Counted from the first letter of the stretch, positions 1 to 64,000 are shown. The stretch is DNA of 64,000 bases from Natronospira proteinivora (GCF_024170465.1 NZ_JALJYF010000002.1:124001-188000); one strand, 5' to 3'. Program-made: numbers and translations. Notes: generated from the letters alone by a model not told the origin.

Positions 1-86
1 TACTCGAATGCGATGTTTCCCCGGAGAACTAGAGTTGGGAAATTGGTAACGCCAAATCGCAACAACTCCATAGAGAGGGAGCGACC

Positions 87-2249
87 ATGATGAAAATTCA
101 CACACCCGATTCCGGACGGTTTTCGCAATTGGCAACCACCGGACCACACGTCCTCGGCAAGACCACCGTCCTGCTCATCGCCTTCAGCTTGTGTACAAGC
201 GCACTCGCCCAGGAAGGTGATGAAGAAGACGACTACGCCGAACTCGACATCATCCAGGTCCAGGCCCAGGACTACGTTTCCACCGCCAGCCAGACCGCCA
301 CCAAGACCAACGCACCCCTCATCGAAATCCCCCAGTCCGTCACCGTCATTTCCCGTGACCAGATCGACCAGCTTCACTGGACCAGTCTTGATCAATCCGT
401 GCGCTACACGGCAGGTGCCACCGGGGAAAACTTCGGGCCTGACGAACGCTATGACTGGCTAACCATTCGTGGCTTCAACCCGGTTCAGTACATTGACGGG
501 CTGCAGGCACCGGTTGGCTCAGTCAACAACATCGGCACCGACCTGTACGGCTTCCAGGCCGTGGATGTGCTCAAGGGGCCGGCTTCCGTTCTCTACGGCC
601 AGTCCCCTCCCGGCGGGATCGTCAACATGACCAGTCGCCGCCCGGAAAGCTCTTATGCTGCGGAGATCGGCCTGCAGGCTGGAAGCCATGACCACAAGCA
701 GATCAATGCGGATGTCACCGGTTCCGTCGGCAATGATGTCTCGGGTCGCTTTACCGCTCTCTTCCGTGACCGGGAAACCCAGACGGATTTCACCGAATCC
801 CAGAGAATCTATATTGCACCCGCCCTGACATTCGATATCTCCGCTGATACCGAACTGACGCTGCTCAGCTACTATCAACAGGACAATATCGACAACCAGA
901 GCACCGGCTTCCTGCCCGCTCAGGGCACCTTGCTGCCCAACCCCCACGGCCAGATTCCTGTCAGCCGGAACATCGGGGAACCGGGACTCAATTTCTTTGA
1001 CCGGACCCAGTATGGTGTCGGCTACGAATTCACTCATCGCTTCAGTGACAACTTCACGATGCAGCAGAACGTGAAGTATTTCGATCAAGAAGTGGAATCA
1101 CGGGAAATTTACGGCACCGGTTTCGAGGACATGGATGGCGATGGAGTACCGGATGATTTCCGGACCGTCACCCGCTCCGATTTCCCTTTCAATGAGGAAG
1201 TCGACTCATTCAATATCGATACCCGGGGCTATTTCGAACTCAGCGCAGGTGATGTGGACCATACTTTGATGGTCGGCCTGGATCATCGTCAGTACAGCAA
1301 TCAGTCGGAATCAGGCTTCGACGCCGCACCGTCTATCGACATCTTCGATCCCGAATACGGACAAGCCATTGACGACCCGGCCCTGTTTCCCTTTGCCGAC
1401 CAGGAGCAGGACCAGACTGGGCTCTACATCCAGGACCAGATCCGTACCGGCAACATGATCATCACCCTTGGTGGTCGACAGGACTGGCTCTCTTCCGAAA
1501 ATGAAGGCGTATCCACCAGTGAAAGCAAGCTCACCTACCGTGCCGGTATCAACTACCTGTTCGACAACGGCTTCGCTCCCTACGCCCAGACCGCCACGTC
1601 CTTCCAGCCGGTCCCAGGCGTGGATGTGTCGGGAAATGCCTTCGACCCCTCCACGGGAACCCAGTACGAGATCGGTCTCAAGCACGATGGTGCCCGGATG
1701 GGGGACAACTGGCGCTTCTTCGGTTCGGCCGCGATGTACCAGATCGTCCAGGAGAATGTCCTCACCCCTGACCCTGACAATCCGCTCTTCAGCGTCCAGG
1801 CCGGCGAAGTCGAAGTCAGTGGCTTCGAACTGGAAGCCGTCGCCCGCTACCAGCAGCGTCTCAGCTTCAATGCCTCCTACAGCCGGACCGATTCCGAAGT
1901 CACCGAGAGCACCGGACCGGACCTGGGCCAACGACTGCCCATGGTACCCAAGCACAAGTTCTCGCTGCTGACCGACTACACCATCCAGGATGGCCCTCTG
2001 GCCGGTCTGGGCGTCAATCTCGGCATGCGTTATCTGAGCGCTACTTACGGCGATCCCGCCAATGAATGGCAGGGTGACTCGGTCACCCTGTTCGATACCA
2101 CAGTCCGCTATGATTACGACTTCTGGCGCTTCGCCCTCAATGTCAGCAACCTTACCGATGAGAGCTATGTTGCCCGCTGCAGCAGCGCCATTGACTGCTT
2201 CTACGGCACCGAACGCATGGTGATCGGCAGTGTGACTCGCAGCTTCTGA
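87..2249 (+). CDS. TonB-dependent siderophore receptor
   Basis: Outer-membrane receptor that should import a ferric siderophore using TonB energy. The 720-aa product begins with a basic, hydrophobic signal peptide ending near residue 41 (SALAQ/EG). A plug domain follows, with the typical IPQSVTVISRDQI, the TIRGF segment and the VLKGPASVLYGQ..PGGIVN motif, then a beta-barrel ending in an aromatic residue (VTRSF), as outer-membrane proteins do. Length is normal for the family. The first ATG of an ATGATG pair follows a GAGGGAG ribosome binding site. It is followed by an amidohydrolase and a barrel protein on the same strand, suggesting one uptake/processing operon. The ligand cannot be inferred. 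Confidence 0.93.
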   Translation: MMKIHTPDSGRFSQLATTGPHVLGKTTVLLIAFSLCTSALAQEGDEEDDYAELDIIQVQAQDYVSTASQTATKTNAPLIEIPQSVTVISRDQIDQLHWTSLDQSVRYTAGATGENFGPDERYDWLTIRGFNPVQYIDGLQAPVGSVNNIGTDLYGFQAVDVLKGPASVLYGQSPPGGIVNMTSRRPESSYAAEIGLQAGSHDHKQINADVTGSVGNDVSGRFTALFRDRETQTDFTESQRIYIAPALTFDISADTELTLLSYYQQDNIDNQSTGFLPAQGTLLPNPHGQIPVSRNIGEPGLNFFDRTQYGVGYEFTHRFSDNFTMQQNVKYFDQEVESREIYGTGFEDMDGDGVPDDFRTVTRSDFPFNEEVDSFNIDTRGYFELSAGDVDHTLMVGLDHRQYSNQSESGFDAAPSIDIFDPEYGQAIDDPALFPFADQEQDQTGLYIQDQIRTGNMIITLGGRQDWLSSENEGVSTSESKLTYRAGINYLFDNGFAPYAQTATSFQPVPGVDVSGNAFDPSTGTQYEIGLKHDGARMGDNWRFFGSAAMYQIVQENVLTPDPDNPLFSVQAGEVEVSGFELEAVARYQQRLSFNASYSRTDSEVTESTGPDLGQRLPMVPKHKFSLLTDYTIQDGPLAGLGVNLGMRYLSATYGDPANEWQGDSVTLFDTTVRYDYDFWRFALNVSNLTDESYVARCSSAIDCFYGTERMVIGSVTRSF

Positions 2250-2299
2250 GTCACCGCCCTTCTGAATCATCGGAGGGGCTAGCAAGGCTGGCCTCTCCG

Positions 2300-5200
2300 A
2301 TGAGTGACGGCAAACTGATCATCCCACCACAGAAGACAGATTGGGATTTCTCAATGTTCGTCAGCATGCAATGGAAAAATCCGGTTTTCGCCACCCTGCC
2401 CGGCCTTGTCATAGCGATGTACATGGCGGCCACGACCCATGCCGAACTCCCCCTCGCCGGGGAACAGCAGGTCCGTTTCCAGACGGATGAAGGCAGCTGG
2501 ATCTCCGTCGACATCCACCCCGATGGCGAGACCCTGCTGTTCGACCTCCTCGGCGATCTGTACACGATGCCGCTGGCGGGCGGCAAAGCCGCTCCCCTGT
2601 TGGTGGGCCCGGCCTTCGAATCCCAGGCAATCTATTCACCGGACGGACGTCACATCGCCTTCATCAGCGACCGGGACGGCAACGAGAACCTCTGGCTGGC
2701 TCGCTCGGACGGGACGCAAGCAAGGCCGCTTTCCCGCCTGGATGACAACACGGAATTCACCTCCCCCGAGTGGTCGGCCGACGGCGAGTCTGTCCTGGTA
2801 TCCCGGATCCGGCCGGATTTCGGGGCACTGAGGATCTGGCAGTACCCCGTCGATGGGAGCAAGGCCCGCCAGATCACGGAGGCCAGGGAGTCCCCGGAGC
2901 AAGCCAGGGAGGAACGGATCAGCACCGTGGGAGCGGCCGCTGCCAGTGACGGCGAATACCTCTACTACGCCCGGCGAGCAGGCTTCGTGAAGCCCGGGGG
3001 CGAATTCCGGCCCTGGGAGATCGTCCGGCGTCACCTGGATTCGGGTCAGGAAACGGCCATCATCACGGCGCCGGGCGGCGCCCTCCGCCCGGTCCTGTCA
3101 CCCGATGACCGTTTCCTTGCCTATGTCACCCGGCAGGACGGCCAGAGCGCACTTCGTCTGCGTGACCTGGACAACGGGCAGGACCGTGAACTGGCCGCAC
3201 CGCTCCAGGACGACCAGCAGGATGCCTGGGCCACCATGGATCTCATGCCCCGGCACGCCTTCACGCCGGACGGTGAGTCTCTCGTCTATCACGGCCGGGA
3301 CGGCAAACTCCGGCGCATCGACATCAATTCCGGCCAGACGCAGATCCTGCCCTTCCAGGTGGACGTCGAGCTGGCCATCGGGCCCTCGATGCACCAGGCC
3401 ATTGAGGTAGAGACCGGGCCGGTACGGGCACGCCTGATCCAGTCACCGGCCCTGTCACCGGACGGTCAGCGGATTGCCTTTACCGCCATGAGCGGGCTTT
3501 ACGTCATGGACCTGGAAGAAAAGCAGCCCCGGCGTCTGACCGGGCAAGAGGCCACCGGCTATCACCCCGCCTGGTCGCCGGATGGCGAGCGCATTGTCTA
3601 TGTCAGCTGGAGCGCCCGTGACGGTGGGCATATTCGCCAGGTCGCTGCCGACGGCGGGGCCTCCCGCCGTCTGACCGACGCCTCTGCCTATTACACCCAT
3701 CCGGTCTTCACACCGGAGGGTGAAGCCGTCATTGCCCTGAAATCCGGCCACCAGGAGCGTCTGGATCAGGCCATGGAATATGGCGTCTTCCGCGAGGCCG
3801 AGATCATTCGCCTGCCCGTTGATGGCGGCCCCGCGGACCACCTCACCGCCGGGGCCTACACCGGCCCGGTCCAGTTCCTCCACGACTCGGAGCGCATCTT
3901 TATTTACGGCGAGGACGGCCTCGCCTCCATTGATCGCGACGGCGGAGACCATCGCCTGCATTTCCGGGTCACCGGCCCGTCCTACTATTTCGAGGAAGGC
4001 CGCAGCCCCGTCCAGGCACTTCGCCTCCACCCCGACGGCGACCGTGCCCTGGCCGTGATGCGCTCCCAGCTTCATCTGCTGGCCGTCCCTGACAACGTAC
4101 CGGAGCAGGAAGACCCACCCACCGTGGATCTGGGCGAGGATGAGACCGCCAACCGCCAGATTACCACCGTGGGGGCCGATTATGCCGAGTGGTCGAAGGA
4201 TGGTAAGACCCTGACCTGGACGGTCGGCGCCCGGTTCCATCGTCGTCCAACAGATTCCTTGCCCCTGACAGGCGAGGCAGAAACCAATGCCCGCATCGAG
4301 GCCCACACGGAAAGCACCCTTGTCCACATCGAATACCCCCGGGACCGGCCCGACGGCCACCTGTTGCTGCGCGGGGCGACCGTCATCACCATGCGCGACG
4401 ATGAAATCATCGAGAATGCGGACATCCTGATTGCCGGCAATCGCATCCAGGCCGTCGGTGAACGCGGTGACATTTCGGTCCCCAAAGGGGCCGACACCCG
4501 CGACCTGAGCGGACAGTACATTTTGCCTGGATTCATCGACACCCATGCTCACTGGGCGGACATCCGGCGCGATGTCCACGACCTCGAAAGCCATGGTTTT
4601 CTCGCCAACCTGGCCTATGGCGTCACCGCCGGCCTGGACGTCTCGACCCTGACCATCGACATGCTCGCCTACCAGGACATGATCGATGCCGGCCTGATGA
4701 CCGGCCCACGCGCCTTTTCCACCGGCCCGGCTGTCTTTTCCTTCAATGAGTTTCGGTCCGAACAGGCCGTCCGCGATGTCCTGCGCCGCTACCGGGATCA
4801 CTACCGGGTTCATAATCTGAAGCAATACCGGGTGGGCAACCGCCAGACCCGCCAGTGGTTTGCCCGTGCCGCCGCCGACATGGGTCTGATGACCACTACC
4901 GAAGGCGCCGACAACTTGAAGCTCAGCCTGACCCAGGTCCTGGACGGCTTTGCCGGGCTCGAACACGCTCTGCCACTTGCCAGCCTGGGCGGGGACATTA
5001 TCGAACTGTTCACTCGTAGCGGCCTGGCCTACTCCCCCACGCTCACCATCAGCGACTCAGCACCCGGCCTCAATCACTTCATCAAGGATGCCGAGCCGGA
5101 AAACGACCCCAAGATCCGCCACTTCTTTCCGGAATTCGTAATCCGTGACAAGACCGACGACCTCACCCTGCGCAGCGAAGAACATGCACGGGTCAAGCAG

Positions 5201-5590
5201 CATGCCGAAAACACGGCCCGCCTGTACCGGGCCGGCGCCCTGGTGGGTGCCGGCAGTCACGGGGAATTCCAGGGAATCGGGTTTCACTGGGAAATGCAGG
5301 CGCTGACCCAGGGTGGACTGTCGGCACATGAAGTGCTTCGTATTGCCACCCACGGCTCAAGCCGGGTCATCGGTCGCAGCGGCGACCTGGGCAGTATCGA
5401 AGCCGGAAAACTCGCCGACCTGCTCGTCCTCCGGGACAACCCCCTGGACGACATCCACAACACCCTGACCCTCGACTACGTGATGAAAAACGGCCGTCTT
5501 CATGAGGCCGACACCCTGGACGAGGTCTGGCCACGAGCACGACCGCTACCCCCACTCTGGTTCCAGGAAGAGTCAGCATGCATCGAATGA
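2300..5590 (+). CDS. TolB-type beta-propeller fused to amidohydrolase
   Basis: Probable exported hydrolase of 1096 aa. A hydrophobic segment near residues 28-45 is a likely signal sequence. Residues about 50-660 hold repeated SPDG/YSPDGRHIAF/WSPDGERIVY blades of a TolB/PD40 propeller. The C-terminal ~430 residues are a metal-dependent amidohydrolase: ADILIAGNRIQAVG, then the metal-binding GFIDTHAHW and a C-terminal GKLADLLVL. This fusion is known in gammaproteobacteria, usually annotated amidohydrolase or imidazolonepropionase-like. The true start is uncertain: ATG at 2354 gives a more conventional signal peptide, and neither start has a strong ribosome binding site. It follows the TonB receptor and overlaps the next gene, so it may process the imported compound. 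Confidence 0.88.
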   Translation: MSDGKLIIPPQKTDWDFSMFVSMQWKNPVFATLPGLVIAMYMAATTHAELPLAGEQQVRFQTDEGSWISVDIHPDGETLLFDLLGDLYTMPLAGGKAAPLLVGPAFESQAIYSPDGRHIAFISDRDGNENLWLARSDGTQARPLSRLDDNTEFTSPEWSADGESVLVSRIRPDFGALRIWQYPVDGSKARQITEARESPEQAREERISTVGAAAASDGEYLYYARRAGFVKPGGEFRPWEIVRRHLDSGQETAIITAPGGALRPVLSPDDRFLAYVTRQDGQSALRLRDLDNGQDRELAAPLQDDQQDAWATMDLMPRHAFTPDGESLVYHGRDGKLRRIDINSGQTQILPFQVDVELAIGPSMHQAIEVETGPVRARLIQSPALSPDGQRIAFTAMSGLYVMDLEEKQPRRLTGQEATGYHPAWSPDGERIVYVSWSARDGGHIRQVAADGGASRRLTDASAYYTHPVFTPEGEAVIALKSGHQERLDQAMEYGVFREAEIIRLPVDGGPADHLTAGAYTGPVQFLHDSERIFIYGEDGLASIDRDGGDHRLHFRVTGPSYYFEEGRSPVQALRLHPDGDRALAVMRSQLHLLAVPDNVPEQEDPPTVDLGEDETANRQITTVGADYAEWSKDGKTLTWTVGARFHRRPTDSLPLTGEAETNARIEAHTESTLVHIEYPRDRPDGHLLLRGATVITMRDDEIIENADILIAGNRIQAVGERGDISVPKGADTRDLSGQYILPGFIDTHAHWADIRRDVHDLESHGFLANLAYGVTAGLDVSTLTIDMLAYQDMIDAGLMTGPRAFSTGPAVFSFNEFRSEQAVRDVLRRYRDHYRVHNLKQYRVGNRQTRQWFARAAADMGLMTTTEGADNLKLSLTQVLDGFAGLEHALPLASLGGDIIELFTRSGLAYSPTLTISDSAPGLNHFIKDAEPENDPKIRHFFPEFVIRDKTDDLTLRSEEHARVKQHAENTARLYRAGALVGAGSHGEFQGIGFHWEMQALTQGGLSAHEVLRIATHGSSRVIGRSGDLGSIEAGKLADLLVLRDNPLDDIHNTLTLDYVMKNGRLHEADTLDEVWPRARPLPPLWFQEESACIE

Positions 5591-6774
5591 TCCGACACGC
5601 GGCAATACACTCTCTCGGCGCCGTCTCCATCGCCACCATACTGCTGACACCCGTACCCGTAGTGGCGGAGGAATCCGTCAGTCAAGACAGACAAGATAAT
5701 CTCTGGCAGACAGGCATCGACATCCGCAGTGGTCTGTACGCCAGCGAACAGGAATCCCGGACCGGGGAGACCAGCAGCAACGAGAACTGGCGCACACGCC
5801 TGCGCTTCCATGCCGAGCGCTCCCTCAGCCCGACATGGACCGCCAGAGGCCGGATCGCAGGCGTATATACAAACGACCAGGACCAGAGCAGTGCCTTCCT
5901 GAGGGCCCATGCCCCCACACGTAGTGGTCTTCGCCCGGGGGACACTACCGTGGATGAGCTCCATCTGGGCTGGCAGCCGCTGGGAGCCGACTGGTCGCTT
6001 CGCTTCGGGCGCTTCCAGTCACGCGCCGGTATTCCGGTCGTTCCCGCCAAAGGCATCGACCGCAAGGACAGCTCCAATGTGGGCGTCTCCTGGACCGATG
6101 GCATCGAGGCCGATTACCGGCTCACCGATCACTGGCAAGGCCAGACCCGACTGCATTACAACCACCGCCGGGGCAGCGGCAGTGTGCATCGCGCCCCGCT
6201 GGACTACAGTGATTCCGGCAGCCGCATCGGCCTGACCCAGAAACTGGAAAACACTCAACCCCTCGGACCGGTCGTGCTCCGTCGACTGACCTTGACCTGG
6301 GAACCGGACAGTCTCGCCAGCTACGGCCTTGATGATCCGCGCCGGGAGGATTATCTCAGCCTGACCGCCAGCGGCGCGGCCAGCTGGGCGATCGGGGATA
6401 CCGGCACCGACTTCCTGCTGGCCGGTGAACTCGGCCAGGTCCGGCATCGTCCCCAGGCCACGGTCATTGGCAGCGGAGACCAGGGCCGTGCCGATAGCAG
6501 CGCCTGGCAACTCTCCGCCAACCTGGAGCAATTTCTGCCCGGGCACCGCATTGGCGTGGTCTACGGTCGGGCCGGAGGCGGATGGCTTCACTCCGTCGAC
6601 TATCGCAACAACGATGCCCTTTTCGAGATCCGGCACCAGTACCGCTTCAACCCAACCTGGAGCATGGAGAGCCGCTTCCGTATGCGCCGGGAACTGGAAA
6701 TTCCAGTGGACACCAGTTCACGGCGCACCGGCCAGGATATCTACATCCGTTTCACTGGCCGGATTGCGCCATGA
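5578..6774 (+). CDS. Predicted outer-membrane beta-barrel protein
   Basis: 398-aa protein with an N-terminal signal peptide (hydrophobic stretch about residues 12-30, cleavage near VVAEE). The rest alternates polar and hydrophobic residues rich in aromatics, with repeated strands such as WTARGRIAGVY, WSLRFGRFQSR and YLSLTASGAASW, as expected for a porin-like or alginate-export-like barrel. I cannot name the family. The ATG follows AGGAAGA and overlaps the end of the amidohydrolase gene, so the two are probably translationally coupled. The context suggests passage of the same substrate across the outer membrane. Confidence 0.75.
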   Translation: MHRMIRHAAIHSLGAVSIATILLTPVPVVAEESVSQDRQDNLWQTGIDIRSGLYASEQESRTGETSSNENWRTRLRFHAERSLSPTWTARGRIAGVYTNDQDQSSAFLRAHAPTRSGLRPGDTTVDELHLGWQPLGADWSLRFGRFQSRAGIPVVPAKGIDRKDSSNVGVSWTDGIEADYRLTDHWQGQTRLHYNHRRGSGSVHRAPLDYSDSGSRIGLTQKLENTQPLGPVVLRRLTLTWEPDSLASYGLDDPRREDYLSLTASGAASWAIGDTGTDFLLAGELGQVRHRPQATVIGSGDQGRADSSAWQLSANLEQFLPGHRIGVVYGRAGGGWLHSVDYRNNDALFEIRHQYRFNPTWSMESRFRMRRELEIPVDTSSRRTGQDIYIRFTGRIAP

Positions 6775-6791
6775 ATCTTCTGTTAGCGCTG

Positions 6792-7136
6792 CTATTCAGC
6801 CGTGCAATCGATACAGCGGGTAATGGTGGGGTCGGCGGCCAGGCGCTTTTCCTCGATGGGCTGGCCGCATTTGAAACAATCACCGAACTCGTCATCCCCA
6901 AGCCGGCGCAGGGCCCCCTCGACCCGGTGCAGCTTGTCCCGCCGACGCCGCGCCACGGCCTGGGCCATCTGCTGGGCCTGCATGGCATCCATGCGCGACA
7001 GCCGACCCTGGCGGGTCTGGTCCAACTCCACCGGCCGATTGGCATCGGCATCGTCCTCCGCCGCCGCCTTGAGCTCCTCGCGCATAGTCAGCAATTTATC
7101 CCGATAGGCTTCGCGCTTTGCCTTGTCCACATCCAC
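6792..7136 (-). CDS. TraR/DksA family zinc-finger protein
   Basis: 114-aa DksA-like protein. An N-terminal helical coiled-coil region (residues about 1-80) precedes a four-cysteine zinc finger, CFKCGQPI with a second pair CIDC, near the C terminus. DksA/TraR proteins bind the RNA polymerase secondary channel and alter promoter use. This is one of the short paralogues rather than the ~150-aa housekeeping DksA. Its ATG has a CAGGAGTG ribosome binding site, and its 3' end nearly meets the convergent barrel gene. Confidence 0.85.
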   Translation of the reverse strand: MDVDKAKREAYRDKLLTMREELKAAAEDDADANRPVELDQTRQGRLSRMDAMQAQQMAQAVARRRRDKLHRVEGALRRLGDDEFGDCFKCGQPIEEKRLAADPTITRCIDCTAE

Positions 7137-7152
7137 TCCTGTATGCGCCTAT

Positions 7153-8883
7153 TCAGTCCGCGACAATGACTCGATTGCGGCCAGCCCGTTTGCCTTCATA
7201 GAGCGCCTCGTCGGCGCGGGCCACAGCATCGTCAAAGCCATCAGTCACTTGCGCGATTCCGATGGTCATCTGGATGGGAATCGACCCAGCTTCGGTTTCC
7301 ACAGGGTCCCGGGTAACGGCTTCCAACAGGCGACTGGCCAACTCGAAACATTCCGCTTCCGCCACCCGGGGCAGCATAATCAAAAACTCCTCACCGCCCC
7401 AGCGAATCACCGAGTCGAAGCCCCTTACATTATTCTGCAAACGATCGGAGATGACCTTTAATACCGTATCGCCAATGGCATGACCGTATTGATCATTAAT
7501 CGGTTTAAAGTGATCGATATCGGCCATGGCAATGGCCTTGGTATAACCTTCCCGTTGACCTCGTGAGGCTTCCAGGTCCGCCAGAATGGTAAAGCCCCGG
7601 CGATTCAGCAGCCCCGTCAGGGGGTCACGCGCCGCGAGTTCCTCGCCCCGCTGAGCCCGGGCACGGTAAACGCGCCAGATAAAAAAGGCCACGAAGGATA
7701 AAATGATCAATCCCGAACCCGTGCCCCACAGCATCCACCGTTGGCGTTGCATTCTGACCGCCGCCAGCTGCCTGTCGAGCTCCAATAGCTCAATCTCGCG
7801 CTCACTCCGATCGAGTTCATACTGGGCTTCCAGGCGTGCCGACTCACGGCGGCGATCTTCAGCCAGCATGCTTTCATTTAGCGCGTGGACCCGCTGATAG
7901 GCCTCAAGGGCAAGGCGATAATCTCCCCTTTCTTCGTAGAGCTCGTAAAGTACACGGTGCGCATCTCGTTCCACCGTCGGCACTTTCCCCTCAGCCAGAT
8001 CCACAGCTTCCCTCAGATGCGCCTCGGCCTGGTCGGGCTCGCCCTGTGCCAGCCGCAGACGAGCCAGATTGACCCCCACCCCTGCTCGCAAGCGAAGACT
8101 GCCCAGCTCGTCCAAGAGATCCTTGCCTTCCAGACAGGCCGCTTCGGCGTCATCCAATTGCCCGGTTTCCACCAAGGGCTGACAGAGAAGCGCCAACACC
8201 CGCGCCACTTCGGGTTGATTATCCTGTGCCCGGGCCAAGTCCAACGCCTCCTGGTACAAGGACAGACTGGCCTCCATGCCTTCCAGATTCTGAGCAACAA
8301 TTGCCAGGTTATTGATCGCTGCCAGCTTCAGCCCATCCAGCCCATGGGTCTCGGCCAGCGCCCGCGCTTCTTCCAGATAATCCCGGCCCCCCCTGTATTC
8401 CTCCGCCATCAGGTAGGCCACCCCAATGGCCATCAGGGCCCGACCATGCCCAGCATGGTCATCGGTATCGGCCAGGATCTCCCGGGCTTCAAAAAAGGTG
8501 TCGATGGCCTCCGCCAGCCGCCCCTGCTCGGCCTTTACCGTCCCCAAAAGATGCAGGGCACGCCCGCGCTTCTCGGGAGAGCCCAGGGTCTCGGCCAACT
8601 CAATCGCCTCTCTCGCATCGACCTTGGCTTGCGCATAACGTCCCAAACCACGGGCCAGCTGACCCCGGCGCAGCAATAAGGACAGACGCTGCTCGTCATC
8701 AACGTCCTGCATCAGCTCCGCTTCCACGGCTTCCAGTTCAATCAGCGGGCCGGAATCGGCATAAAGGGCGGGAGAAAACAGGACAAAAGCGACAGCAATG
8801 ACAAACACAGGGCCCAAACGGCAAGGCCCCGCATCAGAAAAACTTCCCAGCAATAGGCCTCGGGGACTATCCAATATCAGCAC
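7153..8883 (-). CDS. TPR-repeat diguanylate cyclase (GGDEF)
   Basis: 576-aa predicted membrane sensor that should make cyclic di-GMP. An N-terminal hydrophobic segment (about residues 25-42) acts as signal or anchor. Helical TPR repeats (for example YAQAKVDAREAIELAETLG) cover residues about 50-330. A transmembrane helix follows near residues 375-395 (WMLWGTGSGLIILSFVAFFIW), then a GGDEF domain with DPLTGLLNRRGF, the ADIDHFKPIND metal site and intact catalytic GGEEF. The start is GTG at 8883, preceded by CAGGGAT with short spacing, so it may be misplaced by some residues. The ligand sensed by the TPR region is unknown. Confidence 0.88.
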   Translation of the reverse strand: MLILDSPRGLLLGSFSDAGPCRLGPVFVIAVAFVLFSPALYADSGPLIELEAVEAELMQDVDDEQRLSLLLRRGQLARGLGRYAQAKVDAREAIELAETLGSPEKRGRALHLLGTVKAEQGRLAEAIDTFFEAREILADTDDHAGHGRALMAIGVAYLMAEEYRGGRDYLEEARALAETHGLDGLKLAAINNLAIVAQNLEGMEASLSLYQEALDLARAQDNQPEVARVLALLCQPLVETGQLDDAEAACLEGKDLLDELGSLRLRAGVGVNLARLRLAQGEPDQAEAHLREAVDLAEGKVPTVERDAHRVLYELYEERGDYRLALEAYQRVHALNESMLAEDRRRESARLEAQYELDRSEREIELLELDRQLAAVRMQRQRWMLWGTGSGLIILSFVAFFIWRVYRARAQRGEELAARDPLTGLLNRRGFTILADLEASRGQREGYTKAIAMADIDHFKPINDQYGHAIGDTVLKVISDRLQNNVRGFDSVIRWGGEEFLIMLPRVAEAECFELASRLLEAVTRDPVETEAGSIPIQMTIGIAQVTDGFDDAVARADEALYEGKRAGRNRVIVAD

Positions 8884-8978
8884 ATCCCTGATGAATTACG
8901 CTTCCTTGGAGTATGGTCATACCCACCGGCCCTGTCCAATGCGGACTTCGACCCCTGCTCAGCCTGGCATCACCCCCA

Positions 8979-10016
8979 TCAACCGTGATCGAGCAATGCG
9001 CGCAGCGGCGCCGGCATGCGCGCGAACAGCCAAGCCTGGAGCCTGGCCTCGTGCTTCTGCCAGAGAATACCGGCATAGATAATCAGCAGGCCAATCGCAG
9101 CCAACGCCACTGGAAACAGCAGACTATCCTGGAAAAACCGGGAAAGATGGCCCAGGTAGACCGCCACACCCAGTCCCCCAAACACGGCAAACACCCGACG
9201 GCGCAAGGCGGCGCCAACAAAGATCATTGTCAGATTGATCAGCATGTAGACAAACTTCGCCAGCTCACTGTCCGAGCTGGTGAATGTCATCCCACACCAG
9301 AACATCAACACGCCCACCAGATAAAGCCAAAAAGCATAATCCCGCTGGCTGTGGCTACTTCGTAGATCCACCCAAAAGGCCAGGCCAACGGTCAGAATTC
9401 CTATGTACAGCGTGACCATCCGCCGCAGATCGTAGTAATCCGACCAGCTCCCCCCGTCCACCTCAATCAGCCGTACCAGATCCATACTCAGATACCACAG
9501 CGTCACCGCCACCAACAGGAGTACAAAAGGCTCCCGGTAACGCCAGAACGCAATAGCAGCCGCCGCCAGCGTAGCCAGCTCCATATAGAACCAGCGCCAA
9601 TCGATATAACGGTGATAATCCGTCACCAAACGATCCCCCTCCCAGACACCGATCAATTGCTGGAAGGAATAAACAATCAACGGCACCGTCGCCACCGCAA
9701 AGGTAATTGTCACCCCCGACGGCAGGCGCAGCCCCTGAGCCCGAAACCGTTCAGTCAACCCCACCCCAACCCCAGCCATCCCCAGGCCAAGCAACAGCAT
9801 GGGCCAACCCGACCAGGCATCCCAGGCCAAGGTAATAAACAAACTCACCGCCCCAATGGCCACCAAACCACCGAGGTAATAAAGAATATGCGCCGCCCGA
9901 AAACCCGGTCCATGCGCCTGCCGATCCGACAGAAAGGCCCAAAGCCCCTCCACCTGCCCCGACTCAATCCGCCCCTCGGCCGCCGCCGCTTCCAGATCCC
10001 GCTTGGATATCTTCAT
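8979..10016 (-). CDS. DUF2157 family multi-pass membrane protein
   Basis: 345-aa integral membrane protein. A short soluble N-terminal segment (MKISKRDLEAAAAEGRIESGQVEGLWAFL) is followed by about nine or ten hydrophobic helices from residue 45 to near the end. The N-terminal segment and overall layout match DUF2157, a family of unknown function often next to GDYXXLXY proteins. The ATG follows GGGGGAAG at good spacing. No partner gene of that kind is present here. Confidence 0.72.
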   Translation of the reverse strand: MKISKRDLEAAAAEGRIESGQVEGLWAFLSDRQAHGPGFRAAHILYYLGGLVAIGAVSLFITLAWDAWSGWPMLLLGLGMAGVGVGLTERFRAQGLRLPSGVTITFAVATVPLIVYSFQQLIGVWEGDRLVTDYHRYIDWRWFYMELATLAAAAIAFWRYREPFVLLLVAVTLWYLSMDLVRLIEVDGGSWSDYYDLRRMVTLYIGILTVGLAFWVDLRSSHSQRDYAFWLYLVGVLMFWCGMTFTSSDSELAKFVYMLINLTMIFVGAALRRRVFAVFGGLGVAVYLGHLSRFFQDSLLFPVALAAIGLLIIYAGILWQKHEARLQAWLFARMPAPLRALLDHG

Positions 10017-10476
10017 GTTCTGCTTCCCCCTCTCAAAGAAACGCCCTCGACAGACATCCTGAAGTTATCATGTATCTAGACAGGGATAACGCCTCCATTT
10101 TGTCGCACCCCGAACTTGAGCTATAACGGTTGCTATTGCCTCCTGGAGCCGAAGTTAAAACGAGCACGGGCACACCCCCGACGAGACTCCTGTGGCGCTC
10201 GCTGCCCGGACCGGAGTAACTTCATTCTGTGGTGATTAACGTCTTCCTGATCACTCATCCAATACCCTACGCTGTCTTTATGGCGAAACCCGGACTAGCT
10301 CTAAATTCTTGCTCTAATCTAGGCTCCAGGATTGATCTCACAGCTCTGGGCCCACAACTCTGCACCTCGGCCTCAGGCGGCCGGGTCGTGATGATGGAAC
10401 GTCTTCGTAAACGTTGCCCTAGACCGAATTGCAGGTAAACTAGACGCCCAGCATCTAGGCAAAAGGAACTTGCTCA
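10017..10476. other. Intergenic region without recognised gene
   Basis: About 460 bases between divergently oriented genes, the left edge of the nuclease-rich island. I see no RNA gene, transposase remnant or convincing small coding region. One TGTCGC half-site at 10101-10106 has no matching partner at the spacing used elsewhere. The Mrr-like gene is preceded by AAAAGGAAC about 8 bases before its ATG. Confidence 0.5.
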
Positions 10477-11274
10477 ATGGCCAAGCGCTCCCAATCCATC
10501 TTTGTCGACATGGTGTATCTGCCCTGGTGGGTCGGGGTCATTTTCGGCATTCTTTTTTTAATCGTTGGCTTGGTTTTTGTGCCGGCTTTGCTTGAAGGGC
10601 AAAAGTTCGTCGGACTATTCACCGTCCATGTGCAGTGGTTCGTCTACTTCCTCGCCTTCCTCAGTTTTCTTTCGGCCACCGTCAGCGTGGGCCGCAGTTG
10701 GTGGCAGGGTAAGCTCTTCTACAAAATGAAGGGCGGCCAGCCCGTGGAGAGCCTGAGTTGGCGTGACTTTGAGCAGATGCTGGCCGGGGCTTTCCGAGAA
10801 CAAGGCTACTTGGTGGCCGACAATCCCCCCGGCCCGGACGAGGGCATCGACCTCAGGCTCCGAAAAGGGCGGGAGAAAATCTACGTCCAGGCCAAACACT
10901 GGCATCACAAGCCGGTGGGTGTCAGCGTCATCCGCGAACATCACGGGGTTGTCACTGCCGCCGGCGTCGACGCCGGCATTGTAGTCTCCAGCAGCGGCTT
11001 CACCCCCGATGCCAAGCGTTTCGCCAAAAAGGCGGGCGTCCGCCTGATCGGCCCGGTGGAATTGCGCCGATGGTTCACCGGACAATCCCCCAAAAGCGAG
11101 CCCCAAAACACCGCAGGCATCGAACGCCGCTCCAAAGAAGCCGCCGCCCCGGATTGCCCCGCCTGCAAAACCCCCATGGTTGCCCGCACCGCCCGCCGTA
11201 GCCCCAATGCCGGACAGCAATTCTGGGGCTGCCCCAACTTCCCCAACTGCCGACAGACCCGCCCGTTCAACTAG
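10477..11274 (+). CDS. Membrane-anchored Mrr-like restriction endonuclease with topoisomerase-type zinc finger
   Basis: 265-aa protein. Two transmembrane helices (about residues 15-38 and 50-70) precede a Mrr-type PD-(D/E)XK nuclease domain at about 95-205: LSWRDFEQMLAGAF, catalytic GPDEGIDL (D125 likely) and the QAKHW variant of the E-x-K motif (Q138, K140). A C-terminal topoisomerase-type C4 zinc ribbon follows (CPACKTPM ... GCPNFPNC). Mrr-like proteins cleave modified or foreign DNA; membrane-tethered versions with this zinc ribbon are widespread but poorly studied. The gene stands alone at the island edge and lacks the 17-bp operator. Confidence 0.85.
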   Translation: MAKRSQSIFVDMVYLPWWVGVIFGILFLIVGLVFVPALLEGQKFVGLFTVHVQWFVYFLAFLSFLSATVSVGRSWWQGKLFYKMKGGQPVESLSWRDFEQMLAGAFREQGYLVADNPPGPDEGIDLRLRKGREKIYVQAKHWHHKPVGVSVIREHHGVVTAAGVDAGIVVSSSGFTPDAKRFAKKAGVRLIGPVELRRWFTGQSPKSEPQNTAGIERRSKEAAAPDCPACKTPMVARTARRSPNAGQQFWGCPNFPNCRQTRPFN

Positions 11275-11333
11275 GTCCCTACTAATGGACGACCGCACGA
11301 CTTGTATAGCGCTGGCCGATGCAGAGTAAGCCC

Positions 11334-13412
11334 CTACTCCACCGTGGCTAGAAACCCAATCCCGGTCGCCTGCGCACCCGGCTTGTGAGCCACTTCACGC
11401 TCAAGCACCGCCATCAGGGAGTCAGCCGTCAAGGCGCGCCCGAACAGGCCGGCCTGCCGTTGAGCCACGGCAAAATCGCCCGGCGTGAGCTGGCGCAGGC
11501 GAGCCAGACGCTCGCTGATGGAGCGCGATAGCGGGCCACGCCGCCCACCCAAGGTGCGACGGAACAGGCGTTCGGCCTGTTGGCGATGCAGGTAATCAAA
11601 GGACACCTTCACATCAAAGCGCCGCAAGGCGGCGGTGTCCAGTGCCTCCATGTAGTTGGTCGTGGCCACGAACCACCCTTCAAAGGCCTCCATCTGGGTA
11701 AGCAGCTCATTCACCTGACTGACTTCCCAGCCCGCCTGGGCCCCAGCCCGGCTGCGCAGAAAGCTGTCCACTTCATCCATCACCAGCACCGCCTTCTGCC
11801 GCCGCGCCTGCTCAAAGGCATTGGCCAGGTTCTTCTCATTCTCGCCCACATACTTGCCCAGCAGATCCGAGGCCCGCTTGACCAGCACCGGCCGGCCCAG
11901 GCGATAAGCCAGGTATTGGGCCAGGGCCGTCTTACCCGTCCCCGGCGGGCCGCAGAAGCAGAGTCGGCCACCCTGGCCGCCCCGCATCAGTCGCAGCAGC
12001 TCGGATACCCCCGGGCGGGTATTCAAGCACTGCATATCAAAATCCTTGGGCGGCTTGGCCGGCCGAAGCTTGTGCTTGGCCCTATCCCCCCGCTGCCCGG
12101 TCAAGACCTGCTCGGCCACCGCCCGGGCGCGCTGGGGATCATCCGCCGCCACGGTCCGGGCCACCCGCGCCGCCCGTTCGGCGATAGCCGGCGAAACATC
12201 CCGGCGCGCGGCCACGGATTTCAGCCAGCCACCATCAACGCCCATGCCCCGAAAATAGCGGCGCAGGATCCGCTCCCGGTGTTCCTGGGGCGGCGCCTTG
12301 ACCTCCATCACCAAATCAAAACGCCGCAGGTGGGCCGGGTCCAGCATGCGGATGCTGTTACTGATCCAGACCGCCGGCACCGGATTAGACTCCAGCAGGC
12401 GATTCACCCAGGCCTTGGAATGCTCTTCCTTGCGGCCCATGGCAAACATCGGCAGATCCCGCCCGAACACATCCTCGATCTCATCGAATAGGATCAGCCC
12501 CCGGCCACTGGAACGCAGCGCGGTCTGGGCCAACTCGAAACTGGCAAAGCGCTCGGAGGCCGACATGGGCTCCCCGGGGCGGGATTCATCCGCCACCTCA
12601 AAGGTCTCAAAACCCAGCACCTGGCCCAGGGCCCGGGCCAACTCCGTCTTGCCCACCCCCGGCGGGCCATGCAGGAGCACATTGCGGCCCTTGGCCGCAT
12701 GGGCCTTGGCCAGGTAATCGCGCAGCAAAGCCACCTGCTCCGACATGTGGCCAAAATCATCCAGGCCCAGCTCCGCCACCCGGCCCGGCGTCACCCGGTG
12801 CCGGAACAACTCCATGGCATCGCTCTGAGGCTGCCAGAGCCGTTCATCCAGCCCCGGCATGGTGGCCAGGCCCGGCGTGGCGCCCCGGCGGTTCGTCTGC
12901 ATCAAACCACTGCGATACAGCGGCCCGGCCGGGTCCATGGCCTGCTTGACCACTTGGCGGGACAGGCCCGTGCAGGCACTGATCATATGCCCGGCACTGC
13001 GGACGTTGCCGCAACGCAAGGCATCATCCACCACGTCCTCAAACCAGTCGTACATCTCATAAAACACACCCACCGCCAGCACCACTTCTTCGGCCTCGCA
13101 CAGGCCCAGGCACTCCGCCAGCAGATGCAGGTTACGCAGGGGTTCATCCGGGGAAGAAACGGGGTCGGCCAACAGCCGCTCATGGGCCTCAGCCAAGGGC
13201 TCACGGCACTCCGATTGCGACAGATCCAGGCCTTCCTCAATCCCGGTCATCCGGGCCGCCTGAAGCCCCAGCGACGGCCGGCCCATCATGCCCGAGCTGA
13301 ACGGCACCGCCGCCAGCATCAAGCGAACAGCCCAGACCGCCGCCATCCATTCCGATGCCGACAACCGCGGCGTTGTGGCCGATTGGATCGGTGCATACTC
13401 GACTTTCAGCAT
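11334..13412 (-). CDS. Tandem AAA+ ATPase (FtsH/Cdc48-like arrangement)
   Basis: 692-aa protein with two AAA domains behind a ~220-aa helical N-terminal region. Domain 1 has Walker A GPPGVGKT (249-256) and Walker B ILFDEIED (about 307-314). Domain 2 has Walker A GPPGTGKT (488-495), the pore-like KYVGENEKN and Walker B VLVMDEVDS. Both end with arginine-rich HLRRFD/ALRRFD segments. It carries no protease or nuclease domain itself; a stand-alone M41 peptidase is encoded upstream in the same direction, so the two may act as a split protein-unfolding protease. The ATG follows AGAGGAGG. A 17-bp inverted repeat lies 46 bases upstream. It resembles the ATPase at 36967-39105. Confidence 0.85.
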   Translation of the reverse strand: MLKVEYAPIQSATTPRLSASEWMAAVWAVRLMLAAVPFSSGMMGRPSLGLQAARMTGIEEGLDLSQSECREPLAEAHERLLADPVSSPDEPLRNLHLLAECLGLCEAEEVVLAVGVFYEMYDWFEDVVDDALRCGNVRSAGHMISACTGLSRQVVKQAMDPAGPLYRSGLMQTNRRGATPGLATMPGLDERLWQPQSDAMELFRHRVTPGRVAELGLDDFGHMSEQVALLRDYLAKAHAAKGRNVLLHGPPGVGKTELARALGQVLGFETFEVADESRPGEPMSASERFASFELAQTALRSSGRGLILFDEIEDVFGRDLPMFAMGRKEEHSKAWVNRLLESNPVPAVWISNSIRMLDPAHLRRFDLVMEVKAPPQEHRERILRRYFRGMGVDGGWLKSVAARRDVSPAIAERAARVARTVAADDPQRARAVAEQVLTGQRGDRAKHKLRPAKPPKDFDMQCLNTRPGVSELLRLMRGGQGGRLCFCGPPGTGKTALAQYLAYRLGRPVLVKRASDLLGKYVGENEKNLANAFEQARRQKAVLVMDEVDSFLRSRAGAQAGWEVSQVNELLTQMEAFEGWFVATTNYMEALDTAALRRFDVKVSFDYLHRQQAERLFRRTLGGRRGPLSRSISERLARLRQLTPGDFAVAQRQAGLFGRALTADSLMAVLEREVAHKPGAQATGIGFLATVE

Positions 13413-13457
13413 CCGTCGCCCTCCTCTGCTGTTGGTACAACAGCTTACGGCAAGGCA

Positions 13458-13474
13458 ACGACAGATCTTGTCGT
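13458..13474. promoter_or_regulatory. 17-bp operator-like inverted repeat, copy 1
   Basis: ACGACA-GATCT-TGTCGT, a perfect palindrome including its spacer centre. It lies between the stop of the 102-aa gene and the start of the tandem-AAA gene, 46 bases before that start. It is one of seven copies of [G/A]CGACA-N5-TGTCG[C/T] in the window. I infer it is bound by the WYL regulator at 59600-60598. Confidence 0.8.
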
Positions 13475-13495
13475 GGCAAATGCCTGTCGGCTTTT

Positions 13496-13804
13496 TTAGC
13501 CTTCATCACCGGCACTGCCGTCATACAGTACGCGCCCATCAGACTTGCGTATGCCAATCAGACGCGATGAGCGAAGGGCAATCACCCCATCATTCCAGGG
13601 CGCCATGATCCACCAGCAATCGCCCGACTCGGTCATATAAGGCGATGCTCTGGGCGGCAACTCATCGTAAATCTTCAATTCGGAGACAGGCACCTTGGCC
13701 CGCCAGGCGGCCATGTTAAGTGCCGCCTCGCGGCTAAAGCCCGGCACGGCAGGCTCAGCGTCTGCCTGGTCATCGAAACGGTCCTCTTCGTCAGGCGGCT
13801 TCAA
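13496..13804 (-). CDS. Hypothetical 102-aa protein in split-protease operon
   Basis: Small soluble protein with a very acidic N terminus (PDEEDRFDDQADAEPA) and a C-terminal region rich in Trp, Ile and Gly (CWWIMAPWNDGVIALRSSRLIGI) that may fold as a small beta domain. No family recognised. It starts at TTG, overlapping the end of the M41-like gene by 14 bases, which indicates translational coupling. An internal ATG at 13714 is possible but would remove the acidic segment. It may be an adaptor or substrate of the neighbouring peptidase and AAA pair. Confidence 0.6.
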   Translation of the reverse strand: MKPPDEEDRFDDQADAEPAVPGFSREAALNMAAWRAKVPVSELKIYDELPPRASPYMTESGDCWWIMAPWNDGVIALRSSRLIGIRKSDGRVLYDGSAGDEG

Positions 13805-14429
13805 GGCGTTTCACCGTTGTGTTGCCCCAGCCACCCCTCGGCAACAAGTCGAGCCCCCTCTGCCCATGCGCCGCATCGTGATTGTTGAGGATTCGCTGTA
13901 TATCGCTTTGATCCAAATAGCATTCAGAACTCAATATCTCAGCGTAGGTCGTCACCAAAGACCAAACCCGGGGCTGAGCAATCCACCGCCGCATCCGAGC
14001 CCGCTCCTGGTTCATCAGCGCATGAGGCCGTGGCCGGGTTGCCCCCTGATGCACGCCGAAATCTCCCCATAGCATCAAAAGGCGTTTTGCCATCGCCTTG
14101 CAGTGGTCCAGATCCGATCGCGCCCCCAGGGCGCGAAGCGGCTTGCCCAACACCTTGGCCTCGGCCAGCGGCCCGGCCAGAAACACCCGCATCTCCCGCT
14201 GAACCCGCGCCACACTCTCCGCCCAGGCCAAGCGCCCATTGCCCACCCCAAGGGCCGGATCAAAACGCGTTGGCCGTCGGCGATGCATCAACCGCGTCAC
14301 CCCATTACCCGGCCGCACCGGCGAGGCCTCGACCTCATACACGGTATAGCCTTCAAAAAGGGCCGCCACCAGATGGCCGGCCTCATGCCAGGCAGTCACA
14401 TCCAGATGAATCCGGTCACAGTCGCGCAT
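13791..14429 (-). CDS. Stand-alone M41 (FtsH-type) zinc peptidase domain
   Basis: 212-aa protein that matches the peptidase half of FtsH without its ATPase. It has the zinc-binding helix AWHEAGHLVAAL (HEAGH at residues 15-19). About 70 residues later comes FLAGPLAEAKVLG, matching the LGGRAAE region of FtsH, then GARSDLDHCKAMAKRLL, placing the expected third zinc ligand Asp at about 106. All three ligands are present, so it is probably catalytic. The start is ATG at 14429 after GGAGCGGTGATT. It lies between a small membrane protein gene and the 102-aa gene, upstream of the tandem-AAA gene. The peptidase activity is inferred, not known. Confidence 0.8.
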   Translation of the reverse strand: MRDCDRIHLDVTAWHEAGHLVAALFEGYTVYEVEASPVRPGNGVTRLMHRRRPTRFDPALGVGNGRLAWAESVARVQREMRVFLAGPLAEAKVLGKPLRALGARSDLDHCKAMAKRLLMLWGDFGVHQGATRPRPHALMNQERARMRRWIAQPRVWSLVTTYAEILSSECYLDQSDIQRILNNHDAAHGQRGLDLLPRGGWGNTTVKRLEAA

Positions 14430-14488
14430 CAATCACCGCTCCAACGTCCTTTCAGAAGGCAACATCCAGGCAATCAAAAGATCCAGAC

Positions 14489-14710
14489 CTACTCCTCCTG
14501 ATCGCGCTGAGCCTCATGCATCGCCTGGGAAGCGAACATCACCACCAGGCACAGCACCGTAAAGAACACCAGCCAGCCAGTATGACCGACCTCCTTATCG
14601 CCGACAAAAATCAACAGGAGACAAGCAACCAGTCCTGCCCAGAACCCTAACGTGGTGCGGAAAAATAGCCCCACATACACCGCCAATCCCAATGCCAGAT
14701 TCTCCGCCAT
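14489..14710 (-). CDS. Small integral membrane protein (73 aa)
   Basis: 73-aa protein, almost entirely hydrophobic. A long apolar region at residues about 5-37 (one or two helices) and a second helix at about 46-62 are joined by GDKEVGHTG, with a charged C-terminal tail QRDQEE. No family is recognised. The ATG at 14710 has GGGAGG six bases upstream; a longer frame to 14788 exists but would run across the operator. The 17-bp site lies 60 bases upstream, so this is the first gene of the membrane/M41/102-aa/AAA operon. It could supply the membrane anchor that FtsH carries at its own N terminus. Confidence 0.65.
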   Translation of the reverse strand: MAENLALGLAVYVGLFFRTTLGFWAGLVACLLLIFVGDKEVGHTGWLVFFTVLCLVVMFASQAMHEAQRDQEE

Positions 14711-14769
14711 CTCCAACCTCCCCGGACCGTACCCGTTACAACGGCTTGAAACGAGCTTGGGAGCAAGGA

Positions 14770-14786
14770 GCGACAAGGGCTGTCGC
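14770..14786. promoter_or_regulatory. 17-bp operator-like inverted repeat, copy 2
   Basis: GCGACA-AGGGC-TGTCGC with perfect arms. It lies 60 bases upstream of the 73-aa membrane protein gene and just beyond the stop of the preceding gene at 14794. This places the whole split-protease operon under the putative WYL regulator. Confidence 0.82.
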
Positions 14787-14793
14787 AAACGGG

Positions 14794-15648
14794 TCAGACT
14801 GAGCGGGCCCGCCAGGCATGGTTGGCCAAGATGGCCCGAAGCGGTCGACTCGAGTCAGCCGGCCGGTGGAGGTCTTCGGACGACAGGCAATGGACGGGAC
14901 TGCCGCGGTAGGCTCGCGCAATCTCGTCCCTGAATGCACGCGCTACGGCCTCATTGGCGGGATCATGGATGACCACCCCATCCGGCACAGGGGCACCGGA
15001 GCCGGCCAGATACACCTCGCCCAGCCACAGAAAGACAAACGAATCCATATCAGGGGCAGACGGGAAATCAGGAAAAGCGTCTTCCAGCGATCTCCTTGGC
15101 GCACAGGCATGCTGCCTGGCAAAGCGGGAGAGAATGCACTTCCACAGGGACTCGATATTCTCCGGGCTCGCTTCCATTGCCAGAGGCCGACTACCACCTA
15201 GCTCCGGCCATGACTGGCCAAGCATGCCCTCCGGCTCCCCATTCTCTTCCAGCAATACAGCAACTTCCTGTATGGCATGAAGTACACACAGCGTTGCCTG
15301 CTTGCGCCCCAGCTGCCTCAGCCGGCCTTCACGACCACAGACCTGGCAGGTATGCGCCGCTTCACGACAGGCTTGCTCAACCCACCGATTCAATCCCTCC
15401 GGGCCTTCGTAATAGGCACGCAAGGTCCCAAACTTCGACTTGATCTGTGCCCACTCAAAATTCGCGATGTCACGTCGTTCAATCTCGCCCTCAACCTCAC
15501 GGATCAGGCGGTGCAGTGCATCACTCCAGCCATCGACCCATCCCACCGAACCATTGGGGAACTGGCTTTTGTAGGCATTGACCACTTCCGCCTCGCTCGC
15601 CTGAACCGAGGACGTTCTCAATGCCGTTTCAATCGTCATGGTGTTCAT
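14794..15648 (-). CDS. Hypothetical protein with CxxC zinc-finger-like motif
   Basis: About 284 aa. The N-terminal half is helical (VGWVDGWSDALHRLIREVEGEIERR). A CQVCGREGRLRQLG segment followed by a further Cys (TLCVLHAI) resembles a small zinc-binding site. The rest gives no recognisable domain. The frame is open to TTG at 15705, which overlaps the DUF2779 gene; I prefer ATG at 15648, preceded by GGAACAGCCGGT. It is the third gene of the leftward operon headed by the PD-(D/E)XK gene, so it may work with those nucleases. Confidence 0.65.
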   Translation of the reverse strand: MNTMTIETALRTSSVQASEAEVVNAYKSQFPNGSVGWVDGWSDALHRLIREVEGEIERRDIANFEWAQIKSKFGTLRAYYEGPEGLNRWVEQACREAAHTCQVCGREGRLRQLGRKQATLCVLHAIQEVAVLLEENGEPEGMLGQSWPELGGSRPLAMEASPENIESLWKCILSRFARQHACAPRRSLEDAFPDFPSAPDMDSFVFLWLGEVYLAGSGAPVPDGVVIHDPANEAVARAFRDEIARAYRGSPVHCLSSEDLHRPADSSRPLRAILANHAWRARSV

Positions 15649-15694
15649 ACCGGCTGTTCCAGCTAAGCCCCCTGAAATTAAGGTGTCGCCCAAA

Positions 15695-17191
15695 TCAGCG
15701 CCCAACCACCCTCAACAACGCCTCCCGGATTCGAACCATGGCCAAGGAATCCTGCCGGCAATACACCCTGAGCGCGTTCTCCAGGCGCTCTCTCTCTGCT
15801 GCATCCGCACAATCGAGCATCTGTAGCCAGCTCCGGGCCGCCGCCTGACCATCCGCCACTTCCAGATCGCCGTAATCCATCCCGGGGGCAAGCACCGGCA
15901 GTACGGCCTTGATCGAGTAAGAACCCCGAAACCCGGGATGGCAGTAATGATCCCGAACCACCGGTAAAAGGTCACAAAGCCTGTCCCGCAAGGCCAGCAG
16001 CTCCCCCCGCAGCGCGGGCACGGCATCAGCCAGCAAGCCCAGGACACGCGATTCATACGAGGAATAGACAATGATCGACCCCTGCTCCCCAAGGCACTCC
16101 AGCAAGGCCCGGGCCAGGGCCTCGCGGGGATCATCATCGCTGGTGGCCAGAAACTCGGAATGCTCCAGCTCCGCATCGGGCCTGGCCTGACTGTGACAGG
16201 AAAACTGAAACGGGACGGTCCCGTAAGGGCTCGTCCCCGGCCATCGAGGAAGTGCCGGCATGGCCGCCTCGAAATCCAGGAAGTACAACGGCCATTCCAC
16301 CCGTTCAAGAGCCCGCCCCAACGCCGGAGAAACCCAAGCCTCACCAGAGGCAACGCAGCGCCTCACCCGCTCCTGAACGTTACTCAAAGGAAAGCCATCC
16401 GGAATCTCGTCAATCGACTCCGCCCCAATCGCCCTCAACTCATCCCGCTTTTTCCCAAGCCGAGGCAGCCAGTCAATGGGTTGCTCGGAAAATTCCACAT
16501 CACGACTGCAGTGGCCGTAATAGGGGCAGTCATAGGGGGTAAAACAATGATCCCCAATCTCGACTTCCGGCTCCTCGCTGGCCACCACTTCCTGGAAAGC
16601 AAACACCTGCGCTTCAATCTCCCCTAAGCGATGCTCACTGTCCGCTGTCAGATCTTCAAAATGAAACAGTTGATCCAGGTCGTATTCCCCACCGGGATAC
16701 ACATAATCCCGATTCAGCACCAACACCCCCGCGCGCCGCACATCCAGCCCGGCCCCACGCAGTATCCAGTACTGAAGTGCCACATCCGTATCGAAAGGTT
16801 CCTTCACCCGAGTTGAGGACTTCACCTCCACCAGATCCCAGCCACCCTCCGGCGCCCGCGCTAGAATATCCACCCGCGTCAGCACCCCGCGATGCTCGAT
16901 CGCCGCCTCATAGATCGCTGGCACCGACAGATCCGCCATCAACGCCTGAGTACGCTCAATCGCCCGCTCAACCTCCCAATACGGCCCATCAACCAGCACA
17001 CCGCCAGACCAACGCTTCTGCGCCAACTCACCCACCGCATGCCCCGTCGCGAAAACCGCCTCCAAGCCCTCATCCGGCGGCGCCGCAAGATGCCGGGCAT
17101 GGATGTCATACCAGAGGCGCAGGGGGCACTGGGTTCCCGAGATGAATCGGGACTTTGAGATCCTAGAGTTTTTTGCCTTCCTAGCACTCAT
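15695..17191 (-). CDS. DUF2779 protein: Cas4/RecB-like Fe-S nuclease plus exonuclease-like domain
   Basis: 498 aa. The N-terminal half looks like a Cas4/AddB-type PD-(D/E)XK nuclease: VDIL (D108) and WDLVEVKSS (E122, K124), with four cysteines placed like an iron-sulphur site (C22 in GTQCPLRLWY; C216, C222 and C228 in HCFTPYDCPYYGHC). The C-terminal half (LYFLDFEAAMP..., from about residue 300) is the DUF2779 domain with a DEDD exonuclease-like start. The ATG at 17191 directly follows the stop of the upstream gene (TAAATG) with GGATGGAGAA before it. Function is unknown; DNA end processing is a reasonable inference. Confidence 0.82.
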   Translation of the reverse strand: MSARKAKNSRISKSRFISGTQCPLRLWYDIHARHLAAPPDEGLEAVFATGHAVGELAQKRWSGGVLVDGPYWEVERAIERTQALMADLSVPAIYEAAIEHRGVLTRVDILARAPEGGWDLVEVKSSTRVKEPFDTDVALQYWILRGAGLDVRRAGVLVLNRDYVYPGGEYDLDQLFHFEDLTADSEHRLGEIEAQVFAFQEVVASEEPEVEIGDHCFTPYDCPYYGHCSRDVEFSEQPIDWLPRLGKKRDELRAIGAESIDEIPDGFPLSNVQERVRRCVASGEAWVSPALGRALERVEWPLYFLDFEAAMPALPRWPGTSPYGTVPFQFSCHSQARPDAELEHSEFLATSDDDPREALARALLECLGEQGSIIVYSSYESRVLGLLADAVPALRGELLALRDRLCDLLPVVRDHYCHPGFRGSYSIKAVLPVLAPGMDYGDLEVADGQAAARSWLQMLDCADAAERERLENALRVYCRQDSLAMVRIREALLRVVGR

Positions 17192-17932
17192 TTATTCTCC
17201 ATCCCTGTCGCTCACAAGCCGCTTCTGTACAATCCAGTTACTGTATCGCTCAGAGTTATCATCGTCGTTTTTCTTTCTCGTTGGCGCATATAGTGGAACA
17301 TCTGGATTCAGAGGGACAAAGAATAGGTTCCCAGCCGACTTTTTACCCCGAAAGAACCAAGTTGGACACTGATCAATCGAGTTATCATCGAATCCCATTG
17401 ATTTCTCATCACTCCGGGAAGGGCCCATCAGAACAAAATATGGCCGCACCAAGGACGAACTGGCCTGCCCTTTCTTGAAAATGGCATCAAGCCTGTTTCC
17501 TTTCGATGCCAGCTGCTCCCCAGACCAACCAGAATCCAACTTCGCTTCAATCAGTATCAAAACAACCTGGTCTTTTTCCCGAAAGGCAACCAGAAGATCC
17601 ACATCCTCCTGATTGCCCGACAGAAGTGGCAAGCCATCTTCCTGTTGCCCCGGGTAATTGCTATACCGACGACTTTCTCGTACCGCATCCTCGACCACCA
17701 CACCCTTCGATCCAAGATGATAGGCAGCCGAAATCCAGTCAAGATGGTAATCCATGGCCACATAGGGGTTTTGTGGAATCCTGATCCCCAACTCGGACTC
17801 AAGGCTTTTCTTGAAATCATCCTGAAGGCCCATCGGACGACCAATCACCACTTTCCGTATCAGGTGATAGCGCTCCTTACGGTTAAACTTTCGAAGCGCA
17901 TCTAGCATCAGTTCCGCTTTCTCTTTACTCAT
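17192..17932 (-). CDS. Predicted PD-(D/E)XK nuclease-like protein
   Basis: About 246 aa. The central region has EDVDLLVAF followed by VVLILIEAKLDSGWSGEQLASK, the D...E-x-K pattern of the PD-(D/E)XK nuclease superfamily. An aspartate-rich C terminus (KKNDDDNSE) follows. No closer family is recognised. The frame extends to TTG at 18061, but no ribosome binding site precedes that codon; ATG at 17932 follows AAGGATGGGG and is chosen. It is first in the operon with the DUF2779 gene, with zero spacing, and the 17-bp operator lies 137 bases upstream of the chosen start. Confidence 0.68.
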   Translation of the reverse strand: MSKEKAELMLDALRKFNRKERYHLIRKVVIGRPMGLQDDFKKSLESELGIRIPQNPYVAMDYHLDWISAAYHLGSKGVVVEDAVRESRRYSNYPGQQEDGLPLLSGNQEDVDLLVAFREKDQVVLILIEAKLDSGWSGEQLASKGNRLDAIFKKGQASSSLVRPYFVLMGPSRSDEKSMGFDDNSIDQCPTWFFRGKKSAGNLFFVPLNPDVPLYAPTRKKNDDDNSERYSNWIVQKRLVSDRDGE

Positions 17933-18068
17933 TACCCCATCCTTATATCCACGACTCAATCGACTTCCCACCAGATTAATTTGTGCATTTTTTGCTGTCC
18001 ACGCCCACACCAACTCCAAAAACCGACTGCCTAATTTCGAGAGCACAACATATTTAGGCAAAAATCAA

Positions 18069-18085
18069 CGACAGATTATGTCGCA
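18069..18085. promoter_or_regulatory. 17-bp operator-like inverted repeat, copy 3
   Basis: ACGACA-GATTA-TGTCGC. It sits upstream of the leftward PD-(D/E)XK/DUF2779/zinc-finger operon. The rightward PDDEXK_4 gene begins 260 bases away and is less likely to be controlled by it. The remaining ~260 bases to 18345 show no gene. Confidence 0.78.
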
Positions 18086-18345
18086 CTGTTTTTTCGAGCG
18101 ACCCGAATAACTGAAAATCCGGCAACCGGATTACCGATAACAGCCACCTTGCTGTACCCCAGCATAGGCGCGATACTGCGGTTTCGAACCGGCACAGAGG
18201 TTTAATACAGCGGCCCAAAGGATAGAAAGCACTCGAAGGGCGGCGCGCGGGCTTCCGCTAATCTGAAAAAATAGCTGCAAACACAATCAATGCAGGCAGG
18301 AAGCGTTTGATAAGCATCGCCGTGGGATAGCAAGGAGATCGACGG

Positions 18346-19803
18346 ATGACGGACACCACAACACTTGCCGCACTAGCGAAAGCTGCAGAGCAATTAACCG
18401 TACACCCACTATTCCGCCAGCTCGGCGCCTACAACCGTTACCGGAATATTTTCCATGTACTGTACCCGGGCGAGATCTATCACACCCGATTCATTGCCTG
18501 GCTTTTGGACCCCAATCAAGGCCATGGTCTGGGCTCGCGATTCCTGCGTGAGTTTCTTTTGCTAGCCCGCGAATCAGCCGATTCCTGGCAGGGAGAAGCG
18601 CCTGGTCGAAAAGGATTAAAGGGCTTCTGGAATGAATGGGAACTGCTCGACATCGACTCTTGGCATCTGGATGACACCATTGTTCTGACCGAGTCAAAAA
18701 TTGCAGACAAATCAAACGGCGACGATTCCGGGCTTATCGCTGACATCCTTTTGGTCAACATCTACCACGAATGGTCCATCGCAGTTGAGATCAAAACGGG
18801 TGCAAGCTACGGTGTCGGACAGCTTAAGCGATACTCCCACTGGGCTTCGAATTACCACTTGAATTCCAATAAAGATCCGAATTACGACAAAGCCATCGTA
18901 CTTCTCGATCTCGACGAGCAGTTTGAGGGTGAATCGGACGGTTGCACAGCCACTACCAGCCACTGCCCAAAGGGAGAATCCGGGTATTTTTCCCCATTGG
19001 GGTTTGAGCCAATCTTCGGAATACTGAAACGCATTCTAAAGCAGGAAGCAATCTCCGACGACATCTCCCTGATCATCAGCCAGTGGATTGACAGCATGGA
19101 AGATGCCGACACTTCCTATCGCAATGTTTCTGAGGACCTGATTCCCCTAAGGACTCAACTTCGCAGCGCGTTCCGAGCAGAGATTGATTTACTCAACGCC
19201 CACGCTTCGAAATATGCCCCGACAGAAATTACCTTCTCTGAATTCCCGGATAGAAAAACAGCAGAAGTAGAGAAAAAATACGCCTTGATGCGTTTCTACC
19301 ACCAATACGGAGATACACTCGAACTGTTGGCGCAAAGCCGGACTTTTGAAGGTGCAATGGAAAGTCACTCGAGCCTCAAAACAATCGATTACGTCGCCAA
19401 TCGCGCCACTCTCCACATATATCCTGAGGTTCTCACCCAGTTCGCAATAACGCTAAGCGGATATGCCTGGCTCACCTATGAGCTTGACCACCAGGATTCT
19501 GATGACAATGTCCACCGTCGGGCACCCGAAACATCTAATGATCCAGGGCCTGGCCGGCTTACGTTATGGCTAGAAGTGCCTGAATCGCTCAGCGCATCAG
19601 AGAATTGCAAGTGGTGGGACTTTCTAGAAAGCATCATCACAACAAGAAAGAAAACAGAACGAATCCAAAAGCCCGTGCAGAAGAAAAGAGAGAATTTCCT
19701 TATTAAACGCTGGGATGGCAGTGACGCTCATAACACAACCTTTCCTCCGTGGTTGAACGACCATATTCAAGAAGTGACGGGAATAATCAAAAAACACCTC
19801 TGA
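18346..19803 (+). CDS. PDDEXK_4 (PF14281-type) nuclease family protein
   Basis: 485 aa. The N-terminal FRNIFHVL..GEIYHTRFIAWLLDPNQGHGLG block and the nuclease core LIADILLVN ... WSIAVEIKTGASYG...QLKRY (Asp, then E-x-K) match the PD-(D/E)XK family PF14281. A conserved second half ends with NDPGPGRLTLWLEVPE. Such proteins are common in defence islands but their targets are unknown. It is a clear paralogue of the protein at 42501-43883, which shares the order of blocks and several motifs. GC content is lower than in flanking core genes. Confidence 0.85.
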   Translation: MTDTTTLAALAKAAEQLTVHPLFRQLGAYNRYRNIFHVLYPGEIYHTRFIAWLLDPNQGHGLGSRFLREFLLLARESADSWQGEAPGRKGLKGFWNEWELLDIDSWHLDDTIVLTESKIADKSNGDDSGLIADILLVNIYHEWSIAVEIKTGASYGVGQLKRYSHWASNYHLNSNKDPNYDKAIVLLDLDEQFEGESDGCTATTSHCPKGESGYFSPLGFEPIFGILKRILKQEAISDDISLIISQWIDSMEDADTSYRNVSEDLIPLRTQLRSAFRAEIDLLNAHASKYAPTEITFSEFPDRKTAEVEKKYALMRFYHQYGDTLELLAQSRTFEGAMESHSSLKTIDYVANRATLHIYPEVLTQFAITLSGYAWLTYELDHQDSDDNVHRRAPETSNDPGPGRLTLWLEVPESLSASENCKWWDFLESIITTRKKTERIQKPVQKKRENFLIKRWDGSDAHNTTFPPWLNDHIQEVTGIIKKHL

Positions 19804-19897
19804 GAGGGATATCATTGATGGCAATTGGAAAAGCCCCAATGAATAAATGGATGCAGCCACTTCACACTCATTTCGGCAAACCTCAAAACGAGCGGTC

Positions 19898-20521
19898 ATG
19901 AGTGGAAACGACCCAATCGACTGGTACAACCAACACGGCAAGGAAGTAGCCGAAGGCTACGAGCGCCTAGACTTCGCCGTAGTCCACAATTGGCTGCTCT
20001 ACCTGCTACCAGAAGACCGAAACGCCACGATCCTGGACATCGGCGCAGGATCCGGCCGCGACGCCGCCTGGCTGGCAGAGCGCGGTCATGAAGTCGTCGC
20101 CGTCGAACCCAGCGACACCCTGCTCGAGGAAGCCGACCGCCGCCACCCCCACCCCAGAATCCGCTGGCTAAAGGACCAACTACCCGGCCTGGCCCAGACC
20201 CAGCGCCTGGGACTGCAATTCGACTTCATTCTCCTGAGCGCGGTCTGGATGCACGTCCCGCCGGACGAGCGCCCGCACGCTTTTCGGCAACTTGTCCGTA
20301 CGCTAAAACCCGGCGGACGGCTTGCGCTCACCCTACGCCACGGGCCAGCCGACGCTGCCAGAGGTTTTCACCATGTTTCAATTGACGAGGCCGTGGATCT
20401 GGCGAGCAAACACAACATAACGATAGAATCATTGGAGACCAACATTCCAGACGTAGCCGGCAGACGGGACGCGACCTGGAGCAACATTCTCCTAAATCCA
20501 GAAATTCTGCATAAGCGCTAA
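19898..20521 (+). CDS. Class I SAM-dependent methyltransferase
   Basis: About 207 aa from ATG 19898 (GAGCGG upstream); the frame extends to 19847 without a ribosome binding site. Motif I ILDIGAGSGRDAAWLAERGHEVVAVEPS and the later FDFILLSAVWMHVP and LKPGGRLALTLRHGP are typical of the UbiE/type 11 SAM-binding fold. No DNA-methylase NPPY-type motif is present, so a small molecule, RNA or protein substrate is possible. The HNH gene begins 17 bases downstream, and the pair may form an accessory module at the left edge of the Dnd cassette. Confidence 0.82.
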   Translation: MSGNDPIDWYNQHGKEVAEGYERLDFAVVHNWLLYLLPEDRNATILDIGAGSGRDAAWLAERGHEVVAVEPSDTLLEEADRRHPHPRIRWLKDQLPGLAQTQRLGLQFDFILLSAVWMHVPPDERPHAFRQLVRTLKPGGRLALTLRHGPADAARGFHHVSIDEAVDLASKHNITIESLETNIPDVAGRRDATWSNILLNPEILHKR

Positions 20522-20538
20522 TTAACCTAGGGAGATAA

Positions 20539-21648
20539 ATGTTCAACTTCCTGCCGAAATCGACCACTCTAGATGTAGCCTGCCTATCACGGCTATTTGA
20601 ACACAAGACCACCTCTTACAAACTGCTCTTTTTTGGTGCACTCTTGTCTCTTCTGGAGAAAGAAAGTGAACGCAAAACCTGGAAAGGAAAATACAGCTAC
20701 CGATCGATCTGCATTGAGATGCTTATCGACGCCTGGTACCCACATCGTTTCTTTGCACTATCCTTTGGCTTGCAAGATAAAGTTGGATCTATTTTAGAAA
20801 AAATTGAGTTCCCTACCGATGAGAATGCGTGTAAAGCGCAAAACGCCCGAGACCTAAGAGCACAAATCGAATATCAGTTCGAAGCAATCCAGGCAAAATC
20901 ACTGCTTAGATATGCCCCCTACCGTTTGTTAACGCCGTTCTTCACAAAAGAACTGAGCGGAACCCGAGATTCAGCTCGACGAATGCGAATAAACGAGCTC
21001 GCTGACCAACGCTTCTTTACACCAACTCCACCGCTATACCGTATTTGCCAAATCGAGCAAACCATACACCTCCATCCCTATTGGATGGCTTACTTAACCC
21101 AACACTTGCCCATCATAAAGAGCTGGCATCAGCATCACTGGGCTTCCTTCCTTCAATCACGAAATCCGAACGTCCCTGCTGTTATAACAAAGGCTACAAA
21201 ACCCTCTTTCCGGCGATCTCTGACCAAACAGAAAGCCTTTTGGGAAAAAATCTTAGGTCACACAGAAATTTATTGCGTTTACAGCGGAAAACTACTAACC
21301 AAAGAGAACTACGCTCTAGACCACTTTCTTCCCTGGTCATTTGTCGGTCATGATCAACTATGGAATCTCATCCCTTCTGACCCAACACAGAACTCGATCA
21401 AAGGATCCAAATTACCTTGCCGTCATGACATCCAGAAATTCATTGAGACACAGCATCACGCTCTTACCACGAGCTACGCACTGCTTAAAAAAACGGAGTG
21501 GAAAATAGCTATAGAATCATATCGGACCGACTTAAAGCTCGCCCCATGCGACATAATCGATAAAACCGAGCTTACAAACGCCTATAATCAGCAATTAGAC
21601 CCTATGATCTCGCTAGCCGAAAACATGGGATTTGTTAAACGTAGGTAA
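20539..21648 (+). CDS. HNH endonuclease-domain protein
   Basis: 369 aa. The C-terminal half has an HNH-type site: CVYSGKLLTKENYALDHFLPWSFVGHDQLWNLIP..PTQNSIKGSKLP, with the D-H pair and the N of the second motif. The N-terminal ~230 residues are basic and helical with no recognised domain. The ATG follows GGGAGATAA. It is downstream of, and probably co-transcribed with, the methyltransferase gene. Base composition is clearly more AT-rich than the methyltransferase gene, suggesting separate acquisition. Confidence 0.78.
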   Translation: MFNFLPKSTTLDVACLSRLFEHKTTSYKLLFFGALLSLLEKESERKTWKGKYSYRSICIEMLIDAWYPHRFFALSFGLQDKVGSILEKIEFPTDENACKAQNARDLRAQIEYQFEAIQAKSLLRYAPYRLLTPFFTKELSGTRDSARRMRINELADQRFFTPTPPLYRICQIEQTIHLHPYWMAYLTQHLPIIKSWHQHHWASFLQSRNPNVPAVITKATKPSFRRSLTKQKAFWEKILGHTEIYCVYSGKLLTKENYALDHFLPWSFVGHDQLWNLIPSDPTQNSIKGSKLPCRHDIQKFIETQHHALTTSYALLKKTEWKIAIESYRTDLKLAPCDIIDKTELTNAYNQQLDPMISLAENMGFVKRR

Positions 21649-21912
21649 ACCATCGAAAAGGGGGCGGAATTAGTTCTACCCCTCCCCACGTCATGCCGAA
21701 AGTGGAGATTTCCGCATAAATGCATGATTCAGTAGAAAAATGAAAGACGTACCGGAAACAGTAAAGCTAAATGATAGCCTATCAATGTTAACGAACATGA
21801 AATGGCCCTCAACAATCGACACACAGACTCTAATTCTTGTCGAACCACAACGACTCGGGAACACCCACAATTCACGAACTTGACATCTTAAGCCCAATAT
21901 CAATTCAGTTAG

Positions 21913-21939
21913 AGACCTGATAGCGGACCTATCAGGTCT
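21913..21939. terminator. Terminator-like hairpin after dndE
   Basis: Perfect 11-bp inverted repeat (arms AGACCTGATAG and CTATCAGGTCT, 5-base loop) overlapping the stop codon of dndE. It lies between the convergent HNH and dndE genes and could act in both directions. There is no clear U-run after it, so intrinsic termination is not certain. Confidence 0.5.
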
Positions 21940-22315
21940 TCGCTAGATCGACGAATTCCGAGATCCCACTGTCCTTAGTTGCATTAAGCAAATACCCTAC
22001 ACCCCGCTGGATATGTCCTCGCAACTGTTCGTTCACTGAATCCACGGTTAGAGGCAACCCATCATTCTGACACCGCTGCTTAAGCAAACCTAGGTAAACA
22101 TCCGCGTATTCGCCGCCAAAAGTTCGCCAGGTCATCTCAACCCCAAGTTCCGTCCCAATAACGTCCTTCCTAATCGCAGTCGGCTCATTCAGAGACATAC
22201 AAAATGCCCAGCGGCAAAGGATGTTCCAATTCTCGATCTTTGTCCGACGCTTTAGCGTCATCAGCTGATTCCGACAGCGCTGGTCCAGGCGAACTGTTTC
22301 GATCGTCGTATTCAT
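21932..22315 (-). CDS. dndE: DNA sulfur modification protein DndE
   Basis: 127-aa protein, the usual size for DndE. It opens with IETVRLDQRCRNQLMTLKRRTKIENWNILCRWAFCMSL, typical of the family, and ends helically. DndE is the small partner of the Dnd modification complex and binds DNA; it is needed for sulfur insertion into the backbone. Its start overlaps the dndD stop by four bases (ATGA), and it is last of the dndB-C-D-E operon. A hairpin covers its stop codon. Confidence 0.92.
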   Translation of the reverse strand: MNTTIETVRLDQRCRNQLMTLKRRTKIENWNILCRWAFCMSLNEPTAIRKDVIGTELGVEMTWRTFGGEYADVYLGLLKQRCQNDGLPLTVDSVNEQLRGHIQRGVGYLLNATKDSGISEFVDLAKT

Positions 22316-24306
22316 GCCGCGGTCTCCTCGAAATATCCTTCGACGACATTTGTACCGCCAGTTTCATCGTCGTACGAAAGCTCATAACAAGCGGCTAGAT
22401 GAGGCTTGAGCTTCTTCAAATAGCGCCCATCGATCTCTTCATCCGTAGATAGAAGGATCACTTGGTGACTGGCATTAGGGAAATAATTCTCTACCAGGTT
22501 CGTCCGATGACTGCTATCCAACCGACCCAACGGAGTATCAATCACTATAGGCAGTGAACGTCCAGAGGCTTTTGCAAGCCCCCACAAAATAGATGTCGCT
22601 AATAGCTGGCGTTCCCCTGCTGACAGATGCCGGGGCTGGACAACCTCCCCATGAATGCCTCTGAGATTAAGTGTCAAACTGTCGGGATCGATCTCGACGC
22701 CCCGAATGAGGCCAGTTTTCCGTAGCAAGCATTGGTATGACTCGAGGATCAGAGATTCCAAGCGAGCAACATGCTTCTCAAGAACTCTCTTTTTGAAGCT
22801 TGTCATGACCTCTCTTATTTGAACGGCCCTATCCACTATTCGGCCATCCAATTCGTCTCGTTGGCTATTTAGCTCAATATTTTCATATGTCTTCGCCAAC
22901 TGTTCATCTAGAGTATCCAGTCCCTGTCTACAGGACTCCCAGGCATTCTTCGACTCTTGATACTGAGCCTCTGCATACTCAAGTTTCACCTTCGCGTCCG
23001 CTCGGGCCTCTATAATGTCATGCAAGGCGCCCTCATCCGGGATTCGAGCGATTTCACGCTCAATTTTAGTCAAAGCCTCTGATAGCTCATCCAGGTCTTG
23101 CTTTACCTGCTCTACCTTTCCTATCGACTTGTCCAACCTTTCCCCTTGGAGGAGCCCATTCAACTGATCTTTAGCAGGTTCGTCCAATGCCAAACCACTA
23201 GCCTTATTCCCAGCTGTTTCGTGCAGGCCCTCTCGCCTAGCCGCCAGACTCGACTCTAGGGTGTTTATAACCTTATGGTCATGAATTTTCGACTTAAGGT
23301 CCTCCAGAAGCGCGGCATCACTTGCGGACAAAAGCTGAACGGCTACGGACGCACTTCGCGCTTCAGAATCCGACTCTGCCTTTCCTTGCAGCGCTACAAG
23401 CTGATCTTTTACCAACGCCAGGGGTAGTACGCCGCTCGCCAGTTCACGAAGGTCTCCCTCGTGGGACCTTAGCCTTAATTCAAGCTCCGTTTTTTGCTTC
23501 TCCAGATCTTGGCTACGCTCAAAGAGCGAGCCGCCTCGAGCCTCGAAATCTGCCTCTGCCTTCGATAAACGCTGCTTTGCCGCCTGCAAATCGGCGTGCT
23601 TTGCTATGCTATCAGACTGCAAGAACTCCAATCGTTGCATCGCCGCCGCGCGTTGCTCTTCGAGCCTCCGGATCTCGTCATCTGACCCTGGGGATGCATT
23701 CTGTCGTCGTTTTTTCCGTTCCACTGCCGTCAGATCGGCTTGCAGCTGATCGACCAACTCAAGCCCTAGAAGTGAGCTTATCGCTGTTCTCAGGATACTT
23801 GTCGTACGGCTAGGCTCGGCCAATGCCTCGATCTGCTCCCCATCAAAGAAGAACAGGTTGCAAAGCCTCTGAGGGAGAAATCGCTCAACCTCTTCCTCCC
23901 AGTTTTCGCTCAAAGCCGGCGAATAACCGCCATCAACATAAACCTCAACTGACTCACGAAAACCCTTACCCTTCACCCGCCAAGTACGTACAAGCGTGTA
24001 TTCATGACGCTCAGAGCCTTCAGACTCTTCAAATACGAGCGTGATCGCTGCACCTTCCTCTGGTGAAACTGCACGATTCGTAAGCTCAAGGAGATAATCT
24101 TCGTAGGCCCGACTTCCTCGTCGGGCTGTCTGTGCCAATTTCCCATACAATGCAAGCTGAATAGCCTCGAGAAATGTCGTTTTACCACCACCGTTCAAGC
24201 CACCAAATAGCAAAACCGGCTTATCCACGCTAGTTGATGAAAGGTCTATGACCTGGCGCCCCTGATAAACACCCACATTGTGAAGTGTTATTTCTTGAAA
24301 TCTCAT
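22312..24306 (-). CDS. dndD: DNA sulfur modification ATPase DndD
   Basis: 664-aa Rad50/SMC-like ATPase. It has Walker A FGGLNGGGKTT (about 34-44), the NLFFFDGEQIEALAE segment typical of DndD, a long coiled coil at about 200-480, the ABC signature LSAGERQLLATSILW and Walker B PIVIDTPLGRLD. DndD works with DndC and DndE and is thought to open or nick DNA for phosphorothioate insertion. It overlaps dndC and dndE by four bases each. The nearby ATPase at 33359-35401 shares its FFFDGE motif and general plan. Confidence 0.95.
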   Translation of the reverse strand: MRFQEITLHNVGVYQGRQVIDLSSTSVDKPVLLFGGLNGGGKTTFLEAIQLALYGKLAQTARRGSRAYEDYLLELTNRAVSPEEGAAITLVFEESEGSERHEYTLVRTWRVKGKGFRESVEVYVDGGYSPALSENWEEEVERFLPQRLCNLFFFDGEQIEALAEPSRTTSILRTAISSLLGLELVDQLQADLTAVERKKRRQNASPGSDDEIRRLEEQRAAAMQRLEFLQSDSIAKHADLQAAKQRLSKAEADFEARGGSLFERSQDLEKQKTELELRLRSHEGDLRELASGVLPLALVKDQLVALQGKAESDSEARSASVAVQLLSASDAALLEDLKSKIHDHKVINTLESSLAARREGLHETAGNKASGLALDEPAKDQLNGLLQGERLDKSIGKVEQVKQDLDELSEALTKIEREIARIPDEGALHDIIEARADAKVKLEYAEAQYQESKNAWESCRQGLDTLDEQLAKTYENIELNSQRDELDGRIVDRAVQIREVMTSFKKRVLEKHVARLESLILESYQCLLRKTGLIRGVEIDPDSLTLNLRGIHGEVVQPRHLSAGERQLLATSILWGLAKASGRSLPIVIDTPLGRLDSSHRTNLVENYFPNASHQVILLSTDEEIDGRYLKKLKPHLAACYELSYDDETGGTNVVEGYFEETAA

Positions 24307-25883
24307 TCCGCCTCCCCCGCTACGTGAGCTGACTGTTCCGAATAAGCGCCGGCATGCTCCTTAATTTGCTTAGTCGTATCCTCACTGTTGATCCTATACT
24401 TACGGTGAATCTTCGCCTCACGTTCTTTAAACTCAAGCGCTTCCTGGCGTGTCTCAAACGCACCAGCCTTGAGAACCTTCTCCAAATCCTTAAAAAGGCC
24501 GCGTCGGCTAGCCATTCCCTGATAGCGACGCTCTACGGCCAAGAGATTCCTCGCTGTTTCATAACGCATGGGATTGTTCTCACACACCTCACGCAAGAGC
24601 TCAAGCACTTCACCTTCAAAAAGATCGACGATGGCTCTTTCAGTCCCCGGGTATGGCTCCCCCATTGCCTCTTCGTAGATCTTCGGAACCAAGTCCTCGA
24701 CTTCATGTTTCTCCGTCAACCAAATCCGGCGGATTTCCTCTAACTCCTCAAGGGAGATCAGGTCCAGCTCGGTCACATAGTCCGGCGCGAACTCGTCATC
24801 CCGGATCTCACGCTGAGCCTCCAAAACCCGTCTCAACCAATACATACGAGAGTCTTGGGTATAAGGCCCCGGAATCAGCTGTGCTTCGCCATCCTTATCC
24901 CGATAATATTGAAGATGCCCCCCCATCCTCCTGAAATCTCTCCTCTCTCGATCTTTCTCTCTCGCTTCATCGCCGCGGAAATCCAGCTCGTTACGAATCT
25001 CCAGGAGCGGCATCATCCATTCCTTCTCATGATCATTCTGGATCATCGCGCCCATGGATTTATCTTCATCGACCAAAGTACAGGTCCAACAACCAAACCG
25101 GCTGTTGCCGCAACTCGGCGTACTAGTATCCACCACTACCGGGCATTCATTGTCTTCACTCGCACCCCGGTACATAGACAGCAAGTCTTTGTTGTTGAAT
25201 GACCATGGATTCGGGACCTGAAGCAGAAACGTCCAAACATCGTCGTTACTCCAATCCTCAATTGGCGTATAGACAAGGGTGTTGACAAGATCCGGATGGC
25301 CCGCGAGCTGCTTTCTCACGGCACTTTTCTCTCTGCGCTTGAATGCCTGCGCCCTCGTAATACTTTCCTGCCGTCGGGCTCCAAGGAGCAAAATCACCTC
25401 ACCATGGCGGCTGGCTACGTTCTCGATGAATCGGTTAGAAGGTTTAATCTTCAGACGCTCAGTGCACCACCTGAACTTGGGACGCGGCGCTGGATAGCCA
25501 CGCCCAATCAGGTTTACCCAGAATGTATTCTCAACATCGGGCTTCAACAGGTGCGGCGTAATAGGCATGGATTGCTTCTCTGCCGCTTCTTCCATCGTTC
25601 GAAGCGAGTTATCCACCCATGCCGCAACGACAGGGTTCTCTACTAAGGTATCCGTGGTAATAACATGAACCGGCTTCTTTCTCTGCGCCTTTGGGAGCTC
25701 GGAAAGAGCGAGCCAAACAAGTTGCACTACCGCACTGGAATCTTTGCCACCGCTATACCCAATAACCCAAGGCGTACTATCGGAGAGATATAGCTCACGG
25801 ATGGCTTCTTTATGGTCGCCAATAGAGTTCGCAAAACCCCCGGCCGAAAAGATGCTAGTTCCCGCTGCTGCTCGCTCTTTCAT
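24303..25883 (-). CDS. dndC: DNA sulfur modification protein DndC (PP-loop ATP pyrophosphatase)
   Basis: 526 aa. It has the PP-loop VIGYSGGKDSSAVVQL (SGGKDS at 44-49) of the PAPS reductase-like family, and a cysteine cluster SCGNSRFGCWTCTLVDEDKSMG that binds an iron-sulphur centre in DndC. DndC activates the DNA backbone or carries sulfur for the DndCDE complex. Length agrees with family members. It overlaps dndB by 29 bases and dndD by four, so the genes are tightly coupled. Confidence 0.95.
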   Translation of the reverse strand: MKERAAAGTSIFSAGGFANSIGDHKEAIRELYLSDSTPWVIGYSGGKDSSAVVQLVWLALSELPKAQRKKPVHVITTDTLVENPVVAAWVDNSLRTMEEAAEKQSMPITPHLLKPDVENTFWVNLIGRGYPAPRPKFRWCTERLKIKPSNRFIENVASRHGEVILLLGARRQESITRAQAFKRREKSAVRKQLAGHPDLVNTLVYTPIEDWSNDDVWTFLLQVPNPWSFNNKDLLSMYRGASEDNECPVVVDTSTPSCGNSRFGCWTCTLVDEDKSMGAMIQNDHEKEWMMPLLEIRNELDFRGDEAREKDRERRDFRRMGGHLQYYRDKDGEAQLIPGPYTQDSRMYWLRRVLEAQREIRDDEFAPDYVTELDLISLEELEEIRRIWLTEKHEVEDLVPKIYEEAMGEPYPGTERAIVDLFEGEVLELLREVCENNPMRYETARNLLAVERRYQGMASRRGLFKDLEKVLKAGAFETRQEALEFKEREAKIHRKYRINSEDTTKQIKEHAGAYSEQSAHVAGEAE

Positions 25884-26982
25884 CGCTGGCTCCTTGGAAT
25901 GCCCGTTCCAGTCGCTCTTCCTCCGGTGTCAGTTCCAGATTCAGATAGTGTTTAATTAGATTGCTAGTCAATATTAGATTTTGCTGAGCCTTTGAGACAC
26001 GACCACCGATCATGGCCCGGCCCTCCCACACTTTGGAGTTCGAGCGTGACCAATCAATATCGTCGAGCCCCTTTAATTTTGCTTTCCAATTCTTGGGATA
26101 ACGGCGCATAAGCGCATTCCCGACACGACCAAGCGAATGGATCGCGATGCCATGCGAATGGATAAAGTCTTTTCGCACTTCGCCTGAAGACATCTGTCGC
26201 TTTTTCACAAACTTCCATTCAGGCATATGAGCCGCGACTGCCTCCCAGAACTCAATCGCGCGCTCAGCAGCCTCTTCCTGGTCATTCAGCTTAATATTCT
26301 TCAAGAGCTCGTCAGTTGCATGATAGAGAGCACTCAGCGTAAAAAGCTTCCGGGATCTTGGAGAAAGGTTGCTTCTCTCCATTTCCACGAGATCTTTCAA
26401 GAACTTGGATTTCAATACGGTTAAACGGACAAGCTTCGCCATGTCATCGCGATGATCGTAGAGCACGCCAAGTGATTTACTCGGACGGATACCATGTCGA
26501 TTAAGGTCGGCAAACATCTGTTGGCAACGCTGTAGCCCTGGATCGAGAAAAAAAACTACTGCGATACTCTCGTCGCCGAGGTCCGGCTGTTGCCTGAGCG
26601 CTTCTTCGATAGCGGCTCTACGATGCTGTCCATCGTTGATAATAAATTTTGAATCCATGGGCACACGGAGAAGGCCGACAAGGCTCTCATGCCCGTCCTC
26701 GCCCAGCGACTCGAACTGGACATCTCCGTCAATTGAGGCCGTTAGGGCGGAAAATACGTAGTTGTCGCGATTCCGCAGCAGATAGTCCGCCATGTCCGGC
26801 ACACGGCCCCGATTTAGGGTCCGCTGCGCCCGCAACTCCGGGGACAACTCCGCCTCGTCTTCATCGAACAGGAATATTTTGGGGATCAGGCGAAGGGGGC
26901 ACATTGAGGTAAAATATTCCCGATTCGCCTGGACACCCCGTATCGCTGGAAACGTATATCCGAACCGCATATCGGTGGCCAC
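25855..26982 (-). CDS. dndB: DNA sulfur modification regulator DndB (DGQHR domain)
   Basis: About 375 aa. It contains FIINDGQHRRAAIEEAL, the DGQHR motif that defines DndB, plus YFTSMCPLRLIPKIFLFDE near the N terminus. Members are known as transcriptional repressors of dnd genes and influence modification frequency. The frame is open to TTG at 27030, but that codon is upstream of the predicted transcription start; GTG at 26982 has AAGGAG six bases before it and is chosen. It is the first gene of the leftward dndBCDE operon and is divergent from dndA. Confidence 0.93.
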   Translation of the reverse strand: MATDMRFGYTFPAIRGVQANREYFTSMCPLRLIPKIFLFDEDEAELSPELRAQRTLNRGRVPDMADYLLRNRDNYVFSALTASIDGDVQFESLGEDGHESLVGLLRVPMDSKFIINDGQHRRAAIEEALRQQPDLGDESIAVVFFLDPGLQRCQQMFADLNRHGIRPSKSLGVLYDHRDDMAKLVRLTVLKSKFLKDLVEMERSNLSPRSRKLFTLSALYHATDELLKNIKLNDQEEAAERAIEFWEAVAAHMPEWKFVKKRQMSSGEVRKDFIHSHGIAIHSLGRVGNALMRRYPKNWKAKLKGLDDIDWSRSNSKVWEGRAMIGGRVSKAQQNLILTSNLIKHYLNLELTPEEERLERAFQGASDERASSSGN

Positions 26983-27017
26983 GGCCCACTCCTTGAATTC
27001 CACGAAATCTTCGGTAA

Positions 27018-27046
27018 ACTGTAAATACAATACATACGTTTGTCAA
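27018..27046 (-). promoter_or_regulatory. Sigma70 promoter of dndBCDE
   Basis: On the minus strand, TTGACA (27041-27046), a 17-base spacer and TACAGT (27018-27023) form a good promoter pointing at dndB, with a leader of roughly 30 bases to its GTG. An inverted repeat TACGT-N14-ACGTA at 27035-27058 surrounds the -35 box and is a candidate operator, for DndB itself by analogy with characterised systems. I see no equally good promoter for dndA. Confidence 0.65.
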
Positions 27047-27082
27047 TTAACTGACGTACGTTTGGATCATCGGAGGCTCTAG

Positions 27083-28207
27083 GTGCCTGACAATAGGCCA
27101 ATTTATCTGGATTGCGCAGCCACTACCCCCCTCGACCCCAGAGTCCGAGAGGTGATGCTCGAATATTTCGACATTGAGTATGGCAACGCGGGAAGCCGTA
27201 CACATATGTACGGCCAAGAGGCGGCGAAGGCGGTAAGACGTGCTAGAGAGCAGATCGGCGCTGTAGTCAACGCTTCACCCATGGAGGTCATCTTCACGTC
27301 GGGTGCGACCGAAAGCAACAATATCGTGCTCCTTGGTTGCTCCCCCTATGCAAGAAGCAAGGACCGTCGCCACATCGTAACAACCGCGATAGAGCACAAA
27401 GCAGTGCTCGAACCCATGGCAGAAATGGAGCGTCAAGGTTTCGAGATCGACTACATATATCCGGGCGAGTCCGGACGGATAGACACGAAAGATATTGTAC
27501 AGTCAATCAGGTCGGACACTGCGCTCGTCTCCGTCATGCACATCAATAATGAGACTGGCGTAATTCAGCCAATTGATGAAATCGCCGACGAATTACCTGA
27601 AGACGGTCCTATCTTTCATGTCGACGCCGCACAGGGATTCACGAAGGATCTTCGACGCCTAAGGCATCCGCGTATAGACGCTATATCAGCAAGTGCCCAT
27701 AAGATCTGCGGACCAAAAGGAGTGGGAGCCCTCATACTCAGAGCACGTCGAAAAGCATCCCGAAAACTGACTCCGCTTTTCCATGGGGGACGACAGGAAC
27801 GCGGCCTAAGGGCAGGCACGTTACCAGTCCCATTGATAGCTGCATTCGGATACGCCGCTGAACTCGCAACAACAAATCACGACCAATACCGATCAATTGC
27901 TAATTGCCGAAAAAACGAATTCCGCCAGCAACTAAAACAACATCACGCAATAATCCACGGCACAGAACCTACCAGCCCATATATCATTAACTTTTCGATC
28001 CCTAACTTAGATTCTGAAGCTTTAATATTAGCTGTAAAACATTCTGCCGCATTAGCAACGGGAAGTGCGTGTACGTCAACAGAATGGAAACCCAGTCATG
28101 TTATCTCTGCGATGTACAAAGATGGCTCGTTTCAGGACACAGCATGTCGTGCATCCTGGTGTCACATGACCCCACCGATTCCTTCCGCTTTTTTTTCACC
28201 CATTTAG
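27083..28207 (+). CDS. dndA: Cysteine desulfurase DndA
   Basis: 374-aa IscS/NifS-family enzyme that takes sulfur from cysteine for phosphorothioation. It shows IYLDCAATTPLDPRV, the PLP lysine in SASAHKICGPKG (K207) and the catalytic cysteine in GSACTST (C330). The GTG start follows CGGAGG. It is transcribed divergently from dndBCDE with about 100 bases between. The last ~15 residues after SWCHMTP are atypical and follow a run of T residues, so a small C-terminal frameshift is possible, outside the active site. Confidence 0.93.
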   Translation: MPDNRPIYLDCAATTPLDPRVREVMLEYFDIEYGNAGSRTHMYGQEAAKAVRRAREQIGAVVNASPMEVIFTSGATESNNIVLLGCSPYARSKDRRHIVTTAIEHKAVLEPMAEMERQGFEIDYIYPGESGRIDTKDIVQSIRSDTALVSVMHINNETGVIQPIDEIADELPEDGPIFHVDAAQGFTKDLRRLRHPRIDAISASAHKICGPKGVGALILRARRKASRKLTPLFHGGRQERGLRAGTLPVPLIAAFGYAAELATTNHDQYRSIANCRKNEFRQQLKQHHAIIHGTEPTSPYIINFSIPNLDSEALILAVKHSAALATGSACTSTEWKPSHVISAMYKDGSFQDTACRASWCHMTPPIPSAFFSPI

Positions 28208-28439
28208 TCCCAAGCATAACCATCCCGCCGCAGACCAGTACTTGCAGACAATCCCCCAGGTGAAATATCTATAACTGTGATGCGTCCAATAACACTTCTA
28301 CATAAACCAATACATCACGCCTACCGCTACAACCATGACATCCCGTTTCAACTAATAGCGTATAAAAACACCTATGGCCTCCTACAACAAAACAATGCGA
28401 CACACGCTCAAAAACAATCCCAACTATTTACGTTCGCTT

Positions 28440-30368
28440 TTAATCTGACTCGCCGACAGCTCCCAACTCGTCCGGCTCCAACGCTTCATCGTCTGCGCTC
28501 TCTATACAATCTACAAATTCGATCGCAATGAACTCTTCCCCGATACCCCGGAATTCCTCAGGCAAAAGCACGCTACAATTATCGGCACAGCATGGAAAAC
28601 TCCACCTGTCGATCACGAATTTCAACATCTCATATTCTCGTTTCAGCACACAATCATCATCCCACGATACTCCATCAGTAAAACTTGGGATTCTTTTCTC
28701 GGAGTTTGTCGCATTCGTTGACGTAAATGAATAAGCCCCGCTCTCGTCGCTGATCTTTCTTTCAATGGATTTCCTTGCAAGGAAATGGTTACCTGCCGTC
28801 AACGACAAATTACCCAGACGATGCTTATACTTGTCCGCCTTAGCCTCTTCAGGCCAATGCGCTTCCCACCATCCGGCATCCCGATGCTGCTGCGGAAGAA
28901 TGTGTTCAATCGTGTTTTTCTTTTCGGCTGGCTTTACGCGCCACTCCATTGGGCTAACACCCTCTGGCGAAACAGAGAGCTCATATTCATATAGAAAATA
29001 GTAACAGTAAGCCCATCCAGATACCGTTGGGTCAAACGGATACTTTGGTTCTCCACTACACAACTGATGAATCACACTTTTGAGCGGCGCGTCTTCTACT
29101 GTTAGCGCGCACAACTCTCTCAGAACAAATTCGATGTCTTTATCATTTCTTAGAACCTCATGAGCGAGACCGATTATCTTAGTTGCATTTCTATCTATCC
29201 GACGCCCCATCACAGCATGTACGCGGAAAGTGTATTTTTCGCAAGCTTCCGCCAACCTTTCAAAGTCTAAACTGGAGAATTTCATATGCCCCGTAACGAG
29301 AAGAGCTCGAGTGATTGTGCTTAGTTCTAGGTTATCTAATGTTCTAAGCCATACCCCTGCCCTAAACGTTGATTCGTTAACACACAATTTACTCCTCTTC
29401 TTCGAGGTAATAAAACCGAAAGACTTTGCGTAGCTTGACCAGATGTTCACAAATCCAAGAAAATTGCTTTCTTTGCTCGCCTCGCTATCCTCCAACAGGC
29501 CCCGATAGCGCTTAACGAATTCCGAATGAACATCCGATTGGGAGACCTTCACTTGGTGGTAAACATTATAGATCTCATTCACAAAGGACTCTTCATGGCT
29601 TCGCCCACCGACACCATATCTATCAAGCTCTTCCAACGATTTGTACCACTGACTCTCTGCGTCTAGATTCGCCTCTCTTCTATTAGATACAAGAATACTA
29701 AAATTTTTGATTTTATCGAACTGACTTAGCGGCAACCCTCGGGAATTAATTGCATCAAATGTTAGATATCTATCGATATTCTCCGCGCGTAAATCTACCA
29801 GAATGAAACGCGCTTGATTTAATATCTTATTTTTCCACATCAAGCACTCTGAATGGTCTTTGTCACTGAAGAAATTCTCCGACCACACTTTCACATCCAA
29901 CATGTTATTCATTGGTGCTGTTCTTGATTCAGGCATTGGGCTACTGCGAGCGATGTCGACACAGTGATTCAAACACATGTTGAGGGCATCGTTTTCGTTC
30001 TCTATGCGCAAAGATAACGCACCACCCATGTTATATGTGAGAACCCTTTTGAATTCTTCCAAATCCGCATCAGAAGCGTCTAATTCCTTTAGGCGGCGAA
30101 ATATTGCATTCAACAAGAAGAAACACGCCGTAATTCTCTGTTGTCCATCCTCAAGAATTACTTTTTTGGTAACATTGTAATCTTTCTCCTGGATATCCCC
30201 ATCGTCTACAGTGGTAATTATTATGGGACCCATATAGTGATACCTATTACCCACCAGCTCTAAATCGCCGAGAAATTCTTTTACATGTCTTGTTTCCCAG
30301 CTAAACCCCCTCTGATTATGTGGAATAACAAACAATCTCTGCCGTATAACCTGAATCAAACCTTCCAT
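28440..30368 (-). CDS. DUF262/DUF1524 nuclease (GmrSD/SspE-like)
   Basis: 642 aa. The N-terminal DUF262 domain shows IPHNQRGFSW (15-24) and LEDGQQRITA (DGQQR at 74-78), which in this family drives NTP hydrolysis. The C-terminal DUF1524 HNH-like domain shows NTIEHILPQQH and HRLGNLSLTAGNHFLARKSIERK. Such proteins restrict modified DNA (GmrSD) or, as SspE, sense phosphorothioate to restrict phage. Its place beside dnd genes makes a phosphorothioate-linked role likely, but I cannot tell whether it depends on modification. It lies convergent to dndA. A perfect 11-bp inverted repeat stands 30 bases before its start. Confidence 0.85.
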   Translation of the reverse strand: MEGLIQVIRQRLFVIPHNQRGFSWETRHVKEFLGDLELVGNRYHYMGPIIITTVDDGDIQEKDYNVTKKVILEDGQQRITACFFLLNAIFRRLKELDASDADLEEFKRVLTYNMGGALSLRIENENDALNMCLNHCVDIARSSPMPESRTAPMNNMLDVKVWSENFFSDKDHSECLMWKNKILNQARFILVDLRAENIDRYLTFDAINSRGLPLSQFDKIKNFSILVSNRREANLDAESQWYKSLEELDRYGVGGRSHEESFVNEIYNVYHQVKVSQSDVHSEFVKRYRGLLEDSEASKESNFLGFVNIWSSYAKSFGFITSKKRSKLCVNESTFRAGVWLRTLDNLELSTITRALLVTGHMKFSSLDFERLAEACEKYTFRVHAVMGRRIDRNATKIIGLAHEVLRNDKDIEFVLRELCALTVEDAPLKSVIHQLCSGEPKYPFDPTVSGWAYCYYFLYEYELSVSPEGVSPMEWRVKPAEKKNTIEHILPQQHRDAGWWEAHWPEEAKADKYKHRLGNLSLTAGNHFLARKSIERKISDESGAYSFTSTNATNSEKRIPSFTDGVSWDDDCVLKREYEMLKFVIDRWSFPCCADNCSVLLPEEFRGIGEEFIAIEFVDCIESADDEALEPDELGAVGESD

Positions 30369-30721
30369 GCCGTTCTCCTGAACCTAGATTATGGTAATGC
30401 TTTCCAACGAGATGCAACGTTGGAAAGCCACTCCACAAGCGAGCACCGAGAAATTAGCAAATAGCGTAAAACGTATCGGTGGAGATCCGCTACCATTAAA
30501 CGCGCCTCGGACACATCAGCTTCGCACGCACCCTCTCTCTGATACGCAACTGCGGTAGACAAGCGAATCCCAGCACCGATCGGAATCTCGAAGTGGAGCC
30601 TCTGCGCGAGATAAAGGCTCACCACAGAGAAACACAACTACCGAGCCCCTTATACATTGAACACATAGAACACCTTGACACGCGGATAACACTGTCCAGA
30701 GCACCCGCAAGTCGAAATAAT
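30369..30721. other. Intergenic region, no supported gene
   Basis: About 350 bases between the helicase stop and the DUF262 gene start, both leftward. Two short frames exist but lack ribosome binding sites and recognisable sequence. The only clear structure is the inverted repeat at 30399-30428. It probably contains the promoter of the DUF262 gene. Confidence 0.5.
30399..30428. repeat. Perfect 11-bp inverted repeat upstream of the DUF262 gene
   Basis: Arms GCTTTCCAACG and CGTTGGAAAGC with an 8-base loop, about 30 bases upstream of the DUF262 start. It has no following U-run and lies before a gene, so I read it as an operator or 5'-leader hairpin rather than a terminator. No second copy was noticed in the window. 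Confidence 0.6.
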
Positions 30722-32884
30722 TCATAATGTTAGATGATCTAGATCGTAAGCTTTTAGATAAGGGTGGAGGGAATCAATGGCTTCTTGCCAGTTTTCGGCA
30801 AGCATTGCGAACTCTACAACACGCTCAACCTCTCGCTTTAACAAATTCTTTGCCGCACTTTCTTGCGACTCGTGAGAAGTAGACAAAAGGACTAGATAGT
30901 CATAGATCTCCGCAAAGTCTTTACCCGGTGCCCGACGGAGTATCCGACCTCGGCGCTGTATGAACTGCCGGGGATTACTTGAGCTAGCCAAAATAAACGC
31001 TCTGCGACACGCGGGGACATCCACACCTTCATCTAAACATCGAATTGCTAGCAAGGCTCTTATCCTGCCATCAACGAAGTGCTGTAAGATCTTACGCCTC
31101 TCTGCAAGGGTTTCCTTCGAAGTGAATCGTCCTACAGACCAACCTGCTTTGTAAGCTGTTTTCGCGACTGACTCTAGGTGACTGACCTCCCCTTCTACGC
31201 AATCCTCATAATCAGGGGTCCCCGCACCACAGTACACGAGCGTATATGGCGTATTCTCCAAAACTTCCACTTGCTCTGAAAATCTACGCAACTTCTGGCG
31301 CGAATGCGCTACGATTTGTGCACGCTTACCTAACAAAGCTTTTAACCGGGTATTCTGAATATCCGAGCCATCAGATTCAGCCGCGTACAGTCGAGCAATC
31401 TCATCTGATAAACTGATATACTCGTCGGATTCATCCTCTTCTAGCCGAACACATTCTAGATAGTATCTATAAGGAGTTAGAACTTCATCCTGTAGAGCAT
31501 CTGCCAACCCATAACGGGATACGATATCCCCAAAATACTCTGATAGTTGCTCGGCCATTTCAGAACTACCACGAACTGTGGGTGTCGCGGATAAACCCAA
31601 CCTATACCTAGCATGCATCGGTAGGGTACTCGAGTACGATTTACTAGCTAGATGATGGCATTCATCCCCAATGAATAGAAGATCATCCCCCGGTATTTCC
31701 TTTAGTTTCGATTGGAAGCTATCGCTACTCAACGTTCTATTCACAACCACGCAACAGACGAGTTCCAACGCACCAAGTTGATACGATCTCAATGCCGAAC
31801 TAAGCTTATCCCTCCATTGATCTGATGATCGATAACACCTAATTGGAGCCACTCCGAATTCCTGAAGGACATCAACCCATTGATCCGCTAGGTTCTGATA
31901 CGGGACGGAAATGACAACGAATAACTGCTTAAGCGCTTCGAATAACTTTACTAGACCGTGGCATGCCATAATCGTTTTTCCGGATCCCGTTGCATATTCA
32001 AGCACCCCGCGATAATCGCTTCCCTTCCAACTGTACAACCCTTGGTACTGATGGTCTCGCAATTGGTAAGGCTGGCCATTTATAACGTCGGGAATAGTCG
32101 GTGCCAGCGGCCATTCGTCTTCCTCTTTTACGTGCTGCTCTTCTCGGCCAGAGATGCGACGCCAAAGGGACACCTCCACATCTGGATTCGGAATTGGTTT
32201 TCCCGCCACCCTTCGTATCAACCTTTCCTTGACTGCGTTTGGAAAGTCAGTAACGAACGTGCCTTTCGCTTTGTTATCCCACAATCTTTCAAACTTCTCG
32301 CGATGCATTTCTACATGCTGCCGAAATGCTGGATTCCAATCGTAGAATACGTTCACCGACTCAAAATTGAAATCCGGCATAACTCCCGGTGCTGTCTCAT
32401 TTGATGATCCAGAGAACACCAAACAATCGCCTGACCAATCATAGACAATCCCTACCTTTTCGTGGAATATCCCTCGTGGCCGTAACGCAATCCGAATATC
32501 TAATTGGCCAGAAGCTATTAGCCATGACAACGCATCCAGTCTATGATTTACTAGGTAATCTCCGATATTATCGATAACTTTGAAATACCGCTTTTCGAGA
32601 TTAGATTCGATCGATTTTAAGCCATAGCCTGTCTTTATTGCCTCCAAGTCTTCGTCACTGACTTCTCCGTTAAAGATTAGTCGCATCTTCCCGTCAGACT
32701 CGATCAAGTTCGATAGGCCTTTCGCTGCAGCTGAAATAATCCCGCTTGTGAAATACCCAACGGACCGATCATACTTTGCGGCACATTTAAGAACTGGAAA
32801 ATAAAAATCCTCAAGAAAATCATCTACATCTGATGAATAAACAGCTTTCCAGCTAAACTCTTTAAGACGATTAGAATTCGACAT
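30722..32884 (-). CDS. PLD-domain DEAD/DEAH helicase, phosphorothioation-associated restriction type
   Basis: About 720 aa. The N-terminal ~240 residues include FHEKVGIVYD and FSGSSNET, a phospholipase D-like nuclease pattern. The superfamily 2 helicase follows: ATGSGKTIMACHGL, DECHH (Walker B), LGLSATPT and QRRGRILRRAPGK (motif VI). This layout is that of the family annotated DNA phosphorothioation system restriction enzyme, and possibly of SspH-like effectors. ATG at 32884 follows AAAGG and overlaps the preceding gene by 14 bases; the frame also opens six codons earlier. Last gene of the four-gene effector operon. Confidence 0.8.
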   Translation of the reverse strand: MSNSNRLKEFSWKAVYSSDVDDFLEDFYFPVLKCAAKYDRSVGYFTSGIISAAAKGLSNLIESDGKMRLIFNGEVSDEDLEAIKTGYGLKSIESNLEKRYFKVIDNIGDYLVNHRLDALSWLIASGQLDIRIALRPRGIFHEKVGIVYDWSGDCLVFSGSSNETAPGVMPDFNFESVNVFYDWNPAFRQHVEMHREKFERLWDNKAKGTFVTDFPNAVKERLIRRVAGKPIPNPDVEVSLWRRISGREEQHVKEEDEWPLAPTIPDVINGQPYQLRDHQYQGLYSWKGSDYRGVLEYATGSGKTIMACHGLVKLFEALKQLFVVISVPYQNLADQWVDVLQEFGVAPIRCYRSSDQWRDKLSSALRSYQLGALELVCCVVVNRTLSSDSFQSKLKEIPGDDLLFIGDECHHLASKSYSSTLPMHARYRLGLSATPTVRGSSEMAEQLSEYFGDIVSRYGLADALQDEVLTPYRYYLECVRLEEDESDEYISLSDEIARLYAAESDGSDIQNTRLKALLGKRAQIVAHSRQKLRRFSEQVEVLENTPYTLVYCGAGTPDYEDCVEGEVSHLESVAKTAYKAGWSVGRFTSKETLAERRKILQHFVDGRIRALLAIRCLDEGVDVPACRRAFILASSSNPRQFIQRRGRILRRAPGKDFAEIYDYLVLLSTSHESQESAAKNLLKREVERVVEFAMLAENWQEAIDSLHPYLKAYDLDHLTL

Positions 32885-33356
32885 CAATCGACCTTTTATC
32901 ACCGATAATTTCCTCGTCTGCCAACTTTATGGCGAGTCTTTCAAGATATGTAAGACCAGAAGACGATCCGGGTTCGTCTATCATTGTGCGCTGAACTATT
33001 TCTAAACCTCCGTTAACATAAGCTTCGAACAATCTGTGTGCGAGATCTTCATTCTCATCCGAAAGGATAGACGTCGATCGATCGTGAGCAAGAACAACTG
33101 CATAGTAAATGTCCATTGCTCGGTCACTCTTCTCAAAGATTCGACCATCAACAATTGTGACAATCTCGCCCGTCAAATGACGTAGATTACTTTCCGACAG
33201 CCCGAGAAGCGCTGCAAAACAGACGAATTCCCGCATTGTTGGAAAAAGCGGTTTCCCAGTTTTAGGGTCGACAGATTCACAATACTTTCTCACTACCTCT
33301 TCCGCCGACATCTCAAACCCTTGCTGCGTCGTTGCCTCACATCTAATATTCTGCAT
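32871..33356 (-). CDS. Small Dnd-associated protein (dnd_assoc_4-like)
   Basis: 161-aa helical protein with LFPTMREFVCFAALLGL and DGRIFEKSDRAMDIYYAVVLAHD. Its size, sequence feel and position resemble the family called dnd system-associated protein 4. Function is unknown; it may bridge the flanking ATPase and helicase. The start lies just two bases after the ATPase stop, with GGAG before it, and the 3' end overlaps the helicase start by 14 bases. Confidence 0.68.
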   Translation of the reverse strand: MQNIRCEATTQQGFEMSAEEVVRKYCESVDPKTGKPLFPTMREFVCFAALLGLSESNLRHLTGEIVTIVDGRIFEKSDRAMDIYYAVVLAHDRSTSILSDENEDLAHRLFEAYVNGGLEIVQRTMIDEPGSSSGLTYLERLAIKLADEEIIGDKRSIDVEF

Positions 33357-33358
33357 GA

Positions 33359-35401
33359 TTACCGGAGCTCCAGAATTTCTGTATAGGTCCGATCAGAATC
33401 GTAAATTGTTGTTGGAATACGCTCACCCTGAAACACGATAGTATCTTCCGGACGCGCTCTCCTTTCTTCCCGATTGTGTGCGACCAGAACGTACTCCTTT
33501 CCAACATATGGTTCGATTTCCTCTAGGACGTCTCCGCTCGCTTGTGATTCCGACAACAAGAGCACAACTTGATCCGACAATTCGGATATAAACCTTGCCG
33601 TACTCCTTCGGTAATGGGGGTCTAGTTGCCCGAACGGTGAATCAAGCACAAGAGGAGCAACGGTACCAGGTATAAGGTAGCCACCCGCAGTCTGGCCTTG
33701 TCGGGTACGCGCAAATTTGATCAATGCTGACATAAAGGCAAGGCTAAGCAGCTGATTTTCACCGCTGCTTTTAGCCGTTACTGTGCCTTCGTGATGAAGC
33801 TCCATCGAGAAGTCCGAGTTAATTTGAGCCTGATACGCGCGTCGTGTTGTTTCGTCCAAAATATCATTTATATTTTTTTCAACTGATTTACGTGCTGACT
33901 CGATATGCTCGTTTGCAATTGATTCCAGACGCTCTTGGGCTGCTTCTGCCAGCCGTATGCGAGCCTGAATAGGGCTAAGCTGCCTGCTCTTCGCTGCGAC
34001 TCTCCTTATATTGCTTTTGATCTGATCCGCCTCAATCTTAAACCTCTCGATATTTGAGTCGAGAATACCTATTTTCTTACTTGCTTCATCTCTCAACCGA
34101 TCCCACTCAGCACGCTTCGCTTCCTTCTCCTTTATCTCTTTAACATCAATACCCTTTAACTTTTCCTTACAATCCGTAATTTTTTGCTCGGCAGCTGTAA
34201 TTGCGTCGCTGACTTTTGCAATCTTTCGTTCAATCTCTTTGTACTTATCCATTGCCCCTTCGGTACCTTGCGAAAAAGACCGGATGAAGGCTTGGACCGC
34301 GACAATCCGACGCTGAACGGTGGAATCACCCGCATCACCTGTAAGCTTAGCTACTGCATTGAATTCGTTCGTTCCTGGCTCTAGGCTACGCCCACATACA
34401 CATGACCGGGCATTAAGCAAACTGCGAACGAACTCCTCATTATAGGGGCTTGGAATTCTCCCGGACCTTGATTCACTTTCCAGAAGGCTCTGTAAACGTA
34501 TTAATTTTTCATGGGCTAGCATAGGGGCTAAGAATTCTCTAAGCCAGGTAACTTTTTGCGAAAGAAGATCATCATCTTGTGTCTTCTTGTCCTCGAGTAT
34601 TGAGGACTGGGTATCACGCATTTCTTGTATTGCCGCGGCATTCTCGTTCTTACGAAGCGCGTCCTCAAGAACATTGATTTGCTTCACAGCAGTGTTGTAC
34701 TTGTCTTGGCACTCCTTTTTTTCCGCTCTCCATTTTTCTATCTGAACTTCAACTTCGTCATACCTATCCGCCAATGAACGCACTTCATCCTGACCCGGGA
34801 GGTCGCCCATTTCCTTCCTGTCACGTTTAACCCAATAACTAAGATCCTTTATAGCATCTTCTAGAAGGTTGCATCCCAATATGTTCTTGATCGCTTCTTC
34901 CGTCGCTTTCTTATCACCCTCGGCAGAAAAGGTCTCAGCAGCTTCCCCATCAAAGAAGAAATATGGAGCCATCTCTTCGGGTACTACAGAATTTATAAAC
35001 GACTTTGGTGCATCTAAAGCACGACTTATTCCATTTTCGACAGCGTACGCAGAAAAATCCCAATCTTTTTTGAACCTTGGTCCAGCACCAGAACCACGCT
35101 TATCCAAAACCCTACGAAGTATGCGGAACTGGGCGTCGGCATGCATGAGCTCTACTTCAATTGATGCTTTTTTCTTTCTTTCTTTGACTGCTTCGTTATT
35201 GATCAAACTTTTCGCTTTCTCAAAACGACTGGTCGTCGTCTCATAAAAGCACCACAGAATAGCGTTCAGTATGGTCGTCTTACCAACGCCATTAGCCGCA
35301 TGAATTAAAGTGACATTCTTCTTATCGCTCGTGGATAAGCACAGAGATTGCTCGCCGTAGAACTGCCGCCAATCCTCTATCTTTATGCTACGAATCTTCA
35401 T
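33359..35401 (-). CDS. SMC/Rad50-like ATPase, DndD-related
   Basis: 680 aa. It has Walker A HAANGVGKTT (about 34-43), APYFFFDGEAAETFSAE (similar to DndD), two coiled-coil arms about a CVCG zinc-hook-like motif (C334, C336), a GENQLLSLAFMSAL signature and Walker B LVLDSPFGQLDPHYR. This is a DNA-end or DNA-structure sensing ATPase plan. Its company (61-aa gene, dnd_assoc_4-like gene and PLD-helicase) makes it the likely motor or sensor of the restriction module. It is a distant relative of, not a copy of, dndD at 22312-24306. Confidence 0.8.
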   Translation of the reverse strand: MKIRSIKIEDWRQFYGEQSLCLSTSDKKNVTLIHAANGVGKTTILNAILWCFYETTTSRFEKAKSLINNEAVKERKKKASIEVELMHADAQFRILRRVLDKRGSGAGPRFKKDWDFSAYAVENGISRALDAPKSFINSVVPEEMAPYFFFDGEAAETFSAEGDKKATEEAIKNILGCNLLEDAIKDLSYWVKRDRKEMGDLPGQDEVRSLADRYDEVEVQIEKWRAEKKECQDKYNTAVKQINVLEDALRKNENAAAIQEMRDTQSSILEDKKTQDDDLLSQKVTWLREFLAPMLAHEKLIRLQSLLESESRSGRIPSPYNEEFVRSLLNARSCVCGRSLEPGTNEFNAVAKLTGDAGDSTVQRRIVAVQAFIRSFSQGTEGAMDKYKEIERKIAKVSDAITAAEQKITDCKEKLKGIDVKEIKEKEAKRAEWDRLRDEASKKIGILDSNIERFKIEADQIKSNIRRVAAKSRQLSPIQARIRLAEAAQERLESIANEHIESARKSVEKNINDILDETTRRAYQAQINSDFSMELHHEGTVTAKSSGENQLLSLAFMSALIKFARTRQGQTAGGYLIPGTVAPLVLDSPFGQLDPHYRRSTARFISELSDQVVLLLSESQASGDVLEEIEPYVGKEYVLVAHNREERRARPEDTIVFQGERIPTTIYDSDRTYTEILELR

Positions 35402-35573
35402 GCTTAGTCACCTGGTATCCGATTCTTTCAAGTTCTGAGCGAATTCTCTCACGCCTCTTGGTTTCCGCACCTCTATTCTCGTGAGCGTACTCTTTTTCAA
35501 TTTTTATAACATCTTGAACTAATTCTTTGACACTGATTTCAAACTCATCTGTTTCTTGATCATCCTGGGCCAT
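35388..35573 (-). CDS. Small charged protein, first gene of effector operon
   Basis: 61 aa. The acidic N terminus (QDDQETDEFEIS) is followed by a basic helical part (RGAETKRRERIRSELERIGYQV). The ATG at 35573 follows GAGGTGAAAA; a longer frame to 35606 has no support. It overlaps the SMC-like gene by 14 bases, so it is a real part of the operon. No family recognised. It could be an accessory DNA-binding or regulatory subunit. Confidence 0.6.
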   Translation of the reverse strand: MAQDDQETDEFEISVKELVQDVIKIEKEYAHENRGAETKRRERIRSELERIGYQVTKHEDS

Positions 35574-35654
35574 TTTTTCACCTCGCTGCATATGGCTAAA
35601 TCTCATTCAAATCTACATTATTAATGCTGTCGCAAAACAGCAGGCAATCAATAC

Positions 35655-36083
35655 TTACCAAAACCTGCTCCCGGAAGGGGCGTGGATAGGCTGTAATTTC
35701 GCCTCCAATAACACCGCCACGGTTCGGCTATAGGCGCTCTTGTTGAAGGCGGCGTTCTGTCGCCTCAGCAGGGGCTCACGGTATTGGTTTACGCCCTTAA
35801 GGGAGACCGACTGATCAAATGTGAGGTATTGGGTGGTTTCTGGGTAGAAATGGTCGTGTTTGGCGAGCTCCGGGCGAACTCTACCCACCCGAGCCACGGC
35901 AAAGTGGACCTGTTGGCCGTCGGACCTGGAAATGCCGCTATCGCTTCGGGGTTGGTAGTAGATCACCCAACCCCCCGCCGCAGCCTCCATCTGGCGCAGG
36001 AAGGTCCGCGGGAAATGGTAGTGTGCTTCCGGCAGGTCGTCGTAGATAGAACTGGGGAAGATTGTGAGAACTGCCTTGGCCAT
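35655..36083 (-). pseudogene. Truncated HNH-endonuclease-family N-terminal domain
   Basis: 142 aa. The sequence AKAVLTIFPSSIYDDLPEAHYHFPRTFLRQ, then GGWVIYYQPR and VHFAVARVGRVRP, resembles the N-terminal domain of a family of ~280-300-aa HNH endonucleases. The frame stops soon after SAYSRTVAVL and no HNH half follows, so I read it as a 3'-truncated remnant. It lies at the junction between the AT-rich Dnd cassette and the higher-GC regulon, and may mark a breakpoint. It could still be expressed as a short DNA-binding protein. Confidence 0.55.
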
Positions 36084-36285
36084 CGCGATTCCGTTCGTCG
36101 ATTATGTAAAGAAATTAGGGTAGCAGCGCTATGCATGGCTTAGAAGGCTGATATTGCCATTTCAATCATATATCTCCAAGCTTTCCTGGCAATGACATCG
36201 TTCGCCATACACGACATCTACTACTGCCCCTCCAGACTCCTGCCGAGTGCTAAGCTCCTGCTCACGCTGGTAGCTACCGCCGTAT

Positions 36286-36957
36286 TCAAAGCCGTTCACC
36301 CGCGCGGGTATGTAGCCGCAACGCTTCGACGGGGATTCTCCAGGTATCGGAGCTAAAACCACCTGATGGATGGCGAATATGTACGGCTTGAGCCGAGTGG
36401 TCATCCGTGGAGAGTTTCCTTATATGGCTGCCTTTCCCTTCTTTGCCAATAAGATTGGTCTGCCTGATATTGTAGTCCTTCGAGCGTTTCTTCCATTCTG
36501 AGTGCACAAGCCACCCCAGGCCGACGACGCAGTCTGGCCTAAGCGTCTCAAATGTATCTTTGAAGCAGCGCCAGCCCCACTCGAGCTCTTCGCTCGTTGG
36601 ATCCTTTCTAGCGGCATCTGCCACTACAGCCGGCACATAGTTCACCAAGGCAATGGAATGCCAGAATTGCTTGCGCTCGTCGTCACAGGTATCTTCTACT
36701 GGCTTTCCCAACCCTACCTGCTGAATACGGGTCCAGAAAGCGTTCCTTTCGCGGCGTTCGACACCAAATTTCTTTGTATCCTCGATCAAATGCTGCGCGT
36801 CTACTTCGGAGTCATGGCTCCAGTACGCTGAAAGGCCGACAAACATTAATTTGAGCCCGAAGATATTATCCGGGCTTTCAAACAAATCGCCTTTCCATGG
36901 TTCGATTTGGGTTTTGGATGAGAAATCAACTTTATTGGCCACTTTACGCAGCTCCAT
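36286..36957 (-). CDS. Uncharacterised protein, possibly uracil-DNA-glycosylase-like fold
   Basis: 223 aa. Segments LKLMFVGLSAYW near the N terminus, FWHSIALVNYVPAV in the middle and FETLRPDCVVGLGWLV later resemble, in order and type, blocks of UDG-superfamily proteins of unknown activity. I do not see a confirmed catalytic motif, so function is left open. The ATG follows AAGGATACG, 9 bases after the tandem-AAA stop, so it is in the operon with the ATPase and the 62-aa protein. Next to a DNA-related ATPase, a base-sensing role is possible. Confidence 0.5.
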   Translation of the reverse strand: MELRKVANKVDFSSKTQIEPWKGDLFESPDNIFGLKLMFVGLSAYWSHDSEVDAQHLIEDTKKFGVERRERNAFWTRIQQVGLGKPVEDTCDDERKQFWHSIALVNYVPAVVADAARKDPTSEELEWGWRCFKDTFETLRPDCVVGLGWLVHSEWKKRSKDYNIRQTNLIGKEGKGSHIRKLSTDDHSAQAVHIRHPSGGFSSDTWRIPVEALRLHTRAGERL

Positions 36958-36966
36958 TCGTATCCT

Positions 36967-39105
36967 TTAAACAAGAGCGAGGAACCCCATTCCTGGCGAT
37001 TCCAGTTGCCTTCCACGTCTCTGTTCCATCAAGACTCTCTTAAGAGCACCCGAATTCAATTCAATCCCACGAACAAGAGCCTGACGCCGGGCCACATTGA
37101 AATCCCCCGGGGCCACAGGCCCAATCTGCTTGAACTGCGCCAAGTCAGCCTCGCTGGGCTCTTGCCCTTCTTGGGCTCTCAGCGTCGCCCGCGCCATATC
37201 CACCACCTGTTCAGGCTTCAGCCAATCCAGCTTGATGCGCCAGTCGAAGCGGCGCATGGCGGCGGGGTCCAGATGGTCTATGCGGTTGGTGGCTGCGATG
37301 AAGATGCCGGGGAAGGTTTCCATTTGCTGGAGGATTTCGTTGGTGAGGCTGACTTGCCATTGTTGGCTGGTGCCTTCCCGGTTGGCGACGAGGCTGTCGG
37401 CTTCGTCCAGCATGAGCACTCCCTGTTCACGGCGGGCTTGTTCGAAGAGGCGGCGAACGTTTTGTTCGTTTTCGCCTACGAAGCAGCCTAGCAGTTGGGC
37501 AGCGGATTTGCTGACCAGGGGGAGATCGAGGCGTTCGGCCAGGTAGTGGGCGAAGGCGGTCTTGCCGGTGCCAGGTGGGCCGTGGAGGAGAATGCGGCCC
37601 ATTCGGCTGCGGGCCAGGCCGTTGGCGATGGGTTCGATGTCGGTGTCCGGGTTGAGCCATTTGAGACTGTAGGGGGCGTTGTCGTTATGGGGGGGCTGGT
37701 AACGCTGGCCGTGAATGACCCGAAGGCGATGGTCGAGCAGGCGTTCCAGGCTGGCTTCGGTGGATGCCGGATGACTGGTGGCGAGGCTTTGGCTGGCCCT
37801 GGCCAGTATTTCCACATCGGCGGCGGTGATGTCCGGGGTCCGGGTCAGGTAACGGCCCAGGCGGGTTTCTGCCAGGTGCTCGGGCAGTTGTCGGCGGACC
37901 AGGCGCTCACGGGTGGGTTTGTTGGCCTGTGGCATGTCGATGACCAGGTCGAAGCGGCGCAGGTGGGCCGGGTCAATGCGGGCCACGGAGTTGGTGATCC
38001 AGAGGGTGGGGACGGGATTGGATTCAAGGAAACGGTTCATCCAGCCCTTGCTGTGGTCAGCGCTGTCCTGGTTGCCAAGCCCCAGGTCACGGCCGAAGAC
38101 ATCCTCGATTTCATCGAAGATGATCAGGGGCCGCTTGGCGTGGGCGAGGATTTCCTGGGCCAGGCTCATGTCACGGGTTCGGGCGCTGGCATCATCCCCG
38201 GGCTGCAGGTCGGCGATCTCCCAGGCATCGGCGGCCAGTTCCCGGGCCATGAGGCGGGCGAATTCGCTTTTCCCGGTGCCGGGTGGCCCGGCGAGCAGGA
38301 CGTTGCAGTGGCCGGGGCTGGCGGCGTTATTGGATGGCTGTTCGCGGGCGGTGTTATCGCGGCGTTGGTAGGCGTGGGCCAGCCTGCTTCGGATCAGCTC
38401 GGCTTCCTGCTGCATGTACTGGAAGTCTTCCCAGGCCAGGCGGCTGGGGCGTGCGGGGTACATGGCATCGCGCAGGAAGTCTTCCAGATCCAGTTCCCGG
38501 GCACCGAGGGCGTCGATCAGCCCGGTCCGGATGCCGAGCCGGGAGCAGAAGGGGAAGTTGGAGCCGTCCATCAGGCTGATCAAGCCAGCCCGACGCAAGA
38601 CGCCATCCGATCGCAGACAGGCCGCCACGCCGGAAGCTGAAGCCTGCAGGCCGGTGCTGATGGCCTCGATCAAGGCGTGCTGTGGGGCCTGGGGATAGAG
38701 GGCGTCGATGAGCATTCGCGCGGTGGGGTCGGCTCGGGTGATGACGAGAAAGCCCAGTGCATCGCGCTCCAGCGGGGTCAGCCCCAGCTTTTCTCGCAGG
38801 CTTTCGAGATTGCGGGCAAAGCGGCCCCCCGGGCGAATCCGGGCCGCCTGCAGACGCTGGGCGCGATCACTTAGCAGGTGCTGAATCTCGGCCGCTTCCA
38901 GGGCCTGGTGGGTTTCGATCCCCATTTCATCCAACAGGCTGTGCAAGGGGCGGCGATCGTCCTGCAGCAGCAGATGGATGCGGCCCCGCCGAGCCAGGAG
39001 AAGGTTGAGTAGCCAGGTGGCGGTCAGGGCCGAGAAGTGCTGAGAACGACCCTCCGCCGCCCTGGATTGGGCCTTGATGCGTTCCAGGAATGCCTGGGGA
39101 GACAT
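36967..39105 (-). CDS. Tandem AAA+ ATPase, second copy type
   Basis: 712 aa. A helical N-terminal region of about 260 residues precedes two AAA domains: Walker A GPPGTGKS (273-280) with Walker B IIFDEIEDVFGRD, then GPPGTGKT (about 510) with CFVGENEQNVRR and VLMLDEADSLV. Arginine finger-like HLRRFD and AMRRFD segments are present in both. It shares layout and many motifs with the protein at 11334-13412, including EIEDVFGRDL and a C-terminal GFLA, but its N terminus differs. The ATG has AGGAGG upstream, nine bases after the 62-aa gene. Membership in the WYL regulon is inferred from the operator at 39431. Confidence 0.85.
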   Translation of the reverse strand: MSPQAFLERIKAQSRAAEGRSQHFSALTATWLLNLLLARRGRIHLLLQDDRRPLHSLLDEMGIETHQALEAAEIQHLLSDRAQRLQAARIRPGGRFARNLESLREKLGLTPLERDALGFLVITRADPTARMLIDALYPQAPQHALIEAISTGLQASASGVAACLRSDGVLRRAGLISLMDGSNFPFCSRLGIRTGLIDALGARELDLEDFLRDAMYPARPSRLAWEDFQYMQQEAELIRSRLAHAYQRRDNTAREQPSNNAASPGHCNVLLAGPPGTGKSEFARLMARELAADAWEIADLQPGDDASARTRDMSLAQEILAHAKRPLIIFDEIEDVFGRDLGLGNQDSADHSKGWMNRFLESNPVPTLWITNSVARIDPAHLRRFDLVIDMPQANKPTRERLVRRQLPEHLAETRLGRYLTRTPDITAADVEILARASQSLATSHPASTEASLERLLDHRLRVIHGQRYQPPHNDNAPYSLKWLNPDTDIEPIANGLARSRMGRILLHGPPGTGKTAFAHYLAERLDLPLVSKSAAQLLGCFVGENEQNVRRLFEQARREQGVLMLDEADSLVANREGTSQQWQVSLTNEILQQMETFPGIFIAATNRIDHLDPAAMRRFDWRIKLDWLKPEQVVDMARATLRAQEGQEPSEADLAQFKQIGPVAPGDFNVARRQALVRGIELNSGALKRVLMEQRRGRQLESPGMGFLALV

Positions 39106-39114
39106 GACGGCCTC

Positions 39115-39303
39115 CTAGGCCAGCCGCTGGGCGCGGATGGTCTGGATGCGCTCGCGGTGGCCGGGGGCCTGTGGGGGCAGGATGCCCCGGTACCGGGCGT
39201 GGCCACCCTGGCCGTCATGGAGTCGGTAAAGGATGGTGACTTTCTCGCCAGTGGCGGCGAGTGTGGCCTGGTGGCCGGTCTCGAAGCGGTTTTGTGTATT
39301 CAT
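39115..39303 (-). CDS. Small protein (62 aa) ahead of the tandem-AAA gene
   Basis: Short protein MNTQNRFETGHQATLAATGE, followed by VTILYRL and RYRGILPPQ, then a basic tail. Short alternating hydrophobic stretches suggest a small beta-barrel. The ATG at 39303 follows CAGGGGTGG; a longer open frame to 39561 would cross the operator and has no ribosome binding site. The stop codon (TAG) runs into the AGGAGG of the AAA gene. No family recognised; probably an accessory or adaptor of the ATPase. Confidence 0.6.
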   Translation of the reverse strand: MNTQNRFETGHQATLAATGEKVTILYRLHDGQGGHARYRGILPPQAPGHRERIQTIRAQRLA

Positions 39304-39430
39304 GAGCGCCACCCCTGTAGGTCGAAATTGGCTGAACCGAAAACGGGGCGACACACCCCACCGCGTCCCTGCCAGGCGAGCTCCGCCCAGCGGGTGGGAT
39401 GTGTCGCAGGTTTCAGCGTAGGTGGGGGTG

Positions 39431-39447
39431 GCGACAGCTGATGTCGC
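39431..39447. promoter_or_regulatory. 17-bp operator-like inverted repeat, copy 4
   Basis: GCGACA-GCTGA-TGTCGC with perfect arms. It lies in a divergent intergenic region, 128 bases from the 62-aa gene on the left and 129 bases from the gene at 39576 on the right, so it may control both directions. Confidence 0.8.
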
Positions 39448-39575
39448 GCGCCGTTGGCACGCTGAAAAGCATTCAAGGGCAGCTCTTTCAGGGCTAAGCC
39501 TTGCACTTTTCACCGCGCCGCCGAGACGAGGTGGCCTGTTGAGCTGCGGAGCCCCACACAATCCGGGCCACCATC

Positions 39576-40439
39576 ATGAAAACTTCTCATACAAATCAAA
39601 TTGAAGTCCTGGTCCACTCGCTACGCACACTCTGTGGCCTCTCAAGTCGACAGCTGGGGCGGGCTGACGAACGTATTCGATGCCGCAAGATCAAGGAAGG
39701 TGTCTCATGGCTACACGATCTGACCACGAGCGGGACAATCCTGGCCATATTGCTTCGGCTTGCCAGGGCTAAAGGGCCTGATGAGGCTATCTGGCAAGTT
39801 CGCTGCCTGTTTAATGGCCCGCGTTGCAAAGACAGTGAGCCGGTTAAGCAGGCTATTGAGAATAGCAACCGATTTTGGGGTTGGTCTCCGCCCGATCAGC
39901 CTCTCTGTTACATTCTCGACATCGAACTCTTCCACGCCTGCCGGGAGCTCCCGGCAACCCAGGACTTCGTGGACCTACTTGAAAATACTGCCAGCCCGCG
40001 CCACGCGGCCATGCTGGCATCATGGATTTTGACCGCCCCGGCACAATCGCTCAATCAGACCCCCGCCGTGAGGCTATTCGGGAAGATTGTGCGTCGATTT
40101 GGAGATGATCGGATGTGCCCTGCCCAATTGGCAGCCGCGCAGAGGGACTGGTCTCAGGCAACTCTATTCGAAGCCGACCACTTCCGTATGATCCAGCGGA
40201 TTTACCAGACTATTGAAAAACTGGAAGACCCCGAATTGATGCACGGTTTCTCAAAAATCTCACGGCAAATCCCGCAGCCTGAGACTCGATATGAAACGAT
40301 TCTGAAACTGCCCGGAATCACCGATCTCACCCGCCGTCGAGAGCTCATGCGTTTTGCGGCGCAACTAAAAAGCAACAATAGGAGCCTGCGGCAGAAGGCC
40401 ATTCGAAACGCCTTGAAGCCGCAACTCGGAGTCGACTAG
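39576..40439 (+). CDS. Hypothetical 287-aa protein
   Basis: Soluble, mostly helical and basic at both ends (IRCRKIKEGVSWLHDLTTS; KSNNRSLRQKAIRNALK). No domain recognised and no transmembrane segment. The ATG at 39576 has no good ribosome binding site, and an internal start is possible. It is divergent from the tandem-AAA operon across the 17-bp operator, which suggests that it belongs to the same regulon. Confidence 0.6.
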   Translation: MKTSHTNQIEVLVHSLRTLCGLSSRQLGRADERIRCRKIKEGVSWLHDLTTSGTILAILLRLARAKGPDEAIWQVRCLFNGPRCKDSEPVKQAIENSNRFWGWSPPDQPLCYILDIELFHACRELPATQDFVDLLENTASPRHAAMLASWILTAPAQSLNQTPAVRLFGKIVRRFGDDRMCPAQLAAAQRDWSQATLFEADHFRMIQRIYQTIEKLEDPELMHGFSKISRQIPQPETRYETILKLPGITDLTRRRELMRFAAQLKSNNRSLRQKAIRNALKPQLGVD

Positions 40440-40442
40440 CAG

Positions 40443-41009
40443 CTAGGTCGGTATCAGACGCCAGCTGGAAGCTTCAAAGAACGCTTCGCCAGTGCTGAAC
40501 GGACAGTCTCCATTCTGACTAACCAGCTTAGCGTCATCCCATAGGGTGATTAGCTTGCGGAGTTCGCCTTTCAAATCCACCAAGAGTTCCTCATCGAGGA
40601 GGCGCTCCACTTCCTGCGCAGACAGGCAGGGGCCCCAGAGCGGACTAATATGAGCTTTTTCTTCCAATGGCAGAGTTGCCCAGCCGAGGCCGAGGTGCTT
40701 TAGAACCGCCTTGGGGAGCCTCTTTACATCAGGATGCCACTTAGCATCGTTCTCAGGAATCTGGGCAACAACCGCGTCTGAAGACAACTCCACCTGATAC
40801 GCCTGCCCTTCGATATCCAGTGCCTCTGGATCGGGGCCCGCAAACACCGAGTGCCGCCGGTTAGGCATATCCTCGGGCCTCGCCCATTCCCAGAGATTAT
40901 CCACGATGTAGGGCACATTACCGGGCGGACGACGAGTGGATTTCGATTTCTGATACTCGAAGATACTACTGTCGGTTTTATTCGTCTTTCTATACAGCTT
41001 AATGCTCAA
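40443..41009 (-). CDS. Hypothetical 188-aa protein paired with GIY-YIG gene
   Basis: Starts at TTG after GGAGAGG. The N-terminal block SIKLYRKTNKT and RRPPGNVPYIVDNLWEWARPEDMPNRRHSVFAGPDPEAL looks conserved, but I cannot name its family. It lies 49 bases downstream of the GIY-YIG nuclease gene in the same direction and nearly meets the convergent 39576 gene. It could be an immunity or partner protein of the nuclease. GC is intermediate. Confidence 0.55.
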   Translation of the reverse strand: MSIKLYRKTNKTDSSIFEYQKSKSTRRPPGNVPYIVDNLWEWARPEDMPNRRHSVFAGPDPEALDIEGQAYQVELSSDAVVAQIPENDAKWHPDVKRLPKAVLKHLGLGWATLPLEEKAHISPLWGPCLSAQEVERLLDEELLVDLKGELRKLITLWDDAKLVSQNGDCPFSTGEAFFEASSWRLIPT

Positions 41010-41058
41010 TGTACCTCTCCATGGTGACCTAGAAACAACTCCGCACTCTCAAACCTAG

Positions 41059-41511
41059 CTAGCCGCTTGAGCCGAACCGGGACCGAAAAATATCCAAAAA
41101 CTCTTGAAATAGACCGACTCGCTCTGCTGCATCTTCTGCGGATTCGCCATCTTCAATAGCAACTTCCTCACCATATATGACAATCGTGGGTGTTTTACCA
41201 CCCCCACCCATATTCCCAACAAGACGAGGCTCATGTTGGGCGATTTTATGAATCTCCCATGCCCGCAGTTCATCATAATGCACTCCTTCGCGAGGAATCT
41301 GATAATGGATCTCGTGAATATCTGGCAGATACACCTTTGGTTTAGATCTATGGTTCGCGGCCCGACGATATAAATTATTTGTTATCCCGATATAATCGAT
41401 TCCGTTACCGGGTGCAACAAATCGATACATTGCCCACTGCTGGGGCAACGTCGAATAGCTAAAATCCTTGCGCCATACACGTGGTTTTCCGCGGGGAAAG
41501 GGAGATTGCAT
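41059..41511 (-). CDS. GIY-YIG nuclease domain protein
   Basis: 150 aa. MYRFV (from residue 28) and DYIGITNNLYRRAANH (from residue 38) match the GIY-YIG nuclease core, with the expected arginine after the YIG element. A glycine-rich MGGGGKT segment follows. The ATG has AGGAGG upstream. Stand-alone GIY-YIG proteins act in repair, mobile elements or defence; here the partner gene at 40443 is unknown. No 17-bp site lies upstream. Confidence 0.75.
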   Translation of the reverse strand: MQSPFPRGKPRVWRKDFSYSTLPQQWAMYRFVAPGNGIDYIGITNNLYRRAANHRSKPKVYLPDIHEIHYQIPREGVHYDELRAWEIHKIAQHEPRLVGNMGGGGKTPTIVIYGEEVAIEDGESAEDAAERVGLFQEFLDIFRSRFGSSG

Positions 41512-41633
41512 AAATCCTCCTAGTGAGGATATCCAAGTGGAGATATAAACAATTTACGATCAGCAATACTATCCTCTATATGCGCTACGGCGTGACGCTC
41601 CACATCTACCAAATAGCAAATAATGGATCAATG

Positions 41634-42287
41634 TTATAGAACCACCGGATAATAAGCCTCACCCCAATAATCCTGGTCATTATCCATCATGATCTCGATA
41701 ATAACTGGGACGAGGTCGCCCAGGATCTGGTTGGCGTCGGCAAGCTGCTGCCGATTGACCTGGCTGTTCCAGGTGGCTCCGCCGTGGACAAGCTGGTTTC
41801 TCAGTGTGTAAAGGCGGCTAAAGACAATGCCGAGGATTTTGGCGGTGTTTTGCCTGGCCAACGATTTCTGGGCGGCGATGCGGGCGCTCCGAAATTCCTG
41901 CTCCCAATCTTCGGCCCCTTCAATGCCGTTCAGGTGATCCCAGTAGGGCTGAAACACGAACTGGTTGTCGAGCAGGACACGAATGGCCTGGGGATATTGC
42001 TGCCATACGATGCCGGATAGCCGACCTCCCGCGTCCAGGCGGACAATGCGTTCCAGAAATTCACCGAGGCGCCGGCCTTCGGCGATACGGATTTCACCAG
42101 TGTCATTGGCATAAGCTGCGTTAAAGGCGATCCAGAGAAAGATGAAACGACCGTCCAGGTCGTCCTCGCACTGCTCGGCACGGTTAAGCCAGCTCAGGGC
42201 GCGGTGCACGCGCAGGCTCAGGTTTTCCGGATAGCCATCACGCTCGGCGCGCTGGCGTTCCTTGAGTTCGGTGTATCCCTTACCCAC
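41634..42287 (-). CDS. HEPN-domain protein (Apea-like)
   Basis: About 217 aa. The helical sequence SLRVHRALSWLNRAEQCEDDLDGRFIFLWIAFNAAY at the start and RLYTLRNQLVHGGATW near the end give an Rx4H motif (RNQLVH), typical of HEPN RNase-type domains. HEPN proteins are common toxins and effectors in defence islands. The frame is open to 42308, but GTG at 42287 follows AGGGAG and is preferred. No antitoxin gene (MNT or similar) is adjacent. Confidence 0.68.
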   Translation of the reverse strand: MGKGYTELKERQRAERDGYPENLSLRVHRALSWLNRAEQCEDDLDGRFIFLWIAFNAAYANDTGEIRIAEGRRLGEFLERIVRLDAGGRLSGIVWQQYPQAIRVLLDNQFVFQPYWDHLNGIEGAEDWEQEFRSARIAAQKSLARQNTAKILGIVFSRLYTLRNQLVHGGATWNSQVNRQQLADANQILGDLVPVIIEIMMDNDQDYWGEAYYPVVL

Positions 42288-42500
42288 GTTCACGCTCCCT
42301 GCCATCAACTGAATTTAACAGACTGCCCGATGCTAGCAGGCATTACATCCCCTCGAACATAGCACCCTCGATTTGACCCATTAATCCCAAACGATCAATA
42401 TTTTCTCCAACTTAAGCTTATCGATTAGCATCACCACTTAGCACATGCATGATGTTGCGCCCCGCTCAGGACCCAGTTTAAGCAATCCGAAGGAAGCACT

Positions 42501-43883
42501 ATGTCAAACAAGACAGAAAAGACCACCATCGATCACATTGAAGCGTTACTTTCTGACCCGAATTTCCGAAAAGCTTCCTCATATGATCGATTCCAGAATA
42601 TTTTTCATGTTCTGGAACTAAATGAGGTTTACCACAACCGGCTCATTGCTTGGCTATTGGATTCGCATCAGGGCCATGGATTCGGCACTCGGGTGCTGCG
42701 AGAGTTCTTAAAGAGCGCTATTCAACACGCAGATGATTTCTCAGAGCAAAAGGGCGTATCAAAAAAAGGATTTTGGTCCGAATGGCGATTATCGGATATG
42801 GATGCACATTCCCTGGAAGACACCATGGTCTTCACAGAGCATTCGTTTGAGGAAGGTGATGGAAGAACACTGCGATCTGACATTCTATTAATGAACCCTG
42901 GCCAGCAATTTACATTAGCCATCGAGGTAAAAACCGGGGCAAGGTTCGGAGATAACCAACTTGAGATGTATGAGCGCTGGGCTGCTTCAGAAGATGGGCA
43001 TAATCGCGGCGTCATTGTTCTCGACTATAACGAGATGCTGATGACAGGAGAAACAGGACAAATAACAGAACCCGGCTACTTCTCCCCGATGGGCTTCTCC
43101 CCACTAACAGAACTCCTTAAGCAAATCATCGATGAAAAACCTGAACTCAACGTTACTGACAGCGTTATCCGACAATGGATAAATCACATGGAAGACACGG
43201 ACAAGAGCTACCCCGAGGTAGCTGAAAACCTTGTCCCCTTAAGGACAAACCTGAAGGCTTCCCACCAGGAACCCATTGACGAAATAAATAAAGCAATGAA
43301 TAGTCACTCCACATATGACCTCGCAAGAAATAGAAGTCGAGAATTAAAAAAAGAGGGCACCTACGGCGATGACGCACTACGGCTCGCCTACTTCGCTTAC
43401 CGATATCAACACACCATGGAAATGCTCACCTCAAGCAAGGTATTTGAGGGCGTCATAGAAAAATTCAGACAGATACCAAAAAGTGCAGCAGAAGCTTACA
43501 CTTCAGACTTGGCGATATCCCCTAAAGCACTGGAATCTTTCTGCAAGCCCCTGGGCGGCTCTGCCTGGATAAATTTCAGGCTCGACAAAATAGAATTGGA
43601 TGGAAAGAAACGCACGACGAGGCCTGAAACCGCAAATAATCCCGGGCCGGGTAGACTGCAACTCCACCTCGAGCTACCGGAAGGCTTGCTCAGTGGGGAT
43701 TTCAAAAGGGACGAGTGGAAAAAAGTCCTCGAGAAACTGAAAAATCGAGAAAAGCCAAAGGATCCTCTCTCAGCGACAGAAACCCACTGGTTTCATATAA
43801 CTCGCTGGACTGGAAGAGAAGGCGAGGATTTCCCGGCGTGGGTCGAGACTCAAGTCAAAAAGCTGACTCAACTCCTCCATTGA
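42501..43883 (+). CDS. PDDEXK_4 (PF14281-type) nuclease family protein, second paralogue
   Basis: 460 aa. FQNIFHVLELNEVYHNRLIAWLLDSHQGHGFGTRVLREFL, the core LRSDILLMNPGQQFTLAIEVKTGARFGDNQLEMY (Asp, then E-x-K) and NNPGPGRLQLHLELPEG match the protein at 18346-19803 block by block. The ATG has AAGGAAG upstream. The two paralogues lie on either side of the Dnd cassette in the same orientation. It ends 34 bases before the operator of recCBD. Confidence 0.85.
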   Translation: MSNKTEKTTIDHIEALLSDPNFRKASSYDRFQNIFHVLELNEVYHNRLIAWLLDSHQGHGFGTRVLREFLKSAIQHADDFSEQKGVSKKGFWSEWRLSDMDAHSLEDTMVFTEHSFEEGDGRTLRSDILLMNPGQQFTLAIEVKTGARFGDNQLEMYERWAASEDGHNRGVIVLDYNEMLMTGETGQITEPGYFSPMGFSPLTELLKQIIDEKPELNVTDSVIRQWINHMEDTDKSYPEVAENLVPLRTNLKASHQEPIDEINKAMNSHSTYDLARNRSRELKKEGTYGDDALRLAYFAYRYQHTMEMLTSSKVFEGVIEKFRQIPKSAAEAYTSDLAISPKALESFCKPLGGSAWINFRLDKIELDGKKRTTRPETANNPGPGRLQLHLELPEGLLSGDFKRDEWKKVLEKLKNREKPKDPLSATETHWFHITRWTGREGEDFPAWVETQVKKLTQLLH

Positions 43884-43916
43884 AAGGATTAATACCCAAG
43901 CCGAACAATCCCTTGA

Positions 43917-43933
43917 GCGACACGCTATGTCGC
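43917..43933. promoter_or_regulatory. 17-bp operator-like inverted repeat, copy 5
   Basis: GCGACA-CGCTA-TGTCGC with perfect arms, upstream of recC (82 bases before the chosen TTG start). It suggests that RecBCD supply is tied to the WYL regulator. Confidence 0.82.
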
Positions 43934-44014
43934 TTTCTTGGCGGATACTCATGGGATACCCGTTTGAGATAAGGTAAGCATCGATTGATTCCCGTTGGCA
44001 AAGGAGCCGCCCCG

Positions 44015-47000
44015 TTGAATTCGCCTGAGACCGCTTTCCCAAGGACTTCGATTTCGCCTGGATTCTGTGTTCTCCATGGGAACCGTCTTGAAGATCTGAC
44101 CAACGTGACGGTGGACTGGCTGCGCCAGTATCCACTGGGGCCGTTGGAGGATGAGGTTTTTCTGGTCCAGTCCAACGGCATGGCCCAGTGGCTGAAGCTC
44201 GCCCTGGCGGCACCCGCCTCGGCTGAGCAGCCGGGCCTGGGGATCTCGGCGGCGCATCGCTTTGAGTTGCCCCAGTCCTTTCTGTGGCGGGCTTACCGGT
44301 CGGCGCTGGGAGACGACCGGGTGCCCCAAGCCTCGCCGTTTGAGAAAACCCGCCTGCAATGGCGGCTGTTTCGTCTGCTGCCCGAGCTGTTGGAGGCTGA
44401 ACCGGAGACTTACCTGCCGCTTCGGCGCTTTCTGGAGAAAGGTGACCCGCTGCGTAAGCGCCATCAGCTCTCCCGCCACCTGGCCGATCTCTTTGACCAG
44501 TACCAGGTCTATCGCGCCGACTGGCTGGGGGACTGGCTGGCTGGCGAGGACCAGTTGCGTACGCTAAAGGGGGAGACAAAACCGCTAGGGGAGCAGCGCT
44601 GGCAGGCAGCGCTCTGGCGTGCCCTGCATGAGGATATCGGTGAGCCGGACAATCAGGCCTCCCGGGCGGGTATTCACCAGGCTTTCATTGATGCACTGGA
44701 TGGGGAAGCGCAAGGGGTGGCGGGTCTGCCACGCCGCATTGTGATTTTCGGTATTACCTCCCTGCCTCGCCAGGTGCTGGAAGCCCTGCATGCCCTGTCC
44801 CGGCATTGTCAGATCCTGATGCTGGTTCAGAACCCCTGCCAGCATTACTGGGCCAACATTATTGAAGACCGCCACCTACTCAAGCTGGAGCAAACCCGGC
44901 ACAGCAGCAAGGCGGGCAGCCCGGGCCACCCTCTGCTGGCGGCCTGGGGCAAGCAGGGCCGGGACTACATCGGCCTGCTGTATGACTATGACCTGCCTGA
45001 GCGTTATGCGGAATGGTTCAGTGCCATCGATATCTTCGAGCCTGTCGTCAAAGACGAAAACGCACTGGCATCGGCGCCCCTGCTGCAGCAGATCCAGCAG
45101 GATATTTTTGATCTCAATCCCTTGCCCCAGGAGAAGAGAACCCTGGGTAAAGACAACTCCATTCGTTTTCATCAGGCCCACAGCCCGCAGCGGGAGGTGG
45201 AGATCTTGCATGATCGGCTGCTGGCCGCCTTTGAAGCGGCCGATCGCCAGGGCAGGCCCCTGCGCCCCCGGGACATCATTGTCATGGTGCCGGATATCGA
45301 GCAGTACAGCCCATCGATTGAAGCGGTCTTCGGCAGCCTGGACGAAAAAGACCCCCGCTACATCTCCTATTCCATAGGCGACCGCCGCCAGCGCCATGGC
45401 ACACCGCTAGCGATTGCTCTGGAACACTTGATGGACCTACCCAATTGGCGTTTCACCCTGGGTGATGTGTTGGATCTTCTGGATGTGCCGGCCATTCAGC
45501 GGCGCTTTGGATTGCGTGAGCAGGACCTGCCCTTGCTGCGGCAATGGATTCGCGAGGCGGGCATTCGCTGGGGTCTGGATGCCGGGCAGCGCCAGGCCTT
45601 GGACCTGGCCATTGATTTCGAAGCCAATAGCTGGCGTTTCGGGCTCAAACGCATGTTACTGGGTTATGCCGTGGGCCGGGGCGAGGCCTGGGCGGGTATT
45701 GAGCCTTACCCGGAGATCGGTGGCCTGGATGCCGAGTTACTGGGCCGGCTGCGTGCCCTGCTGGATGCTCTGGAACAACAATGGCAGATCCTGGCTGAGG
45801 ATGGCACGCCCACTCAATGGGCTGAACGAGTGGAAGGCTTGTTGGCCGGCCTGTTTGACCTGCGCTCGCCGGAGGAGCTGCAACTGGAAGTGCGCCTGAT
45901 GGAGGCGATGGCCGAGTGGCAAACCGCCTGCAGCGATGCCGGCTTTGACGAGACCATCCCCTTGGGGATTGCCAAAGAGGCCTGGCTGGAACCTTTGGAA
46001 GATGAAGGCCCGGCCCAGCGTTTTCTCGCTGGCCGGGTCAACTTCTGCACCTTCATGCCCATGCGCTCCATTCCCTTTCGGATGGTCTGCCTGCTGGGCA
46101 TGAATGATGGCGACTACCCGCGCAGCCGCCCGCCGCTGGATTTTGATTTGATGGGCCAGCGTGGGCAGTACCGTCCCGGAGACCGCTCCCGCCGAGAAGA
46201 TGATCGCTACCTCTTTCTGGAAGCCCTGCTCTCGGCTCGGGAACATCTGCATGTGAGCTGGGTAGGCCGCAATATTCGCGACAATGAATCGCTGCCGCCG
46301 TCGGTGCTGGTGAGTCAGCTGCGGGACCATATCCAGCATGGCTGGCAACTGGATACTGAATTACAGAATGAGCGGATTAAAACGCCAGTGGATTGGCTGA
46401 CCGTGGCCCACCCCCTGCAGGGCTTCAGTCCGGCTTATAACGGGGAAGGGGAAATGTTCACCTACGCGGGCACCCTGCTCGAGGACGGTGAGCTGCCGGA
46501 TGAACCCAGCTACGCCCCCCTGCCAGCCCCAGAGCTGGAAGACCCGGAAGTCCTTCGCATCTCGGATCTGATGCGTTTCCTCAAGGATGCGCCGGCGCAT
46601 TTCTTCCGGGAACGGCTGAAGCTGCGCTTCGACGATGAATCGGATGCCCTGGAGGAACATGAACCGTTTCAGGTTGCGGGCCTGGAACAATACGACCTGG
46701 CCAACCACCTGCTTGAGCCAGTCCGCCAGGCCACCGAAAGCGATGTCGCGACCGGTATCCAAGAAAGTGGCCAACGCCTGCTGCGCAGCGGCCGCTTGCC
46801 GGTGGGCGAATTCGGTGAACTGAACCTTGAGCAGGAAAGCCACCAGGCCCTGGCTGCGGCCGAACGCTGGCAAGCCCGCCTGAGTGACTGGCCCGAGATG
46901 GCCCCGGCTCTGGAGATTGAGCTGGACTTTAACTGTGATGGGCAGAGCGTGCGGCTGGAAGATTGGATCAGTGATCTGCGCCAGGGGACGGATACCGACA

Positions 47001-47530
47001 AGCGGGGCCGGCTGGCCTTGAAGGGTGGCCCGATCAGCAAGGACGGAAAGCCCCGCTACAACCGGCTGCTGGAAGACTGGGTGATTCACCTGGCCGTCTG
47101 TGCCCAGGGCGAGAATCTTGAGAGCTGGATTATCGCTTCGGATACTGAATACTGCTTGGCGCCTGTCCGTGAAAAGCAGGCCTTGGCATTGCTGCAAGCC
47201 CTTTTCAAAGGCTGGCTGGCGGGATTGCGTCAGCCCCTGCCGCTGCCCGTCCGAACCGTCTTTCAGTGGTTGGGGAGCCGTGAACGAGAGCGGTCAGAAT
47301 CCGACGACCCAATCCCCGAGCAGCTGGAAACCGAATACGAAGGCAATTCACGCAAGACCGGGGAAATGGATCATGGCGGTAATGCGGCACTCAGACGCGC
47401 CTTTCCAGATGCCGCGTCTCTGTTGGTGGATCAAGTGGATGAGGAAACCGCCTTCGCCTACTGGGCCAAAGCGCTGTACCAGCCGTTGGTGGACGCATTG
47501 AATAACACGGACGAGGGGGACGAATCATGA
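44015..47530 (+). CDS. recC: Exodeoxyribonuclease V subunit gamma
   Basis: About 1171 aa. RecC recognises Chi and splits the strands in the RecBCD helicase-nuclease. Recognisable parts are LVQSNGMAQWLKLALA near the N terminus, RPRDIIVMVPDIEQYSPSIEAVFG, VNFCTFMPMRSIPFRMVCLLGMNDGDYPR and the DLMGQRGQYRPGDRSRREDDRYLFLEALLSAREHLHVSW block. The frame opens at TTG 43985, but TTG 44015 has AAAGGAG eight bases upstream and is preferred; TTG starts are weak. It is first of recC-recB-recD, overlapping recB by four bases. Confidence 0.96.
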   Translation: MNSPETAFPRTSISPGFCVLHGNRLEDLTNVTVDWLRQYPLGPLEDEVFLVQSNGMAQWLKLALAAPASAEQPGLGISAAHRFELPQSFLWRAYRSALGDDRVPQASPFEKTRLQWRLFRLLPELLEAEPETYLPLRRFLEKGDPLRKRHQLSRHLADLFDQYQVYRADWLGDWLAGEDQLRTLKGETKPLGEQRWQAALWRALHEDIGEPDNQASRAGIHQAFIDALDGEAQGVAGLPRRIVIFGITSLPRQVLEALHALSRHCQILMLVQNPCQHYWANIIEDRHLLKLEQTRHSSKAGSPGHPLLAAWGKQGRDYIGLLYDYDLPERYAEWFSAIDIFEPVVKDENALASAPLLQQIQQDIFDLNPLPQEKRTLGKDNSIRFHQAHSPQREVEILHDRLLAAFEAADRQGRPLRPRDIIVMVPDIEQYSPSIEAVFGSLDEKDPRYISYSIGDRRQRHGTPLAIALEHLMDLPNWRFTLGDVLDLLDVPAIQRRFGLREQDLPLLRQWIREAGIRWGLDAGQRQALDLAIDFEANSWRFGLKRMLLGYAVGRGEAWAGIEPYPEIGGLDAELLGRLRALLDALEQQWQILAEDGTPTQWAERVEGLLAGLFDLRSPEELQLEVRLMEAMAEWQTACSDAGFDETIPLGIAKEAWLEPLEDEGPAQRFLAGRVNFCTFMPMRSIPFRMVCLLGMNDGDYPRSRPPLDFDLMGQRGQYRPGDRSRREDDRYLFLEALLSAREHLHVSWVGRNIRDNESLPPSVLVSQLRDHIQHGWQLDTELQNERIKTPVDWLTVAHPLQGFSPAYNGEGEMFTYAGTLLEDGELPDEPSYAPLPAPELEDPEVLRISDLMRFLKDAPAHFFRERLKLRFDDESDALEEHEPFQVAGLEQYDLANHLLEPVRQATESDVATGIQESGQRLLRSGRLPVGEFGELNLEQESHQALAAAERWQARLSDWPEMAPALEIELDFNCDGQSVRLEDWISDLRQGTDTDKRGRLALKGGPISKDGKPRYNRLLEDWVIHLAVCAQGENLESWIIASDTEYCLAPVREKQALALLQALFKGWLAGLRQPLPLPVRTVFQWLGSRERERSESDDPIPEQLETEYEGNSRKTGEMDHGGNAALRRAFPDAASLLVDQVDEETAFAYWAKALYQPLVDALNNTDEGDES

Positions 47531-50500
47531 GCCAGGGCGTACTTGATCCTCTCAAGATCGGCCTGAGTGGCCGTCACCTTATCGAGGCCAGTGCCGGCAC
47601 GGGCAAGACCTATACCCTGACTGCCTTGTATGTGCGCCTGGTGCTGGGTCATTGCGGCCCGGACGATGCGGACGAACGTCGGGCGCTGTTGCCGCCGGAA
47701 ATTCTGGTGGTGACCTTTACCGAGGCGGCCACCAAGGAGTTACGTGATCGTATTCGCGCCCGCTTGGCCGAGGCGGCCGATTGCTTTCTGGGACGTGCTG
47801 AGGCAGACCCGAATGATCAATTCCTCACCGGCCTGCTGGCGGCCTATCAAGATGAGGAAGGACGCCTGAAACACGGCCATCATCTTCAGGCAGCAGCCGA
47901 GTGGATGGATGAGGCCGCCATCTACACCATTCACGGCTTCTGTAATCGCATGCTGCGCCAGCATGCCTTTGATTCAGGCAGCCCCTTCGACCTGGAGCTG
48001 ACGCAAGAACAAGACCGCTTGACCCGCCTGGCCCTGGAAGATTACTGGCGAGAGCATTTCTATGGCATGGACCGTACAACCCTGCTCGGTCTCAGCGTGC
48101 TGCTCAATGGCGACCCAGCCAATGGCGAGGCCGTCAAACCCGCCGACCTGGAATCCTTTGCCGGCACTGTGGGCAAGGCCATTGGTCATTCCGCGCATTT
48201 GGACCAAGCCCCCCCGGAAAAGCTGTTTGAACAACTGAAGAAACGCAGCAAAACCTGGCAATCGGCGATGGAACACTTTCGCCAGCAGGTCGCTGACCAC
48301 CTTGAAGATCTCAACGAGGCCCTGGAAGCGGCCTGGAAAACCAAGACCCTCAAGGGCAATGCCCGGCCCACGCCAAAAACCTGGCGCGGCAAAATGCTGC
48401 CCGCCCTGCGGGAATGGATTCAGCGCCCAACCCTGGGTTCGCCCCCTTGTGATGTGAGCCCCTGGCAGCAACTGACGCTCGAAACCCTGGAGAAAGCGAC
48501 CAAGAAAGACGCGGATACGCCGAGCGAGATCCTGGATAACCCCGTCATCGCTGCTTCTGACCGGCTGGTGGAAGCCAGTGAGCAACTGCAGATGGCACGC
48601 AGTGCCCTGCTCGCTCAAGCCTGCGGCTGGATTGAAAAACGTCTGAAGCAGTTCAAGCAGCAGCAATCGGTGATCGGCTTCGATGACATGCTCAATGACC
48701 TGCATGAGGCCCTGGAGGGTGGCAACGGGGAACGCCTTGCGGCTACCATCCGAGAGCATTTCCCAGTGGCCCTGGTGGATGAGTTCCAGGACACTGACCC
48801 GGTTCAGTACGGCATCTTTCGTGCCATCTATGGCAAGGACAATGGCAGCGAGGACAGCAGCTGGTTCCTGATTGGTGACCCCAAGCAGGCCATCTATTCT
48901 TTCCGGGGCGCGGACCTGGAAACCTATTTGAAGGCACGCGAGGAATCCACGAACTTCATCCACACCCTGGGGAAGAATTTTCGATCCAGTGTTGCGATGG
49001 TTGAAGCGGTCAACCATTTGTTCCAACACGCCCAGTCCATGCCCGGTGGTCCGTTTTCCCGAGAAGACCTGATCTACCGCGATGTGGATTACAAGGGCCG
49101 CAAGGAACGCCTTGTGATTGATGGCGAAGAAGCGGCGGCCATGAATTTCTGGTTGCTGGAAAAGACCCGAGATGACATTGGGGTCGTCAGCATTCCCAAA
49201 ACAGAATACCGGGATACCATGGCCGAGGTTTGTGCCAGCGAGATCTCCCACTTGCTATGGCAGGCCGAGCAAGATGAAGCCGGCTTTGATCACCCGGATG
49301 GTTTCCAGGCGATTCGCCCCTCCGATATCGCCATCCTGGTTCGCACCGGACAGGAAGCCAGCCTGGTGCGAGAGGCCCTGAGAAAACGCGGCCTCCGCTC
49401 AGTCTATCTTTCTGACCGGGAAAACATCTTTAGCAGTGAAGAGGCACTGGATGTGCTGCGCTGGCTGAAGGCGGCAGCGGAACCGGAGTCCGAAAACCTT
49501 GTACGGGCTGCGCTAGGAACAGCGGCCCTGGGGCATGGCTGGGACACACTCCACGAACTGGTACAGAACGATGCCCGCTGGGAACAGGAGCTGGAGCGCT
49601 TCTGGCGTTATGGAGAAACCTGGCAGGCCATCGGTGTGCTCCCCATGCTCCGTCAGCTCATGCGTGAGCATCAGCTAACGGCTCGTCTCTTGAAAACTGA
49701 GGGTGGAGAACGGCAGCTGACCAATCTTCTACACCTGAGTGAATTGCTGCAGGAAGCCGCTGCCCATCTGGATGGGGCCCAGGCCCTGATTCGCTGGCTG
49801 GATGAGCAGATCCATGATTCCGGCCAGGGCGAGACGGGTGATGAGCAACTGATACGACTTGAAAGTGACGCCGAGCTGATCAAGGTCATCACCATTCACA
49901 AGTCCAAGGGCCTGGAATACCCCCTGGTCTTTCTGCCCTTCCCTTGTGCCTATCGCAAGGAGAGCGGGCAGAACCCGCCACTCTGGTACTACAAGGGCGG
50001 TCAGCGTCACCTGAGCTTCGAACCCGATGAGGAGATCATCGAAGAGGCCGAAGCGCTACGTTTTCAGGAAGACCTGCGCCTGCTTTATGTGGCCCTGACC
50101 CGGGCCCGTCATGCCTGCTGGGTAGGGATGGCCGGTGTACGGGAACAGGCGGCGGATCCTCGAACAAAGGATCCTGAAAAACTCCAGAAATCGGACCTGG
50201 AGCATGCCGCGATTGGCCATCTGATCCGCTGGCAGCCCGGCGCTCCGGCGTTGGATCTTCGTGATCGCCTGGATGAGATTGTCATCGGGCATGAGCCAAC
50301 GCACATTATCCGCGCCGACAGTCACCCACCCGATGCCTTTCTCCTGACAGAAGAAGCGGGTGCCCCAAGCATGGCCATGCCCAGACACTATGCTGGGCAG
50401 CCACCCAATGCCGAGCGATGGTGGATTGCCAGTTACAGCGCCCTACTGGAGGATGGCCCCCGGGCCTGGGCACCGGGCTCGGCTGATGAAGATGTGATCG

Positions 50501-51285
50501 TGGAAGAGAGTCTGGCCGAAGAGGTGGAAGACGTTGAGCCGGAGCCCGATAGCTTGCATGCCTTCCCTCGTGGCCCGGCAGCCGGGACTTTTTTACACGG
50601 GCTGCTGGAAGCACTGGCCGGGCAAGGTTTTCCGGCCGTGGGGGAACCCGCATTTCGTGAGCTTCTCTATGAACGGCTGAATACCCGCCGTTGGCGGCAA
50701 TGGGGCCAGTCGCTGGAGGCCTGGGTGGCCGCCACTGTAGAGAGTCCTCTGCCTTTAATGGAGAGCAAGGCTCGCTTAGCGGATCTGGAACCGGGCCAAT
50801 ACATCCCCGAGCTGGAATTCATGTTCTCGGTCAACGCTGTGAATGCTGGCGAAATCGATGCGATTATCCGTCGACACGCCCTGCCGGAAGCAGGCCGTCC
50901 GCAGCTCGGCCAGAACGATCTCAATGGCATGCTCAAGGGCTTTATCGACTTGGTGGTCGAGCACGAAGGCCGCTTCTATGTCATCGACTATAAATCGAAC
51001 TATCTGGGGCCATCGGATGCGGCTTACTCCCAATCAGCACTGAAGCAGGCGGTGGTCAAAAAACGCTATGACGCCCAGTACAGTCTTTATCTGCTGGCAC
51101 TGCACCGCTTGCTAAAGGCACGCCTGGGTGAGGATTACGACTACGACCGGCATGTGGGTGGCGCGGGCTGCCTTTTCCTGCGGGGTGTGAATCATGAAAG
51201 CCGGGGGCTCCACCTGGAGCGCCCACCGCGGGCACTGGTGGATGAACTGGATGCCTTGTTCAGCCGGGAGGTGGCCCATGCTTAA
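47527..51285 (+). CDS. recB: Exodeoxyribonuclease V subunit beta
   Basis: 1252 aa. This is the 3'-5' helicase and nuclease subunit. It shows Walker A EASAGTGKTYTLTALY (about residue 20), LVDEFQDTDPVQYGIF (motif II), the motif V/VI region ITIHKSKGLEYPLVFLPF with LLYVALTRARHACW, and the C-terminal nuclease core GFIDLVVEHEGRFYVIDYKSNYLG. All catalytic motifs are intact. Its start overlaps recC and its end overlaps recD, so the three are coupled. Confidence 0.97.
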   Translation: MSQGVLDPLKIGLSGRHLIEASAGTGKTYTLTALYVRLVLGHCGPDDADERRALLPPEILVVTFTEAATKELRDRIRARLAEAADCFLGRAEADPNDQFLTGLLAAYQDEEGRLKHGHHLQAAAEWMDEAAIYTIHGFCNRMLRQHAFDSGSPFDLELTQEQDRLTRLALEDYWREHFYGMDRTTLLGLSVLLNGDPANGEAVKPADLESFAGTVGKAIGHSAHLDQAPPEKLFEQLKKRSKTWQSAMEHFRQQVADHLEDLNEALEAAWKTKTLKGNARPTPKTWRGKMLPALREWIQRPTLGSPPCDVSPWQQLTLETLEKATKKDADTPSEILDNPVIAASDRLVEASEQLQMARSALLAQACGWIEKRLKQFKQQQSVIGFDDMLNDLHEALEGGNGERLAATIREHFPVALVDEFQDTDPVQYGIFRAIYGKDNGSEDSSWFLIGDPKQAIYSFRGADLETYLKAREESTNFIHTLGKNFRSSVAMVEAVNHLFQHAQSMPGGPFSREDLIYRDVDYKGRKERLVIDGEEAAAMNFWLLEKTRDDIGVVSIPKTEYRDTMAEVCASEISHLLWQAEQDEAGFDHPDGFQAIRPSDIAILVRTGQEASLVREALRKRGLRSVYLSDRENIFSSEEALDVLRWLKAAAEPESENLVRAALGTAALGHGWDTLHELVQNDARWEQELERFWRYGETWQAIGVLPMLRQLMREHQLTARLLKTEGGERQLTNLLHLSELLQEAAAHLDGAQALIRWLDEQIHDSGQGETGDEQLIRLESDAELIKVITIHKSKGLEYPLVFLPFPCAYRKESGQNPPLWYYKGGQRHLSFEPDEEIIEEAEALRFQEDLRLLYVALTRARHACWVGMAGVREQAADPRTKDPEKLQKSDLEHAAIGHLIRWQPGAPALDLRDRLDEIVIGHEPTHIIRADSHPPDAFLLTEEAGAPSMAMPRHYAGQPPNAERWWIASYSALLEDGPRAWAPGSADEDVIVEESLAEEVEDVEPEPDSLHAFPRGPAAGTFLHGLLEALAGQGFPAVGEPAFRELLYERLNTRRWRQWGQSLEAWVAATVESPLPLMESKARLADLEPGQYIPELEFMFSVNAVNAGEIDAIIRRHALPEAGRPQLGQNDLNGMLKGFIDLVVEHEGRFYVIDYKSNYLGPSDAAYSQSALKQAVVKKRYDAQYSLYLLALHRLLKARLGEDYDYDRHVGGAGCLFLRGVNHESRGLHLERPPRALVDELDALFSREVAHA

Positions 51286-53296
51286 TGACCATATCGCTCT
51301 GCCCTTGAATACAGCCATCTCGGCTATTCTGGATGACTGGACCCGTGAAGGCTGGCTACGCAGCGTGGATCACGCTTTCACCTGCCTGCTCAATGAAGAA
51401 AGCGGCGAGCAGAACGAGATCGTGCTCTTGCTGGCCGCCTTGACCAGCCAACAGGTGGGCCAGGGCAATATCTGCCTGGACCTGCAGCAGGCGGTATCAG
51501 AACCTATGGTGCTGTGGCCGGAGCACTGGGCAGTGGAACCCCAGGAAGAGACGCTCGACACGCCACCAGCCTGGCTCCGTCAGCGCCCGATTGATGAGCT
51601 GGCGGCTGCCTTGGCGAAATCAACTGTGGTCAGCACGCCCGGTCAGGATGAAGTGGACGATAGTCGGCCGTTGGTTTTCTCGGGCAATCGCCTCTATCTG
51701 CGTCGCTACTGGCGTCACGAACAGGAGGTGGCTGAAGCCCTCGAGAAGCGCTTGGTCGCCGAACCCACGGTTGCCGAAGGACTGCCGGAACGACTGGCGG
51801 GACTCTTTCCCCAGGCACAGGACCAGGCCCCGGCAACCGGCCCGGACTGGCAAAAGGTGGCCTCTGCCCTGGCGCTACATTCGCCACTCACCATCATTAC
51901 CGGCGGGCCGGGAACCGGCAAGACCACCACGGTGGTACGGCTGCTGGGCCTGCTCCAGGCTCGCCATCTGGAAGGGGGCGAAGACCGGGCCCTGCGCATT
52001 CGCCTGGCGGCGCCGACCGGCAAGGCGGCTGCCCGCCTGAGTGAATCCATTGGCGGTGCCGTTGAGGCCCTGGCCCTGGATCGCTCGGTAAAGGATGCCA
52101 TTCCCCGGGAAGCCACCACCCTGCACCGCCTGCTGGGTAGCCGCCGCAACAGCCGCTTTTTCCGGCATGACCGACATAACCCCCTCCATGCCGATGTCGT
52201 TGTTGTGGATGAGGCCTCCATGATCGACTTGGAAATGACGGCCAAGTTACTGGATGCGCTGCCTTCCGATTGCCGCCTGATCTTGCTGGGTGACAAGGAC
52301 CAACTCGCCTCTGTGGAAGCCGGGGCGGTATTGGGTGACCTCTGTCGGGGGGCGGAGGCCGGTGACTACCGGGCGGATACGGTGGCATGGATTGATTCGG
52401 CCTGTGGCGAAGATATCCGGGACTTCCAGGCAGATAGCGATGACCAGGCCCCGGCCATTCGCCAGCACACCGTGATGCTGAGACACAGCCATCGCTTCTC
52501 GGCCGAGAGTGGCATTGGCGGGCTGGCCAAAGCCATCAATGAGGGCGACAGCGATCGAAGCCTGGACCTGTTGGGCGAAGCGGACCGGGATGTCACCCAG
52601 CAAACCCTCAAGGGACCGGACGATACGGTGGTCGAATCCCTGGCACTGGCCGGCTATCGCGATTATCTCAGTCTGATGGAAGACCAGCGCCCTCAGGAGC
52701 ATGGCGACAAGGCCCCGCTGGATGAGGAGACCCGGGCCTGGGCCAAACAGGTGATCCACGCCTTCAGCCGTTTCCAGGTACTGGCCACGGTCCGTCAGGG
52801 ATCGCTCGGGGTGAACGGTCTCAATGAACGTATTGCCAGAAAGCTCAAGTCAGCCGAGCTGGTGAAAAACCACCATGGCTGGTACGAGGGCCGGCCTGTC
52901 ATGATGACCCGGAATGACTATGAACTGGGCCTGATGAACGGGGATGTGGGTATCTGTCTCAAGACCCGATTGGAAGATGAGGATGAGGCCCGTCTCCGAG
53001 TGGCCTTCGAGTTGCCGGATGGCAAGATTCGTCTCGTACTTCCCAGCCGCCTGGACGGGGCCGAAAGCGTCTATGCCATGACCGTGCACAAGTCCCAGGG
53101 CTCGGAGTTCAACCGAGTCCTGGTGGTGCTACCTGAACAGGACAACCCCATCCTCAGCCGGGAGTTACTCTACACCGCCGTAACCCGCGCTCGAGAAGGC
53201 GTCACCATCGCCGCCACTGGCCATGCACTGATTCGCGCTGCTGTGGAACGACAGGTCACCCGACGTTCGGGGCTGCGCGAGCGGCTGGGCCTCTGA
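51278..53296 (+). CDS. recD: Exodeoxyribonuclease V subunit alpha
   Basis: 672 aa from ATG 51278, with GGGAGG nine bases upstream, inside the end of recB; a longer frame to 51194 exists in the wrong register of recB. It is the 5'-3' helicase subunit: Walker A TGGPGTGKTTTVVRLL, VVVDEASMIDLEMTAKLL, LGDKDQLASVEAGAVLGDL, then TVHKSQGSEFNRVLVVLP and LLYTAVTRAREGVTI. All expected superfamily 1 motifs are seen. Confidence 0.96.
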   Translation: MLNDHIALPLNTAISAILDDWTREGWLRSVDHAFTCLLNEESGEQNEIVLLLAALTSQQVGQGNICLDLQQAVSEPMVLWPEHWAVEPQEETLDTPPAWLRQRPIDELAAALAKSTVVSTPGQDEVDDSRPLVFSGNRLYLRRYWRHEQEVAEALEKRLVAEPTVAEGLPERLAGLFPQAQDQAPATGPDWQKVASALALHSPLTIITGGPGTGKTTTVVRLLGLLQARHLEGGEDRALRIRLAAPTGKAAARLSESIGGAVEALALDRSVKDAIPREATTLHRLLGSRRNSRFFRHDRHNPLHADVVVVDEASMIDLEMTAKLLDALPSDCRLILLGDKDQLASVEAGAVLGDLCRGAEAGDYRADTVAWIDSACGEDIRDFQADSDDQAPAIRQHTVMLRHSHRFSAESGIGGLAKAINEGDSDRSLDLLGEADRDVTQQTLKGPDDTVVESLALAGYRDYLSLMEDQRPQEHGDKAPLDEETRAWAKQVIHAFSRFQVLATVRQGSLGVNGLNERIARKLKSAELVKNHHGWYEGRPVMMTRNDYELGLMNGDVGICLKTRLEDEDEARLRVAFELPDGKIRLVLPSRLDGAESVYAMTVHKSQGSEFNRVLVVLPEQDNPILSRELLYTAVTRAREGVTIAATGHALIRAAVERQVTRRSGLRERLGL

Positions 53297-53313
53297 ATAC
53301 TTCCCGCCTCGTC

Positions 53314-53330
53314 GCGACATAGTTTGTCGC
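53314..53330. promoter_or_regulatory. 17-bp operator-like inverted repeat, copy 6
   Basis: GCGACA-TAGTT-TGTCGC with perfect arms, 18 bases after recD and 64 bases before the next operon. It therefore controls the LRR-like/MoxR/DUF2201 genes separately from recCBD. Confidence 0.83.
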
Positions 53331-53393
53331 GCCCTGCCTCCATACTGGTTCTGCGATGGCCGAAAGGCTTTTGCAGAACCCACGGAGGTATGG

Positions 53394-55268
53394 ATGGAGG
53401 TCAATGCACAAGCGTTTTCTGATACTCAAGCGTTTCACGACGCGATAGATAAGGCCATTGATCCCGCCGGTGGTGTGCGGGTTTCCGGCCTGATTGATGG
53501 ACAGGCGCTGCCCTGTTCCAAAGTTCAGGCATTGGATGTAGTCCATTGCCCGGAGCTGACTTACCTGGATCTGTCCCGCTGTCCGGCGGGACTGCATTTG
53601 TTGATTATTGATTGCCCCAAGTTGCAACTGGTGGTGCTGCCGGATGGTGGTTCGGGGGCAGTGGTGCATCTGGATGCCGGTGATGGGCCGGGGGAGATGC
53701 TGTTTACCGGGCTGCTTGATGGCTTTGATGCCTGTTGGCGAGGGCAGACGGTGGCGCTGGAGCGGCCGCGGGAGGCGTTGCCGCTTGAGGGGCTGCGGAT
53801 TGAGCCGGCGGTTCCCGCTGAGATCGAACCGGATCTTTCCTTGTTGAGTGAGGTTGAGGCAGCGGTGGTGCCGTGCTGGTCAGAGCGGCTGGGTGCTGCG
53901 CTGCCGGATAATCGCCTTCGCCAGTTGGTGATTGCGGATGGGCGTGGGCTGGCGAGCGAGCTTGCGCTTTGCAATCGCGTCGATATGGAATCGCTGCAAA
54001 TCGAAGACGCGGGGTCGCTGACCCGATTGGTGGCCAATGCGCCGGTGAGTCGCTTGACGCTGACCGGGGCGCGGCAACTGGCTGAGGTGAATGCCCGTGG
54101 CCGGCATCTCGCCATTCGCGGCGATGGTGATCTGGATAAGGCCGGTGAGGCCCTGACGATTGAGGGCAACTGGCAGCAATTGCTGCTGGAGGCGATGGCT
54201 GTGACCTCGCTAAGCTGCCGGGATGCCGATGCGCTGGAAGTGGCCGCACTCCCCCATCTGCAGAACCTGGATGTTCATCCTCTGACCCAGGTCTCGCTGG
54301 GCCGGGATGTGGGGCACTTTGCGGATCTGACCGGACAAACCGCACTGCGGGCCTCGGCCCTTTCCGAGTGCCTGGACAAGGCCCTTAAAGGCCATGCCGG
54401 GGCGGCCCGGCTGATTCAGCACTGGGCGGACTCCGATGGTGACTGGAATCGTCTCAAGGTATTGCAGCTTCTGGCGGCCCGCTTGGAAGCCGGTGGCTGT
54501 TCGGCCGATATGGCCTGGAACCTGCGCTGCCTGCTGATGGTGGATAACGATCTGGACCCGGGCGAGGAAGATACCGAGCTGGCGGGCCTGGATGATCGTG
54601 CCCGGGTGCTCAAGCAGGCAGGCAATCGCTGGGTGTGGTCCTTCCCGTCTGATCAGTACCGGGAAGGCTGGCTGGCGGATCTGAGCATTTATCTTCATTG
54701 CCGTCACCTGCCGGCGGCCCGGCGCTTTGAGCAGTTGCTGGCGAACACGCTGGTCCCGCGCCATCTGGCAACGCTGGCCGAATGGCTGATGCAGCACGAT
54801 GAGGACCCGGCTGGATTGCGAGTGATCCTGGAGCGGTCGCTGGTGCGTCTGATTCGCGGGCACCGCCAGCATGGCTGGAGCGAGTCATCCTGGAGCCCGA
54901 GCTGGAACATCCCGGGTGTGGGGCGCGATTCGCGCTGGCGGGGCCTGCCCTGGCAGTTCCGGGACAGTGTGAGTGAGGACTATCGCCTGCTGGTTCAGGC
55001 CGCTATCCGCCTGGGCAATGGCCGCATGGCCGAGGCCTTGGCCCGGCTGGGTGGCTGGCTGCCGGACCATGCGCTGGCCCTGCGCATGCTTAGGGCCCTG
55101 GCCAGCCACGGCCAGGACAAGGCCCGGGCCCGGCTGCTGCGCCTGGCCAAGACCACACCAACCCTCAAAGACCACGAACGGGCGGAATGGATTCAGGCCG
55201 CCCTGCGCCCGCCGCAATCCCGGCTTTTCTCAACTGAGGAGCAGTGGCAGCAAGCCCTGCCCGTATGA
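53394..55268 (+). CDS. LRR-like protein of MoxR/VWA operon
   Basis: 624 aa. The N-terminal half has short, irregular repeats of leucine-rich type (VVHCPELTYLDLSRCP, LIIDCPKLQLVVLP, SLQIEDAGSLTRLVANAP, HLQNLDVHPL). The second half (from about 310) is helical with repeats like CLLMVDNDLDP. No enzymatic motif is seen. Proteins of this kind precede MoxR-ATPase/VWA pairs and probably bind a target or substrate for them. The ATG follows GGAGG. The 3' end lies 41 bases before the MoxR start. Confidence 0.7.
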   Translation: MEVNAQAFSDTQAFHDAIDKAIDPAGGVRVSGLIDGQALPCSKVQALDVVHCPELTYLDLSRCPAGLHLLIIDCPKLQLVVLPDGGSGAVVHLDAGDGPGEMLFTGLLDGFDACWRGQTVALERPREALPLEGLRIEPAVPAEIEPDLSLLSEVEAAVVPCWSERLGAALPDNRLRQLVIADGRGLASELALCNRVDMESLQIEDAGSLTRLVANAPVSRLTLTGARQLAEVNARGRHLAIRGDGDLDKAGEALTIEGNWQQLLLEAMAVTSLSCRDADALEVAALPHLQNLDVHPLTQVSLGRDVGHFADLTGQTALRASALSECLDKALKGHAGAARLIQHWADSDGDWNRLKVLQLLAARLEAGGCSADMAWNLRCLLMVDNDLDPGEEDTELAGLDDRARVLKQAGNRWVWSFPSDQYREGWLADLSIYLHCRHLPAARRFEQLLANTLVPRHLATLAEWLMQHDEDPAGLRVILERSLVRLIRGHRQHGWSESSWSPSWNIPGVGRDSRWRGLPWQFRDSVSEDYRLLVQAAIRLGNGRMAEALARLGGWLPDHALALRMLRALASHGQDKARARLLRLAKTTPTLKDHERAEWIQAALRPPQSRLFSTEEQWQQALPV

Positions 55269-55309
55269 ACCCGAGCGGCGGATTATCGAATCAACCAGGA
55301 GACACAGCC

Positions 55310-56488
55310 ATGACACAGCTATCCACCCTGCCCCGGCGGCCGCGTCGGCGCAACGAAGAAGACAGTTTTGACATGAACCCGGGCCATACCGTGGGCCCGG
55401 CCGTGGTGAGTCAGGTGATTGATCACCAGCTCAAGACGCTTTGGGCCCGGCCAGAAGCGGCGGGCTCAGTTCCACCCACCATGCTTTGGGGTCCGCCCGG
55501 CGTGGGCAAGAGCAGCCTGGTGCGCGAGGCCTGCGAGCGCCACGGCATCGGCTTTATTGATATCCGCCTCTCACAGCGTGATCCGGTGGATATCCGCGGC
55601 CTGCCGGTGCCCCGGGATGGCGTGGTGGACTGGCTGCTGTCTTCGGACTGGCCAAGGGACAAAGATTCCCGGGGGATTATTCTGTTTGATGAACTGACCG
55701 CGGCTGACCGGGCGCTGCAGGTGGCGGTGTATGAAATCCTGCTGGACCGCCGCCTGGGCTCGCTCTATGAACTGCCCAGCGGCTGGTACCTGATGGGTGC
55801 CGGCAACCGGGGCGAGGACCGGGCCGTGGCCACCGGCTTTTCCAGTGCCCTGGCCAACCGTTTCCTGCACCTGGAACTGGCCGCCCGCCTGGACGACTGG
55901 CTGCGCTGGGCCCAGGCGGCGGGGATTCACCCGACGGTGACGGGCTTTCTGCGGTACCGCCCCGATGCCCTGCATGACATGAAGGGAGACCTGGAGCGGG
56001 GCTGGCCCAGCCCGCGAAGCTGGGAACGGGTGAGTGAACTGCTGCACGGCGCAAAAGGCCTGCCGACAGAAGCCGAGACCGCCATGATTCACGGCCTGAT
56101 CGGGCCGGGGACGGGCCGGGAGTTTGTCGCCTTCCGCCGGGTGGCGGATGAGCTGCCGGATGTGGAAGCCATGCTGGATGGTGAGATCGACGTCACCCTG
56201 CCCCAGGGGGCTGACCGGGTTTATGCCTTTTGTGCCTCGGTACTCCATCACCTGTGGCGGGGTGGCCAGACTGACACGCGTCTGGACGGCTTTTTCCGGA
56301 TCAATGAAGCCCTGGGCAGTGATTTCGCCACCCTGCTGCTCATGGATGCCATCAGCCACCCGGACCGCGAGGAAGCCGACCGCCGTACGGAAAAACTCAT
56401 GGGCCATCCGCAGTTTGAGGCCTGGACCCGCCAGCACGGCCAACCCTTTGAAGCCGATGCAACGGGTAGCCTGGAGGGTTGGCAATGA
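55310..56488 (+). CDS. MoxR-family AAA+ ATPase
   Basis: 392 aa from ATG 55310 (AGGAGA upstream); the frame extends to 55244 in the preceding gene. It has Walker A LWGPPGVGKSSLVREA, Walker B GIILFDELTAADRALQVAVYEILLDRR, sensor 1-like GAGNRGEDRAVATG and ALANRFLHLEL. This is the MoxR-type AAA plan, acting as a chaperone for partner VWA proteins. Its stop overlaps the DUF2201 start by four bases (ATGA), so the two are coupled. Confidence 0.88.
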   Translation: MTQLSTLPRRPRRRNEEDSFDMNPGHTVGPAVVSQVIDHQLKTLWARPEAAGSVPPTMLWGPPGVGKSSLVREACERHGIGFIDIRLSQRDPVDIRGLPVPRDGVVDWLLSSDWPRDKDSRGIILFDELTAADRALQVAVYEILLDRRLGSLYELPSGWYLMGAGNRGEDRAVATGFSSALANRFLHLELAARLDDWLRWAQAAGIHPTVTGFLRYRPDALHDMKGDLERGWPSPRSWERVSELLHGAKGLPTEAETAMIHGLIGPGTGREFVAFRRVADELPDVEAMLDGEIDVTLPQGADRVYAFCASVLHHLWRGGQTDTRLDGFFRINEALGSDFATLLLMDAISHPDREEADRRTEKLMGHPQFEAWTRQHGQPFEADATGSLEGWQ

Positions 56489-57657
56489 GCGCGGCCCTGT
56501 CGCAGACGGAACAGCACCGCAAGGCCGAGGCCCTGGCCCGTTGGCAGTCGGACCGGGCCTGGCTGCTCACGGCCCAGCCCTTCATTGCCCGTCTGGCCAT
56601 GCGTCTGGACCTGGTGCCGGTGATTGATGATCGGGTACCCACGGCCTGCACGGATGGTCGGCATGCCTTCGTCAATGCCGAGTGGTTGCTGAGTCTATCT
56701 CCCAATGACCGACGATTCGTGCTCGCCCACGAAGTCTGGCATTGCGTACTCGGCCACCTGCGCCGCGCGGGGCATCGCCAGGCACGGCTGTGGAACCTGG
56801 CGGTGGACCACGAAGTGAACACGCTGTTGATGCAGGACGGGCTCAAGGCCCCAGAGGGAGCCGTGCATTACCCGGAGAAGGCCGGCTGTTCGGCCGAGGT
56901 GGTATATCAATGGTTGCTGGACAATCCGCCGGATGAAGGCGATCAGCCGCTGGATGGTCACGGCTGCCCATTGGGCCAGCCTGGCCCGAAGGCCCGCATG
57001 GATCCGGATTACCGGCCCGTTACCCCGGATGCGGCACTGGAAGAAGCCTGGCAGCAGGGGGTGATTGATGCGGCGGCCCAGGAACCGGGCAGTGTGCCGA
57101 AGCGCCTGCACCGCTGGATCAACAGCCTTGCTGAAAGCCGCGTCCCCTGGCAGACGCTGTTGCGGCGCTTCATCACCCGCAGCTTCGATCGCCAGTTCCG
57201 CTGGACGCCCCCCAACCGGCGTTTTTTGAGCCAGGGGCTGTACCTGCCGGGCCAACGTGGCGAGCGCCTGGATATTGCGGTGGCGATTGATACCAGCGGC
57301 AGCACCGATCGCATCCTGCCCCAGTTCGTGGCGGAGTTGCGCGCCATCCTGCATGGCTTCGGCCGCTATCGGATCACCATTCTGCTATGCGATGCCGACA
57401 TCCATGCCCACTGGGAACTTGAAGATGGCGATCCCCTACCCGAGCTGGACACGATTAGTGGGGGCGGGGGCACGGATTTCCATCCCGTTTTCCAGGCCCT
57501 TTCCCAGACCCCGCCCCAGGCCCTGATTTACCTCACCGATGGTTTCGGGCCCGCACCGGACGAAGGCCCGCCCTGGCCAACGCTCTGGGTCACTGACCAA
57601 CGCGGGCGCAAGCCGGCCAACTGGGGCGAGTGGGTGCAGATCGACAAGGGAACTTGA
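56485..57657 (+). CDS. DUF2201-type protein: metallopeptidase-like domain plus VWA-like domain
   Basis: 390 aa. The first half carries the HEXXH motif FVLAHEVWHCVLGHL, then RLWNLAVDHEVN, as in DUF2201 putative metallopeptidases. The second half is VWA-like with a MIDAS DTSGSTD, IYLTDGFGP near the end and GGGGTDFHPVF between. These are often MoxR partners, the ATPase remodelling the VWA protein. Start ATG 56485 follows GGAGGG. It is last of the three-gene operon. Peptidase activity is inferred. Confidence 0.85.
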   Translation: MSAALSQTEQHRKAEALARWQSDRAWLLTAQPFIARLAMRLDLVPVIDDRVPTACTDGRHAFVNAEWLLSLSPNDRRFVLAHEVWHCVLGHLRRAGHRQARLWNLAVDHEVNTLLMQDGLKAPEGAVHYPEKAGCSAEVVYQWLLDNPPDEGDQPLDGHGCPLGQPGPKARMDPDYRPVTPDAALEEAWQQGVIDAAAQEPGSVPKRLHRWINSLAESRVPWQTLLRRFITRSFDRQFRWTPPNRRFLSQGLYLPGQRGERLDIAVAIDTSGSTDRILPQFVAELRAILHGFGRYRITILLCDADIHAHWELEDGDPLPELDTISGGGGTDFHPVFQALSQTPPQALIYLTDGFGPAPDEGPPWPTLWVTDQRGRKPANWGEWVQIDKGT

Positions 57658-57715
57658 CTACATTCTGACTGCAACCGCGGGAATGACAGCGGGCAATCTG
57701 GGCGATACGAAACAC

Positions 57716-57744
57716 TTGACTCCCATTTTGGGAGCATCTATATT
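57716..57744 (+). promoter_or_regulatory. Promoter and operator of higBA
   Basis: TTGACT (57716-57721), 17-base spacer and TATATT (57739-57744) form a strong sigma70 promoter about 30 bases before higB. An inverted repeat CTCCC-ATTTT-GGGAG (57720-57734) sits inside the spacer and is the likely HigA operator. Confidence 0.8.
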
Positions 57745-57773
57745 GAAGCCATACGCAGCCAAGGAGAGGGATT

Positions 57774-58067
57774 GTGCGTGTCATTGCAAAACGCACTCTG
57801 CGGGAATTCTGGGAGAAACACCCGGATGCGGCCGAGCCATTGAAAGCATGGCACAGTGAAGTAGAGCATGCCGCCTGGAAGACGCCCCAGGACATCAAAA
57901 ATCGCTATGGATCAGCGAGTTTCGTCGGAAACAATCGGGTGGTATTCAATATTGGAGGCAATAAATACCGGCTGGTGGTCCGTGTTCGCTACGACCTAGG
58001 GATTGTCTTCGTGCGGTTTATCGGTACGCATGCCGAGTATGACCGAATCAATGTGGAGACGGTGTGA
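57774..58067 (+). CDS. higB: HigB-type mRNA interferase toxin
   Basis: 97 aa. RVIAKRTLREFWEKHPDAAEPLKAWHSEVE, VVFNIGGNKYRLVVRVRYD and FVRFIGTHAEYDRI are typical of the HigB branch of RelE toxins, which cut ribosome-bound mRNA. It starts at GTG after AAGGAGAG, and its stop overlaps the start of the antitoxin gene by four bases. This toxin-first order is characteristic of higBA. Confidence 0.92.
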   Translation: MRVIAKRTLREFWEKHPDAAEPLKAWHSEVEHAAWKTPQDIKNRYGSASFVGNNRVVFNIGGNKYRLVVRVRYDLGIVFVRFIGTHAEYDRINVETV

Positions 58068-58435
58068 TGGATATTCGCCCCATTCATAATGAACAGGATT
58101 ACGAGGCCGCACTGGCACGTATCAATGCCTTGATGGAGGCGGAACCAGGTTCCGAGGCCTCTGACGAGCTGGATATCCTATCGACGCTGGTAGAAGCCTA
58201 TGAGGCTGAACACCACTCCATTGAGGCACCGGACCCAGTGGCCGCGATTAAATTCCGGATGGAACAAGCGGGACTCAGCCGCAAGGATCTTGAGCCTTAC
58301 CTTGGCCACAGTGGCCGCGTGGCCGAGGTGCTGAACTACAAGCGGGGACTTTCCTTGCAGATGATCCGCCGCCTGCACTCCGGTCTTGGCATCCCCCTTG
58401 AAAGTTTAATCCAGCCCTTCGACAAGGCCTCCTGA
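58064..58435 (+). CDS. higA: HigA-type antitoxin (HTH)
   Basis: 123 aa. The C-terminal helix-turn-helix PDPVAAIKFRMEQAGLSRKDLEPYLGHSGRVAEVLNYKRGLSLQMIRRLH matches HigA/Xre antitoxins; the N-terminal DYEAALARINALME helices bind the toxin. It should neutralise HigB and repress the higBA promoter through the inverted repeat at 57720-57734. The ATG-ATG start overlaps the toxin stop. Confidence 0.92.
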   Translation: MMDIRPIHNEQDYEAALARINALMEAEPGSEASDELDILSTLVEAYEAEHHSIEAPDPVAAIKFRMEQAGLSRKDLEPYLGHSGRVAEVLNYKRGLSLQMIRRLHSGLGIPLESLIQPFDKAS

Positions 58436-58464
58436 CACATCCCGTCCACACCCCTTCAGAAAGG

Positions 58465-58623
58465 TCAGAATCGGCGGAAGAGCTTGCCCAGGCCGCGGCC
58501 AGCCACCCGGCCGGCGGCACGACGGCCGATGCGGCGCCCGACACGGCCCCGTTTCACCGCATTCACGTCACCCAGAACACGGGCGAGCCAATAGAGCAAA
58601 CCACGGGTTCGGTTGATGGACAT
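58465..58623 (-). CDS. Small very basic protein (52 aa) downstream of ADP-ribosylglycohydrolase
   Basis: Short protein beginning MSINRTRGLLYWLARVLGDV, then an Arg/Lys/Gly-rich tail (RVGRRIGRRAAGRVAGRG) ending FRRF. A hydrophobic amphipathic N-terminal part and polybasic tail suggest nucleic-acid or membrane binding. I believe similar small proteins occur in other gammaproteobacteria. The ATG follows GGGAGG, and the gene starts two bases after the upstream stop, so it is co-transcribed with the ADP-ribosylglycohydrolase gene. Confidence 0.65.
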   Translation of the reverse strand: MSINRTRGLLYWLARVLGDVNAVKRGRVGRRIGRRAAGRVAGRGLGKLFRRF

Positions 58624-58625
58624 GC

Positions 58626-59450
58626 TTACCTCCCTGGCATGAAATCTTGGCGGGCCGACATGCCCTCCGGGATCCGGGTGGGCCCTGGATATTGGGCATG
58701 GAATGAGCGTATCACGCTGCGCATGGTGTCTGGCAGTCGGGCCCAGCTGGCTTGGGCAATAGACTCGGGCACACCGTCAAAATAGGCCTCCGCAATGGCG
58801 CCCACGATGGCCGCAATGGTGTCGCTGTCACCGCCGATGGAGACCGCCTTGCGAATGGCGTCTTCGAAGTCTTCTGACTGAAGGAAACAGGCAATGGCCT
58901 GAGGCACCGATCCCTGGCAGGACACATCAAAAGTGTAATGGGCCCGAAGCTCGGTCAGGTCATGATCCAGCTGGTATTCGCAAACATCCTCAATCGCATT
59001 TTGAATACGGGCTTGGGATTCACCCTGCCGTGCCAAGAAGATGGCCAGGGCTACTGCCTGGGCGCCCTTGATCCCTTCGGGATGATTATGGGTCACCGCT
59101 GCCGACTGCTCGGCAAGCGCCAGCGCCTCCATCTCATCGGCAGCGGCCCAGCCGGCAGGACTGACCCGCATGGCGGAGCCGTTACCCCAGCTGTTATAGG
59201 GGGCGGATCCGCCGGATCGCGCCCAATTGTGAAAGGAACCGCCGTAGCTGCAATGAGGAAATCGCATGTACCAACCCTGAAGGCTGCGATTGAAAGCACG
59301 ACCTTCAAGAATGGCCTCGGCCACCGCAACGGTGAGAACGGTATCGTCGGTGAAATCCGCAGCCGCCGGAAACAGTTCGAATTCCGTGTGGCGAATATTG
59401 TTGAATTCATGGGGCGAGCCGATGATGTCGCCTGCAATTGCGCCCAGCAT
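58626..59450 (-). CDS. ADP-ribosylglycohydrolase
   Basis: 274-aa ARH/DraG-family enzyme that removes ADP-ribose from a modified target. It begins MLGAIAGDIIGSPHEF, has the metal/ADP-ribose motif FTDDTVLTVAVAEA (33-36 TDDT) and the C-terminal IGGDSDTIAAIVGAIAEA with the two aspartates. All expected metal ligands are seen. The ATG follows GAGAGGAG. It is divergent from the WYL regulator across the 17-bp operator. No matching ADP-ribosyltransferase is obvious in the window, so the substrate is unknown; a protein or DNA modified by host or phage is possible. Confidence 0.92.
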   Translation of the reverse strand: MLGAIAGDIIGSPHEFNNIRHTEFELFPAAADFTDDTVLTVAVAEAILEGRAFNRSLQGWYMRFPHCSYGGSFHNWARSGGSAPYNSWGNGSAMRVSPAGWAAADEMEALALAEQSAAVTHNHPEGIKGAQAVALAIFLARQGESQARIQNAIEDVCEYQLDHDLTELRAHYTFDVSCQGSVPQAIACFLQSEDFEDAIRKAVSIGGDSDTIAAIVGAIAEAYFDGVPESIAQASWARLPDTMRSVIRSFHAQYPGPTRIPEGMSARQDFMPGR

Positions 59451-59493
59451 AAGAACTCCTCTCTTGTTACCCTCTCCTATTATCCGGTTATTT

Positions 59494-59510
59494 GCGACAC
59501 TGACTGTCGC
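59494..59510. promoter_or_regulatory. 17-bp operator-like inverted repeat, copy 7
   Basis: GCGACA-CTGAC-TGTCGC with perfect arms, in the divergent region between the ADP-ribosylglycohydrolase (start 59450) and the WYL regulator (start 59600). This location is expected of an autoregulatory operator and ties the repeat family to that regulator. Confidence 0.85.
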
Positions 59511-59599
59511 GGGTAATGCAGAGGATGGTGGTCCGGTTGGTCGACCGACAATCCAGCCGCCATCCCTACTGAGCTACCACCTGAAAGGAGTCGGGCTCC

Positions 59600-60598
59600 A
59601 TGGCTGAAACCACCGTCCGTTATGTCCGCATGCTGGAACTCGTTCCCGGCTGGCCCCGCAAGTCCTCGGCGCAAGAGATCCTGGACCGACTGGAATCTGA
59701 AGGCCTAACCACCAGCTTGAGGACGGTCCAGCGGGACCTGGAAAAATTATCCGGCTATTTCCCGCTAACCCATGATGAGGGTACGCCCAGGGGCTGGCAG
59801 TGGGCACAGGGCGCGCAGGGGATTGAGCTGCCCGCCATGAGTCCGGCCACGGCCCTGTCCTTTTTGATGCTCAATGAATTCTCGCGGCCGCTGCTCCCCA
59901 ATAATATCCGGGCCTTTCTGGACCAGCACCTGGACCGGGCGCGGGGCATTCTTACAGAGATCAATGACCAGAACCCCGGTTTAAGCGAATGGTCCGATCT
60001 GGTGACCGTGGCACCCAGGAGCCAACCCCTGATTCCACCCACCGGTGATGAGGATACGGTGCGAACCGCCTACGACGCCCTGCTCTACCGCAAGCGTTTC
60101 GAAGCCAGCTATCACTCCGCCTCACGGGACAAGCGCCAGCAGTTCACCATCAATCCTCTGGGGGTGGTGCTACGGGACAATATCCTTTATCTCATCTGCA
60201 CCCTGTTTGAGTACGAGGATATCCGCATCCTCGCCATGCATCGCCTGGAGAAGGCGTCCCTCACCGAGGAAGACGCCTGGTGGCCGGCGGGTTTCGATCT
60301 GAAGGATTACGTGGCCTCGGGGGCACCGGACATTCTCGCCGGCCCGGAGATCCGGCTGGTGGCGGATTTCAATCGCGAAGCCGCCCGGCACCTGGAAGAA
60401 ACGCCACTCAGCAAAGACCAGACGTTGGAAGCAATAGATCAAGAGGAGACCCGGGTCACGGCCACCGTCCAGAACACCAAGCAACTCCGCTGGTGGTTAA
60501 TGGGCTTTGGCCCCGCGGTGGAGGTGATCGAACCCAAGGACTTGCGCGAGGAAATGGCGGCCAATGCCCGTGCCTTGCTGGAACGGTATCAAGACTGA
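59600..60598 (+). CDS. HTH-WYL domain transcriptional regulator
   Basis: 332 aa. An N-terminal winged helix-turn-helix (VRYVRMLELVPGW, SAQEILDRLESEGLTTSLRTVQRDLEKLS) is followed by a WYL domain (about 145-240: ASYHSASRDKRQQFTINPLGVVLRDNILYLICTLFEYEDIRILAMHRLEKA). WYL proteins respond to nucleic-acid or other ligands and control defence and repair genes. The ATG follows AAAGGAG. It is divergent from the ADP-ribosylglycohydrolase gene and probably binds the site at 59494-59510 and its six relatives; whether as repressor or activator is not known. Confidence 0.92.
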   Translation: MAETTVRYVRMLELVPGWPRKSSAQEILDRLESEGLTTSLRTVQRDLEKLSGYFPLTHDEGTPRGWQWAQGAQGIELPAMSPATALSFLMLNEFSRPLLPNNIRAFLDQHLDRARGILTEINDQNPGLSEWSDLVTVAPRSQPLIPPTGDEDTVRTAYDALLYRKRFEASYHSASRDKRQQFTINPLGVVLRDNILYLICTLFEYEDIRILAMHRLEKASLTEEDAWWPAGFDLKDYVASGAPDILAGPEIRLVADFNREAARHLEETPLSKDQTLEAIDQEETRVTATVQNTKQLRWWLMGFGPAVEVIEPKDLREEMAANARALLERYQD

Positions 60599-60636
60599 TC
60601 TGGTGACACATCCCCTCTCATGAATACGAGGGAATC

Positions 60637-60650
60637 GCGGTTGAAACCGC
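60637..60650. repeat. REP-like palindromic hairpin
   Basis: GCGGTTGAAACCGC preceded by GGAATC and followed by TCCTACAAG. This resembles the extragenic palindromic (REP) sequences of pseudomonads and relatives. Only one copy was noticed in this window. It lies downstream of the WYL gene in a ~200-base intergenic region with no other feature. Confidence 0.55.
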
Positions 60651-60806
60651 TCCTACAAGGGGCCGCGACCCAGCCTTCTTGCGTAGGCTTGCTTAGTCGG
60701 TAACCAGGCCGTGGCGTTCGTGCCACTCCATCCCAAGCATTGCAGCACTGTGACTCAGCAGGCACGATAGACTTTTCGGGGAGCCATTGGGGAGGCCGAC
60801 TCGCGT

Positions 60807-61826
60807 ATGGAGCGACTGAGTGAAGGCCCGGTTTATGAACGGTGTCTGGCGGCTTTGGATGAGCACATCCGGCGCTATTTCGTGGAGCGGGACATCCAGG
60901 CCACCCTGGCCCAGTACCATGATAATGCCGTAGGCCTGGGCACCGGGCGGGGTGAGACCGCCATGGATCCCGCCAGCCTCCGGGAGATCGTACGCAATGA
61001 TCTTGGTGGTTACACCAGCTCGGTGGAGCTGGACATCAAGACCCGGGCATTTTATCAGGTGACCCCGGAGGTGGTGATTTCCCAGATGTTGCTGGACTTC
61101 AGCATCACCAACAATACCCATCGCATGACCCTTCGGGAATCCCGACACAATCTGGTCTGGCACTTGCCGGCTGAAGGCGACCCCCGGATCTGCCATGTCC
61201 ATGTTTCCTTCCCCACCGATCTGCACGGTGAAGAGGAACCCTACCCCCTCAAGGAGTTGGAAGAGGTCTCCCAGGTGGTGGACGAACTGATCCACAACCG
61301 CACCCAATCCCTGACCGAATCCTACCGACGCCTCGAGCAGATGGTGGTCAGAGACCGCCTCACCGGCATGTATAACCGGGTAAGGATTGATGAGGTGCTG
61401 GAACAGGAAGTGGTTCGTGCCAGTCGTTATCAGCGGCATTTCTCGGTGATCTTTCTGGATCTGGACCACTTCAAGCAGATCAACGACAACCACGGCCACT
61501 TGGTTGGCGATAAGATTCTCAAATCCTTGGCCAAGCACATCCAGGGTAATATTCGCGAGACCGATACCGCAGCCCGATGGGGCGGTGAGGAATTTCTGAT
61601 AGTACTGCCCGAAACAGAACTTTCAGAAGCCGTACAAGTGGCGGAGAAATTACGCCAAGCCTTTGAGGTCCGGCCTTTTCAGCTCGACGGCTACGAGATT
61701 CCCGTCACCCTGAGCATGGGCGTGGCCTGCTGCCAGGACGGGGACAATATCGAGGCCATTCTGACCCGCGCCGACAAAGCCCTGTACCGGGCCAAGGCCA
61801 ATGGCCGCAACCGAACCGAAAGTTAA
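60807..61826 (+). CDS. SnoaL-like/GGDEF diguanylate cyclase
   Basis: 339 aa. The N-terminal ~130 residues (RYFVERDIQATLAQYHDNAVGLGTG, then YQVTPEVVISQMLLDFSIT) look like a SnoaL/NTF2-like sensory fold. The C-terminal GGDEF domain has RDRLTGMYNRVRIDEVL, LDLDHFKQINDNHGHLVGD and the intact AARWGGEEFLIVLPE, so it should make c-di-GMP. No transmembrane segment is apparent, so it is soluble. The ATG at 60807 lacks a strong ribosome binding site. Confidence 0.88.
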   Translation: MERLSEGPVYERCLAALDEHIRRYFVERDIQATLAQYHDNAVGLGTGRGETAMDPASLREIVRNDLGGYTSSVELDIKTRAFYQVTPEVVISQMLLDFSITNNTHRMTLRESRHNLVWHLPAEGDPRICHVHVSFPTDLHGEEEPYPLKELEEVSQVVDELIHNRTQSLTESYRRLEQMVVRDRLTGMYNRVRIDEVLEQEVVRASRYQRHFSVIFLDLDHFKQINDNHGHLVGDKILKSLAKHIQGNIRETDTAARWGGEEFLIVLPETELSEAVQVAEKLRQAFEVRPFQLDGYEIPVTLSMGVACCQDGDNIEAILTRADKALYRAKANGRNRTES

Positions 61827-61843
61827 TCAAAGAACATTCCAAT

Positions 61844-63823
61844 ATGCACAAGTGGCTGCCATGCCTGATTCTGTTCCTTTCCCTTTCCAATGGGCCCCTG
61901 GCCCAGGGCCCGGTACCGCCGGAAGAACCGGTCAGCGAAGCCCCCCATGAGGTGGACCCGGACCAGGACACGAATCTGGAGGCCTTCGTGGATGGCATTG
62001 TCGCCAGCCACATGGAAAGCGACCGCCTGGCGGGGGCCACGGTGGCCGTGGTGCACAACGGCGAGGTAGAGCTGATCAAGGGCTATGGCGTGCGTGACGG
62101 GGAAGGCACGTCGGTGGATGGCGAGCAGACCCTGTTCCGTATTGCCTCCATCTCCAAGACCTTCATCTGGGTCGCGCTGATGCAGCTGGAAGAACAGGGA
62201 GAAATCAGCCTGGATGACCCGGCCAACCAACACCTGCCCGAGGCCCTGCAGTTGCCACCGGGCCTGGACGGTGAACCATTGCTTGTCCGGCATTTAATGA
62301 CCCACAGCGCCGGTTTCGAGGATTCCGCCCTGGGCCATCTGCTGGAACGGGACAAGGGGAATCTGGAACCCCTGAATGATTACCTGGCCCGGGTCCGGCC
62401 GACCCTGGTACGGGAGCCCGACGAACTGGCTACCTATTCCAACTACGCCAGCGCCCTGGCCGGGGCCCTGGTGGCCCATGTCTCCGGCCAATCCTTCCAC
62501 GATTATGTGGAGAGCCATATCTACGCGCCACTAGGGATGGAGCAGGCCACCTTTCGGGAGATATACGACCCCGACGCTGTGCACAAAGGCATGCCGGCAC
62601 CGGTGAGCGAGACCCTGGCCGAGGATTTTTCCGAAGGCTTTCGTGAACAGCAGGGCCTGCTGGAACCGGCCTACTTTGAATATCTGATCCACACCGCACC
62701 GTCCGGTGGCATGTCCGCCAGCGCCGGGGCCATGTCACGCTTCATGCAGGCCCTGCTCAATGACGGCGAACTGGACGGCGAGCGGATTCTGGCGGCGAAC
62801 ACCGCCCAGCGCATGCGCCAGACCCTTTTCAGCAATGCCGAAGGCATGAACGGTCTGGCCCATGGCTTCATTGAATATCGTTTCCCGGGCGAATTACGAG
62901 GCTACGGCCATGGCGGGGCCCTGGTACATTTCTTCTCCGGCATGGTCCTGGTACCGGAACTGGATCTGGGTATTTTCGTCTCCACCAATACCGCGGGCGG
63001 GCGTGGCTTCAGCCAGGCCCTGCCCAAACACTTGGTGGCGCGCTTCGCCGACAAGGACGACACCGAGACCGAGGCCGCCGACGCGGAAGCGGGCGCATCA
63101 CTGGACGCCTATGCCGGTACCTATCGAAATACCCGGCGAAGCTATACCACGGCAGAAAAATTCACCGCCCTGGACAGCCTGATGGAGGTCAGCGTCCATG
63201 AGGACGAGGAACTGGTCACGCGCATGAACGGCGTGACCCGACGCTGGCAACCGGTCGCCGAGGGTGAACACCTGTTCCAACGGGTGGATGGTGCCGAGCG
63301 ACTGGCCTTCGGTGAGGACAGCCGTGGAGAGATCCACCGGGTCTACCATCCCAGTGGCATCAATGCCGGCGAACGGATCGGCTTCTTCCAGGGCGCGAAC
63401 TGGCTGTTCATCATCATGGGCGTCACCGGCCTCACCGCCATTTGGCAGATGGGCGCCTTCTGGCAACGGCGGCGGGCCGGCGTGACACAGAGCCGTAGCG
63501 AAGCCTGGGCCGGTGTGCTGATGCTGTTCTGGTCCCTGGCCTGGCTGATTAGTCTATTGCTGGCCTGGCAGGCCATATCCGGCATTCAATCCGCCGGGGC
63601 CGAGAACCTGTTCAACTGGCCACCGGCCTGGCTACAGGGCTGGGTGCTTTCCAACAACCTGGCCGCGGTGCTCAGCGTGGCGGCAATCGCCGGCCTGTTC
63701 CCGCTGTGGCGGCACCATTCCTGGTCCCTGCGCCAGCGTCTTTATCAGCTGCTGGCCGTATTGGCCGGCCTGGCCCTGGTATTCACGCTCAATGACTGGC
63801 AGCTGATCGGCTGGCGATTCTGA
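61844..63823 (+). CDS. Class C beta-lactamase-like serine hydrolase with membrane tail
   Basis: 659 aa. A signal peptide (MHKWLPCLILFLSLSNGPLAQG) leads to a serine beta-lactamase/DD-peptidase domain: SISKTF (SxxK), TYSNYASALAG (YxN) and GYGHGGALVHFFSG for the third box. A spacer follows, then four hydrophobic segments over the last ~150 residues (WLFIIMGVTGLTAIW, AGVLMLFWSLAWLISLLLAW and later). This is a periplasmic hydrolase of unknown substrate with a membrane tail. It starts 18 bases after the GGDEF gene, with a weak ribosome binding site. Confidence 0.87.
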   Translation: MHKWLPCLILFLSLSNGPLAQGPVPPEEPVSEAPHEVDPDQDTNLEAFVDGIVASHMESDRLAGATVAVVHNGEVELIKGYGVRDGEGTSVDGEQTLFRIASISKTFIWVALMQLEEQGEISLDDPANQHLPEALQLPPGLDGEPLLVRHLMTHSAGFEDSALGHLLERDKGNLEPLNDYLARVRPTLVREPDELATYSNYASALAGALVAHVSGQSFHDYVESHIYAPLGMEQATFREIYDPDAVHKGMPAPVSETLAEDFSEGFREQQGLLEPAYFEYLIHTAPSGGMSASAGAMSRFMQALLNDGELDGERILAANTAQRMRQTLFSNAEGMNGLAHGFIEYRFPGELRGYGHGGALVHFFSGMVLVPELDLGIFVSTNTAGGRGFSQALPKHLVARFADKDDTETEAADAEAGASLDAYAGTYRNTRRSYTTAEKFTALDSLMEVSVHEDEELVTRMNGVTRRWQPVAEGEHLFQRVDGAERLAFGEDSRGEIHRVYHPSGINAGERIGFFQGANWLFIIMGVTGLTAIWQMGAFWQRRRAGVTQSRSEAWAGVLMLFWSLAWLISLLLAWQAISGIQSAGAENLFNWPPAWLQGWVLSNNLAAVLSVAAIAGLFPLWRHHSWSLRQRLYQLLAVLAGLALVFTLNDWQLIGWRF

Positions 63824-63841
63824 AATCGAAGGTGGGGAGCG

Positions 63842-63870
63842 GCCACCCCGGTCCGATAGGCCGGGGTGGC
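63842..63870. terminator. Strong hairpin between convergent genes
   Basis: GCCACCCCGG and CCGGGGTGGC, a perfect 10-bp stem with a 9-base loop. It sits between the serine hydrolase and the leftward peptidase gene, and could serve both directions. No U-run follows, so it may depend on Rho or simply block reading-through. Confidence 0.6.
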
Positions 63871-63883
63871 ACATGCATCAGGC

Positions 63884-64000
63884 TCAGTCTGACTCAGCAA
63901 GATGCCGTTGCAGAAAGTCGAGGATATCCCGGTAGTAGGCTTCCCGGTTTTCTTCCTTGTAATAACCGTGTCCTTCCTCTTCATAAACGGTACTTTCGTA
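63884..64000 (-). CDS. Prolyl oligopeptidase family (S9) C-terminal fragment
   Basis: Only the last 38 codons are inside the window, cut by its right edge. YESTVYEEEGHGYYKEENRE followed by AYYRDILDFLQRHLAESD matches the C terminus of S9 serine peptidases, with the catalytic histidine in EGHGYYK. It is convergent with the serine hydrolase gene. Confidence 0.75.
   Translation of the reverse strand, partial: YESTVYEEEGHGYYKEENREAYYRDILDFLQRHLAESD

Follow-up and report, generated by a model that had tools for sequence, protein, structure and literature searches.

The 212-aa protein encoded at 13791..14429 on the minus strand of a 64,000-nt stretch of Natronospira proteinivora DNA (the window, on whose whole length all coordinates are counted) is, by prediction, a free-standing protein of M41 fold, unusual as such, and its gene belongs to a defence island that is likely WYL-controlled. 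Its gene lies beside that of a tandem AAA ATPase, and the two had been read, with two small proteins, as a dispersed FtsH; as a conserved machine, a dispersed FtsH is not supported. It is fairly probable that the peptidase unit and the AAA gene, though side by side and in the same defence-island regulon, are each under their own control and were inherited independently.

Most of what is known of M41 peptidases concerns their place as the proteolytic half of machines of the FtsH type. FtsH joins membrane, AAA and peptidase parts, and its AAA and peptidase rings are fused. Single-domain M41 relatives under selection in a defence regulon would, if real, mean that the fold can work without a motor. 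A genuine split AAA protease would be of greater consequence, though it is unlikely.

Gene Layout and Transcription Units

Four open reading frames run in order on the minus strand between positions 11334 and 14710 with a single overlap, in line with the first-pass annotation. The first (14489..14710) encodes a small 73-aa protein whose two hydrophobic stretches in a hydropathy profile bear out its earlier description as a membrane protein. It is followed by the gene for the 212-aa predicted M41-fold zinc metallopeptidase, assigned by motifs, alignment and predicted fold, and by a gene for a 102-aa protein (13496..13804), which has a TTG start inside the 3' end of the 212-aa gene. The last gene (11334..13412) encodes the 692-aa tandem AAA ATPase, recognized by Pfam AAA and motifs.

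Two exact palindromes accompany these genes. The first, GCGACAAGGGCTGTCGC (14770..14786, core 14771-14785), has a core that starts about 61 nt upstream of the start codon of the 73-aa gene, and it probably serves the 73-aa/peptidase/102-aa unit as operator. The second, ACGACAGATCTTGTCGT (13458..13474, core 13459-13473), falls in the gap that separates the 102-aa gene from the AAA gene; its core is about 47 nt upstream of the start codon of the latter, and it probably acts as operator for the AAA gene only. The 17-bp site had been placed at both ends of one operon; it stands before the 73-aa gene and before the AAA gene, and near 11300 there is no copy, even when one mismatch is allowed. Because the 13459 palindrome separates the 102-aa and AAA genes, the run splits into two likely transcription units, and the AAA gene most likely has its own promoter. 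A sigma-70 promoter scan of 11200-15000 gave no match. The idea that the locus is regulated holds.

The Free-Standing M41-Fold Peptidase

The 212-aa protein carries HEAGH at residues 15-19, and its candidate zinc and catalytic residues are His-15, Glu-16, His-19, and Asp-106. Asp-106, within SDLDHCKAMAKRLL, aligns with the conserved third-ligand Asp of FtsH, so both motifs on which the M41 assignment was first based are present. Pfam M41 scores the protein at 22.0 bits (E 1.6e-4) and the curated cut-off of 29.9 is not reached; by sequence score the protein is M41-like and stands outside the curated Pfam family.

The structure comparison with FtsH M41 that had been proposed points to an M41 fold. 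An AlphaFold2 model from an alignment including FtsH domains has a pLDDT of 84.5 and a pTM of 0.83. Since FtsH sequences in that alignment could make the fold assignment circular, a second model was built from five free-standing proteins only, with a pLDDT of 79.3 and a pTM of 0.78. Both models match the protease domains of FtsH, YME1, and AFG3L2 with Z-scores of about 13-17 over 131-178 residues; the top Z to FtsH protease domains is 17.2 for the first model and 16.6 for the FtsH-free one. Next after the FtsH types comes 5iqj at Z of about 10, and all others fall below 5. The 5iqj entry, a small Vibrio cholerae protein, resembles the window protein as a single-domain chain (125 residues, with the match spanning 111), but it is shorter and no sequence relation was detected. 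By prediction, the 212-aa protein is thus a free-standing M41-fold peptidase with intact zinc ligands, and it is presumably catalytically active.

The closest relative, from a Natronospiraceae metagenome-assembled genome, is 48% identical and retains HEAGH and the Asp; its two loci, L029 and L038, are the same 14,085-bp contig, judged by length and site positions. More distant free-standing relatives lie at L039, L054, L040, and L043. HExxH is retained in all five relatives. The third-ligand Asp is aligned in the four closest family members, the window protein counted among them, and unaligned in two planctomycete relatives. In the four closest members, which are 34-48% identical to the window protein, both HExxH and the Asp are retained, a sign that catalysis is under selection. 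That conservation weighs against a catalytically dead or passenger gene without current function, a very improbable reading to which the rare and patchy family and the score below the Pfam cut-off would lend themselves.

Such relatives are rare, with one other in 369 class genomes and no further copy in 398 phylum genomes. Single-sequence scans of genome contigs and viral contigs returned no relatives, and a two-sequence alignment search returned 14 loci, 10 of them FtsH-type or longer chains. Neither a second viral-contig scan nor a phage search gave a match, and a plasmid search gave FtsH-like or weak matches only. A search of open-access papers found nothing on free-standing M41 peptidases.

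The 73-aa and 102-aa Proteins

The best outside matches of the 73-aa protein (E 0.0012 and 0.0045) both lie within longer frames, and no convincing homologue was found. It has no match to FtsH regions in Pfam or NCBIfam. The 102-aa protein matches no family in Pfam, NCBIfam, or PADLOC. Its one distant relative (36%) adjoins an IS3-type transposase, and the 3.2 kb covered at that locus includes neither a peptidase gene nor an AAA gene. The adaptor role once given to the 102-aa protein finds no backing in these results. No curated name was found for the 73-aa, 102-aa, and 303-aa proteins of the window.

The Tandem AAA ATPase

The 692-aa protein matches Pfam AAA (E 6.4e-44) in two stretches that form two AAA modules, both with a full set of motifs. 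The second module, D2, contains a Walker A motif (GPPGTGKT), a pore loop (KYVGE), a Walker B motif (VLVMDE), and an RRFD motif, and the protein's motifs are conserved over 29 homologues; its earlier reading as a tandem AAA ATPase stands. The YVG pore loop in D2 makes substrate threading plausible. Plasmids, and 21 of 369 class-level genomes with its own among them, encode proteins that align with it over most of its length at roughly 30-42% identity. The C-terminal IGF residues are conserved in homologues whose loci have no peptidase, and the C-terminus was accordingly rejected as a peptidase-docking motif.

IetA is the ATPase of the anti-phage defence pair IetAS, and it is the best curated family of the window ATPase (133.6 bits in PADLOC; 116.9 bits in NCBIfam, where the cut-off is 510). 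Membership of IetAS was rejected on that shortfall and on the missing subtilisin: no subtilisin-like gene is found among the window proteins scanned, and the AAA gene is flanked on one side by the M41-like gene unit and on the other by a gene of Mrr type. The window shares with IetAS the placement of ATPase and protease on separate chains, as does an AAA/subtilisin pair of mycoplasmas. It differs in its 692-aa, two-module ATPase, compared with 262-395 positions in IetA models, and in a zinc peptidase that is not conserved as a partner.

The likeness to FtsH lies in the 212-aa protein, with its predicted M41 fold, HEAGH, and third-ligand Asp. Unlike FtsH, the window has its AAA and M41 parts on separate ORFs and probably in separate transcription units, its AAA protein has two modules in place of one and is nearer to IetA than to FtsH, and its 73-aa protein lacks a Pfam or NCBIfam match to FtsH. 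An ordinary FtsH is encoded elsewhere in the genome.

Co-Occurrence across Genomes

Co-occurrence was examined by tblastn in 30 loci with AAA relatives from other records (375 kb). None of them contains a relative of the peptidase or of the 73-aa, 102-aa, 303-aa, and 289-aa proteins, and a free-standing-peptidase profile search of the AAA loci collected at that stage found no copy. A DUF2779 gene accompanies the AAA gene in seven of the 30, and WYL genes occur in 11 loci of the AAA neighbourhood survey. In eight of the 30, a palindrome precedes the extrapolated AAA start by 37-127 bp, which fits the AAA gene as an independent unit.

The five other peptidase-bearing genomes, one of them only 83% complete, contain no full-length AAA relative; matches in four of the five cover only the second AAA module, mostly within FtsH-sized frames. 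On L029, the peptidase gene is flanked by a WYL gene and an ADP-ribosylglycohydrolase gene, with four palindromes and no AAA gene. Identity to the window proteins is 60% for WYL, 69% for the ADP-ribosylglycohydrolase, and 48% for the peptidase.

The AAA family is independent of the peptidase, and the peptidase relatives are independent of the AAA protein. The first-pass annotation had held that its dispersed FtsH would be undone if the genes did not occur together elsewhere; they are not together in other genomes, and one FtsH dispersed over four partners is not borne out by the 30 AAA loci or the five peptidase genomes. With zero co-occurrence in both directions, a split FtsH was rejected as a conserved module. 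The peptidase family is rare, with five relatives, so the comparison from the peptidase side has low power against a recent local pairing.

A Probable WYL Regulon across a Defence Island

Seven exact CGACAN5TGTCG sites occur in the window (13459, 14771, 18069, 39432, 43918, 53315, and 59495). Counting sites with up to one mismatch, the window holds 10 palindromes, where shuffled sequences average 1.8; the whole 2.9-Mb genome holds 11 exact sites, and a reversed control gives none. All seven are intergenic, each with a gene start no more than 150 nt downstream of it (binomial p 2.6e-10). The genes behind them are, in order, the AAA gene, the 73-aa unit, a 289-aa gene, a 287-aa gene, a RecC-like gene, a 624-aa gene, and the ADP-ribosylglycohydrolase/WYL pair.

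The WYL-WCX transcriptional regulator gene (59600..60598, plus strand; Pfam WYL and WCX) has the palindrome at 59495-59509 in its promoter region, common to the divergent ADP-ribosylglycohydrolase gene (58626..59450, minus strand; Pfam ADP_ribosyl_GH 7.2e-41). The same palindrome type thus stands in the regulator's own promoter region and at other units of the window. The WYL protein shares 30-40% identity with most of the WYL proteins encoded close to AAA relatives. WYL repressors of the BrxR type recognize inverted repeats whose halves are 5 bp apart, and they keep defence genes repressed (PMC9122589, PMC9122601). The window resembles BrxR/CapW systems in pairing a WYL-WCX protein with 5-bp-spacer palindromes in defence-gene promoter regions; unlike them, it has seven sites over 46 kb and several systems, with the half-site CGACA. 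A PDB sequence search with the window WYL protein returned PafC only and no BrxR, so its preference for the palindrome is inferred from position. Judged by position and pattern, the protein encoded at 59600 is the likely reader of the palindromes.

The genes under and around these sites make the window a probable defence island of anti-virus genes. An Mrr-type restriction gene (10477-11274) is convergent with the AAA gene, and a DUF2779 protein gene (15695..17191, minus strand; Pfam DUF2779 1.7e-35) represents a recurrent neighbour of the AAA family. DNA phosphorothioation genes (22312-28207) encode DndB, a DndC-like PAPS reductase-domain protein, an SMC-like (DndD-like) protein, and a class V aminotransferase (DndA-like), and a GmrSD-type restriction gene lies at 28440-30368. 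RecC, RecB, and RecD-like genes (43985-53296) are headed by the 43918 palindrome. Genes for a 624-aa protein without a known family, an AAA protein, and a DUF2201 putative metallopeptidase/VWA protein (53394-57657) are headed by the 53315 palindrome. The seven palindromes suggest that a single WYL regulon extends across 46 kb of this island, and they make its extent directly testable.

Proposed Roles and Alternatives

The reading as two members of one regulon would assign the 73-aa membrane protein, the M41-fold peptidase, and the 102-aa protein to one unit led by the 14771 palindrome, and the IetA-like, island-borne tandem AAA ATPase to another led by its own palindrome at 13459. The WYL regulator is probably a repressor that binds all seven palindromes and would free the scattered units on sensing an infection or DNA-damage signal; we infer this binding, repression, and induction, as well as any anti-phage role. 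The peptidase would cut without a covalent motor, making limited cleavages in a target that is unstructured, specific, or close to the membrane, and the 73-aa protein may hold it near the membrane. The AAA protein would thread or remodel a separate substrate of its own.

One alternative, itself unlikely, gives the peptidase a regulatory role: as in ImmA/ImmR-type pairs, it would cleave a DNA-binding repressor and thereby control a mobile element or the island. A ribbon-helix-helix-type gene lies upstream in two of the five relatives (L054:8814-9077 and L039:739-1308), and the L054 peptidase copy sits between integrase-like genes. However, the L054 ribbon-helix-helix match is weak, and no such gene precedes the peptidase in the window or in L029.

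The units are adjacent, on the same strand, and under the same operator type, as would be expected of partners, and this counts against the two-member reading. It favours a split AAA protease in which the AAA protein unfolds substrates and feeds the M41 peptidase in trans, with the 73-aa protein as membrane tether and the 102-aa protein as adaptor. The YVG-type pore loop and complete ATPase motifs of D2, the predicted FtsH protease fold of the peptidase, and IetA as the nearest family of the AAA protein are in keeping with that arrangement, and a toxin-antitoxin pair in mycoplasmas places an AAA protein and a subtilisin-like protease on separate chains (PMC8562856). It is nevertheless improbable: the peptidase and AAA genes do not co-occur in the other genomes examined, and the AAA gene has a separate palindrome that is conserved where the peptidase is absent. 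The conservation of the AAA C-terminal IGF without a peptidase argues against a docking tail made for it, and no docking element was found here.

A pairing confined to this lineage, in which an IetA-like AAA protein recently recruited the M41 peptidase, would be a zinc-protease counterpart of IetAS with separate chains, WYL-induced during phage infection; we consider it quite improbable.

Related Gene Arrangements

Ribbon-helix-helix and M41-like genes stand together at L054:8814-9918 and L039:739-2126 as possible repressor-protease pairs. ADP-ribosylglycohydrolase and WYL genes lie close together in two genera (window 58626-60598; L029 4668-8477), each time with a palindrome; that ADP-ribose signalling is tied to the WYL switch is a guess. 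A second tandem AAA gene of the window (36967-39105) encodes a protein 38% identical to the first. A 223-aa gene comes after it, and about 330 nt upstream lies a palindrome common to the divergent 287-aa gene.
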